Positions 1-40,119 of a DNA stretch of 40,119 nucleotides are shown here, piece by piece; the first letter of the stretch is position 1, and every line of letters starts with the position of its first letter. The notes under the pieces are model-generated. The model was not told the origin of the DNA, made no database searches, and was given only the letters and a program-made list of their open reading frames with translations. Origin of the DNA: an uncultured Ruminococcus sp. (GTDB lineage Bacteria; Bacillota; Clostridia; Oscillospirales; Ruminococcaceae). A program made the translations under genes and the position numbers. The stretch covers positions 1 to 40,119 of the forward strand of contig CADAEJ010000027.1 in the NCBI GenBank assembly GCA_902786965.1. Direction: 5' to 3'.

Positions 1-540
1 CTGAATGTCATCTTCCATATCGGGATCATCGTCCTCGTCAAACTGTTCTTCAAGCTCGTACATATCCTGCCTCGATTCGATTTCACGCTGTGATGACACG
101 TCCAACGCTCTTGACTGTGCTTCAAGCAGATAGCTCGTATCCATGCCGTTTTCAAGGTATCCCTCCCATATCGTCTGCATGTAATAGCTTGACGGCGGAT
201 TGATCTGCCTTGTATCCTTCGTCATCAGATACGCCATACCAACGCACTTTTCGCCGTTCAGCTCAAACTCCACATTTTCTTTGTAGTAGCTGTTCGGGAA
301 TCCTTCGTAGTGGTCAAGCCTCGGGATATCTCTCGGATCCAGCTCCCACAGCAGGATCGGTACTTCCGCATCTTTGTTGGGAACGATATTGGCAACTCCA
401 CGAAACTCTAACTCCCAGCCTTTCAGCATCGCAGGATCGAGTGGCTTTGAGTGTGGACACCTCATTGCCATCTGCCACAGATTGATGTTGCTGCCATATG
501 CGATATACAGCAGTTTCTTTGGTTCTTCTCTATTACTCAT
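1..540 (-). CDS. Gamma-glutamylcyclotransferase-like (AIG2/GGCT fold) protein, 3' end outside the window
   Basis: The minus-strand frame is open from an ATG at 540 to the window edge, giving 180 visible codons. An AAAGGAG ribosome site lies just upstream, between this start and the stop of the amidoligase gene. The N-terminus carries the YGSN motif (about residues 15-18) that forms the substrate loop of gamma-glutamylcyclotransferase/AIG2 proteins. Residues 76-81 read LDHYEG, the family's usual region around the catalytic Glu. The visible C-terminal part is very acidic (runs of D and E). Enzymes of this fold release a gamma-glutamyl group as 5-oxoproline. Together with the adjacent amidoligase, the gene probably reverses or processes an amide or isopeptide bond. 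The substrate cannot be read from sequence. The family call is firm; the role is inferred from the pairing. Confidence 0.82.
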   Translation of the reverse strand, partial: MSNREEPKKLLYIAYGSNINLWQMAMRCPHSKPLDPAMLKGWELEFRGVANIVPNKDAEVPILLWELDPRDIPRLDHYEGFPNSYYKENVEFELNGEKCVGMAYLMTKDTRQINPPSSYYMQTIWEGYLENGMDTSYLLEAQSRALDVSSQREIESRQDMYELEEQFDEDDDPDMEDDIQ

Positions 541-551
541 ATTTCTCCTTT

Positions 552-1583
552 CTACATACTCATTTCCATTGCTTCTGTCTCATCTTCGGTTTCCTCCGGT
601 TCTTCAGACTGAGCAGGCTCAATGTGTTGAACCCGCTGTCTTTGTGCCTTTAGCCTTTCACGCTGTGCTATGGCATCTTCGGGGTGTCTCCAGGCAATAT
701 TTCCGTCAAGATGTTTGAGCAGATGCGTTCTGCAATTCTTGAACTCGTCACCGATCAAGCCTAAATTCAGCAGAAAAACACGAAAGCTGTACCGCATATT
801 GTCTGAATGCGATACAGCCGGTGAACAATATTTCTTTGTAAATGCGGCATTTGAGATAGCAAGTGCGAGAACGATCTGTGCTCTCACCTCGCCTGCGTGA
901 AGACTTGCGTTGCAGGCTCGTATCTCGAAATGCCCGTGCTGAAAGTAGCTGTGCAGGTTTAGTGCGTGGTAACGAGTCGGATTGTAGTGATTGCTCGGTG
1001 ACTGATAAGTCTCCGAATACCACATCTGCTTGATCTTTTCCATATCCTTTGGTTTGCGGTGGTTGAGCTGCTCGACAAAGCTGCGGTTTATCTTTTTGCA
1101 GTAAGTCGACCGAGCAGATGATACCTGAAGTGCGTCCCAGAGGAAATCTTCCTTGCTCGACCAGATGTTTACGAGATTGCGTATCTTTTGTGCATCAAAA
1201 TCCGAAGCATCGATATGGACATGCGTACCGCAGTCATACTGCGGACCTGTGATCGCACCCGCACTTCGGAGACCTCGTATGACCGATTGCAGAAGAGGAA
1301 TATCCTCATAGTCAAGCACGGGACTGTTCATCTCGACCTTGTACAGATCACTCGCCCTGTCGCCGTTTTTCTTGTATGGATCAATGCTTGCATCTGACAC
1401 AATGCTCCAGGCTCTGCCGTCCTCATCATAGATCTTGTACTTATCGTAATTGCCTCCGATATGCTCAACAGAACCGCCAAGCACATCTCGGATAGCCTTT
1501 GCAGCAGAGCAGCGGGTTATTCCCGTCATCTCGATCTCGATACCGAACCGCCGATTTTTGATACCTTCAAAGTTTCCAGCCAT
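552..1583 (-). CDS. Amidoligase_2 family enzyme (COOH-NH2 ligase of glutamine-synthetase-like fold)
   Basis: This is a 343-residue protein. An in-frame ATG exists at 1604, but a GGGAGGTGA ribosome site six bases before the ATG at 1583 decides the start (MAGNFEGI). Near the N-terminus is FGIEIEM, the metal-binding beta-strand motif of the Amidoligase_2 family. Later come GTHVHID and a region with HFEIRACN, both typical of this glutamine-synthetase-like ATP-dependent ligase fold. The C-terminus is low-complexity and Glu-rich. Family members are thought to form amide or isopeptide bonds on peptides or cell-surface material. They commonly sit beside GGCT-like genes in conjugative elements and phages, exactly as here (11-base gap to the next gene). 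Its leader contains a promoter, an operator and an attenuator-like hairpin. The target substrate is unknown. Confidence 0.88.
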   Translation of the reverse strand: MAGNFEGIKNRRFGIEIEMTGITRCSAAKAIRDVLGGSVEHIGGNYDKYKIYDEDGRAWSIVSDASIDPYKKNGDRASDLYKVEMNSPVLDYEDIPLLQSVIRGLRSAGAITGPQYDCGTHVHIDASDFDAQKIRNLVNIWSSKEDFLWDALQVSSARSTYCKKINRSFVEQLNHRKPKDMEKIKQMWYSETYQSPSNHYNPTRYHALNLHSYFQHGHFEIRACNASLHAGEVRAQIVLALAISNAAFTKKYCSPAVSHSDNMRYSFRVFLLNLGLIGDEFKNCRTHLLKHLDGNIAWRHPEDAIAQRERLKAQRQRVQHIEPAQSEEPEETEDETEAMEMSM

Positions 1584-1613
1584 GATTTCACCTCCCTTCA
1601 TCAAAAAATGGGC

Positions 1614-1662
1614 ACAAAAAAAGCTCGTACCTATCGGTTCTTCTGAACCAATTTGTACGAGC
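1614..1662 (-). terminator. Terminator-like hairpin in the leader of the amidoligase gene (possible attenuator)
   Basis: On the minus strand, arms GCTCGTAC (1655-1662) and GTACGAGC (1623-1630) enclose an inner GGTTC/GAACC stem (1636-1640, 1645-1649) with loop AGAA. Seven T follow directly. This is a canonical intrinsic terminator, but it lies between the promoter and the amidoligase ribosome site, so it may act as an attenuator. No alternative antiterminator was worked out. Confidence 0.72.
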
Positions 1663-1716
1663 AGTCGAAATATCTTGAGCTTTGAACAATTATTCTATTG
1701 TGTGGAATACAAAAAT

Positions 1717-1732
1717 CTGCGTAGATACGCAG
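1717..1732 (-). other. Small perfect hairpin in the amidoligase leader
   Basis: CTGCGTA and TACGCAG form a 7-bp stem with a 2-base loop. On the minus strand it is followed by ATTTTTG, so it could be a weak pause or terminator upstream of the stronger hairpin at 1614-1662. Confidence 0.4.
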
Positions 1733-1759
1733 TTAACCAAGAATACATTTATTGAAATT

Positions 1760-1798
1760 CTATACAAATTGTATAGTGACACTCAAATGTCTATGCAA
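1760..1798 (-). promoter_or_regulatory. Promoter of the amidoligase operon with a palindromic operator over the -10 box
   Basis: On the minus strand, TTGCAT (1793-1798) and TATACA (1770-1775) are separated by 17 bases. A near-perfect 17-base palindrome, CTATACAA-A-TTGTATAG (1760-1776), covers the -10 box and is a likely repressor site. The hairpins downstream lie in the resulting leader of about 180 bases. Confidence 0.6.
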
Positions 1799-1816
1799 AG
1801 AGTAATTCTTAGTTAT

Positions 1817-1836
1817 TATACTATTATAATAGTATA
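1817..1836. repeat. Perfect 20-base AT-rich palindrome
   Basis: The arm TATACTATTA and its exact reverse complement abut without a loop. It lies in gene-free DNA between the minus-strand amidoligase promoter and the first gene of the plus-strand surface operon. It may be an operator, a cruciform or a recombination scar; nothing decides between these. Confidence 0.4.
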
Positions 1837-1949
1837 TTGTTATGAATGATTCCTAATCAAAATGTCATCATTGGTTTTTGACTATAAGTCAGTTCGTTCT
1901 TTAGGTATGGAAGTGCCGAATTATCGACATAATAACGACTGACATCTTT
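1837..1949 (+). other. Gene-free junction between the mobile-type operon and the surface-protein operon
   Basis: No coding frame is supportable here. The stretch holds TTGACTATAAGTCAG (1878-1892), which recurs upstream of the Cys-rich wall protein at 18883-18897. Here the spacing-matched -10 (TTAGGT, 1901-1906) is poor. The frame of the next gene is open back to a stop at 1902-1904 but contains no ATG, GTG or TTG before 1950, and no ribosome site. This fits loss of the 5' end of that gene. Confidence 0.5.
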
Positions 1950-2882
1950 ATGGACTTTGCATCTATCGCATGGTTCGCAATGAATAAAGCGGTATCCGCC
2001 GATACTATGGCAATACAGGCAGCAGATGCCCCGTTTGAAATAAAAACTACAGGCACAAAGCAGGGTCTGTATGATGATTTTCTGGACGAGGTAACGTCCG
2101 GTGCATACGCTTCGGATAGAACAACAATCGGACATAAAGGCATAAAGTGGATGCTGACAAAAGACACGTCAGAGATGGAAAACTACTATGATGGAGACAC
2201 TGAACCGGATATGTCGAGCATAACAAGACTTGATTCGGAAAAGTACGGGCTTAAACCCGGAGATCATGGTACTCTGAAATTTACGGTTGTTTCAAAAACA
2301 TCTTCCGATATTGATGTTTCCATCGTTTTGAAAAATACCGCATATAAAGCAAAGTTTAATACTGATAATACCAAAACCGATGATTCTCTCACAGAGGTAA
2401 CAAATACATCTATAAACAATTATCTTGCTTCACATATCCTTTTCTTCTATAAGGGAAACGATAATAAAAAGCATTTGCTCGCCTCTGAAGGTTTTGACGA
2501 AAACGTGCTTGCAGATGGTGAAAAGGAAGTTACGTTATACTGGGTGTGGACTGCTACTTTGAGAGAGATACTTGAGGCTGATATCAAGGGCTTGGATGAT
2601 ACTGACGCTGCTAAAGAGGTAAGACGGTATTTCTTTGAGCACCCGGATTTCTTCCTTAAACCGATAGGAGATGAAAGCTTCAGTATGATCAGCGTACCGC
2701 ATAACGACGATGCTTCTGCTGAAGAAACTGCTATCCAAGCCAAAATAGCAGAGCTGTCGATGCTGGGAAAGGATTATAATCAGTTCAGCTCAAAGTACAA
2801 TGATGCCGATCAGGCGATCGGAGATAACGCAAATTACTTGCTTGTTGAATTAACTGCAAAACTCGCATCAAATGGTAATTAA
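1950..2882 (+). CDS. Short surface protein with WFA-type (SipW/TasA-like) N-terminus, probably 5'-truncated
   Basis: This 310-residue frame begins MDFASIAWFAMNK. The AWFAMN segment is the distal end of a signal or anchor helix typical of Firmicute TasA/camelysin-like fibre proteins, often cleaved by a SipW signal peptidase. The preceding positively charged part and most of the hydrophobic stretch are missing, and there is no ribosome site before the ATG at 1950. The gene therefore looks decapitated at its 5' end. The body has a LKPGDHGTLKFTVVS strand pattern (about residues 108-122) and a YWVW motif after a predicted beta domain, both recurrent in this family. It lies 31 bases before the likely start of the next gene and probably shared its operon. 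Its function is presumably a surface fibre or accessory subunit, by inference only. Whether it is still made is doubtful. Confidence 0.6.
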   Translation: MDFASIAWFAMNKAVSADTMAIQAADAPFEIKTTGTKQGLYDDFLDEVTSGAYASDRTTIGHKGIKWMLTKDTSEMENYYDGDTEPDMSSITRLDSEKYGLKPGDHGTLKFTVVSKTSSDIDVSIVLKNTAYKAKFNTDNTKTDDSLTEVTNTSINNYLASHILFFYKGNDNKKHLLASEGFDENVLADGEKEVTLYWVWTATLREILEADIKGLDDTDAAKEVRRYFFEHPDFFLKPIGDESFSMISVPHNDDASAEETAIQAKIAELSMLGKDYNQFSSKYNDADQAIGDNANYLLVELTAKLASNGN

Positions 2883-2913
2883 GGATAACCGTATAAAAAA
2901 GGTGGTGGCAGCT

Positions 2914-3624
2914 TTGAACATTATAAAAAGAATAACTGCGAAGTTTAAAAAGCTGCGCACCAAGGACAGAATTATGGCAATTGCCGCACTTGCACTGACG
3001 ATGGCAGTTATGATCGCTGTTCCGACAATGGCGTGGTTTGCTCATCAGAAGCAGATAGCAACAATGGCAAAGATAAACTCTCCGTCAAAACTGTCGCTTA
3101 AATCCGGTGCTCGCGAAGATATCATACAGTTCAAAATGTCGGGTATCGATACGACCAAGGGCAGCTCTAAAGATTTTGTATTCTGCGTTGAGGGTGAAGA
3201 TATATCAAACTATAATATACAGTTAGCCCATACAACGAATATAAACTTCAGCTATAAATTATATAAGGCTACCGAGTCTTCTGACAGTACCGGCGTAGAA
3301 TATCTGTCAGAAAACGGATCTGTGTACTATACCAGAAGAGATGAATTGGACGGAGGCTATGTAAATAACGAAACAAAGGGTACCAGAACCATAGGAAATG
3401 ATGAATATGAAAAACCAAGCTATGATGATACAAATATCAGGCAGGATTTTGCAGAGCCACTGTATTGGCAGTCTTCTATGATAACTGCGGAAGATGAAAC
3501 ATATGATGACGATCAGGCGGAACGTTCATTCAGAAACTATTATATTCTTGAGGTTTCATGGGGCAATGATGTCACAAATGATAAGGAAACCGACCTGATC
3601 TACCTGACTGCACAGGTTGCATAA
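2914..3624 (+). CDS. Short secreted/anchored protein with AWFA signal-anchor (TasA/SipW-type)
   Basis: The protein has 236 residues from a TTG at 2914. That start is preferred because AAAAAAGGTGGTGG precedes it at the right distance; the ATG at 2872 overlaps the previous gene and lacks a ribosome site. The N-terminus is Lys/Arg-rich (KKLRTKDR), then a hydrophobic helix ending in VPTMAWFAHQ, the layout of a SipW-type signal or single membrane anchor. The rest is a mostly beta, acidic, Tyr-rich extracellular domain with no recognised catalytic motif. It is the second of four same-strand genes ending in a giant adhesin-like protein. A structural or adaptor role at the cell surface is inferred. 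No SipW-type peptidase gene lies in the window, so processing would need one elsewhere. Confidence 0.72.
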   Translation: MNIIKRITAKFKKLRTKDRIMAIAALALTMAVMIAVPTMAWFAHQKQIATMAKINSPSKLSLKSGAREDIIQFKMSGIDTTKGSSKDFVFCVEGEDISNYNIQLAHTTNINFSYKLYKATESSDSTGVEYLSENGSVYYTRRDELDGGYVNNETKGTRTIGNDEYEKPSYDDTNIRQDFAEPLYWQSSMITAEDETYDDDQAERSFRNYYILEVSWGNDVTNDKETDLIYLTAQVA

Positions 3625-3650
3625 GAAATATTATGAAAGGAGGAACGGCA

Positions 3651-4691
3651 ATGAATAAAATAGTAAAAGGCTTTAAAAAGCATTGGATCAAAATCTGGCT
3701 TATTGTTGCAGCCGTTTCTCTGTCAATTGTATCCACTTATGCCATATATACAAGAGTTACCGTTGCAAAACGTGTAGTATCAACGCAAGCCGGAGCAGAG
3801 AGCCTCTTCAGTTCGGATTATATGAGCCAGAAAGGAATGACTACTACTGTATCAAAAAACGATAGTTCTGAAGATGCACAAGTCGAAATGCATGTTTTCA
3901 ACTATGCGTATCCTAAGGAATCGGTCTACAGAAATTCTCTGACCCAGTATGATTTAACTGCAACAATAGGAACATTGGATGCAAACGGCGCGTTTACAGA
4001 GCTTGCTGATACCGCTGGCCTGACAGGACGTACATATAGTATCACCTATAACAAGAACAGCGTCTCGTTCAGTTTTAATGCTGCAAACGGAACAAAGCAT
4101 ACATTTACCGATTGCTCCATCTTGGGTGAAAATGCCAATGAGGATCTGTTCACATTGGTCTTCGATAAATCCGAACTTGGAGAAAATGCGAACAACTATT
4201 GTATCAAGCTTGAGGCAGAACCATACGATAACGATTTGCCGAAATTGACAGGATATGTTAAAGTAAGGTATTCCAGATCTGCATCGAATGGCTGGCGAGG
4301 AGAAGTTGAAACGCTGGATGCATCAAAGGATTATGATGGATTCAATTACTATCTTGAAGGTAACGGAACGGGAATGCTCACATTCAGATGGGATAAATCA
4401 AAAGTGACCATTAATAAGCAGTTCCTAAATAATAAGGATAATCAATTCTTTAATAGGACTTCGGAAAATGTTTATGCAGCTTATACGCAGCCGCTTGATG
4501 AAGCATCATTGCCGACTGACCCCAATAACAGCAATATGGTGTCGCTGACTATAAAAGTCGATTCGTCAAAGCGGAACAGATATGAGGTGCAGTTCTATAA
4601 GGTCGATCCAACAAACATATATGATAAATCAGCTGTAGAAGGATACCTTCCAAATACAAATCCAAGCGATTGGAATCCTGATCAGACATAA
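3651..4691 (+). CDS. Membrane-anchored/secreted surface protein of the giant-adhesin operon
   Basis: The protein has 346 residues. The ATG at 3651 follows AAAGGAGG; an in-frame ATG at 3633 includes the ribosome site itself and is rejected. The N-terminus is KGFKKHWIKI, then one hydrophobic helix (about residues 13-33) ending STYAIYTRVTVAKR. This resembles the second gene's anchor but has YAIYTR where that one has AWFA. The extracellular part has alternating beta-type segments and is rich in Ser, Thr, Asn and Asp. It ends without an LPXTG sortase signal. It lies 26 bases after the preceding gene and 49 before the giant gene, so the four are almost surely one transcript. No known domain was recognised with confidence; a fibre or anchor subunit is inferred. 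Confidence 0.7.
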   Translation: MNKIVKGFKKHWIKIWLIVAAVSLSIVSTYAIYTRVTVAKRVVSTQAGAESLFSSDYMSQKGMTTTVSKNDSSEDAQVEMHVFNYAYPKESVYRNSLTQYDLTATIGTLDANGAFTELADTAGLTGRTYSITYNKNSVSFSFNAANGTKHTFTDCSILGENANEDLFTLVFDKSELGENANNYCIKLEAEPYDNDLPKLTGYVKVRYSRSASNGWRGEVETLDASKDYDGFNYYLEGNGTGMLTFRWDKSKVTINKQFLNNKDNQFFNRTSENVYAAYTQPLDEASLPTDPNNSNMVSLTIKVDSSKRNRYEVQFYKVDPTNIYDKSAVEGYLPNTNPSDWNPDQT

Positions 4692-4740
4692 TAGGTAAGG
4701 AAAGAAAGACTCAAAACAGTTTAGTAAAAGTGGTGATAAA

Positions 4741-7700
4741 ATGAAACACACAAATATAATAAAAAAATCGCTGCTAAAAAAGACCGCTGCGGTTATAACA
4801 TCGGTGATAATGCTTGCGACCAGTCTGAGCTTCCCCGAATTAAAAGACGGCTTCAAGGAAATGTTCCTTGAGACCAGCGCAGCTGTGCCATCAGGAACAA
4901 TAAATAGAAACTATCCAACAATATACACTCTGAAGAGCTTGTATCAGTTTTCGGAAGACTATCATAATGATCCGGCATCTTTCCAAAGAGCAAAGGTACC
5001 AATCAGTATTACTGAAGCAGTAGAGATATCTGCCACAAAAACATTCGATGGTGTAGAAAAAACATGGTATCCGATAGGAACTGAAGACCATCCGTTTGGC
5101 GGTAGAATTGAAATAGCAACAACAGGAACATCTCAGAATTTTACAGTAAACGAACCGTTGTTTGATCAAATAATGGATTCTGTTGAGATCATAACAACCA
5201 ATACCACTGATACACAGAGTATAGTTTTAGTCAGAAATGATGATGTACCGTCAGGAGAAGACAAGCCTTTATTTGCAAACAAAGTCGTAAAAGATAAATT
5301 GAGTGGAGCAACTTCTGCCACCTGGGATATTACTACAGAAGGAACAGGAACAAATTCAGGAGTAGTTGGTACTGTTGGTGATGGAACGGACGGTGCGACT
5401 GTTAACATTGATCTTACCTTGAAATCGTCATCGGGAATTGAGGCAGAGAACAATGCAGGAATTATCTGCGGAACGGTAAAGAAAGATTCTAAAGTTAATG
5501 TAAGTATTTCCGACAGCAGTACATCACAACTCAGTAGTATTAAATCGAAATCGGAGAATGCAGGCGGATTCGTCGGCGAAATGTGTCAAGGTTCTGAACT
5601 TAACATCACCTACGGTAATACGTACTCGATTTCAAATTCCAATAGAACCATAACCGGAAAGAAAAACGCCGGTGGACTTGTAGGAAAAAACGATCAAGGA
5701 ACTGTAACAATAAACAGGCAAAATGGAACAGTTAATGCCGAACAGACTTATGAAGCATCAGGCAGTGTAGTTGCAGATACTTCTGATGGTGCAGCCGGCG
5801 GTATATTCGGTTACTATAAAGTGCCTTCATCCAACGACAAGTTCTCTCCTAAGTATTATAAAACATCAAGTGCAGGCTGCTCGCTGAAAGGAAAAATAGC
5901 GGGTGGTCTGGTTGGCGTGCTTGAAGGGAACGGAAAAGACATATCATATTCGGGCACACCGGCGGATCCGGCAAATAATGTTGCTGAAAATATAATTGCT
6001 GTTGTTTCAACACTCTCATCATCGGCAACAACTTATGGCGGAATAATCGGAGTTTATTCAAACACTGACTTGAAAAAGACAATGACCATAGAATATGTTG
6101 ATGTTACCATGAAGAGCAACCAGGCAACAAACTATGGTGGAGCAGTAGGTAGTATACGCAGCGATAATAATGACACAGCAGTATACGTTAAGGTTGACAA
6201 CTTTACAATGAGGTCGGAAGGAAACGTTGACAGCTGTACATATTTTGGCGGCGTGATCGGCAGCGCAGGAAGTAAAGGCAGTATGCTTGACATAGGCAAC
6301 ATAAGTATTACTACTACCAAGAATTACAAGGGCGGCGGCGTGGTAGGTCAACTCAATGCCGGCGTATTGCGCCTTAGCGGAGTAACAAACCTTAGCGGTG
6401 CAAATGCCTCTTCAGGCGGACAGATTGTTGGCGAGCGTACAAATGCACTTGTTTATGCATTGGGCAGCGGAAATGATGAAGGTGCTTCTTTTGAAAATGG
6501 TTGGAAATTCATCAGGTCGACGAATGACGTTGCTGTAGATGATATAGGCACATGGGGCGAAGTTGTCCGCATAAGTAATATCGAAGAAAAAGATCCCTCT
6601 TCAGGAACAAGTACCAGTGTACTGTTATATGATAGCAGTAACCATACCGTTAAAGTAGCATCTGCAGTTACTGATATGCGCTCCAAAGAAGATTTTGTCA
6701 AAACTGCACTTAATATGCAGCTGAATGATGGAACTGTCGGTGCGCTCAGTTTTAATGGATCCAACAGAAGCAGCCTGCTATCTGACAAAACCCTTACCGT
6801 TTTTGGAACAATTGACCTTAGCGGAACTGGTATTACCGGTTTTATGCGTGATGGCTACAAAAGTAACGATAGCAGCGAAATACAGGCTTTTACCGGTACA
6901 CTTAGCAAGGGTTCCCATGGTGACGACGAAGAAGATGCTGATGCTGTTATAAAGTTAGCAGTAGGTGAACGCTACGGCGTTTATTCGGGAAGTGAAAACG
7001 GTCGAGGAGCGATCCACAGACATAAGTACAACGGGCTTTTTGCCCGCACAGGTCAAGGCGCCGCTATCAGTGATATAACCATTGATGGTACGATGAATAT
7101 CAGATCATACACTAGTGATATGACTGTCGGCGGAGCAATTGCATATCTCCAAAATGGGGCGACTCTTACAAGCGTAAGTGCTAAAGAGACAATTAATTTT
7201 TATGATTCAAATTCAAATAACACTAATGGTCAGTACGTTGGAGGACTCGTTGGCAGAACAAATTGTGCTGAGAATCAAAATGTTACTATTGGAGGAACCG
7301 ATGGAAACAAAGCACTAATTGCTCCAACTATTAATGTTACAGGTAATCTGCGCAACAACGAAAGTAATAGTGATAAGACTGTCGTTTACCAGTCCATAGG
7401 CGGTCTTATTGGGTTTATTGGTTCGGAAGCTTCTGCCAAGACAACGGTTGACAACATAACTCTGTCAGCTACAATAGATGCCTCATCGGCAGCAGCGGCG
7501 GAAAATGTGTCGACCGCAGGTCTTATTGCTGATATTAAGTGGTATTCTAGCGACACAAGGACTCTGGAATTATCTAATATAGATGTTAAAAATACATCTG
7601 TAAAAAACACTGCCGCAAACACTACAGGAGGTATATTGGGATATCGTTGGTATGGCACCGATGTTACTTTTGATAATGTTGTTATTGATAACGGTGATAA

Positions 7701-10700
7701 AAACGAGATAAATGAGATAAACTCTTCGGCTAAATATGTAGGCGGACTTGTATACAGAGCAACCGGTCATTGGCTCGTAAACGATGCGGGTATTACTATA
7801 AATTCTATCGCATTTAAAAATGGCAATGAAACTTCTAAGCCTACAGGTCTTGGAATAATTGTTCATGATGGCTATTATTCAAACAACGGCTTGTACCTGG
7901 AACTGAGAGGTGTTAACAGTTATATTCTTACAAGTGGTTTGTCTGACATCCCGGATATGACAGCTCCAGGTAAGATTTATGATGAACTCTGTGCGTGTCT
8001 GGCAGATAGTGCGGATCATATACTTACTAATAATACAGCCGGAGTTATTTCGTATCATACCAGTGACGACGTGTATACCAGCACCGAAGAGATTAAGAAT
8101 AGTTATGACAACGTCTATAATACTAAAGTTGTAAACAACAGATCAAGATACTATTATAATGCCGATTTAGATTCATATACCATCAATAGTTCAGACGATG
8201 GTTACAAATTATTATACTGGAGTCTTAATCGCTATGCTGCAGCTAATATAAAACGTTGCTTTACTAATCCGTTTAGTAATAATGTTTTAAGTGGTACTTT
8301 TGACCTTAATCATATCTCTTATTATCCTATCGACATATCAAGTGATGTCAGCATTGGTGGCTCTACGTTCGTTTTCTATAACACAGAGATAGAACAATCA
8401 GAGATCGACAGTGACACAAAGCGTTCCACAAGAGATACAGTTACTTCCGGTGGCAGCGTTTTGGGAAAATCCCAGCATTATATGATGCATATGGGATTGT
8501 TTAGAAATGTTACAGCCACTGTAAATACAACAGACAATATAACTATGTCTGGCTCTGTTGGTGTCAACAGCGTCTATTCAGGTGCGCTTATAAACGGCAC
8601 CCTTACAGGTTCGCTTAATACTGCTGCCGCAAAAAATATATTTTTGGGTGATGCAAATTATATGAAGCCTCTTGAAATAAGCGATCCGAGTAGGTATTTG
8701 CTTATAAACAAGATTGGCGACAAAGCTGTTATGAATCTTAACGGATTATGGATAAATAATACTTATACCACGAGTGGTAATACCACATATGCAAGCAGTC
8801 TCATAGGTGATGTTCAGGGAACAGGTATAAGCCTGACATTCAATAATATTAAAATAGATGCCAGAAATAAGGAAGGCGTGTCTATAACAGGTTCGTTATA
8901 TGGTACTTCCAGATCTATTTTTTCAAACGCAACTTTACTGAATAAATATGATGTTGATTCCACTTCTGTTGCAGTTTATAATTTCTCGCAGAAGGAAGAC
9001 TGGGGCTCTAATTCGGTTGTAAATAAGACGAATAGAAGTAACGGAGGAAAAGTAACATTCGGTCGCGAGCTTACAGACTCGGTAGAATATGCAAACGAAG
9101 AAAAAATGTACTATGAGAACGGAGAGAACGGTAATTATATCTCGCCTGTAACCTATCCCGGCAAGTATTCTTCTGAAACAGCACCTTTAGGAACAGAGTA
9201 TGATTTTAGTTCGGATTATTTGCCTTATGTACGATATTTTACATCAGATACTACAAAAATCTCTGATTCTCCTACAGCAACCTACACATTACGTGAAATA
9301 AGGGTAAATGTTGTTCCTTCTGATCTTACAACTGGATGTGGAACATATGATCATCCATATAGCATAACCAGCCCTAAGCAGCTTTCAGCAGTTTCTATAA
9401 TGCTGGACGGAACTACACCTATTCCGAACATAATGCTTCCTGAAACTGACAATGGCTCACATTGGTGCTGCACAGCTACTGATGCAAGCGGCAATAATAC
9501 TTACAGCTGTTTGCTGTTCACATATGATAGTAACATTTCAAAATATAAGCATGATTTTACAATTACAACCACGGATTCTGAAACTGGGGCTGAGATAACT
9601 ACTGTTACTCGAACAGCTTATTGGGAAACTGATGCTGTTCGTAAATACCTTGCCAGTGCTTATTATCAGATCGGCAGCAATATCGAACTTAGTACTACTT
9701 TCACAGGCTTGGGAGCATATGATAGTGATTATGCATTTAAGGGTGTTATTGTTGGTATTAATAATAATACTACAGTAACAAACAAGACAAATGTTCCTCT
9801 TATTAAAGTCAGCAACGGAAGTGTTGTAAAGGATCTGAAGATAATTGTAAACAATACTGGTACGTTTGGCTCGGGCGGAAGCAGGGACACGAAATTCGGA
9901 TATAGCAATAAATATTTATTCTATGGTGGCGTTATGGGCGAAATAATGGGCGGAGATAATATAATTGATAATGTCTCCGTGACATATTCAAATAATGGGT
10001 ATGTCAAAACCCAAGGAAATAGTCTTATGTGTGTTGGCGGTTACGTCGGTGTCATCGTAAATGGTGGACTTGTTTTCAGAAATATGGATTCAAATAAATT
10101 TATAAGCAAAACTAATTTTAAGGTTAATAGCCAGGGTGTATCTAACCAAGAAAACTGGGTTCTCAATGAAAATAATGAAACATCGCATAAGCATCTCTAT
10201 GTAAACCCTTATATCGGCAGAGTCATCAATGGCTATGCTATAAATGAAACTACCACTTACAGTGGCGATTCCGAGAAGTATACCCTTGATAACAGCACAA
10301 AAAATTATCAGATAGCTGATGTAAATGTAAATGTTACTGATAATGATAAACTGTATTATAATACCTTCAAGTCAACTGATGACCGTGTCAATATCCCGAC
10401 AGGGCAGTCACTGTTTATCCTTTCTTTGATCACTCAATCTGGTGCGGGTACAGCACCATCGGCAACAGACGAATATGCTCACGGCATCGCCTATGATGGT
10501 TCGAATCGGTTCGATGAAACAAGTGCTGCTAAGAATGTCGCAACACACCTTGCACAATACGACAAGGTGGGCACCGCCGTGTTTGCTGATAAAGCAGGCG
10601 ACTATGCTCTTGCAGCAAAGGATACCTATGGCAGCAAAAATGCTGTGCCATATATAATCAGCCACTATACAAAGACTGATACATATGGGAATTATCCTGC

Positions 10701-13700
10701 AAGAAAGCTTACCGGCAATACTGATTTCATGAAGCTTTCTACTGCGAACGGAACGTATAACCTGCCTAAAGGCTTCAGAGGTATAGGCTCGATATGTCGA
10801 TTCAAGCAAGAGGATGTTGACGGCAAATATACTATGAAGATATACGGCTTTGATGGTAATAACAGCAAGGTAAACATAGACCTCACGTATAATACCTATA
10901 ACAGTGATAGTGATAATTACAGCTACAAAATATATGGCTCATCTACAGTTTATGTAGGCTTTGGCCTGTTCAATTATCTTGTTCAAAAACCTAAGGGCGA
11001 TAACAGGACTTCATATTATCTGGACGATGGTTATTATATCGGTAAATTTACGATCTCCGGCAGTGTGACTGTGAATGAATACAATACATCCGGAGCGCGT
11101 CAGGACGGTGAAGGTCAGAATAACGACAATAACCGTAAAAGAATGCCGGCAGCTGCATTTGTTGCAGGTACCGGTCATGAAAAGTATCTGAACCTTTACA
11201 GGCTCGACCTTGAAAATGTGACAGTTACAGGCTCGTCAAATGTTGCCGGCTATATCGGCAGAAACAATATCGCCGAAAATAATGTCCAAGGTAAAACTAA
11301 CCCCAATGATAAAGTGTATGTATTTGTAAATGCCTGCAATACCACACGCACAAAGCTTATAGGCAGCGGCGGAAGCTGCGGAGGAATAGTTGGTCACAGC
11401 CGTGGCGGATATATTGATCTGTTTGTAAACACAGCCCCCAACGGCAATACGGCTGATACTGAGCGAAGAGGCGATGACGGCTATTTCAAGAGCACTATGG
11501 AGCTTGACATCAAGAATGACTCAAATTTTGCAGAAAGCGGTTGCGGTGGTATCCTCGGTGGTATCCGTAACGGTTATCAGGTACATCTTTGGGTCAATAA
11601 TGTTACGATCTCCGGCTATACAGATACCTCGAAGATCGAAAACACAAGTACGACTGTTGCCAGTTCGCTCCCGTCCGGTGCCGGCGGAATGTTCGGATAT
11701 GTCAGAAAAGCAGAATCTGTTATCATAACAAACTGCATTGTCAAGGATATAAGTGTTACGGGTCCTGTTGCAGGAGGTCTGTTCGGCAATATCGACCTGT
11801 TTGATGACAAACCTGAATATGGTGTTTCTCCTAAGATAAAGATATATAACACCAAGGTCTATGCTGAAGAAAAGAATAAATTCAGCATTAACGGCGTAGC
11901 TTTTTCAGGCGGTCTGGCTGGCCAGTTCATTTCAAGCAAAACATATGAAACTCCAGTTACAGGTTATAACAATAGCAGCTTTGTCTACGATATAGACGGC
12001 TGCGAAGTCTATAATTACACGATCACGCAGAATTCTAATGCCGATATGCAGTACGGTGCAGGCGGAATGATCGGCTATGCTAAAAAGGCTCAGAGAACTA
12101 TTGTTAACTCACGTGTTCATGACTGCACTATCAAAGCCAACGCTGATAGTAATAAACACGGTATGGGCGGTGTAGTCGGGAATTCGGAATATGCTATCTG
12201 GGGCTATAATATTGCTGCTTATAACAATTCGTTTGAATATCTCAGCGAAGGTGGCAATACACTTGCAAAATACGGCAGCTTTATAGGCAATTCCAACAGC
12301 AAGGAGCTCAAGATCGTTGGCTTTACGAGAAAGAACAATAATCTTGGTGAAACAGCAGTCAGTCAGGACTGGGGTAACGGTGCAGGAAGCAATTCCTATG
12401 TCATCGATGCCGACTATATGAACGTCAGCACAACAAATGCTCATAATACAGCAATGGCTGTAGGCTTTGATAACGGCACTAACGTCGATCAAGGTGCTGC
12501 AAAGAATTATTTCCCGTATGTAACGGTAAGTCCTAAGGTTAGGATGGGCGGAGATAACTTCCTGACAGGTGACGGCGTAAGTATCTATAATAATTCGCCT
12601 CTTGCAAAGCTGATAGTTACTGAGAATAGCGAAACTGCAGCGGATAACAGAATAGCTTACAAAACAGTTAGCAATGAGGATATTGCAAATGTCAAAGAGC
12701 TGATAAGCTACGGCGAAGATACTACAAAGGATAATGATATCAAGCTGACTACCTATTGTTCCGAAATGGGACGTCCCGAAGGTTATACAGGAGATGACTT
12801 CCCGATAATTGCTATCAATGGCGCACAAACGAATTACAACGCTTATATCAATGCGTATATCCGTACTCTGACTAATACGACCGATAGCTATAATTCCGAT
12901 GTCAATGAAAAGTTTACTGTTGATATCTTCCCATGTCAGTGTATAAGCGGAGTTTATCGGAAGGTAAGCGGTACATCAGGATTCCAGAGAAAAAGCGGTA
13001 ACTTTGTAATGGTAGATTCAGCTGCGGATTCTATAGCACAGAACAATCAGATATCAATGATCGATATCAGATTCCTCGACCCCACCGATAGTGGTAAGAC
13101 AGCGTATCATCTGTATATTCCTGTTCTTACCAAGAAGATGCTTAAGTTTAATTTCAGTTCAACTGCACTTCAGGGAACAGAGTATGAACCAAGTGTATAT
13201 AAATCAAATTTTGAGAACAACGAGTGGGGAACCAATACTAAGCTCGGAGCTGGCTTTGATTCATGGCAAACGATCTACGTTCAGTTTGAGTATACAAAGA
13301 ACGAAGTAAATAAATTCCTTGAAACAGGAAAAAGATTTAATTGGAATACCCCTAAGGAATTGTACTTCGAATATCAGGGTGACAGATCAATAGCTGATTC
13401 AACACAGTACGTTTTGCTGGATAACAACAATGGTGCTGATAAGGAATACTATATCACTAAGAGCGATGCTGGCATACAAACGCAAATATCAGCAGATCTT
13501 AACGTTTATGATGTTATTAAATTCAATGAGTTTACAACATCAAGAAACAATGCATCGCAGATCTCGCCAAGTGAAAAATTCTCACAGCATCAGCAGACAC
13601 TAAATGAAATAGCAGGCAAGAGCGTTGTGTATACAACAGCAAATAACGGAATGTATGTTCCATGCGAAAATCAGACCCAGCATTCCGATGCTATTGCTTT

Positions 13701-15276
13701 TGGTTATGACAAATCTAATCCTGCTGATAGTAATATTATCTGGTTCAGAGAGTATAAATCCGGAGATACACAAAGGTATAATCTTGAGGTTACAGATGAT
13801 ATTATCGAATCATATTATCTTAGTATGTACACATTCGGCAGTGATAATACCAAAACAGCACCGACCAATAATGCATATGGATTCATTGTAAGATCTCCTA
13901 TGACAATAACGAGTGACGTTATAACATGTCAAAGAGAAAATATGAAGAATACAGAGATCTATCTTGGAAACTTCCTTAAGCAAACCCTGATCATATCAAA
14001 GGCTTCTGAGTATGTAAATCAGAACAATAAAATCTCGCTTGAAAATAACACTCTTAATGCAAAACTTATTGCAACAGTGGAGGTTGATGCGGGAGATCCA
14101 AGACTTACAGGATACTTTTTCACCAAGCTTACCAATGAAAAGTTGTATCAAGGATTCTTGCTTTATTTAAATCGATACGATAAAGACGGTAATCTGAATA
14201 AAGAAAGCTCGATACTTGGCAACCCGACTTACTCTATAATCACCAAATCAAATGGTCAGCAGGTTATGCAGTATGGTGACAGTATAGATGAAGGTGAACC
14301 GTATCTTTATATCGATCCGATACAGATCCAAGTACCTGAACAGGAATCGTCCGATTGGAAGAGTACACAGGAAGTAGAAATAACCTTGACCTTCAATTGT
14401 GATGAACAATCTCTGATAAACGAGTTTACAACACATTCAAGAGATAGTGATCTCAGCGGTGTTGAAATTGATGCATCAGCTAAGCTTGAATTTGTTGCCG
14501 AAAGAGTTCCGTACAGTAACAACATAGAAAAGACAAAAGCATCTGACAGACCCGGCGTAAGATACTATGTTGACAGAACTGCTGTAAATGGAAAGCTTAC
14601 TCTGACAGCTCTTGATCAGCCTGATAACGACGAATATGATCCGTATGGCGAACAAAGCCATAACAGAAGTGCCCTGGGCATAAATGCGAAATATATTGAC
14701 CAGGGAGTTAAGTATTCGGAAAAGGGCGATACAGAGCATATAGATATCGGTATGGATTATGACATCTCTCAATTGCCTGAAGAAGAGATCTTCGACGGAA
14801 ATCATACACTGAATTTCACAATTAAGCTTAAACAAAAGCAAAATTCAGATAACAGTGCAGGGTTCACGTATGAGGACGTTAATATTGAGGATGTTGATGC
14901 ACAGAATAATAAACTTGGTTATCTTGAAAACTTTAAGTTCTACGGTCAGCCTAACTCAAGTACGTTGAATTTAGTTTCACGTGGAATTGATGTGGGTGAA
15001 GACGGATGCCTGTACTATACTTATAGTATGGCACTGCCGTCTGACAAGCAGAACATGGCGATAAAGTATAACAGTGATAACAAACACTTTAATGCCAATT
15101 TTGAGTTTGATGTAAGAACTGCAGCAAAACTTGAAGCTATACCCGGATATAAATACGCAAACTATAAGTTTGAAGTAACTGCAGAGATCACAGGTGATAC
15201 CAATTATTCAAGCGATGATCACGTTATCTATACAAATGCAAAAGTAAATGCAGAGTATGTTAAGAAGGCAGGGTAA
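4741..15276 (+). CDS. Giant 3511-residue secreted adhesin-like protein with GLUG/beta-helix repeats
   Basis: The ATG at 4741 follows AGTGGTGAT. A signal peptide is clear: KKSLLKK, then a hydrophobic core (AAVITSVIMLATSLSF). From about residue 240 to 2520 the protein carries at least 25 irregular GLUG-like motifs of the form (A/V/Y)GG(L/I/V)(V/I/F)G, for example AGGLVGKN, YGGIIGVY, VGGLVGRT, GAGGMFGY. Each is followed by a polar turn and beta strands with Asn-rich ladders, the hallmark of right-handed beta-helix or GLUG adhesins. Two non-GLUG stretches interrupt the helix. The last roughly 900 residues are non-repetitive beta-rich domains. No LPXTG, CWB2, SLH or dockerin motif is visible at the C-terminus, so how it is retained is unclear; the three small anchored proteins upstream are candidate partners. 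Its function is probably adhesion or matrix formation (inferred). Confidence 0.85.
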   Translation: MKHTNIIKKSLLKKTAAVITSVIMLATSLSFPELKDGFKEMFLETSAAVPSGTINRNYPTIYTLKSLYQFSEDYHNDPASFQRAKVPISITEAVEISATKTFDGVEKTWYPIGTEDHPFGGRIEIATTGTSQNFTVNEPLFDQIMDSVEIITTNTTDTQSIVLVRNDDVPSGEDKPLFANKVVKDKLSGATSATWDITTEGTGTNSGVVGTVGDGTDGATVNIDLTLKSSSGIEAENNAGIICGTVKKDSKVNVSISDSSTSQLSSIKSKSENAGGFVGEMCQGSELNITYGNTYSISNSNRTITGKKNAGGLVGKNDQGTVTINRQNGTVNAEQTYEASGSVVADTSDGAAGGIFGYYKVPSSNDKFSPKYYKTSSAGCSLKGKIAGGLVGVLEGNGKDISYSGTPADPANNVAENIIAVVSTLSSSATTYGGIIGVYSNTDLKKTMTIEYVDVTMKSNQATNYGGAVGSIRSDNNDTAVYVKVDNFTMRSEGNVDSCTYFGGVIGSAGSKGSMLDIGNISITTTKNYKGGGVVGQLNAGVLRLSGVTNLSGANASSGGQIVGERTNALVYALGSGNDEGASFENGWKFIRSTNDVAVDDIGTWGEVVRISNIEEKDPSSGTSTSVLLYDSSNHTVKVASAVTDMRSKEDFVKTALNMQLNDGTVGALSFNGSNRSSLLSDKTLTVFGTIDLSGTGITGFMRDGYKSNDSSEIQAFTGTLSKGSHGDDEEDADAVIKLAVGERYGVYSGSENGRGAIHRHKYNGLFARTGQGAAISDITIDGTMNIRSYTSDMTVGGAIAYLQNGATLTSVSAKETINFYDSNSNNTNGQYVGGLVGRTNCAENQNVTIGGTDGNKALIAPTINVTGNLRNNESNSDKTVVYQSIGGLIGFIGSEASAKTTVDNITLSATIDASSAAAAENVSTAGLIADIKWYSSDTRTLELSNIDVKNTSVKNTAANTTGGILGYRWYGTDVTFDNVVIDNGDKNEINEINSSAKYVGGLVYRATGHWLVNDAGITINSIAFKNGNETSKPTGLGIIVHDGYYSNNGLYLELRGVNSYILTSGLSDIPDMTAPGKIYDELCACLADSADHILTNNTAGVISYHTSDDVYTSTEEIKNSYDNVYNTKVVNNRSRYYYNADLDSYTINSSDDGYKLLYWSLNRYAAANIKRCFTNPFSNNVLSGTFDLNHISYYPIDISSDVSIGGSTFVFYNTEIEQSEIDSDTKRSTRDTVTSGGSVLGKSQHYMMHMGLFRNVTATVNTTDNITMSGSVGVNSVYSGALINGTLTGSLNTAAAKNIFLGDANYMKPLEISDPSRYLLINKIGDKAVMNLNGLWINNTYTTSGNTTYASSLIGDVQGTGISLTFNNIKIDARNKEGVSITGSLYGTSRSIFSNATLLNKYDVDSTSVAVYNFSQKEDWGSNSVVNKTNRSNGGKVTFGRELTDSVEYANEEKMYYENGENGNYISPVTYPGKYSSETAPLGTEYDFSSDYLPYVRYFTSDTTKISDSPTATYTLREIRVNVVPSDLTTGCGTYDHPYSITSPKQLSAVSIMLDGTTPIPNIMLPETDNGSHWCCTATDASGNNTYSCLLFTYDSNISKYKHDFTITTTDSETGAEITTVTRTAYWETDAVRKYLASAYYQIGSNIELSTTFTGLGAYDSDYAFKGVIVGINNNTTVTNKTNVPLIKVSNGSVVKDLKIIVNNTGTFGSGGSRDTKFGYSNKYLFYGGVMGEIMGGDNIIDNVSVTYSNNGYVKTQGNSLMCVGGYVGVIVNGGLVFRNMDSNKFISKTNFKVNSQGVSNQENWVLNENNETSHKHLYVNPYIGRVINGYAINETTTYSGDSEKYTLDNSTKNYQIADVNVNVTDNDKLYYNTFKSTDDRVNIPTGQSLFILSLITQSGAGTAPSATDEYAHGIAYDGSNRFDETSAAKNVATHLAQYDKVGTAVFADKAGDYALAAKDTYGSKNAVPYIISHYTKTDTYGNYPARKLTGNTDFMKLSTANGTYNLPKGFRGIGSICRFKQEDVDGKYTMKIYGFDGNNSKVNIDLTYNTYNSDSDNYSYKIYGSSTVYVGFGLFNYLVQKPKGDNRTSYYLDDGYYIGKFTISGSVTVNEYNTSGARQDGEGQNNDNNRKRMPAAAFVAGTGHEKYLNLYRLDLENVTVTGSSNVAGYIGRNNIAENNVQGKTNPNDKVYVFVNACNTTRTKLIGSGGSCGGIVGHSRGGYIDLFVNTAPNGNTADTERRGDDGYFKSTMELDIKNDSNFAESGCGGILGGIRNGYQVHLWVNNVTISGYTDTSKIENTSTTVASSLPSGAGGMFGYVRKAESVIITNCIVKDISVTGPVAGGLFGNIDLFDDKPEYGVSPKIKIYNTKVYAEEKNKFSINGVAFSGGLAGQFISSKTYETPVTGYNNSSFVYDIDGCEVYNYTITQNSNADMQYGAGGMIGYAKKAQRTIVNSRVHDCTIKANADSNKHGMGGVVGNSEYAIWGYNIAAYNNSFEYLSEGGNTLAKYGSFIGNSNSKELKIVGFTRKNNNLGETAVSQDWGNGAGSNSYVIDADYMNVSTTNAHNTAMAVGFDNGTNVDQGAAKNYFPYVTVSPKVRMGGDNFLTGDGVSIYNNSPLAKLIVTENSETAADNRIAYKTVSNEDIANVKELISYGEDTTKDNDIKLTTYCSEMGRPEGYTGDDFPIIAINGAQTNYNAYINAYIRTLTNTTDSYNSDVNEKFTVDIFPCQCISGVYRKVSGTSGFQRKSGNFVMVDSAADSIAQNNQISMIDIRFLDPTDSGKTAYHLYIPVLTKKMLKFNFSSTALQGTEYEPSVYKSNFENNEWGTNTKLGAGFDSWQTIYVQFEYTKNEVNKFLETGKRFNWNTPKELYFEYQGDRSIADSTQYVLLDNNNGADKEYYITKSDAGIQTQISADLNVYDVIKFNEFTTSRNNASQISPSEKFSQHQQTLNEIAGKSVVYTTANNGMYVPCENQTQHSDAIAFGYDKSNPADSNIIWFREYKSGDTQRYNLEVTDDIIESYYLSMYTFGSDNTKTAPTNNAYGFIVRSPMTITSDVITCQRENMKNTEIYLGNFLKQTLIISKASEYVNQNNKISLENNTLNAKLIATVEVDAGDPRLTGYFFTKLTNEKLYQGFLLYLNRYDKDGNLNKESSILGNPTYSIITKSNGQQVMQYGDSIDEGEPYLYIDPIQIQVPEQESSDWKSTQEVEITLTFNCDEQSLINEFTTHSRDSDLSGVEIDASAKLEFVAERVPYSNNIEKTKASDRPGVRYYVDRTAVNGKLTLTALDQPDNDEYDPYGEQSHNRSALGINAKYIDQGVKYSEKGDTEHIDIGMDYDISQLPEEEIFDGNHTLNFTIKLKQKQNSDNSAGFTYEDVNIEDVDAQNNKLGYLENFKFYGQPNSSTLNLVSRGIDVGEDGCLYYTYSMALPSDKQNMAIKYNSDNKHFNANFEFDVRTAAKLEAIPGYKYANYKFEVTAEITGDTNYSSDDHVIYTNAKVNAEYVKKAG
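5440..12320 (+). repeat. Array of degenerate GLUG-type repeats inside the giant protein
   Basis: The repeats are visible in protein rather than as DNA identity. GG(L/I/V)xG motifs recur at irregular spacing (roughly 25-90 residues), densest at 5440-7760 and again at 9920-12310. The low DNA similarity between copies indicates old divergence, unlike the beads in the wall protein at 18951-24812. Confidence 0.65.
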
Positions 15277-15303
15277 CCCTGTATAGCGTAATTCAATTAT
15301 CTT

Positions 15304-15337
15304 TAGAGCCGAGAGCCAGCCTCCCGGCTCTATTTTT
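15304..15337 (+). terminator. Intrinsic terminator after the giant gene
   Basis: TAGAGCCG (15304-15311) pairs with CGGCTCTA (15325-15332), followed by TTTTTG. It lies 28 bases after the stop codon and closes the surface-protein operon. Confidence 0.85.
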
Positions 15338-15387
15338 GATTAATGATAAAAAACAATGCTTACCGCATCGCCGCATAGCCATCAATA

Positions 15388-15410
15388 GTAAGCGTAAAAT
15401 AATCTGCATC
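15388..15410 (+). repeat. Left inverted repeat of the IS66 element
   Basis: It begins GTAAGCGTAAAATAATC and pairs with 18006-18028 on the opposite strand. GTAA is the usual first four bases of IS66 ends. Confidence 0.75.
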
Positions 15411-15454
15411 TTTCCCGCTGGTGTCTAAAGAGGTATAATTAGTTCAAGCAGAAG

Positions 15455-15489
15455 CATAGACCAGATTTGACTATCTCAATTGGTCTATG
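15455..15489 (+). other. Inverted repeat in the IS66 leader
   Basis: The nine-base arms CATAGACCA and TGGTCTATG enclose a 17-base loop. They lie between a TATAAT-like box (15434-15439) and tnpA. This could be an operator or an RNA hairpin limiting expression. Confidence 0.45.
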
Positions 15490-15527
15490 GATCGAGCCGG
15501 ACTGAATGAGACACAGGGAGAAACAGT

Positions 15528-15827
15528 ATGGGATCCAAAACAACCATGGCAATAGCAACAGTCAAACATGAACTTCGTCTTAACGAGTGGTCATCACAGA
15601 TAAAAGCCCAGCAGCAAAGCGGTCTGAGTGTCCGCAGCTGGTGTGCGCAAAATGGGATCAACCCAAAGACATATTACTATCGCTTGAGAAGAGTCCGTGA
15701 AGAATGTGTCGAAGCAGCACCCGCTGTCGTAGTATCCATATTGTCAAAAACAATCTGCAGATATCTTTGCCGGCTGATATATCTTCTGATACCTTGGTTT
15801 CTTTGGTGCATGAGCTATGCTGAATGA
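15528..15827 (+). pseudogene. tnpA: IS66 accessory gene tnpA, frameshifted
   Basis: The first 70 or so residues are a normal IS66 TnpA N-terminus with a helix-turn-helix (LSVRSWCAQNGINPKTYYYRL). After the A-run at 15746-15750 the frame goes wrong and ends in an unrelated hydrophobic tail at 15827. Reading one base back from that run restores KNNLQISLPAD..LVSLVHELC and a stop at 15821-15823 that overlaps the tnpB start, as expected for this family. The simplest explanation is loss of one A from a six-A run. A programmed -1 shift was considered, but the full A-AAA-AAC heptamer is absent. Confidence 0.75.
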
Positions 15828-16173
15828 TCTGACAAGCAATACACAGGTCTATCTCGTGACCGGTTATTCAGACCTTCGCCGAGGTATCGACGGGCTTGCA
15901 GCAATAGTGCAGTCTCAGCTCAGGCTTGATCCTTTCTGTAAAGCACTGTTTCTTTTCTGCGGCAGACGATGCGACAGAATAAAAGGTCTGCTCTGGGAAG
16001 GCGATGGATTTCTGCTGCTGTACAAGCGCCTTGATAACGGAAGATTCCAGTGGCCAAGGAATGAAACAGAGGCTCTGCTTCTATCACCGCAGCAAAAGCG
16101 TTGGCTTCTGGAAGGCTTGAAAATCGAACAACCTAAAGCTATCCGTGAGGGAAAACCGGGCGCACTGTATTAA
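15817..16173 (+). CDS. tnpB: IS66 accessory protein TnpB
   Basis: This 118-residue frame is intact. It contains the family core YLVTGYSDLRRGIDGLAAIV and LFLFCGRRCDRIKGLLWEGDGF..LLYKRLDNGRFQWPR. TnpB is required with TnpA for IS66 transposition, though its biochemical role is unknown. The ATG at 15817 overlaps the end of tnpA in its restored frame, consistent with translational coupling. It is the only one of the three IS genes without an obvious lesion. Confidence 0.88.
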   Translation: MLNDLTSNTQVYLVTGYSDLRRGIDGLAAIVQSQLRLDPFCKALFLFCGRRCDRIKGLLWEGDGFLLLYKRLDNGRFQWPRNETEALLLSPQQKRWLLEGLKIEQPKAIREGKPGALY

Positions 16174-16201
16174 AGCAAAAACAGCGGAAAATTCAGAATA
16201 A

Positions 16202-17702
16202 ATGTCTGAACAGAATATGACTTTGGAAATTGCATCGCTCCGTAATGAAAATGCTGTGCTTAAAGAAGAGCTTGCTCTTGCAAATCAGCAGCTTGAATGG
16301 TTCAGGAAGCAAGTGTTTGGAAGAAAGACCGAGCAGACATCTGTTGTTATGGACTTTGGTGTCCAGCTTTCGATGTTTGAAAACGATAAAACCGAAGCTG
16401 TCTCAGCTGCTCAGGCCGTAACAGTTCCGGAACATAAGCGCAGAAAAAAGCGTATACACGATGAGTGGATGAACAGCCTCATTGTTGGAGTTGAATATCA
16501 TAAAATCAACGATCCTGTCTGCGAGATATGCGGCAGCAAAATGAATGAATCAGGTGAGGAAAAAGCGTATGATGAACTTATCTATTCACCGGCAAGATTC
16601 CATATTCGCAGGCATATCGTGCATAAATACAAGTGCCCTGAGTGCGGTGAAAAGCCGGAAGAACGTGACGAAAACTGCCATATTATTCGTGCACCCTATC
16701 CTCATGCTATGATACCGGGAAGCTATTGCTCACCAGAGCTGTTGGCTCACATCATATTTGAAAAGTACGCAAAGGCAGTACCTCTGCACAGACAGCAGAA
16801 GGGTTTAAATTCAAAGGGCATCCCGCTTCTGAAAGCTACAATGTCAAACTGGGTCGGTATCGCTGCACAAAAGTGGTGCTTACCGATAGTAGAGAAAATG
16901 CACGGGCTTTTGCTTTCAGGCAATGTCATTCATGCATATGAAACGACAGTGCAGGTACTTCACGAGGAAGGCAGAAAGCCTACATCGGTATCAAGGATGT
17001 GGGTATACTGCAGCGGAAAGATGAATGACAGGAGCATTATCATTTTCGATTATCAGCCAACAAGAAAAGGTGAGCACGCCGCAGAGTTTCTCAGAGGTTT
17101 TATCGGATATCTTGTCTGTGACGGATACGATGCCTACAATGCCGTCAAAGGTGCAAAACGCTGCGGCTGTATGACCCACACGAGACGTGGTTTCGTACAA
17201 GCTCTGCCAAGCGATAAGAAAGCATACAGAACATCTGTTGCGGCGAAAGCGGTGGAATACTTCAACAGGATATATCACGAAGAAAATCTGCAGAAAGATA
17301 TGTCCTGTGTAAAAAGACAAGAACAGCGCCTTGCAAAGATCAAGCCTTTGCTGGACGAGTTTTTTGCGTGGCTTGAAACTGTGCAGGTCAGCGGAAAGGG
17401 CAAACTGGCTGATGCAGTGAGATATGCACTGAACGAAAGAGAATATCTCTACACTTTTCTCGAGAACGGAGATGTACCGATAGACAACAACCGGGCTCAA
17501 CCGGGCTGAAAATGCGATAAGACCGTTTGCAGTAGGAAGAAAGAACTGGCTGTTCTCAAACACAGCAAACGGAGCAAAAGCAAGTGCAACACTGTATTCG
17601 ATAATATCGACAGCGCAGGCAAACGGATTAGACACAGAAAAATATCTGACAGAGCTGTTCTCAAGGCTGCAGGAACGATACTATTGCCATGGAGGGAGAA
17701 AA
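16202..17702 (+). pseudogene. tnpC: IS66 transposase tnpC, inactivated
   Basis: The frame runs 16202-17509 (435 residues) and then stops. Domains in order are a coiled-coil N-terminus, a zinc-finger region with CEICGSKM and KYKCPECGEKP, and a DDE nuclease core. Two independent changes destroy the active site. The family's HxDETTVQVL reads HAYETTVQVL, with Tyr (TAT) in place of the first catalytic Asp at about residue 246. A 10-base tandem duplication of CAACCGGGCT (17488-17507) shifts the frame immediately before the codon for the third catalytic residue (Glu, in DNNRAEN, GAA at 17508). The second Asp (CDGYDAYN, about residue 307) remains. Without the duplication the frame reads on through ENAIRPFAVGRKNWLFSN and enters the ORF at 17703 with no stop between. 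Confidence 0.85.
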
Positions 17703-17957
17703 ATGAAAGAAGTACTTAACGAATGCTATTACTGTCATGCACCGCTGAAGCTTGAGATCGCAGAGACTGCGATCCATACATATCAAGGACAGAAATACCG
17801 ATATACTGTGAAACATCAGCCGAGTCTTGCCTGCACCAAGTGCAATAACTCTTTTCAGGCTGAACCTGATATCGGACTGAAAAAAGCAGAAATAGAGTAC
17901 AAGGACATGATCAGGTATGTAGATAAGGTACTAAAATTTAAAGGTGATGAAGATTAG
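17703..17957 (+). CDS. 84-residue zinc-ribbon-like protein at the 3' end of the IS66 element
   Basis: The ATG at 17703 follows GGAGGGAGA, so it can be translated alone. Four Cys in two pairs (CYYC near residue 8, CTKC near residue 47) suggest a small zinc ribbon, followed by a helical, Lys-rich C-terminus. The frame is the same as the restored tnpC frame with no stop between them. It may therefore be either the natural C-terminal tail of the transposase or a separate accessory gene carried by the element. It lies inside the right inverted repeat, so it moves with the IS. No function is known to me. Confidence 0.5.
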   Translation: MKEVLNECYYCHAPLKLEIAETAIHTYQGQKYRYTVKHQPSLACTKCNNSFQAEPDIGLKKAEIEYKDMIRYVDKVLKFKGDED

Positions 17958-17958
17958 T

Positions 17959-17993
17959 CAACGCTCTGCCGGAATAAATCCGACAGAGCGTTG
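17959..17993 (+). terminator. Hairpin after the IS66 genes
   Basis: The ten-base arms CAACGCTCTG and CAGAGCGTTG enclose a 15-base loop with an inner GGA/TCC. The following TTCGTTATAT is only partly T-rich, so terminator strength is uncertain. Confidence 0.6.
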
Positions 17994-18005
17994 TTCGTTA
18001 TATCT

Positions 18006-18028
18006 GCTGCGGATTATTTGACGGTTAC
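18006..18028 (-). repeat. Right inverted repeat of the IS66 element
   Basis: On the minus strand it reads GTAACCGTCAAATAATC and matches the left end at 15388 at 18 of 23 positions. Confidence 0.75.
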
Positions 18029-18088
18029 GTCAAATCTACCGAGATAGCGGTACTCATTACCTCTATCAACCCCCGTATCTGCGCCCTG

Positions 18089-18116
18089 TCACGAAGCGTA
18101 ACAGCGCTGTTCGTGA
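18089..18116. promoter_or_regulatory. Inverted repeat upstream of the Xre promoter
   Basis: TCACGAA (18089-18095) and TTCGTGA (18110-18116) are exact inverted copies separated by 14 bases, just upstream of the -35 box at 18124. It may be an operator or the 3' hairpin of upstream transcription; there is no T-tract. Confidence 0.4.
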
Positions 18117-18123
18117 TAGTGCC

Positions 18124-18159
18124 TTGCATTTTTTTGCGCCCTGCGTTATACTTAAGTCA
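18124..18159 (+). promoter_or_regulatory. Promoter of the Xre regulator gene
   Basis: TTGCAT (18124-18129), 17-base spacer, TATACT (18147-18152). TAAGTCA (18153-18159) follows directly. It matches one arm of the TGACT-ATA-AGTCA element upstream of the two surface loci and suggests, without proof, autoregulation by the encoded protein. Confidence 0.65.
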
Positions 18160-18197
18160 CACAAGAACGAACAATAATCACTTCGGAGGTGCGCAAT

Positions 18198-18779
18198 ATG
18201 ACATTTGGAGAAAAATTGAAACAAGCACGGCAGAAAGCAGCCCTGTCGCAGGAGCAGCTCTCTGAAAAGCTGCACGTCTCACGCAGCGCAGTCGCAAAAT
18301 GGGAGACCGATAAGGGTATGCCCGATATCGACAACCTCAAAGCAGTCTCGCAGCTTCTTGGCGTGTCAATAGACTACCTGCTCGATGACGGCGAGATGCT
18401 CTCGTTTGCAGCAGTTAAACAGCCTATTGACCTTGAAAGCTTTGAAAAAACAGGCAAGTGCCGTTCAAAATACGATGCCGCAGCGCTGTCGGTCTTTCCC
18501 GATGCACAGCAGATCTATCCGCTTATCAGAAAGAAAAAGCTCTCCGCCGTTGAAAAAGTCCTCGAATGGACTGCGATGCCGACATTTGGGCTTTTTACTG
18601 CGGTCGATCAGCTCAACGACGGCAATGCCTATTATCTCGCGCAAAAAGGAGATAAGCAGTTCTTTGTCACCATCTCAAAGGAGTTTGCGCAGTACAGCGA
18701 GCTCACCAAAAAAGCCGAGGGCAAAAGGTTTGAGATCGCAAACAGCGTCTATTCAAAAGCAGGCTATACCCTCATCTGA
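18198..18779 (+). CDS. Xre-family helix-turn-helix transcriptional regulator
   Basis: The protein has 193 residues. The start is ATG 18198, seven bases after CGGAGGT; the GTG at 18189 overlaps the ribosome site. Residues 1-68 are a classical Xre/Cro HTH (LKQARQKAALSQEQLSEKLHVSRSAVAKWE), with the SQEQLS and SRSAVAKWE recognition elements. The remaining 125 residues are a domain I do not recognise, soluble and without membrane segments. It has its own promoter and terminator. It sits directly upstream of the Cys-rich wall-protein gene, whose promoter contains a near-palindrome also found near the other surface operon. It is therefore a reasonable candidate regulator for both (inference). Confidence 0.85.
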   Translation: MTFGEKLKQARQKAALSQEQLSEKLHVSRSAVAKWETDKGMPDIDNLKAVSQLLGVSIDYLLDDGEMLSFAAVKQPIDLESFEKTGKCRSKYDAAALSVFPDAQQIYPLIRKKKLSAVEKVLEWTAMPTFGLFTAVDQLNDGNAYYLAQKGDKQFFVTISKEFAQYSELTKKAEGKRFEIANSVYSKAGYTLI

Positions 18780-18796
18780 GATCAATATCCCCAACC

Positions 18797-18827
18797 GCAA
18801 GCAGATAACCTCTGCTTGCTTTTTTTA
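18797..18827 (+). terminator. Intrinsic terminator of the Xre gene
   Basis: GCAAGCAGA (18797-18805) pairs perfectly with TCTGCTTGC (18811-18819), followed by eight T. Confidence 0.9.
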
Positions 18828-18882
18828 TGCACAAAACAGGCCGCCCCGATTTGTTGAAACCTACAAAGCTTTTTGCCGCTGA

Positions 18883-18911
18883 TTGACTATAAGTCAGGCT
18901 TGTTGTATAAT
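18883..18911 (+). promoter_or_regulatory. Strong promoter of the Cys-rich wall protein with TGACT-ATA-AGTCA near-palindrome
   Basis: TTGACT (18883-18888), 17-base spacer, TATAAT (18906-18911). The -35 box is part of TGACT-ATA-AGTCA, and the 15-base TTGACTATAAGTCAG also occurs at 1878-1892. An activator or repressor site over the -35 is likely. Confidence 0.75.
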
Positions 18912-18950
18912 TAAATGTATATGGGGAATTTGCTTTAAGGAGCGATATAT

Positions 18951-21900
18951 GTGAAGAAAAGGATACTTTCCGCGGCGCTTGCGCTGTGTATGATCTTTGG
19001 CTCGGCAGCAGCCTTGCCGCAGGGCGTTTTCAGCGAAAGTGCAGGCATAACGGCAAGTGCGGAAGAAGAGGGCGATTATGTTTACGCTGTAAAAGGCGAT
19101 AACACGGTGATGATAACCAAGTACAAAGGCAGCGGCGGCGCGATAACTCTGCCCTCCACGCTTGGCGGAAAAACAGTCACCGAGATAGGTATGAACTTGT
19201 TTTACACGATAAGGGCGAACAAGACCGTGACCTCGATCGTTATCCCGAATACCGTCAAGCAGATAGATGACAGCGCGTTCTATGCCTGCCAGGCGCTCAC
19301 AAGCATCACTATCCCGTCAAGCGTGACAACTATCGGCAAATACGCCTTCAGGAACTGTACAGCACTCACGAGCATCACTATCCCGTCAAGCGTAACGACG
19401 ATCTACGATAGCAGCTTTGACGGCTGTACGGCGCTCAAAACGATAAATGTAGATTCTGCCAACGCAAGCTATTCGTCATATGACGGAGTGCTCTACAATA
19501 AGGCAAAGACGCAGTACATATGCTGCCCCGCAGGCAAAACGAGCATAAACATACCCGGAACGCTCGCAACCGTACCGGGCACAAAGCTAAAGGCAGCCAT
19601 AACATCTGTTACACTCAACGAGGGTACCAAAAAGCTCGAAAAATGGGCGTTTATCAACTGCAAGGATATGCGGAGCCTGACCATTCCGCAGAGCGTTACA
19701 ACTATCGGAGAACACGCAGTCGGCTTCTGTCACCTTTCAGGTGACCAGACCGACCCTGATACGCCTATCTCGAGCTTTATCATCTACGGCTACAAAGGTT
19801 CAGCCGCTGAAAAGTACGCAAAAAGCAACGGCATTACGTTCAAGGAGATCGGTACGGCGTGCTCGCATACCTACGGCACGCCTGCGTGGTCGTGGAGCGG
19901 CTATACCTCGGCAACTGCGACCTTTACCTGCACCAAGTGCAGCAATAAGCAGACAGTCAATGCTGCGATAACAAACGCAGTCACCAAGGCGGCGACCTGT
20001 GCGGCAACAGGCGTGAGAACGTACACCGCGGCAGCAACATTCGGCGGAACGTCATACACCAACACCAAGACCGAAACTATCGCCATAGACCAAAATGCGC
20101 ACAGCTGGAAAACACCGACTTACAGCTGGTCAAGCGACAACAAGACCTGCACGGCGACAAGAGTGTGCGCAAACAATGCCAATCACAATGAGAGCGAAAC
20201 TGTCACGGCATCTGTTTCAACGTCAGCTGCATCGTGTACAGCAGGCGGCTCGACAACGTACACCGCCACCTTTAAAAACTCTGCATTCGCAAAGCAGACA
20301 AAGACCACCACAACATCGGCGCTGGGTCACAACTACATAACCACAGTAGTCAAACCGACCTGCACAGCAAATGGCTACACCGAGCATAAGTGTACGCGCT
20401 GCACATACAGCTACAAGTCTGACTATACCGATATGGCAGAGCACAGCTGGGGAGAGTGGGTCATCACCACGCCTGCGACCGAAACAACAACAGGCACAAA
20501 GGAGCGTACCTGCTCGGTGTGCAAAAAGAAAGAAACCGCAGCTATACCTGTCCTTGTGCACACTCACAGCTATACCTCAAAGGTCGTAGCACCGACCTGC
20601 GAAGCGCAGGGCTATACGCTGCACACCTGTTCATCGTGCGGCGACAGCTATAAGGATAACTACAAAAACGCGCTGGGTCACAGCTACACGACTACGGTCG
20701 TAAAGCCGACCTGCACAGCCCAGGGCTATACCGAGCATAAGTGTACGCGCTGCACATACAGCTACCAGTCTGATTTTACCGACACAGTTGACCATACTTT
20801 CGGCGAGTGGAGGACCACTTCTGCGCCTACCTGCATCGCAAGCGGCGAGGAAGCAAGGACCTGCTCTGTCTGCTCAAAGAAGGAAACGCGGACAGTCAGC
20901 GCCCTCGGACATAACTACATCGGCACAGTTACCGCACCCACCTGCACCGAGCAGGGCTATACCACCTATCAATGCTCGCGCTGTACAAGCAGCTACAAGG
21001 GCAATTATACCGACCCCGCAGGGCACAAGTGGAGCGCGTGGACGCAGACGAAAGCGCCTTCCTGCACAGCAGACGGCGCGCAGGAGAGAAGCTGCTCTGT
21101 CTGCAATACAAAGCAGACCGGTGAAATAACAAAGCTCGGTCATAATTACAAAACCACCGTTGTACCGCCGAGCTGTACCGAGCGCGGCTATACCCTGCAT
21201 TCCTGCACAAGATGCAGCGATAATTATAAGGATACATATACCGCCGCCACAGGTCACAGCTATACCGACAGCGTGGTACCGCCAAGCTGCACCGATAAGG
21301 GATATACCGTGCATACCTGTTCAAAGTGCGGCAGCAGCTATAAGGATAACGAAACAAGCGCCGCAGGTCACAGCTTTGGCGCTTGGGAAACCACAAAAGC
21401 AGCTTCCTGCCTTGATGCAGGTTCAAAGTCGCGCAAATGTAAGACCTGCGGAGAAATAGAAACGCAGCCCGTTGAAAAGCTCGGTCACGATTATAAAACA
21501 ACTATCGTTGAGCCGAAATGTACCGAGCAGGGCTATACCCTCCACAAGTGTTCAAGGTGCAGCGATTTCTACAAGGATAACTATACCGACCCCACAGGTC
21601 ATGATTTCGGCGCGTGGACAGTCACCAAAGCAGCGACCTGCACCGAAGCAGGCTCTAAAAAGCGCGTGTGCAGCATCTGCAATATGACCCAGACCGATAC
21701 AGTTGAGCCAAGCGGTCACAGCTATAACGCGTCCGTAACCGCACCGACCTGCACCGAAAAGGGCTATACTACCTATACCTGTTCAAACTGCGATCATACC
21801 TATACGGATAATTATAAAAACGCACTCGGTCATAGCTGGGGAGCCTGGACGACCACCAGGGCAGCGACCTGTACCGAGCAGGGAGAGCAGACCCGCACCT

Positions 21901-24812
21901 GCACACGCTGCAAGCAGACCGAGACCAGAGCGACTGCAAAGCTTGAACATAACTACACCAAGAAGGTCACCGCCCCCACCTGTACGGAAAAGGGCTATAC
22001 CACCTATACCTGTTCAAAGTGCAAAAGCGTCTATCTTGATGACTATACCGACCCTCTCGGACACTCATTCGGCGCGTGGAAGGTCACCCGGGCAGCCACC
22101 TGTACGCAGGACGGCTCACAGACCAGAAGCTGCACCCGCACAGGCTGCACTCACAGCGAGACCCAGACCATCACAAAGCTCGGCCATAACTATAAAGATA
22201 CCATAGTAAAGCCGACCTGCACCGAGCAGGGCTATACCACACATACCTGTACGCGCTGCAGCAATAGTTATACCGACGGCTATACCGACCCGCTCGGGCA
22301 CTCATTCGGCGCGTGGACAGTCACCGAGGCAGCCTCCTGTACGCAGGACGGCTCGCAGACCAGAAGCTGTACCCGCACAGGCTGCACTCACAGCGAGACC
22401 CAGATCATCACAAAGCTCGGTCATAACTATAAAGATACCATAGTGAAGCCGACCTGCACCGAGCAGGGCTATACCGAGCATACCTGCACGCGCTGCAAGG
22501 ACAGCTACCGCGATACCTACACCGCAGCCAACGGTCACAGATGGGGAGTATGGTCAACGACCGTGACCGCAACCGAGAACCGTGAGGGACAGATGACAAG
22601 GATCTGTTCTGTCTGCAAACAGACCGAAACCAAGGTCATCCCCAAGCTTGGCCATAACTATGTCAAGACCGTCACACCGCCGACCTGTACCGCAAAGGGC
22701 TATACCACCTACAGGTGTTCCGATTGCGGCGACAGCTATGTGGCAGACTACGTTGACGCGCTGGGACACTCTCATAAGGTCAGCAAAACAGTAGCACCTA
22801 CCTGCACCGAGCAGGGCTATACTACCTATACCTGCACGCGCTGCACCCACAGCTATAACGATAATTACACCGCAGCCACAGGTCATAAGTGGGGAGCGTG
22901 GAGCACCTCAACACCTGCGACCTGTACACAGGACGGCGTTCAGACGAGAAAATGTTCGGTATGCTCCAAGACCGAAAATGCGACTGTCAAAGCAGCAGGT
23001 CACGATTATACCAAAACCGTTATCGCACCAAGCTGTACCGAAAAGGGAAGCACCCTGTACTCCTGCAAAAAGTGCAACCACAGCTATAGTGATGACTATA
23101 CCGACGCACTCGGACACTCGTTTGACAGCGGAAGAGTTACCAAAGCCGCGACCTGCCTTGAGGATGGAGTAAGAACATTTACCTGTACCCGTAACGGCTG
23201 CGGCACCACAAAGACCGAAACTATCACCAGGCTCGGTCACGACTATGTGCCGACCATTGTACCGCCTACCTGCACAGAGCGCGGATATACCCAGTATAAA
23301 TGCTCGCGCTGCAGCGATTTCTACAAGAGCAATTATACAGACCCCGCAGGTCATAAGTTCGGCAGCTACAGCGTTACCGTACCCGCGACCTGCAAAGCAC
23401 AGGGCGTGCAGACACGCACCTGCTCCGTCTGCAAAGCGACCGAGACCAAGCCTGTCGCCAAGCTGACGCATAAGTATACAAGCAAGACCACCGCGCCGAC
23501 TTGTACCGCGCAGGGCTATACGACCTATACCTGCACCCTCTGCGGCGACAGCTACAACGATAATTTCAAAAATGCCACAGGGCATAGCTGGGGCGAGTGG
23601 AAAACTACTGCCGCAGCCGAATGCGAAAAAGACGGCACGCAAACGCGGCAGTGCAAAAACTGCACCGAAAAGCAGACGCAGACTCTCGGCAAGCTCGGCC
23701 ACAGCTATACATCAAAAACCGTGCAGCCTACCTGCACCGAGCAGGGCTATACCGAGTATACCTGCACGCGCTGCACCCATAGCTATAAGGACAGCTATCA
23801 GCAGGCACTCGGTCACGCTTTCGGTGATTGGGTAACAGTTGACGCGACCGTGACCAAAGAGGGCACAAAAACGCGCAAGTGCAAGTCCTGCTCGCAGACC
23901 GAAACGCTCACCCTTCCCAAGCCGAGCATAAGACTTTACGGCAATACCAGATTCGATACCGCCTTCGCCATCGCCGACAGGCTCAAAAAGGAGAACGGCG
24001 GCAAAGCGTTTGAGAATATCATCATCGCATCGGGCACCGATTTTGCAGACGCGCTCTCCGCAACCTACCTTGCAAAGAAAAAGAATGCGCCTATCCTTAT
24101 CACCTCAAAGGCAGACTCTGCAATGGCAAATGTCGCAGTCTATGTTAAGGAAAACGCAAAGAAAGGCGCAAATGTCTACATCATCGGCGGCGAAAGTGCC
24201 GTATCCGCACAAATGGAGCAAAAGCTTAGCGGCTTTACCGTAAAGCGCCTTGCAGGCAGGAACAGATACCTCACCAACCTCGCGGTGCTCAAAGAAACAA
24301 AACTCACAAACGAGGAGCTGCTTGTCGCCTTCGGCGGAAACTACGCAGATGCGCTGTCATCCTCGGCAGTCGGAAAGCCTATATTCCTTGTCGCAGGCAG
24401 CGGCTTGACGGCAGAACAGAAAGCATACCTTTCAACGCTGAGATCGACCACCGCAACGATAATCGGCGGCACAGGCGCAGTAAGCGCGGGCATAGAAAAA
24501 GAGCTCAAAAAGTCTTTCAAGACAGTCAACCGTCTCGGCGGCAGCAACAGATACGCAACATCTGTACTCGTTGCAGAAAAGTACTTTGACAACCCACCGA
24601 CGATAGCCCTTGCCTACGGCTTGAACTTCCCCGACGGCTTGTGCGGCGGCCCTCTCGCAATGACGTACAAGTGTCCTTTGATACTCACCGTCAGCAACAA
24701 CTACACCGCTGCAAAAGCGTATGCAAAACAAATAAAAGCGACCAATACCGTCACATTCGGCGGCCCGTCACTTATAACCGATGCCGCACTCAAAGGCATC
24801 CTCGGCAAATAG
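18951..24812 (+). CDS. 1953-residue secreted wall protein: BspA-type LRRs, Cys/His-rich beads, three CWB2 repeats
   Basis: The GTG start at 18951 follows TAAGGAG. The signal peptide (KKRILSAALALCMIFGSAAA) likely ends at ASA before EEEGDY. Residues about 40-290 are BspA-type leucine-rich repeats (LTSITIPSSVTTIGKYAF). Residues about 300-1660 contain 17 bead units of the form GHxYxxxxxxPTCTxxGYTxxxCxxC, most paired with a second unit GHxWGxWxxTxxATCTxxGxxxRxCSVC. These hold roughly 90 Cys and many His. Residues about 1660-1953 are three CWB2 (cell-wall-binding type 2) repeats (RLYGNTRFDTA, RLAGRNRYLTN, RLGGSNRYATS), which in clostridia tether proteins non-covalently to the wall. So it is a wall-anchored, exposed adhesin or metal-binding protein; the bead function is unknown. 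It is monocistronic, with its own promoter and terminator. Confidence 0.88.
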   Translation: MKKRILSAALALCMIFGSAAALPQGVFSESAGITASAEEEGDYVYAVKGDNTVMITKYKGSGGAITLPSTLGGKTVTEIGMNLFYTIRANKTVTSIVIPNTVKQIDDSAFYACQALTSITIPSSVTTIGKYAFRNCTALTSITIPSSVTTIYDSSFDGCTALKTINVDSANASYSSYDGVLYNKAKTQYICCPAGKTSINIPGTLATVPGTKLKAAITSVTLNEGTKKLEKWAFINCKDMRSLTIPQSVTTIGEHAVGFCHLSGDQTDPDTPISSFIIYGYKGSAAEKYAKSNGITFKEIGTACSHTYGTPAWSWSGYTSATATFTCTKCSNKQTVNAAITNAVTKAATCAATGVRTYTAAATFGGTSYTNTKTETIAIDQNAHSWKTPTYSWSSDNKTCTATRVCANNANHNESETVTASVSTSAASCTAGGSTTYTATFKNSAFAKQTKTTTTSALGHNYITTVVKPTCTANGYTEHKCTRCTYSYKSDYTDMAEHSWGEWVITTPATETTTGTKERTCSVCKKKETAAIPVLVHTHSYTSKVVAPTCEAQGYTLHTCSSCGDSYKDNYKNALGHSYTTTVVKPTCTAQGYTEHKCTRCTYSYQSDFTDTVDHTFGEWRTTSAPTCIASGEEARTCSVCSKKETRTVSALGHNYIGTVTAPTCTEQGYTTYQCSRCTSSYKGNYTDPAGHKWSAWTQTKAPSCTADGAQERSCSVCNTKQTGEITKLGHNYKTTVVPPSCTERGYTLHSCTRCSDNYKDTYTAATGHSYTDSVVPPSCTDKGYTVHTCSKCGSSYKDNETSAAGHSFGAWETTKAASCLDAGSKSRKCKTCGEIETQPVEKLGHDYKTTIVEPKCTEQGYTLHKCSRCSDFYKDNYTDPTGHDFGAWTVTKAATCTEAGSKKRVCSICNMTQTDTVEPSGHSYNASVTAPTCTEKGYTTYTCSNCDHTYTDNYKNALGHSWGAWTTTRAATCTEQGEQTRTCTRCKQTETRATAKLEHNYTKKVTAPTCTEKGYTTYTCSKCKSVYLDDYTDPLGHSFGAWKVTRAATCTQDGSQTRSCTRTGCTHSETQTITKLGHNYKDTIVKPTCTEQGYTTHTCTRCSNSYTDGYTDPLGHSFGAWTVTEAASCTQDGSQTRSCTRTGCTHSETQIITKLGHNYKDTIVKPTCTEQGYTEHTCTRCKDSYRDTYTAANGHRWGVWSTTVTATENREGQMTRICSVCKQTETKVIPKLGHNYVKTVTPPTCTAKGYTTYRCSDCGDSYVADYVDALGHSHKVSKTVAPTCTEQGYTTYTCTRCTHSYNDNYTAATGHKWGAWSTSTPATCTQDGVQTRKCSVCSKTENATVKAAGHDYTKTVIAPSCTEKGSTLYSCKKCNHSYSDDYTDALGHSFDSGRVTKAATCLEDGVRTFTCTRNGCGTTKTETITRLGHDYVPTIVPPTCTERGYTQYKCSRCSDFYKSNYTDPAGHKFGSYSVTVPATCKAQGVQTRTCSVCKATETKPVAKLTHKYTSKTTAPTCTAQGYTTYTCTLCGDSYNDNFKNATGHSWGEWKTTAAAECEKDGTQTRQCKNCTEKQTQTLGKLGHSYTSKTVQPTCTEQGYTEYTCTRCTHSYKDSYQQALGHAFGDWVTVDATVTKEGTKTRKCKSCSQTETLTLPKPSIRLYGNTRFDTAFAIADRLKKENGGKAFENIIIASGTDFADALSATYLAKKKNAPILITSKADSAMANVAVYVKENAKKGANVYIIGGESAVSAQMEQKLSGFTVKRLAGRNRYLTNLAVLKETKLTNEELLVAFGGNYADALSSSAVGKPIFLVAGSGLTAEQKAYLSTLRSTTATIIGGTGAVSAGIEKELKKSFKTVNRLGGSNRYATSVLVAEKYFDNPPTIALAYGLNFPDGLCGGPLAMTYKCPLILTVSNNYTAAKAYAKQIKATNTVTFGGPSLITDAALKGILGK
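19858..23925 (+). repeat. Tandem Cys/His bead array in the wall protein
   Basis: There are 17 copies of the first bead type, each with C-x8/10-C-x2-C plus the LGH-type junction. Around 12 copies of a second bead type (W or F, then C-x9-C-x2-C) alternate with them. Neighbouring copies at 22050-22286 and 22287-22500 are nearly identical at DNA level with a 237-base period, showing recent tandem duplication. Confidence 0.85.
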
Positions 24813-24822
24813 TTTGCTCCAT

Positions 24823-24865
24823 GACCCCACACCGATTCAACCATCGGCGCGGGGTCTGTTTTTTT
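24823..24865 (+). terminator. Intrinsic terminator after the wall-protein gene
   Basis: GACCCC (24823-24828) pairs with GGGGTC (24851-24856), with an inner CCGAT/ATCGG stem, followed by TGTTTTTTT. Confidence 0.88.
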
Positions 24866-24866
24866 G

Positions 24867-24895
24867 TTGACTTTTGTCGTAGGAAATGCTATACT
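24867..24895 (+). promoter_or_regulatory. Promoter of the zinc-ribbon/rubrerythrin operon
   Basis: TTGACT (24867-24872), exactly 17 bases, TATACT (24890-24895), immediately after the upstream terminator. Confidence 0.75.
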
Positions 24896-24930
24896 TACAG
24901 ATAAGAAAAATATGAAGGGGAAGATGCGCA

Positions 24931-25644
24931 ATGCTCCTTGCTGCTAAATTTTTTGAAGACCTGGCTATGATGCTTATCGGCGGCTGCTGTGCGGCAGCGT
25001 GGCTCTCATCATTCATATTCATCAGACTGCTGGGCATCGGCGAATGTCCCGTTATCTCGGGCATTATCGGCGCAGCTATCGGCACAGGCTCGCTGTTCGT
25101 GCTACAGATTGATTCCCTTTGGCTTTCAATGGTAATATCAGCTGTCGTCACGCTTGTTGCAGGCATTGTGCTGAATAAAACCGTTTACGGTTCGACCTCT
25201 GCTGATGCAGGCGCTTCAAAAACAGAGCATTCATCGTCACCCGGCAGTATGTGGATATGCTCCTGCGGAGCAAAGAACCCATCGGGCAACAGGTTCTGCC
25301 GATCATGCGGGAAGAGTGCCGGCGTGGATACGACGAGCGCATTAGGATCTGCAAATGACCGCGCTCCAAAGGATTCATGGGTGTGCAGCTGCGGCAAGAG
25401 AAATCCCAACAGCGAGGCTATGTGCAAAAACTGCGGAAAACTGAATACGGCAGATATGTGGGTGTGCAAATGCGGTCATAAAAACCTTTCCAATGCAAAG
25501 TTCTGCAAAAAATGCGGTACCAAGCGAGCACCTGTGCGAATAATCACCGAAAAGAGCAAGGCGACCACATGGGTATGTCCCAAGTGCAAAAAGATCAACC
25601 CCAATACATCAAGAGTCTGCAAGGACTGCGGCTACGAAAAGTGA
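24931..25644 (+). CDS. Membrane protein with four C-terminal zinc ribbons
   Basis: The 237-residue protein starts at the ATG that aligns with its paralogue at 25666; GAAGGGGAAG lies upstream. Residues about 1-85 form two or three membrane helices ([20 protein letters not shown], then two Gly/Ala/Val-rich helices). The cytosolic part then has four short zinc ribbons of the type W-x-C-x-C-G-x-x-N-x(6)-C-x-x-C-G; the last reads WVCPKCKKINPNTSRVCKDCG. Such ribbon arrays usually mediate protein or nucleic acid contacts, and no enzyme motif is present. The first 150 bases after codon 8 are almost identical to those of the next gene (offset 735), showing recent duplication of the membrane module. 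Role unknown. Confidence 0.75.
   Translation: MLLAAKFFEDLAMMLIGGCCAAAWLSSFIFIRLLGIGECPVISGIIGAAIGTGSLFVLQIDSLWLSMVISAVVTLVAGIVLNKTVYGSTSADAGASKTEHSSSPGSMWICSCGAKNPSGNRFCRSCGKSAGVDTTSALGSANDRAPKDSWVCSCGKRNPNSEAMCKNCGKLNTADMWVCKCGHKNLSNAKFCKKCGTKRAPVRIITEKSKATTWVCPKCKKINPNTSRVCKDCGYEK
24955..25105 (+). repeat. Direct DNA repeat, copy 1 (membrane module of the duplicated zinc-ribbon genes)
   Basis: About 150 bases here match 25690-25840 with only a few changes, at an offset of 735 bases. The rest of the two genes differs strongly, so either one gene arose by partial duplication or the copies are kept alike by conversion. Confidence 0.75.
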
Positions 25645-25665
25645 TCGGTTTACGGAGTGAATAAT

Positions 25666-26952
25666 ATGGTATTTGCAACAAATTTCTTTGAAGACCTGGC
25701 TATGATGCTTATCGGCGGCTGCTGTGCGGCAGCGTGGCTCTCATCATTCATATTCATCAGACTGCTGGGCATAGGCGAATGTCCCGTTATCTCGGGCATT
25801 ATCGGCGCAGCTATCGGCACAGGTACGCTGTTCATACTGCCTGCCGATGTTATGTGGCTGTCAATGGTAATTGCCGCGGCGGTAACGCTTGCAGCAGGCA
25901 TCATCATTGATAAAGCTTTTTACGTGCACGCAAAGGACCTCCCCAAAACCTCGCAAAGCAGCGCGCAGCCTGTGAATGCTCACCCCGCGGAAACGCTTAC
26001 CGAATGGACTTGCGCAGACTGCGGAAATGTAAATACCCCCGATGCAAAATTCTGCCGCAAGTGCGGTGCGCCAAAGCAGGGCATAAATACCGCAAATGCG
26101 CAAACAGCACAGGCTTTTGAACAGAAACAGTGGGTCTGCGCAGACTGCGGAAATGTAAATACCCCCGATGCAAAATTCTGTCGTAAGTGCGGTGCTAAAA
26201 ATACACTTGCCGATGCTTTGCCGCAGACAGCGCCTGCTGGCTGGAGCTGTATAAACTGCGGAAACTCAAATGATAATGCGACCAACTATTGCCGCAGCTG
26301 CGGCAGCGCAAGGCAGCCTGCTGCCGTTATCGAAAAGCCTGAAAGCGACACGGGAATGTTCATCATTGTTTGCATCACTGCAGCCATTGGTGTCCTTGCA
26401 AGCCTGTTTATAATCACCCAGGACATGTTCAGGCACAGAAATGGCTTGCAGCAATCTGTTGAAAGAAACTATTACTTTGACCTTAACAATGTCGAGCTTG
26501 AATTTGTCACAATGGGCATAGTATTCGGCTTTGTCAGTGCAGCAGGCTTTGCACTTATGGCAGCTGTGCGCAAAAAGCTGCTGGGACTTGTCAGCCCGCT
26601 GACAGCCGCAGTCACAATGATAATATATACTCTGACCTGTGAGCAGGTAAAGATCCTTAATATGAAAATGGCGCTGCCGATAGCGGCTTTGATAGCGGCA
26701 GTCATCATCAGCGGCTTGTACTGCGTGTTTGATAAATGGTGGCTCGGTGTGATAAATATCGGCATAAGCATCGGAGCAGTGCTGCTGCTTTTCAGCACAG
26801 TCCACAAGGCGCACATAACCTATTGGGACAGCCTGCTCATCTGGTTTGACCTTTGCGGCAATGCACTTCTCATGCTGCTTGTTTCGATAGCCAATAAGCA
26901 GCGCAGCAAGTCACCGCCAAAGCAAAATGTTGAAAACACCAACTCGGTGTAA
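25666..26952 (+). CDS. Membrane protein with three zinc ribbons and a C-terminal multi-helix membrane domain
   Basis: The protein has 428 residues. ATG 25666 is chosen because TACGGAG lies eight bases before it; an in-frame GTG at 25657 is too close. The first 85 residues are near-identical to the preceding protein. Three zinc ribbons follow ([19 protein letters not shown], a second copy of the same, then [19 protein letters not shown]). The first two are encoded by a 59-base direct repeat with a 126-base period. The C-terminal 200 residues have about five hydrophobic helices and a cytosolic Lys-rich tail. It lies 21 bases after the previous gene and 23 before rubrerythrin, suggesting cotranscription. 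No functional family was recognised beyond zinc-ribbon membrane proteins. Confidence 0.72.
26011..26195 (+). repeat. Duplicated zinc-ribbon coding repeat
   Basis: 26011-26069 and 26137-26195 are nearly identical (period 126 bases, 42 codons), giving two copies of the same zinc ribbon. Confidence 0.75.
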
Positions 26953-26975
26953 TAATAGATATGGAGGAATCAAAA

Positions 26976-27524
26976 ATGGCAGATGTTAAGACAAAATACT
27001 CGGGCACACAGACCGAGAAGAATCTTCAGGCGGCTTTTGCAGGGGAGTCGCAGGCAAGGAACAAGTATACATACTTTGCATCAAAGGCGAAAAAAGAGGG
27101 CTTTGAGCAGATAGCAGCAATGTTCCTCAAGACCGCCGATAACGAGAAGGAACACGCAAAAATGTGGTTCAAGGAGCTTAACGGCATAGGCTCGACCGCC
27201 GAGAACCTCGCAGCCGCAGCAGACGGCGAAAACTACGAGTGGACAGATATGTACGAGGACTTTGCAAAGACCGCCGAAGCAGAAGGCTTCCCCGAGCTTG
27301 CAGAAAAGTTCCGCGGCGTAGCTGCAATAGAAAAGCACCACGAGGAAAGATACCGCGCCCTTTTGAAAAACGTTGAGGCGCAGGAGGTGTTCAAAAAGAG
27401 CGAGGTCAAGGTCTGGGAGTGCCGCAACTGCGGTCATATCGTAGTAGGCACACAAGCTCCCGATATCTGCCCCGTGTGCGCACATCCGCAGGCTTACTTC
27501 GAGGTAAACGCAGAGAATTATTGA
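26976..27524 (+). CDS. rbr: Rubrerythrin
   Basis: The protein has 182 residues. ATG 26976 is preceded by ATGGAGGAA, which rules out the in-frame ATG at 26961. The N-terminal ferritin-like four-helix domain has both diiron signatures ([10 protein letters not shown] with Glu24 and DNEKEHAKM with Glu59/His60, then a second set with [10 protein letters not shown] and [11 protein letters not shown]). The C-terminal rubredoxin-like domain is WECRNCGH...[11 protein letters not shown], with its four Cys intact. Rubrerythrin reduces hydrogen peroxide in the cytosol of anaerobes using electrons from rubredoxin or NADH oxidoreductases. It follows the zinc-ribbon membrane genes closely and ends in a strong terminator. 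Confidence 0.95.
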
Positions 27525-27540
27525 TACCCTTTATAAACGC

Positions 27541-27582
27541 AAAAAAACAGGACTGTTTCATCAGCCCTGTTTTTATTTTTCC
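27541..27582. terminator. Bidirectional terminator between rubrerythrin and the DUF4236 gene
   Basis: AAAAACAGG (27543-27551) pairs with CCTGTTTTT (27566-27574). A-rich and T-rich flanks on either side allow use from both strands, where the genes converge. Confidence 0.82.
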
Positions 27583-27631
27583 CTTTATTCAGTTTCCTTT
27601 TTAAAAGCCTATATGCCCTCGCGCGCTCGCG

Positions 27632-27907
27632 TTACTTCTTTGCCGTCCTTGCGGCACTTGATTTTTTCGCCGCCGTCTTTTTCGCCGCAGTCTTCTTGCC
27701 GCCGAACAGTCCGCCCAGCGAGGTCTTTTTGCTGTCCACATACGATAGTCCCGTCCCCGGGATACTAACCGTAGTCGTCTCGCGCCCCGTCGTGCTTATC
27801 GTCTTGCGCACACCCTTTGTGCCTGCCGAAATGCTCGCGCTCTTTGTGCCGATGTTCAGCTTCAGCCCGTGCCCGAGGTTAATGCTTTTCCTGAATCTCA
27901 ATCCCAT
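27632..27907 (-). CDS. DUF4236 domain protein with Lys/Ala-rich tail
   Basis: The protein has 91 residues. The ATG at 27907 (MGLRFRKSINLG) is chosen because GAAAGGAG precedes it and because DUF4236 proteins characteristically begin MGLRFRKS. The domain continues with a beta pattern ending TVSIPGTGLSYV. The last 25 residues are almost only Lys, Ala, Ser and Thr (KKTAAKK, AARTAKK), like a histone-H1 tail, suggesting nucleic acid or acidic-polymer binding, though this is inference. It has its own promoter, whose -35 box overlaps the stop codon of the upstream histidine kinase gene. Biological role unknown. Confidence 0.75.
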   Translation of the reverse strand: MGLRFRKSINLGHGLKLNIGTKSASISAGTKGVRKTISTTGRETTTVSIPGTGLSYVDSKKTSLGGLFGGKKTAAKKTAAKKSSAARTAKK

Positions 27908-27948
27908 ATCCAAAACTCCTTTCGCATCATATCCAAAACATTTTAACC

Positions 27949-27977
27949 AGTATACCATAACGCTCCTGCCGTGTCAA
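27949..27977 (-). promoter_or_regulatory. Promoter of the DUF4236 gene
   Basis: On the minus strand, TTGACA (27972-27977), 17 bases, TATACT (27949-27954). The -35 box overlaps the last codons of the histidine kinase gene. Confidence 0.78.
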
Positions 27978-28861
27978 GAAAGCCCCAGCTTTATCGTTAC
28001 GATAAAATCCTCGCCCTGCAAGTCAGCCGAAATGCTTCCGCCGAGCAGCCCCGTAAACTGCTTTGCAATAGCCATTCCAAGACCTGTGCTGCCTGCCGTG
28101 CGCGATGTCTGCGTCGTGTAGAATTCGTCAAAAACGTGGCTCGGGTCGAGATTTTTCTCCGCCGTGTTGTTTTTGAAGGTCACTATCCTCTCGTGCGGAT
28201 CAACGTCAATGTACAGCGTCTCGCGTCCGTGCTTCATCGCGTTGTTGGTGAGGTTGTCAAAAACGCGCATAAGCATATCCTTGTTTGATAGTATCGGCAC
28301 ATTCGATTTTGGACAGTTAAGTTCTATCCTCCTGCCGCGGTCGTTGTAATCATCGTAGTAGTGCGATATCGACTCCTCCAGCACCCCGATAAGATTGAGC
28401 TGCGTAAGCTCGGGCTGCTTGCCCTCGGAAATGACCTTGTAAAACTCAAAGAACTGGTCGATAAGCTCCTGCAATCTGCGCAGCTTTCGCTCCGTTATCT
28501 CCAGCTCACGCGCCCTCTCCGCCTCGTCGGTGTTCTCATACTGCGCCAGCCTCACATAGCCAAGCGCCGAGGTCAGCGGCGTGCGCAGGTCGTGTGAGAT
28601 GTTGGTCATCATCTGCTCGATGTCGTGGCTCTTGCGGTTGTAAAGAATACGCTCATCGCGTATCAGCCGCAGCAGCGAGTTTATCTCGTTGATAAGCTGT
28701 GCATCGCCCATACCTATCTCAAGGTTGACCAGATTGTTCGTGTCCTCTTCCTTGATGCGCTGTATCTGCTCGACAGTGCTTGCACTGCCGACCTTTAACT
28801 GTATCAGAATTACAATAAGAACAAATGTCACAATGCTGAGCAGTATCACCGCAATAAGCAT
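27974..28861 (-). CDS. Sensor histidine kinase lacking an extracellular sensor domain
   Basis: The protein has 295 residues. ATG 28861 is preferred over the in-frame GTG at 28867, because AAAGGAG sits nine bases before the former and only three before the latter. One N-terminal membrane helix (residues 1-22) is followed directly by a cytosolic linker, the H-box NISHDLRTPLTS (phosphorylated His about residue 90), an N-box DNLTNNAMKHG and a G-box GLGMAIAK. There is no second helix and no outer domain. Such kinases often sense through a partner ABC transporter. It is the last gene of a five-gene run with its response regulator at the other end and an ABC transporter between, consistent with antimicrobial-peptide detection and export or immunity (inferred). 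Confidence 0.88.
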   Translation of the reverse strand: MLIAVILLSIVTFVLIVILIQLKVGSASTVEQIQRIKEEDTNNLVNLEIGMGDAQLINEINSLLRLIRDERILYNRKSHDIEQMMTNISHDLRTPLTSALGYVRLAQYENTDEAERARELEITERKLRRLQELIDQFFEFYKVISEGKQPELTQLNLIGVLEESISHYYDDYNDRGRRIELNCPKSNVPILSNKDMLMRVFDNLTNNAMKHGRETLYIDVDPHERIVTFKNNTAEKNLDPSHVFDEFYTTQTSRTAGSTGLGMAIAKQFTGLLGGSISADLQGEDFIVTIKLGLS

Positions 28862-28890
28862 ACGCACCCACTCCTTTTAAAGATTTACCC

Positions 28891-29400
28891 CTATGCCGTT
28901 TCTTTCTTTTTTCTGAAAACTATACGCATAACTATAAACGCTATCGGGAGCCCAAGCAGCAGCGGTAACCAAACAAGTGCCAGCGGAGTTCCCCACATTT
29001 TCATCGCCCTTGGTCTTTGTGTAACGATGCAGTATGTCCACACCGTAAAGTATATCGAAATGATTATGTTTAACGCGTCAATAATGCACAGTACGAACTG
29101 CCGCATTACCACATCGCCCTTTTCGGTGACCTTTTTGTTTGGCTTTACACGCCTTACAAAAAAACCGCACAGACTCAAAAGCCCGATGATCCCGAAGCCT
29201 GCAACGAACGGATATATTCCGAAAATCTTGTTGTCGATAACATCAAATATGCTTTCATGCGTCTTTTCGTCAAACCCGAAATGTATCCCCATAGGGTTTG
29301 GCAGACTGTCATACCTGATAATGAACCACACAAGACCGATAGCCAGCGGTATCAGACACGCAATCAAGATGATTATGTGAGCCCTTTTAAGTGCTTTCAT
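28891..29400 (-). CDS. Four-helix membrane protein (DUF1648-like)
   Basis: The protein has 169 residues and about four hydrophobic helices. After the first helix comes SLPNPMGIHFGFDEKT, resembling the LPxxIPxHFG signature of DUF1648/SdpI-type immunity proteins. The C-terminus is FRKKKETA. It lies between the ABC permease and the histidine kinase with short gaps (21 and 29 bases). SdpI-like proteins protect against toxic peptides, which fits this neighbourhood, but the similarity is limited to that motif and I would not transfer the function with certainty. Confidence 0.6.
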   Translation of the reverse strand: MKALKRAHIIILIACLIPLAIGLVWFIIRYDSLPNPMGIHFGFDEKTHESIFDVIDNKIFGIYPFVAGFGIIGLLSLCGFFVRRVKPNKKVTEKGDVVMRQFVLCIIDALNIIISIYFTVWTYCIVTQRPRAMKMWGTPLALVWLPLLLGLPIAFIVMRIVFRKKKETA

Positions 29401-29421
29401 TTTTTCTCCCCCAAAATAGAA

Positions 29422-30195
29422 TTATTTCAGTATCTCAGAGCGCTTGAAATGCCGCAGCCCGAAAGCAAATGCCGCCGCCGCGATCGCAATGCTCGCTGCC
29501 GCCACCGAGATGTGAAATCCCGTGCTGCGCGATGCTGCGATGTACTGGTAAATGTTCGTGAAATCGTAGTCCACAAGATATTTCTCTGCAAAGCTGCTCG
29601 TTGTTTTTATCTCAAGAAATACTCCGACAGCTATCGTGTACACCGACGGCACCAGAATGATTATCGTGTTAAAAACCGCCGTCTTTCTTATTATGAATGC
29701 CAGCATTATAAATACCGAGATTATCGCAATAAACGTCGGCAGCTGCCAGAATACCACCGCGAAATACTCACCCGCGGGCGTTGACCTGCCGCTTCCGTAC
29801 ATCAGCCGCCTTGCCGCGTAGTAACCGCTGTTTCCCAGCAGAAAATAACAAATGCTCACGCACTGCACCGCGATAAACTTGAAAACATAATACTTTGTCT
29901 TTGTCGTCACCGATGAAAGCGTGTTTTTCAGCGTCCTGCTGCTGAAGTCCGAAAGCAGCAGTACAGATACGGGGAACAGCATCAGAAAATAGTAGTTCGC
30001 GTTGCACCCCACCATACGCAGATCGGTCTTGAAGCTGCTGTTAAAGTATCTTGAAGGGTCATACCCCGCCGAGATCATCGCGATGCTGTCAACAATAAGC
30101 GCGCCTCCATAGATCACAGCCATTACCAGCAGGCATATGTATGTCCCCTTTGACCGCACGAGCCTGTACAGGTCAGCTTTTGCCATGTTTATCAT
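29422..30195 (-). CDS. ABC-2 type transporter permease
   Basis: The protein has 257 residues. The ATG at 30195 follows AGGAGG by eight bases. It has six hydrophobic helices, with an N-terminal amphipathic start (LYRLVRSKGTYI) and a large loop after helix 1 (residues about 38-62), as in BcrB/NisE/SpaE-like ABC-2 permeases. SDFSSRTLKNTLSS between helices 2 and 3 is the usual ABC-2 coupling region. It lies 12 bases after the ATPase gene and would form the membrane half of that transporter. The substrate is probably a peptide antibiotic or lipid-directed compound (inferred from the linked two-component system). Confidence 0.82.
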   Translation of the reverse strand: MINMAKADLYRLVRSKGTYICLLVMAVIYGGALIVDSIAMISAGYDPSRYFNSSFKTDLRMVGCNANYYFLMLFPVSVLLLSDFSSRTLKNTLSSVTTKTKYYVFKFIAVQCVSICYFLLGNSGYYAARRLMYGSGRSTPAGEYFAVVFWQLPTFIAIISVFIMLAFIIRKTAVFNTIIILVPSVYTIAVGVFLEIKTTSSFAEKYLVDYDFTNIYQYIAASRSTGFHISVAAASIAIAAAAFAFGLRHFKRSEILK

Positions 30196-30207
30196 ACCCT
30201 GTACCTC

Positions 30208-31119
30208 CTAAACTGCGCTGAGAAGCTTCTTGAAGTAGTCCTCAAGGCTCAGCCCCGATTCAAACACCGCGCCCACGCCTATCCCTTGCTCAACAAACGT
30301 CTTTGTGATAAGCATAGTGTCGATGTTCTGCTGCGTTATGCGTATCTCGGTGTCGCTGGTTATCTCGTAATCGCTTATCCCCAGAATATCCTCAAGCACC
30401 GTCGATGCCTTTGCCGAGTTGTCTGTGCGAAGCACCGTACACATACTGCACTCCTGGTCAAGCTCGTCCTTGGTGAGATCCTTGATGACCTTTCCCTTGT
30501 CGATTATAAGGAACCTGTTCGCCACCGCGTACAGCTCCGAAAGAATGTGGCTTGAAATAATAAGCGTCACATCGCGCTCTCTGTTCAGCCTGAAAAACGT
30601 GTCACGCAGATCGCTCGCGCCGATAGGATCAATGCCGTTGATAGGCTCATCAAGCATCACCAGATCCGGACTGTCCAGCAGCGCAAAAGCTATCCCCAGC
30701 CTTTGCTGCATACCAAGCGAGAAATCCTTGAATTTCTTTTTGCCCGTGTCCGTCAGCCCGACAGTTTCAAGCACCTTGTCTATCTGCGAAAGATCCGTTA
30801 TGCCCTTTTGCAGACAGTAGTATTTCAGATTTTCCCTCGCCGTCATGTTCCTGAAAAAAGCAGGCTCCTCAACAAGACAGCCGATGCGCCTGCGCTGCCT
30901 GCGCAGATCCTCACCCGTCTTTGAGAAAATAGAGTATTCGCCGTCCGTGCATTCCGTCAGCCCCGAAAGTATCTTCAGGAGAGTCGTCTTGCCCGCACCG
31001 TTCCTGCCGATAATACCGAAAATATCACCCTTGTTTACCGTCAGATCAACATTGTCAAGTGCAGTAAAGCTGCCGTACTGCTTTGTAAGATTTTTCGCAG
31101 TAAGAATTGCCTCGTGCAT
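30208..31119 (-). CDS. ABC transporter ATPase (BcrA/lantibiotic-immunity type)
   Basis: The protein has 303 residues. The nucleotide-binding motifs are complete: Walker A GRNGAGKT (residues 38-45), signature FSLGMQQRLG, Walker B LVMLDEP and H-loop SSHILSEL. The tail after residue 215 is the regulatory beta domain typical of BcrA-type ATPases. It pairs with the ABC-2 permease immediately downstream. The gene lies 92 bases after the response regulator; no convincing promoter was found in that gap, so read-through from the regulator's promoter is likely. Expected role is self-protection or resistance against peptide antibiotics. Confidence 0.9.
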   Translation of the reverse strand: MHEAILTAKNLTKQYGSFTALDNVDLTVNKGDIFGIIGRNGAGKTTLLKILSGLTECTDGEYSIFSKTGEDLRRQRRRIGCLVEEPAFFRNMTARENLKYYCLQKGITDLSQIDKVLETVGLTDTGKKKFKDFSLGMQQRLGIAFALLDSPDLVMLDEPINGIDPIGASDLRDTFFRLNRERDVTLIISSHILSELYAVANRFLIIDKGKVIKDLTKDELDQECSMCTVLRTDNSAKASTVLEDILGISDYEITSDTEIRITQQNIDTMLITKTFVEQGIGVGAVFESGLSLEDYFKKLLSAV

Positions 31120-31211
31120 CTCATTGCCTCCCGTAGTGTTATTTCATATCAATAATACCATACGATCCTGAAACAACACTTAAATCAAATCTTAATTATT
31201 GCTTAACAGCG

Positions 31212-31895
31212 TCATTTTTTCAGCCTGTACCCAATACCCCATACCGTCTCGATGTAGTCGGTATCGGGATCACATTCCTTGAGCTTCTTGCGCAGCTTGC
31301 TTATGTGAACGTTCAGAGTGTTGTCGTCAGCAGAGTTCTCATAATCCCATACCGTGTCATAGATCATGCTCTTTGTGCAGGTGCGCGAGTGGTTTCTCAC
31401 CAGCAGCTGCAAAAGCAGGTACTCGTGCCGTGACAGATCCATATCGCGCCCGTTGCAGCTTGCGTGGAAATTGTCAGGGTCAAGCGTGATGCTTTTGTAA
31501 GTCAGCGTCATCGCAGCAGGCTTTGCCGCCTCGCCCGATACCGTTCTCAAGCGCGCCGTGATCCTGGCAATAAGCTCATCGTTGTCAAACGGCTTTGTTA
31601 TGTAGTCATCAGCACCCAGCGTAAAAAGATCGACCTTTTTCGAGGTGTCGTGTATCGCGCTCATAACGATTATCGGAACGTTCTTCTTTTTCTTCAGCTC
31701 TCCCACTATCTCCTCACCGCTGCGCCCGGGCAGCATAAGGTCCAGCAGGATAAGGTCAACATTTCCCCCGTGCACAAGCACGCCCTCCGTGCCCGAAAAT
31801 GCCGAGATCGTCTGAAACCCGTTAGTGCGCAAAAGTGTGCGCAGCATCGAATTTATCTCGTTGTCGTCCTCTATTATAAGAATTGTCTTTGCCAT
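31212..31895 (-). CDS. OmpR-family response regulator
   Basis: The protein has 227 residues. ATG 31895 is chosen since ATGGAGGG, which encodes an alternative start at 31910, is its ribosome site. The receiver domain has the acidic pocket EDDNE, phosphoacceptor Asp52 (LLDLMLPG) and conserved Lys101 (ITKPF). The C-terminal winged helix ends with the recognition region NTLNVHISKLRKKL and the wing YIETVWGIGYRLKK. It should be phosphorylated by the single-helix kinase at the distal end of the same operon and control the ABC genes between. It has its own promoter. Confidence 0.93.
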   Translation of the reverse strand: MAKTILIIEDDNEINSMLRTLLRTNGFQTISAFSGTEGVLVHGGNVDLILLDLMLPGRSGEEIVGELKKKKNVPIIVMSAIHDTSKKVDLFTLGADDYITKPFDNDELIARITARLRTVSGEAAKPAAMTLTYKSITLDPDNFHASCNGRDMDLSRHEYLLLQLLVRNHSRTCTKSMIYDTVWDYENSADDNTLNVHISKLRKKLKECDPDTDYIETVWGIGYRLKK

Positions 31896-31929
31896 AGCCC
31901 TACCCTCCATAGCAGTATAGTCTTTATAA

Positions 31930-31958
31930 AGTATACCATATTTTTAACTTTTTTTCAA
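31930..31958 (-). promoter_or_regulatory. Promoter of the response-regulator operon
   Basis: On the minus strand, TTGAAA (31953-31958), 17 bases, TATACT (31930-31935). It is divergent from the bcp promoter 30 bases away. Confidence 0.75.
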
Positions 31959-31987
31959 CACTTTCGCAAAATTGTTTTCGATTTTTA

Positions 31988-32016
31988 TTGCACCGCAGCA
32001 AAAAATATGTTATACT
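31988..32016 (+). promoter_or_regulatory. Promoter of the bcp gene
   Basis: TTGCAC (31988-31993), 17 bases, TATACT (32011-32016). Confidence 0.72.
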
Positions 32017-32055
32017 GTTACCAAAAGCATATCATCGGATAAGGAGGAATAAAAT

Positions 32056-32517
32056 ATGCTTGAAAAAGGCAGCAAAGCACCCGATTTTACATTGTGCGAT
32101 AAAGACGGCAGGGAAGTGTCCCTCTCGGACTTTGCAGGCAGCAAAGTGGTGCTGTATTTTTACCCGCGCGACAACACCCCGGGCTGTTCACGGCAGGCTT
32201 GCGCATTTGCCGCCGCCTATAACGATTTTAAAACGCTCGGCGTGCAGGTCATCGGCATCAGTAAGGACAGCACAGCATCTCATGAAAAGTTCGCGCAGAA
32301 ATACTCCCTGCCCTTCATTCTGCTCTCTGACCCCGAGCGCAAAGCGATAGAAGCCTACGGCGTGTGGCAGGAGAAAAAGAATTACGGCAAGATCTCAATG
32401 GGCGTGGTGAGAACGACCTTTGTCATTGACGAAAACGGACTCATCGAAAAAGTAATGCCCAAAGTCAAGCCCGATACCAATGCCGCAGAGATACTTGCAT
32501 ATCTCAAAGGCGAGTAA
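32056..32517 (+). CDS. bcp: Thiol peroxidase, Bcp/PrxQ-type peroxiredoxin
   Basis: The protein has 153 residues and ATG 32056 follows AAGGAGG. It has a thioredoxin fold with the peroxidatic Cys44 in YPRDNTPGCSRQACAF and the helix-located resolving Cys49, the two-Cys arrangement of PrxQ/Bcp. The usual Thr after Cys44 is Ser. It reduces hydrogen peroxide and organic hydroperoxides in the cytosol, with thioredoxin as the likely reductant. It is followed 22 bases later by a MIF-type tautomerase, probably in the same transcript. Confidence 0.93.
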   Translation: MLEKGSKAPDFTLCDKDGREVSLSDFAGSKVVLYFYPRDNTPGCSRQACAFAAAYNDFKTLGVQVIGISKDSTASHEKFAQKYSLPFILLSDPERKAIEAYGVWQEKKNYGKISMGVVRTTFVIDENGLIEKVMPKVKPDTNAAEILAYLKGE

Positions 32518-32539
32518 TACATTTCAAGGAGGATCAATC

Positions 32540-32881
32540 ATGCCATTCATCAACGTCAAGACAAACACCCCCGTAGCGCAGGACAAAATGCAGACCATCA
32601 AATCCGCACTCGGTCAGGCGATCACCGCGATCCCGGGCAAATCAGAGAGCTGGCTCATGGTCGGCATCGAGCCTGATTATGCCCTTTGGTTCAAGGGCAG
32701 CGATTCACCCGCCGCAATGGTCGAGGTCAGCGTCTACGGCAGCGCATCACCAAGCGCATACAGCAAGCTCACCGCGCAGGTAACGGATATCCTGGGCAGC
32801 TCCCTGGGCATCTCACCCGACAGGATATACGTCAAGTATTTTGAAACGCAAAACTGGGGCTGGAACGGCTCAAACTTCTGA
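32540..32881 (+). CDS. MIF-family tautomerase
   Basis: The protein has 113 residues. ATG 32540 follows AAGGAGGATC; in-frame upstream codons overlap bcp and are rejected. After Met removal the protein begins with Pro (PFINVKTNTP), the catalytic base of the tautomerase superfamily. A Lys aligned near position 32 (IPGKSESWLMV) and the MIF-specific end ISPDRIYVKYFETQNWGWNGSNF-like pattern (ISPDR, then NWGWNGS) place it with MIF/D-dopachrome tautomerase rather than 4-oxalocrotonate tautomerase. The CxxC of mammalian MIF is absent (AAM here). Physiological substrate unknown. It is the second gene after bcp. Confidence 0.9.
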   Translation: MPFINVKTNTPVAQDKMQTIKSALGQAITAIPGKSESWLMVGIEPDYALWFKGSDSPAAMVEVSVYGSASPSAYSKLTAQVTDILGSSLGISPDRIYVKYFETQNWGWNGSNF

Positions 32882-32895
32882 AAGACCCCATAAAA

Positions 32896-32932
32896 AAGAT
32901 CCCCGCACACCGCAGGGATCTTTCTTTTTTTA
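32896..32932. terminator. Bidirectional terminator between the tautomerase and the ABC permease
   Basis: AAAGATCCC (32896-32904) pairs with GGGATCTTT (32916-32924); CTTTTTTT follows on the plus strand and an A-run precedes. It serves both converging genes. Confidence 0.85.
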
Positions 32933-32934
32933 TG

Positions 32935-35190
32935 CTATTCCACGTTTTTCAGCGCCTCGTCAAGCGGTATCTTGTTTATCCTCTTTTTGAGGCAAAGCGC
33001 AGTTACCACATACGATGCAGATGCGATAGCGACCGTCGTCAGATAAGCACTTATCGGGATATCCGGAGCTATCCAGCCCGAGTACTGCATCATCATCACG
33101 CGCCATATCTTGTCAAGTGCAAATGATGTTATCGGCAGGCAGGCAACTATCGACACCAGCGTAACTATCGTCGTCGTGTGGATGTAAATGCCGCCTATCT
33201 CGCGCTTGTTGTAGCCAAGTATCTTTGTCATTGATATCGACTGGCTGTTCTTTTCGATGATGACCTTTGCCAGCATAAATACAACCAGAATAATGACCGC
33301 AACTCCGATAAAGATGAACGCCGTCATCATGCTGCCCATCGAGCGCTTGAGCTGACGCGAGGTCTTGGTAAGGTCGTCCTTTGTGATGTGCGCAGCGACC
33401 AGCTTCTGATCTATGTCGTCTATCTCCTCACTGCACAGGTAGCCCGTAAAGCTGCCTTCCTCTTTATCAAACATCTCGTTGAAATCATCGATCCCCGTGA
33501 AAACAGCCAGCGTGCTGGGGTATGTGTAAACACCTCCGACCGTGAACTCGTACTCCTTTTCCGTGTACTTGTCCTTGAGCGTTATCTTGTCGCCCTCTTC
33601 AAGACTGTACTTGTCAGCATAAGCGTTTGAGATCACCGCCTTGCCGCCGCCGAGCTTTTCGTGGAAGTACCTGCTCGAGGGAATAAATCCGTAGACCGAG
33701 ATCTCCTCGGTGAAATCCTTGCCCGTTGTTTCAAGCGCTGTAACAGCGTACTTTTCAGCCTTTTCATTCTGCGTCGGAACAGGCGCTTTAAGCACATACT
33801 GGTGCTGGGCTATCATATTGTTTACCGTGTCCTCGCTGAGCTGGTCAAGCAGCGGGTTAAACAGCAGACAGAACATCAGTATAACGCTTGAGAAGAAAAT
33901 ACCCGCAAAGATCGTGATGTATCCGGGAATGTTCTGAAATACGACTCTCAGGCGGAAGCGCTTCATAATGCCGATCTTCGTGTTGAGCTTGAAAGCCTTC
34001 TTGCGCTGCTTTCTCTTCAGGTCGCGGCGCAGGAATTTCAGCGGTGAAAGGCTGAGCTTGTGCGCGAGCATAATAAAGTTGATAAGCGAAAGCAGTACCA
34101 TCGGTATAACAGTTGTGTAAATGAACGCCTTTGGGCTCCAGACAGTCGAGTACGAAACAAAGCTGTACGAGCCAAGGTATGCACTTGCCATAAAATCCTT
34201 GAATACCGTGTAGCCGAGAATGTTTCCGACTATGCACGCAACTATCAGAACTATTATCGGAGCCGCCATATAGTGCCTTATCAGCTCGCCCTTTGTGAAG
34301 CCCGAAGCGCGCAGCGTACCGATAACATTCGCTTCCTTGACGATAGTGTTTCCCGTAGTAACAGCGAACACGAACGCAATGATAACGATAAGCATATAAA
34401 GCATTACCATCATCATTATCTGGTCGTGCCCAACATCATTTCCCGCAAAATTGATAGCCTGGTTATTGCACCCGGGGATATAGTCAAGCAGCTGTACCTT
34501 CTGCGTAAGAGCCTTTGAAAGCTCGGTCGCCCTGTCAACAGCCTCCTTGCCGAGCCTGTCAGCAGGAGCCTTGTCGTATTTCCACGAGTACGAGTAGTGA
34601 ATGTTCATTTCGCAGAACTTTTCATAGTCCTCCTGCGATGCAATACCCACACCGAACTTCTCCGTGTCAAACATAAAGTCGGTGTTATTTTCATACAATG
34701 CCGAGTAGTCAGGCAGCGCAACTATGCCGACTATCTTGTACTCCTTGCCGTCTATCTCAACATCACCGTCAAGCTCTAATTCGTTGCTTTTCATATAAAG
34801 CCTGTCAAGAGCGACCTCGCCGCTGCTTTGAGGAAGCTTTCCTTCAAGCACACAAACCTTGTTGACCTCTTTTCTGTCAGCAAAAAAACGTATGTGGCTG
34901 CCGTGAACGCTTGGCTGCATCGAGTAGAAATTGTTGTACAGCGTAAGCTTGTTTTCCTCCTCGATAGACTTTATCACATCGTCACCCGGTACCTGAGCGA
35001 CCTCAAAGTTGCCGTCCTCGATGTTGTATTTTTCAAAGCTGTTGTCATACGCATCTTCAAGACTTATATCCGCCACAAAGAAGCCCGATGCAACACCGAT
35101 GATAGCCAGCATAAAAATGAATATAACAACGTATTTACCCGTTTCACCCTTTATCTCACGCCATATGCGCCTGCGCATTGGATTTTTCAT
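32935..35190 (-). CDS. FtsX-type ABC transporter permease, two FtsX units
   Basis: The protein has 751 residues. ATG 35190 (MKNPMRRRIWREI) has AAAGGAAT about ten bases upstream; an in-frame ATG at 35226 overlaps the ATPase gene and is less likely. Topology is one N-terminal helix, a long extracellular domain (about 200 residues), three helices containing GTLRASGFTKGELIRHY, a central helix after a basic cytosolic linker (RRDLKRKQRKKAFKL), a second extracellular domain and three final helices with KILGYNKREIGGIY. This is the two-unit MacB/BceB/LolE-like arrangement. It works with the ATPase encoded immediately upstream. The substrate is not evident; families of this type move lipids or peptides, or act mechanically on surface proteins. 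Confidence 0.88.
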   Translation of the reverse strand: MKNPMRRRIWREIKGETGKYVVIFIFMLAIIGVASGFFVADISLEDAYDNSFEKYNIEDGNFEVAQVPGDDVIKSIEEENKLTLYNNFYSMQPSVHGSHIRFFADRKEVNKVCVLEGKLPQSSGEVALDRLYMKSNELELDGDVEIDGKEYKIVGIVALPDYSALYENNTDFMFDTEKFGVGIASQEDYEKFCEMNIHYSYSWKYDKAPADRLGKEAVDRATELSKALTQKVQLLDYIPGCNNQAINFAGNDVGHDQIMMMVMLYMLIVIIAFVFAVTTGNTIVKEANVIGTLRASGFTKGELIRHYMAAPIIVLIVACIVGNILGYTVFKDFMASAYLGSYSFVSYSTVWSPKAFIYTTVIPMVLLSLINFIMLAHKLSLSPLKFLRRDLKRKQRKKAFKLNTKIGIMKRFRLRVVFQNIPGYITIFAGIFFSSVILMFCLLFNPLLDQLSEDTVNNMIAQHQYVLKAPVPTQNEKAEKYAVTALETTGKDFTEEISVYGFIPSSRYFHEKLGGGKAVISNAYADKYSLEEGDKITLKDKYTEKEYEFTVGGVYTYPSTLAVFTGIDDFNEMFDKEEGSFTGYLCSEEIDDIDQKLVAAHITKDDLTKTSRQLKRSMGSMMTAFIFIGVAVIILVVFMLAKVIIEKNSQSISMTKILGYNKREIGGIYIHTTTIVTLVSIVACLPITSFALDKIWRVMMMQYSGWIAPDIPISAYLTTVAIASASYVVTALCLKKRINKIPLDEALKNVE

Positions 35191-35222
35191 ATCTGTGTCA
35201 TTCCTTTCGCCGTGTTCGTTTA

Positions 35223-35921
35223 TCACCAGTCAAGATCTGCTGCCTTTACCTTTGTGTCGTTAGTGTAGTTCTTTCTGATAACACCGTCACGCAGCTTGAC
35301 AACTCTGTCCGCCATGTTCTTGATAGCGTCATTGTGAGTTACCATGATCACCGTGCTGCCATACTTCTGGTTGACAGTCTCGATCAGCTGAAGTATCTCC
35401 TTTGAGGTATTGTAGTCAAGCGCACCCGTAGGCTCGTCGCAGAGCAGTATATCGGGATTCTTGACAATCGCCCTGCCTATCGCCGTCCTCTGCTGCTGAC
35501 CGCCCGAAAGCTGATTTGGCAGCTTGTGTCTGTGTTCGTACAGCCCAAGAGTTTTAAGAATGTCATCAACATCAAGAGGGGAGTCACTCAAATATGCGCC
35601 CACCTCAACATTCTCCTTGATGTTCAGATTAGGGATAAGATTGTACATCTGGAATATGTACCCCAGGTGCTTTCTGCGGTAAAGCGTAAGCGCCTTTTCG
35701 TTCATGTCCGCAGTTTTCTCACCGTTTATCGAGATGTACCCCTCGTCTGCCGAGTCGATACCGCCGATGATGTTCAAAAGTGTGCTTTTGCCCGAGCCCG
35801 AAGGTCCCAGCAGCACGCAGAACTCACCCTTTTCAATACCTATGTCGATGCCCTTGAGTACATCTGCACGGCTTTCACCGCTGCCGAATGATTTTTTGAT
35901 CCCGCTGATTTCAATAAACAT
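35223..35921 (-). CDS. ABC transporter ATPase, MacB/LolD type
   Basis: The protein has 232 residues. The start is ATG 35921, six bases after AGAGGAG; the ATG at 35945 lies inside the operator palindrome and ahead of the ribosome site, so it is rejected. Motifs are Walker A GPSGSGKS (39-46), Q-loop FQMYNLIPNLNIKENV, signature LSGGQQQR, Walker B ILLCDEPTGALD and H-loop MVTHND. The LIPxLxxxENV and DEPTGALD forms are typical of the LolD/MacB exporter group. The gene precedes its permease by 32 bases. Expression is likely repressed through the palindrome at 35941-35966. Confidence 0.92.
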   Translation of the reverse strand: MFIEISGIKKSFGSGESRADVLKGIDIGIEKGEFCVLLGPSGSGKSTLLNIIGGIDSADEGYISINGEKTADMNEKALTLYRRKHLGYIFQMYNLIPNLNIKENVEVGAYLSDSPLDVDDILKTLGLYEHRHKLPNQLSGGQQQRTAIGRAIVKNPDILLCDEPTGALDYNTSKEILQLIETVNQKYGSTVIMVTHNDAIKNMADRVVKLRDGVIRKNYTNDTKVKAADLDW

Positions 35922-35940
35922 AATTGTCTCCTCTCTTTCT

Positions 35941-35966
35941 AACATATGAATGCTTATTCATATGTT
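35941..35966. promoter_or_regulatory. Operator palindrome of the ABC exporter operon
   Basis: The perfect 11-base arms AACATATGAAT and ATTCATATGTT are separated by GCTT. The site lies just downstream of the minus-strand -10 box, so it overlaps the likely start of transcription. The size and form suit a TetR-type repressor; no such gene is in the window. The core AACATATG recurs in the palindrome at 36237-36250. Confidence 0.75.
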
Positions 35967-35974
35967 CACTTAAT

Positions 35975-36003
35975 AATATATCACGCAAATCCCGGTTTGT
36001 CAA
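35975..36003 (-). promoter_or_regulatory. Promoter of the ABC exporter operon
   Basis: On the minus strand, TTGACA (35998-36003), exactly 17 bases, TATATT (35975-35980). Confidence 0.82.
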
Positions 36004-36013
36004 CCCCGTTTTT

Positions 36014-36070
36014 GAAAAAAAACAAAAAATCGGGTCACCGCCGTATCGCCCAAGCGATAAGCAGTACCCG
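36014..36070 (-). terminator. Intrinsic terminator upstream of the ABC exporter promoter
   Basis: On the minus strand, CGGGT (36066-36070) and ACCCG (36031-36035) enclose an inner TATCGC/GCGATA stem, followed by ATTTTTTGTTTTTTTT. It should stop any transcript that passes the riboswitch before the exporter promoter. Confidence 0.75.
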
Positions 36071-36078
36071 AAATCGTT

Positions 36079-36134
36079 GATAAAATAATAAAAGACTTCA
36101 TGTATCTGCCTATGCCTGCTTGATACATGAGTCT
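36079..36134 (-). terminator. Candidate expression-platform terminator of the riboswitch
   Basis: On the minus strand, AGACTCATGTATC (36122-36134) pairs with GATACATGA-GTCT (36093-36106, one bulged base), followed by TTTATTATTTT. The 5' arm contains the CTCA that also closes the aptamer's P1 stem, so the two structures should be mutually exclusive. Confidence 0.6.
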
Positions 36135-36213
36135 CGTCATTTAAGACAAACCAGGTGTCACCACCGAGATTGTTGGTTTGCCACACCGCGTAAGCGATGC
36201 TGCTACTCCCTCA
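36128..36213 (-). ncRNA. Probable yybP-ykoY (manganese) riboswitch aptamer
   Basis: On the minus strand, TGAG-GGAGTAGC opens the element and ACGAGA-CTCA closes it. TGAG/CTCA forms the base of P1, and GGAGTAG and AGAC correspond to the conserved internal-loop sequences that bind Mn2+. Between them are a short stem (ATCGC/GCGGT, loop TTAC) and a long stem (GGCAAACCA/TGGTTTGTC) with an inner GGTG/CACC hairpin. That is the two-arm layout of this class. A terminator overlaps the 3' side of P1, as expected for a switch that turns on with metal. The identification rests on manual motif matching, not on a covariance search. Confidence 0.55.
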
Positions 36214-36233
36214 CTATTTATGTTTGCATCTTA

Positions 36234-36262
36234 ATCGTAACATATGTTACCTAATTTGTCAA
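36234..36262 (-). promoter_or_regulatory. Promoter of the riboswitch transcript, with a palindrome in it
   Basis: On the minus strand, TTGACA (36257-36262), 17 bases, TACGAT (36234-36239). A perfect palindrome GTAACATATGTTAC (36237-36250) fills the spacer and touches the -10 box. Its core resembles the exporter operator at 35941-35966. Confidence 0.7.
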
Positions 36263-36322
36263 GCGGCTTTTGCGCATTTAAGACTTTTTTAAGACTATGC
36301 GTTTTCACGGTGCAGAAAAATT

Positions 36323-36376
36323 GGTTAGCTTTGTCTAACCGCAAATGATTATACACCCGCTTTCGCAAATTGTCAA
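36323..36376 (-). promoter_or_regulatory. Minus-strand promoter with a metal-type operator
   Basis: TTGACA (36371-36376), 17 bases, TATAAT (36348-36353), a consensus promoter. Seven bases after the -10 box lies the perfect palindrome GGTTAG-N6-CTAACC (36323-36340). The same operator geometry (eight bases) occurs at the feo promoter on the other strand. Its transcript would run into the riboswitch leader. Confidence 0.75.
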
Positions 36377-36405
36377 TATCTGATATCTCGCCGCCGCATA
36401 TGCCC

Positions 36406-36430
36406 CAAAGCGCTGAATATACGCGCTTTG
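36406..36430. other. Hairpin-forming inverted repeat in the feo upstream region
   Basis: CAAAGCGC and GCGCTTTG are exact inverted arms with a nine-base loop. No T-tract follows on either strand. Role unknown. Confidence 0.4.
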
Positions 36431-36485
36431 CGTGAAAACTCTGCGATCAGCCCATTAAAAGTTTGTTGAATTGTACTTATTTTTT

Positions 36486-36503
36486 GGTTAGCCGCCTCTA
36501 ACT
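36486..36503. promoter_or_regulatory. Second copy of the GGTTAG-N6-CTAAC operator
   Basis: GGTTAG-CCGCCT-CTAACT. It lies between the two divergent promoters. A weaker minus-strand promoter (TTTACG-N17-TACAAT, -10 at 36505-36510) abuts it. Confidence 0.6.
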
Positions 36504-36547
36504 TATTGTACATCTTCACGATTTTAACGTAAATGCGCGTTCACCGC

Positions 36548-36602
36548 TTGACAAATCGAACACAACGCAGTATCATTGAATATAGGTTAGCAAGCACTAA
36601 CT
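36548..36602 (+). promoter_or_regulatory. feo operon promoter with GGTTAG-type operator
   Basis: TTGACA (36548-36553), 17 bases, TATCAT (36571-36576). The operator GGTTAG-CAAGCA-CTAACT (36585-36602) begins eight bases after the -10 box and should block transcription when occupied. The half-site is that of DtxR/IdeR boxes, though those have a one-base centre and these have six. Confidence 0.8.
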
Positions 36603-36626
36603 ATGAGCTTTGAAAGGAGTTGTCAT

Positions 36627-36839
36627 ATGATGCCTTTGACATATGCAAAAGCGGGCGAGGAAAACATAATCAAGAAGATAGGCGGTACGCCGGAGGTCAA
36701 AAAGCACCTTGCAGACCTGGGCTTTGTAGTCGGAGGAAGCGTAACTGTCGTAAATACGCTCGGGGGCAATATGATAGTCAACGTCAAGGACTCAAGGGTA
36801 GCTATTGATAAGCAAATGGCTAACAAGATAATGGTCTGA
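36627..36839 (+). CDS. feoA: FeoA-type ferrous iron transport protein
   Basis: The protein has 70 residues. The in-frame ATG at 36603 lies in the operator and ahead of GAAAGGAG, so ATG 36627 is chosen; ATG 36630 is also possible. It is a small SH3-like beta-barrel protein with the FeoA core (GGTPEVKKHLADLGFVVGG, then VVNTLGGNMIVNVKDSRVAID). FeoA proteins bind to FeoB in the cytosol and support Fe2+ uptake. It is the first of four genes; a second FeoA follows 20 bases later. Confidence 0.9.
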   Translation: MMPLTYAKAGEENIIKKIGGTPEVKKHLADLGFVVGGSVTVVNTLGGNMIVNVKDSRVAIDKQMANKIMV

Positions 36840-36859
36840 TATCCGGGGAGGGAAGGAAA

Positions 36860-37081
36860 ATGAAGACATTGAGAGAAGCAGCCATAGGCAGCACCGTAAA
36901 GGTGGTAAAGCTGCACGGCGAGGGCGCAGTAAAGCGCAGAATAATGGATATGGGCATAACAAAGAATGTTGATATCTATATCAGAAAAGTAGCACCGCTT
37001 GGTGATCCTATGGAGGTCACAGTCCGCGGCTATGAGCTTTCGCTTCGCAAGGCGGACGCTGAAATGATAGAGATAATGTAA
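36860..37081 (+). CDS. feoA: Second FeoA-type protein
   Basis: The protein has 73 residues; ATG 36860 follows GGGAGGGAAGG. The FeoA core is clearer here than in the first copy: VKVVKLHGEGAVKRRIMDMG, then VAPLGDPMEVTVRGYELSLRK. The two copies are only distantly alike, so they probably have different tasks, as often seen in Firmicutes with FeoA-FeoA-FeoB operons. An operator copy (37102-37119) lies between it and feoB. Confidence 0.92.
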   Translation: MKTLREAAIGSTVKVVKLHGEGAVKRRIMDMGITKNVDIYIRKVAPLGDPMEVTVRGYELSLRKADAEMIEIM

Positions 37082-37101
37082 CATTTATTTTTTTGATTAT
37101 A

Positions 37102-37119
37102 GGTTAGCAATCCCTAACC
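37102..37119. promoter_or_regulatory. Fourth copy of the GGTTAG-N6-CTAACC operator, in front of feoB
   Basis: GGTTAG-CAATCC-CTAACC is perfect. It shares TGA-N-TATAGGTTAGCAA with the feo promoter operator at 36577-36593. No good promoter was found here, so it may act on elongation or on a weak internal start. Confidence 0.7.
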
Positions 37120-37143
37120 TGCTTGGAGGAAGGAAGTATTATA

Positions 37144-39669
37144 ATGGGTCTGAAAATAGCACTTGCCGGCAACCCTAACTGCGGCAAGACCACGCTGTTC
37201 AATGCGCTGACAGGTTCAAACCAGTTTGTCGGCAACTGGCCGGGAGTAACGGTCGAAAAGAAGGAGGGCAAGCTCAAAGGTCACGACGGCGTTACCGTCA
37301 CCGACCTGCCGGGCATCTATTCGCTCTCACCGTATACGCTTGAGGAGGTCGTAGCAAGAAACTACCTCGTAGGCGAGCGCCCCGATGCCATACTCAACAT
37401 CATCGACGGCACCAATCTTGAAAGAAACCTCTACCTTACCACACAGCTCGTAGAGCTTGGCATACCCGTTGCAGTGGCTGTCAATATGATGGACGTTGTA
37501 GAGAAAAACGGCGATAAGATAAATACAAGCGAGCTTGCAAAGCAGCTTGGCTGCAAGGTCGTTGAGATATCCGCCCTCAAGGGCAAGGGTGTTAAGGAGG
37601 CTGCACAGGCAGCTATCGACGCAGCAAATTCAAGCGAAAAGACCGTGCCTATGCACACCTTTTCGGGCAGCGTAGAGCACGCGCTTGCACATATCGAGGA
37701 GGCTTGTGTCCACTCAATGCCCGAGGAGCAGCAAAGATGGTACGCTATCAAGCTCTTTGAGCGTGATGATAAGGTCATCGAGCAGCTCGGTATCGACGGC
37801 GTGACAAAAGCGCATATCGAGCACGACATCGCAGCCGTCGAAAAGGAAATGGAAGATGATTCCGAGTCTATCATCACCAACGAAAGATACATCTACATAT
37901 CAAGCGTCATCAAAGCTTGCTATAAGAAAAAAAGCGGCGATAAACTCACAAGCTCCGATAAGATAGACAAGGTAGTTACAAACCGCTGGCTCGGTCTGCC
38001 GATATTCGCCCTCATCATGTTCCTTGTTTACTATATCTCCATGGTCGCAGTAGGAACTCCTATGACCGACTGGGTGAATGACGGCGTGTTCGGTGACGGC
38101 TGGCACCTCGTAGGTATCGGTTCCAAGGATTTTGAAGAGGCTGAGGAAAAGTACGGCGACAGCGATGCTATCATCGCAGCCTTCAACGAGCAGTACGGAA
38201 GCGACGAGATTGCCGAGGCTATCGACATCGAGTCCGAAGACTTTGACGAGCAAGCCGCAAAAGAGGCTCTTGATAAGCTCGCCGCAGCAACTCCTGCCGA
38301 TGCAGAGCTTACCTATACCTTAGAGGACGAGGAAACTCTCGAAACATCAGATGAGGACGCAGATAAAGCTGCCCTTGAGGATGCGATCGCACAGTACACC
38401 GATAAGGACTATAAGTCCGATTACGGCGCACCCGATACCGCAAACTACGGCGTGTTCGTCCCGTCTATCCCGTCGCTCGCAGAGAAAGGTCTTGACAAGC
38501 TCGGCGCAGCAGATTGGGTAAAAGGACTCGTCCTTGACGGCATCATCGCAGGTGTCGGCGCAGTCCTCGGATTTGTACCGCAGATGCTCGTTCTGTTCCT
38601 GCTGCTCGCAATCCTTGAGGCTTGCGGCTATATGGCAAGAATAGCATTCGTACTCGATAGAATATTCAGAAAATTCGGCCTCTCGGGCAAATCATTTATC
38701 CCTATGCTTGTCGGCGTAGGCTGCGGCGTTCCGGGTGTTATGGCATCAAGAACTATCGAGAACGAGCGCGACCGCCGTATGACCATCATGACGACCACCT
38801 TTATCCCCTGCGGCGCGAAAGTGCCTTTCATCGCAATGATAGCAGGCGCACTTTTCGGCGGCTCCGCGTGGGTATCGACCTCTGCATACTTCATCGGTAT
38901 GGCAGCGATAATCATCTCGGGCGTAATGCTCAAAAAGACAAGAATGTTCGCAGGCGACCCCGCACCGTTCGTTATGGAGCTTCCTGCTTACCACCTGCCG
39001 ACAGTCGGCAACGTGCTTCGCTCAATGTGGGAGCGCGGCTGGTCGTTCATCAAAAAAGCAGGAACTATCATTCTGCTCTCAACTATCGTAGTATGGTTCA
39101 CAAGCCGCTTCGGCTTTGTTGACGGAAGCTTCTCAATGCTCGAGGAGGATCAGCTCGATGCATCTATCCTCGCCAAGATAGGAAACGGCATCGCATGGAT
39201 ATTCAAGCCTCTCGGCTGGGGCAACTGGCAGGCAGCTGTTGCATCTATCACGGGACTTGTTGCAAAGGAAAACATCGTCGGCACAATGGGTATTCTCTAC
39301 GGCGGCGGAGAGCTTACGACCTGGCAGGCACTCGCTGCTTCCTTCACAGGTGTTACAGGTTTCTCGTTCCTCGTGTTCAACCTGCTTTGCGCACCTTGCT
39401 TTGCAGCGATCGGCGCTATCAAGCGTGAGATGAACAACGCAAAGTGGACATGGTTCGCTATCGGCTACCAGTGCGGATTTGCATACGTCATCGCCCTGAT
39501 GATAAACCAGTTCGGCAACATCTTTATGTCAGGCGCGAAGATAAATGTGGTAGGACTTATCGCAGCGAGCCTGCTCCTCATCGGTATGATCTACATGCTC
39601 TTCAGACCGTATAAGGAAGCAACAAAGCTGACTATCAAAAGCAAAAAACTTGCTATCAATACCAAGTAA
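37144..39669 (+). CDS. feoB: Ferrous iron transporter FeoB with an acidic insertion
   Basis: The protein has 841 residues. ATG 37144 follows GGAGGAAGG; the TTG at 37123 precedes that site and is rejected. The N-terminal GTPase has G1 GNPNCGKT (9-16), G3 DLPGIYSL and G4 NMMD, then the helical GDI-like region. The membrane domain has the Gate motifs with conserved Cys (LVGVGCGVPGVMASR; TFIPCGAKVPF). It drives Fe2+ import across the cytoplasmic membrane. Unusually, between the first and second membrane helices (about residues 328-434) lies a roughly 105-residue insertion very rich in Asp, Glu and Ala, presumably extracytoplasmic. It could collect cations near the pore entrance (inference). Confidence 0.95.
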   Translation: MGLKIALAGNPNCGKTTLFNALTGSNQFVGNWPGVTVEKKEGKLKGHDGVTVTDLPGIYSLSPYTLEEVVARNYLVGERPDAILNIIDGTNLERNLYLTTQLVELGIPVAVAVNMMDVVEKNGDKINTSELAKQLGCKVVEISALKGKGVKEAAQAAIDAANSSEKTVPMHTFSGSVEHALAHIEEACVHSMPEEQQRWYAIKLFERDDKVIEQLGIDGVTKAHIEHDIAAVEKEMEDDSESIITNERYIYISSVIKACYKKKSGDKLTSSDKIDKVVTNRWLGLPIFALIMFLVYYISMVAVGTPMTDWVNDGVFGDGWHLVGIGSKDFEEAEEKYGDSDAIIAAFNEQYGSDEIAEAIDIESEDFDEQAAKEALDKLAAATPADAELTYTLEDEETLETSDEDADKAALEDAIAQYTDKDYKSDYGAPDTANYGVFVPSIPSLAEKGLDKLGAADWVKGLVLDGIIAGVGAVLGFVPQMLVLFLLLAILEACGYMARIAFVLDRIFRKFGLSGKSFIPMLVGVGCGVPGVMASRTIENERDRRMTIMTTTFIPCGAKVPFIAMIAGALFGGSAWVSTSAYFIGMAAIIISGVMLKKTRMFAGDPAPFVMELPAYHLPTVGNVLRSMWERGWSFIKKAGTIILLSTIVVWFTSRFGFVDGSFSMLEEDQLDASILAKIGNGIAWIFKPLGWGNWQAAVASITGLVAKENIVGTMGILYGGGELTTWQALAASFTGVTGFSFLVFNLLCAPCFAAIGAIKREMNNAKWTWFAIGYQCGFAYVIALMINQFGNIFMSGAKINVVGLIAASLLLIGMIYMLFRPYKEATKLTIKSKKLAINTK

Positions 39670-39693
39670 ACAATAACAAAAGGAGTGATACCT

Positions 39694-39924
39694 GTGCTGT
39701 CGTGGATCAGCTCAAATATCGGAACGATAATAGTCTGCGCCGTCCTTGTCCTCATCGTCACCGCAATAGTGATGAATATGATAAAGGATAAAAAGAAAGG
39801 CAAGTCGGTCATCTGCGGCGGCAAGTGTGCCCACTGTGCAATGGGCTGCTCGTGCTGTCACGCAGCACCCAAGCAGACTCCGAATAATAAAAAGCCCCGC
39901 GAGCATCTCGCAGAGCTTAGGTAA
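39694..39924 (+). CDS. FeoB-associated Cys-rich membrane protein
   Basis: The protein has 76 residues. GTG 39694 is preferred since AAAGGAG ends eight bases before it; GTG 39685 overlaps that site. One N-terminal helix (about residues 8-28) is followed by KDKKKGKSVICGGKCAHCAMGCSCCH, a cytosolic cluster of six Cys and two His. This is the FeoB-associated Cys-rich protein family (the FeoC-replacing small protein of Firmicutes). It lies 24 bases after feoB and may be a redox- or metal-sensing or docking subunit of the transporter. Confidence 0.88.
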   Translation: MLSWISSNIGTIIVCAVLVLIVTAIVMNMIKDKKKGKSVICGGKCAHCAMGCSCCHAAPKQTPNNKKPREHLAELR

Positions 39925-39973
39925 AAGCTTATAGCTTTTAAGGTTTTCATTTTTGACAGACCTCTCCATAGTC

Positions 39974-40010
39974 AAGAACTGTAAGGTAACAACCCCTTGC
40001 AGTTCTTTTT
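39974..40010 (+). terminator. Intrinsic terminator of the feo operon
   Basis: AAGAACTG-T-AAGG (39974-39986) pairs with CCTT-G-CAGTTCTT, followed by TTT. The last 109 bases of the window show no gene; a GC-rich palindrome lies at 40027-40040. Confidence 0.82.
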
Positions 40011-40119
40011 ATGCAAATCAGAGTTTGCCGCCGCGGCGGCGCGCTTGTCCGTCGCATATCGGTTTGAGCAGGCAGCGGCTTTCGTGCCGCTCCGGGCTTT
40101 CACTTTGTGATAGCGGTAC

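What the first reader, a model, noticed from the sequence alone, without database searches (positions are those of the whole stretch)
1950..15276. Four-gene surface operon: three small WFA/TasA-like proteins plus a 3511-residue GLUG giant
Three same-strand small proteins, each with a single N-terminal anchor or signal helix (two ending in AWFA), are followed by one of the largest proteins a Firmicute is likely to encode. The giant has a signal peptide, at least 25 GLUG-like turns and no visible wall anchor. TasA/SipW-type proteins build extracellular fibres in Bacillus. Here such proteins could anchor or assemble the giant, making a matrix or adhesion system that I do not recognise as described. 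The same-strand order and signal helices are seen; the joint role is inferred.
Basis: partly seen in the sequence, partly recalled or inferred. Interest (0 to 1): 0.8.

Follow-up and report, generated by a model that had tools for sequence, protein, structure and literature searches.

The report
Surface operon cut by mobile element
A conserved four-gene set that makes a giant surface protein in rumen bacteria is real, but here its first gene has been cut in two by what looks like a mobile element landing at one precise codon, a spot that related elements and tiny swap-in cassettes also hit in other bacteria.

Summary
The four ORFs are real and the set p1-p2-p3-giant is strongly conserved. Of the best 80 public relatives, 79 have p1, 78 p3 and 72 the giant in place; most misses are contig ends. 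The p1 in this window, however, has no N-terminal helix. It is the right half of a gene cut at one Ile codon (1965-1967). Its left half (promoter-like stretch plus 'head') lies on contig C5 in the usual upstream context, beside three serine recombinases. Window 1-1964 looks like that element's other end: both ends carry a 7-bp arm 18-24 bp from the cut. C5 also carries conjugation genes and an intact second operon.

The codon is a hotspot. Four other p1 genes are cut there, and six AWF-motif (TasA-like) genes at the matching codon. A 246-bp cassette (four copies, three genomes) also sits there. It carries the same arm and gives p1 a new head, leaving the old one as an orphan.

Shown: conservation, split, recurrence, shared arms, cassettes. 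Inferred: one element joins both contigs; a fibre displays a beta-helical giant; recombination switches or re-heads the operon. TasA and GLUG memberships were not confirmed.

The parts
1..540 (-). GGACT/AIG2-like gene (runs off the contig), right end of the inserted element
   Evidence: Pfam PF06094 E 7.6e-11; its counterpart lies close to a serine recombinase in R. bicirculans (L077)
552..1604 (-). amidoligase gene, element cargo next to the junction
   Evidence: PF12224 E 5e-64; 67% nt identity over 945 nt to L077, where amidoligase follows the 3' end of a serine recombinase on the same strand
1941..1947 (-). attP-like arm AGATGTC (reverse strand), 18-24 bp from the crossover core
   Evidence: AGATGAC stands at the same offset in the other end on C5 and in some other elements
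1965..1967 (+). Ile codon of F-A-S-I-A-W-F: integration point (core AT) splitting p1
   Evidence: orphan head matches residues 2-66 and window body residues 53-371 of intact L035 p1; junction alignments
1968..2882 (+). p1 body, headless (frame open from 1905, first ATG 1950)
   Evidence: 74% identical to intact p1 of G027; promoter-like stretch and head at about G000:C5:43530-43240 (-)
2872..3624 (+). p2, membrane-anchored AWFA protein; likely start TTG 2914
   Evidence: homologues in 19 of 29 same-genus genomes, own included, and 110 public-genome loci, 80 kept; AF2 model mean pLDDT 76, two helices then beta-rich domain
3633..4691 (+). p3, membrane-anchored protein with KRVVST..LFSS motif; likely start ATG 3651
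   Evidence: directly after p2 in 78 of 80 loci; alignment A3
4741..15276 (+). p4, giant secreted protein, 3511 aa, N-terminal part predicted beta-helix-like
   Evidence: 16 aligned giants, window included, 3312-3837 aa (the one from L040 may be cut by its stretch end); residues 60-760 AF2 pLDDT 85.5, pTM 0.89; 17 GG[LIFVM]xG turns

Best explanation
The resident operon p1-p2-p3-giant is a conserved surface module of rumen and gut Clostridia. p1, p2 and p3 are membrane-anchored exported proteins; the giant is a secreted, probably beta-helical protein without wall anchor. In this genome an integrative conjugative element with a triplet of large serine recombinases has recombined with the Ile codon of p1's FASIAWF motif. 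Promoter and 'head' (cytoplasmic tail plus export helix) now sit beside the recombinases on contig C5. The body of p1 and the rest of the operon sit behind the element's other end in the window. The same codon, and its counterpart in other AWF-motif (TasA-like) genes, is an integration hotspot (attB). A 246-bp cassette carrying one attP-like arm, a stop, a ribosome-binding site and a new head also enters there and gives p1 a different head. SHOWN by sequence: the split, the symmetric arms, the recurrence, the 246-bp unit on unrelated bodies, operon conservation, and a second operon on the recombinase-bearing contig with conjugation genes. INFERRED: that the two contigs carry the two ends of one element, that the element moves the second operon, that integration silences the resident p1 while the element's copy takes over (surface switching), that excision can reverse it, and that the proteins build a fibre showing the giant.
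For: Split: the window body aligns to intact p1 from residue 53, the orphan head on C5 to residues 2-66. The orphan head keeps the ABC-transporter context found upstream of p1 in other genomes. Recombinases: Resolvase + Recombinase + Zn ribbon at C5:38393-42547, the middle one without Resolvase domain. One element: arms AGATGAC and AGATGTC at 18-24 bp on both sides (shuffle p 0.0008); in R. bicirculans recombinase, amidoligase and GGACT lie in the order and strand expected of the circular form. Hotspot: headless p1 in window, L032, L164, L168, L177; headless AWF-motif genes in L147, L191, pRUMAL02 x2, G019 x2. Arm motif with at most 1 mismatch in 6 of 12 ends (of 16 examined, 4 left out as close relatives), against 2 of 636 at other offsets and 1 of 93 at other AWF-type sites. 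Cassette: 246 bp in L070 (twice), L100 and, by alignment coordinates, L127. The three units next to bodies are 88-91% identical in DNA while those p1 bodies are only 28-31% identical in protein, and the three old heads 25-32%. Conjugation genes on C5: T4SS coupling protein, TrbL, TraG P-loop ATPase.
Against: C5 and C27 are separate contigs of a 125-contig draft, so their link is inferred. A tyrosine integrase lies just upstream of the second operon, so that operon could sit on a nested element. The arm has 2 mismatches in the L032/L164/L168 end and 3-4 in L177, L147, L191, L069 and pRUMAL02 261549-. Three of the arm-bearing ends (pRUMAL02 259098+, both G019 ends) resemble each other along the whole arm, so they are not fully independent. 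The right end of the 246-bp cassette shows no such arm. Relatives of the recombinase occur in genomes without p1 (G019, G013), and 11 of 14 stretches fetched beside them showed no cut AWF-motif gene. L168 and L032 hold too little upstream DNA to show a whole recombinase. No expression, excision or protein data exist. Neither fold search gave a match at E <= 0.001.
Confidence: 0.72

Rival explanations
1. The operon is intact and p1 is made from ATG 1950 as a short-headed protein.
For: The frame 1950-2882 is open and p2, p3 and the giant are uninterrupted.
Against: No export helix, no ribosome-binding site visible at 1950, heads present in the 18 other p1 proteins aligned, matching orphan head elsewhere in the same genome, and the same break in other genomes.
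Confidence: 0.05
2. The junction is an assembly error or a simple rearrangement (inversion) rather than an insertion.
For: The two halves are on different contigs of a 125-contig draft; contig ends fall within p1 heads in G022 and G027, so the region is repeat-prone.
Against: Symmetric arms at both ends, recombinases at one end, circular-form gene order in R. bicirculans, and the matching codon cut in ten other genes, among them two in the complete plasmid pRUMAL02, and L164 and L177 with recombinases on the same contig.
Confidence: 0.08
3. The insertion is a dead end: the resident operon is simply inactivated and decaying, with no switching role.
For: IS66 genes directly downstream of the giant; no evidence of excision; serine-triplet elements are known to disrupt target genes (PMC4701971, passages).
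Against: p2, p3 and the giant remain open over 12.4 kb; elsewhere cassettes supply new heads instead of destroying p1.
Confidence: 0.35
4. The 246-bp cassettes are tandem duplications or vertical inheritance, not a mobile unit.
For: Two copies are in direct tandem in G014; no copy was found in IMG/VR by exact pattern or in PLSDB by blastn; only one of 29 same-genus genomes has the whole unit.
Against: 88-91% nt identity of the units against 28-31% protein identity of the bodies they adjoin and 25-32% of the old heads; the left end carries the attP-like arm.
Confidence: 0.13

Closest known systems
Triplet serine-integrase ICEs of Streptococcus (mutT, traG, hsdM targets; PMC4701971, passages seen)
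   Same: Three co-oriented serine integrases at one end, site-specific insertion inside a protein gene that disrupts it, very short repeats, conjugation module.
   Different: Target is the export-helix end of AWF-motif surface genes and p1 of a giant-protein operon; the recombinase-bearing contig carries its own copy of the target operon; tiny head cassettes use the same site.
gin element in gerE of Bacillus cereus (PMC5595907, abstract and outline seen)
   Same: Element with three recombinase genes splits a host coding sequence at a short core.
   Different: gin excises in sporulation and restores gerE; no excision is shown here, and here the site is hit in several genomes.
TasA/TapA/SipW fibre system of Bacillus (recalled)
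   Same: Small AWF-motif secreted proteins with an N-terminal helix; SipW-like peptidases present in the genome.
   Different: No Pfam/NCBIfam match to TasA or camelysin; long cytoplasmic tails; a giant of 3300-3840 aa in the operon; no SipW in the operon.
GLUG-motif and IgA1-protease-like beta-helix proteins
   Same: GG[LIFVM]xG turns; first Foldseek row of the giant's N-terminal part is an IgA1 protease.
   Different: GLUG model below cut-off; Foldseek match not significant (E 0.23).
Elements that replace the 5' end of their target gene, such as SXT in prfC (recalled)
   Same: Incoming DNA supplies a new start for the interrupted gene.
   Different: Here the supplier can be a 246-bp unit without any recombinase gene.

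Membership tests
TasA/camelysin (PF12389, accession recalled) | Pfam profile match | tested here: not met
   no such match for p1, p2 or p3 up to E 1; none in NCBIfam
TasA/camelysin (PF12389, accession recalled) | SipW-type signal helix ending in A-W-F | tested here: inconclusive
   helix and AWF present by eye and hydropathy in p2 and in intact p1 relatives, but no NCBIfam signal-peptide model matched convincingly; absent from the window p1
TasA/camelysin (PF12389, accession recalled) | TasA fold and donor-strand fibre | tested here: inconclusive
   p2 model pLDDT 76, no PDB match at E <= 0.001; p1 and p3 not folded
GLUG motif proteins (PF07581) | Pfam profile above cut-off | tested here: not met
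   best in this giant 15.1 bits against 20.5
Triplet large-serine-recombinase element | three co-oriented serine recombinase genes at one end | tested here: met
   C5:38393-42547, Pfam Resolvase/Recombinase/Zn ribbon; middle one only Recombinase domain
Triplet large-serine-recombinase element | two half-site arms symmetric about a 2-bp core | tested here: met
   AGATGAC / AGATGTC at 18-24 bp on both sides of AT
Triplet large-serine-recombinase element | both ends on one contiguous element | tested here: inconclusive
   ends on contigs C5 and C27; linked only by arms and R. bicirculans gene order
Integrative conjugative element | type IV secretion genes | tested here: met
   T4SS-DNA_transf, TrbL_5, TraG P-loop at C5:1-6000; relaxase not searched
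Gene-intervening element with programmed excision (skin, gin) | excision restores the gene in some cells | not testable with these tools
   no reads or cultures

The most novel reading that the evidence does not exclude
Rumen Clostridia have a recombination-based head-swapping system for a giant surface fibre. A codon in the export-helix end of AWF-motif (TasA-like) genes serves as a shared attB. Conjugative elements that carry their own operon copy cut the resident operon and take over the surface, while 246-bp head cassettes without recombinase, mobilised in trans by triplet serine recombinases and leaving a usable attB behind them, restack new heads (and thus expression or export control) onto old bodies, much as an integron stacks cassettes.
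Probability: 0.37. Interest if true: 0.92.

Novelty: new variant of a known kind. Interest (0 to 1): 0.77.

Why it matters
It defines a conserved surface operon (three anchored proteins plus a secreted giant of 3300-3840 aa) in rumen and gut Clostridia, including R. albus 7 and R. flavefaciens, for which I found no description in the searches named. It also shows that the operon's first gene is a precise landing site for mobile elements, conjugative and phage-like. If recombination switches or re-heads the operon, surface variation in these bacteria becomes directly testable by PCR across one codon, and the 246-bp head cassette would be among the smallest gene-remodelling mobile units (my judgement). 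Serine recombinases with a defined half-site motif may also be useful tools.

Tried and rejected
Rejected: p1 as a complete gene; GLUG and TasA as formal memberships; p1, p2 and p3 as one family, since hhalign links p1 and p2 only over a 36-column membrane-helix stretch (E 2.6e-4, probability 42.5) and gives nothing useful for p3; the contig-end heads of G022 and G027 as orphans, since these contigs simply stop there; L105 (contig edge) and L163 (unclear start, no arm test) as headless cases.

Led nowhere: Rfam over six loci with p1 leaders (two gathering-level hits, neither at a leader); PDB sequence searches with A1-A3 (no hit up to E 1); Foldseek of p2 (top rows by E-value are pore-forming toxins with TM about 0.2, not meaningful); cassette in IMG/VR by exact pattern and in PLSDB by blastn; stretches beside recombinase relatives, 11 of 14 without a cut AWF-motif gene, two of them cut short by contig ends. 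Paper searches whose listings showed no description of this operon or target site: (open-access library only; I opened passages of PMC4701971 and PMC3672088 and the abstract and outline of PMC5595907). A Fisher test of recombinase nearby against headless p1 in the 80 loci (2 of 4 against 1 of 76, p 0.006; p 0.002 with L168 and L105 left out; L163 counted as headed) is weak because loci hold at most 10 kb upstream and only four have a recombinase; its counts were typed.

It also made clear that the old heads are three unrelated ones plus one earlier cassette head, not four unrelated ones.

Full report
Observation. The four ORFs exist as described. The protein at 1950-2882 begins MDFASIAWFAMNK, has no hydrophobic helix, and its frame is closed about 15 codons upstream. 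The giant has 17 GG[LIFVM]xG turns against 0.2 in shuffles and no LPxTG, but the Pfam GLUG model stays below its cut-off.

The operon is a real unit. p2 homologues occur in 19 of 29 same-genus genomes, own included. Contigs of G001 and G002 have the lengths of R. bicirculans 80/3 chromosome I and of plasmid pRUMAL02 of R. albus 7, so the genus is Ruminococcus. Of the 20 stretches fetched around such hits, 18 hold the order p1-p2-p3-giant (in L032 and L038 the giant runs off the stretch); L035 is a 3.8-kb contig that ends after p3, and L022 is rearranged. A public-genome scan found 110 relatives; of the best 80, 79 have p1 directly upstream, 78 p3 directly downstream and 72 the giant after p3. 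Eight loci miss something: six at contig ends, L109 (R. bicirculans, where the giant lies between p1 and p2) and L120 (no p3 found). By title, 37 of the 80 records carry a rumen or ruminant-gut isolate code (my count). In the wider order only 9 of 295 genomes had p2, own included, two of them weakly. The 16 aligned giants, window included, are 3312-3837 aa long (the one from L040 may be cut) although mostly 27-34% identical to this one where BLAST aligns them, with one at 54%.

Proteins. No credible family match in Pfam or NCBIfam for p1-p4 (only weak hits far below cut-offs). p2 is modelled as two N-terminal helices plus a beta-rich domain, pLDDT 76, without a significant PDB match. Giant residues 60-760 are modelled with pLDDT 85.5 and pTM 0.89 as many short strands; the Foldseek rows include beta-helix proteins such as IgA1 protease and tailspikes, none at E <= 0.001. 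SipW-like peptidases are present in the genus, 26 of 29 genomes over cut-off, on contig C6 in this genome. A fibre that carries the giant is the likely role, but it is inferred, and 'TasA-like' is a label from memory.

The split. An intact p1 from G027 (L035) as query finds the window body from residue 53 onward and an orphan head at G000:C5:43234-43428(-), residues 2-66. The orphan keeps the leader and the ABC-transporter genes seen upstream of p1 in several other genomes, runs to F-A-S-I and stops after five more codons. Next to it on C5 (38393-42547) are three co-oriented serine recombinases, the middle one without Resolvase domain. At the other break the window carries a GGACT gene and an amidoligase. 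In R. bicirculans a related recombinase is followed on the same strand by amidoligase and GGACT (L077), which is the order expected if the two ends of this element were joined in a circle. Both ends bear a 7-bp arm, AGATGAC or AGATGTC, at 18-24 bp from the AT of the Ile codon. I therefore read C5:43240 and window 1964 as the two ends of one element; the contigs do not prove it.

The element's cargo. C5:1-6000 has a T4SS coupling protein, TrbL and a TraG P-loop ATPase (VirB4-like by my reading). Further along come an Eco57I methylase, a helicase, a tyrosine integrase, then an intact second operon (p1 at C5:17052, giant ending near C5:31300; its frame is open over 3674 codons), WYL and LexA-like regulators, a PemK-like protein, a DinG-type helicase and the recombinase triplet. 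The head DNA of this second p1 is 91% identical to the orphan head over 187 positions, while the whole protein is 34% identical to L035, the window-type p1. pRUMAL02, typed as conjugative, carries two operons, one a few genes downstream of a recombinase triplet.

The hotspot. Head-only and body-only frames were sought in 108 loci, some of them the same contig fetched twice. Head-only: seven frames. One stops at a contig end (L063); the other six (own, L069, L070 twice, L100, L127) end at head-model position 62-64 of 64. Headless p1: window, L032, L164, L168, L177; L163 is unclear and L105 is a contig edge. L032, L164 and L168 share the same incoming end. L164 has a recombinase pair 1.3 kb away; L177 has recombinases, an AbiEii-like gene and an amidase that looks phage-like upstream. 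AWF-motif genes are cut at the matching Tyr-Ala-Trp-Phe in L147 and L191, just upstream of p1, with recombinases 4-5 kb away, and twice each in pRUMAL02 and G019, away from any operon, two of these four junctions lying 58 bp from a recombinase. Of 14 stretches fetched beside recombinase relatives, 3 (two overlapping) showed these; 11 did not. One search examined 16 ends; 12 were counted, leaving out L164, L168 and two cassette copies as relatives. The arm motif stands with at most one mismatch in 6 of 12, and in 4 of 10 without the two ends that defined it. The own window end was also in view by then, so the strictest count is 3 of 9, and those three (pRUMAL02 259098+, G019 twice) resemble each other. 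Controls: 2 of 636 other offsets, 1 of 93 other AWF-type sites. It is absent (3-4 mismatches) from L147, L191, L177, L069 and pRUMAL02 261549-, and has 2 mismatches in L032, so more than one specificity is involved.

The cassette. In G014:C140 three heads lie in tandem; the spacing between cut points is 246 bp twice, and 246 bp again in L100. R. flavefaciens YAD2003 (L127) has the same unit, 246 bp by alignment coordinates. Each copy begins with a linker carrying AGATGAC at 18-24, gives the preceding head a stop, has a ribosome-binding site and a new head ending in IFSS(L); the last copy is in frame with the p1 body. The units next to bodies are 88-91% identical in DNA (81-91% over all four copies), but the bodies behind them are only 28-31% identical in protein and the three old heads 25-32%; the fourth 'old head' is an earlier cassette's. 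The right end of the unit lacks the arm. In the genus the whole unit was found only in G014, with a 67-bp partial match in R. albus 7 (29 genomes). A 609-bp insert in G004 (L069) also leaves an orphan head and brings a promoter-like stretch and another head, but lacks the arm.

Mechanism and limits. Serine integrases recombine short attP and attB sites (established knowledge). The data fit attB = the conserved codons of (I/Y)-A-W-F in these genes. The right-hand junction of a cassette looks like a full attB again, which would allow stacking as seen in G014; this is inference. Whether integration silences the resident operon, whether the copy on C5 replaces it, and whether excision occurs cannot be told from DNA. 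Triplet integrases that break target genes are known in streptococcal ICEs (PMC4701971, passages), and a three-recombinase element that splits gerE is known in B. cereus (PMC5595907, abstract). I found no description of this target or of head cassettes in the search listings named, which cover open-access papers only; passages of an R. flavefaciens extracellular proteome (PMC3672088) showed none either.

Noticed in passing
window 15528-17509; L189 28458-30729; L190 29761-30001: IS66-type genes lie 0.3-2.8 kb downstream of the giant in the window and of both giants on pRUMAL02; recurrent 3' insertion or chance.
   Followed up: no
G000:C5 about 43530-43460; L035, L038, L039, L031 upstream of p1: p1 leaders share a conserved 5' UTR with a GGG..ACCC element and TTGACGAAAAAGTC, with a promoter-like TATAAT seen at C5; no Rfam match there. 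Possible regulatory RNA.
   Followed up: partly
window 18951-24812: A second large surface protein (1953 aa) with LRR_5, many short Cys-rich repeats and three CWB2 cell-wall domains, with a 237-bp tandem repeat at 21991-22497.
   Followed up: no
L109, L067, L022 (R. bicirculans 80/3): The operon is reordered as p1-giant-p2-p3 and the giant's reading frame is broken near its end.
   Followed up: no
L026 2599-3531; L028 15166-16185; L034 2324-3355: Some operons have an extra p1-like gene (p0) before p1 that matches the p1 body but lacks the AWF motif.
   Followed up: no
G022:C35 and C53 ends, G027:C39 end: Contigs stop inside p1 heads, in G022 twice with near-identical sequence, as expected if heads are repeats or vary in the population.
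   Followed up: no
L163 2091-2180: p1 with a hydrophobic stretch but no clear start codon; possible further cut or frameshifted head.
   Followed up: partly
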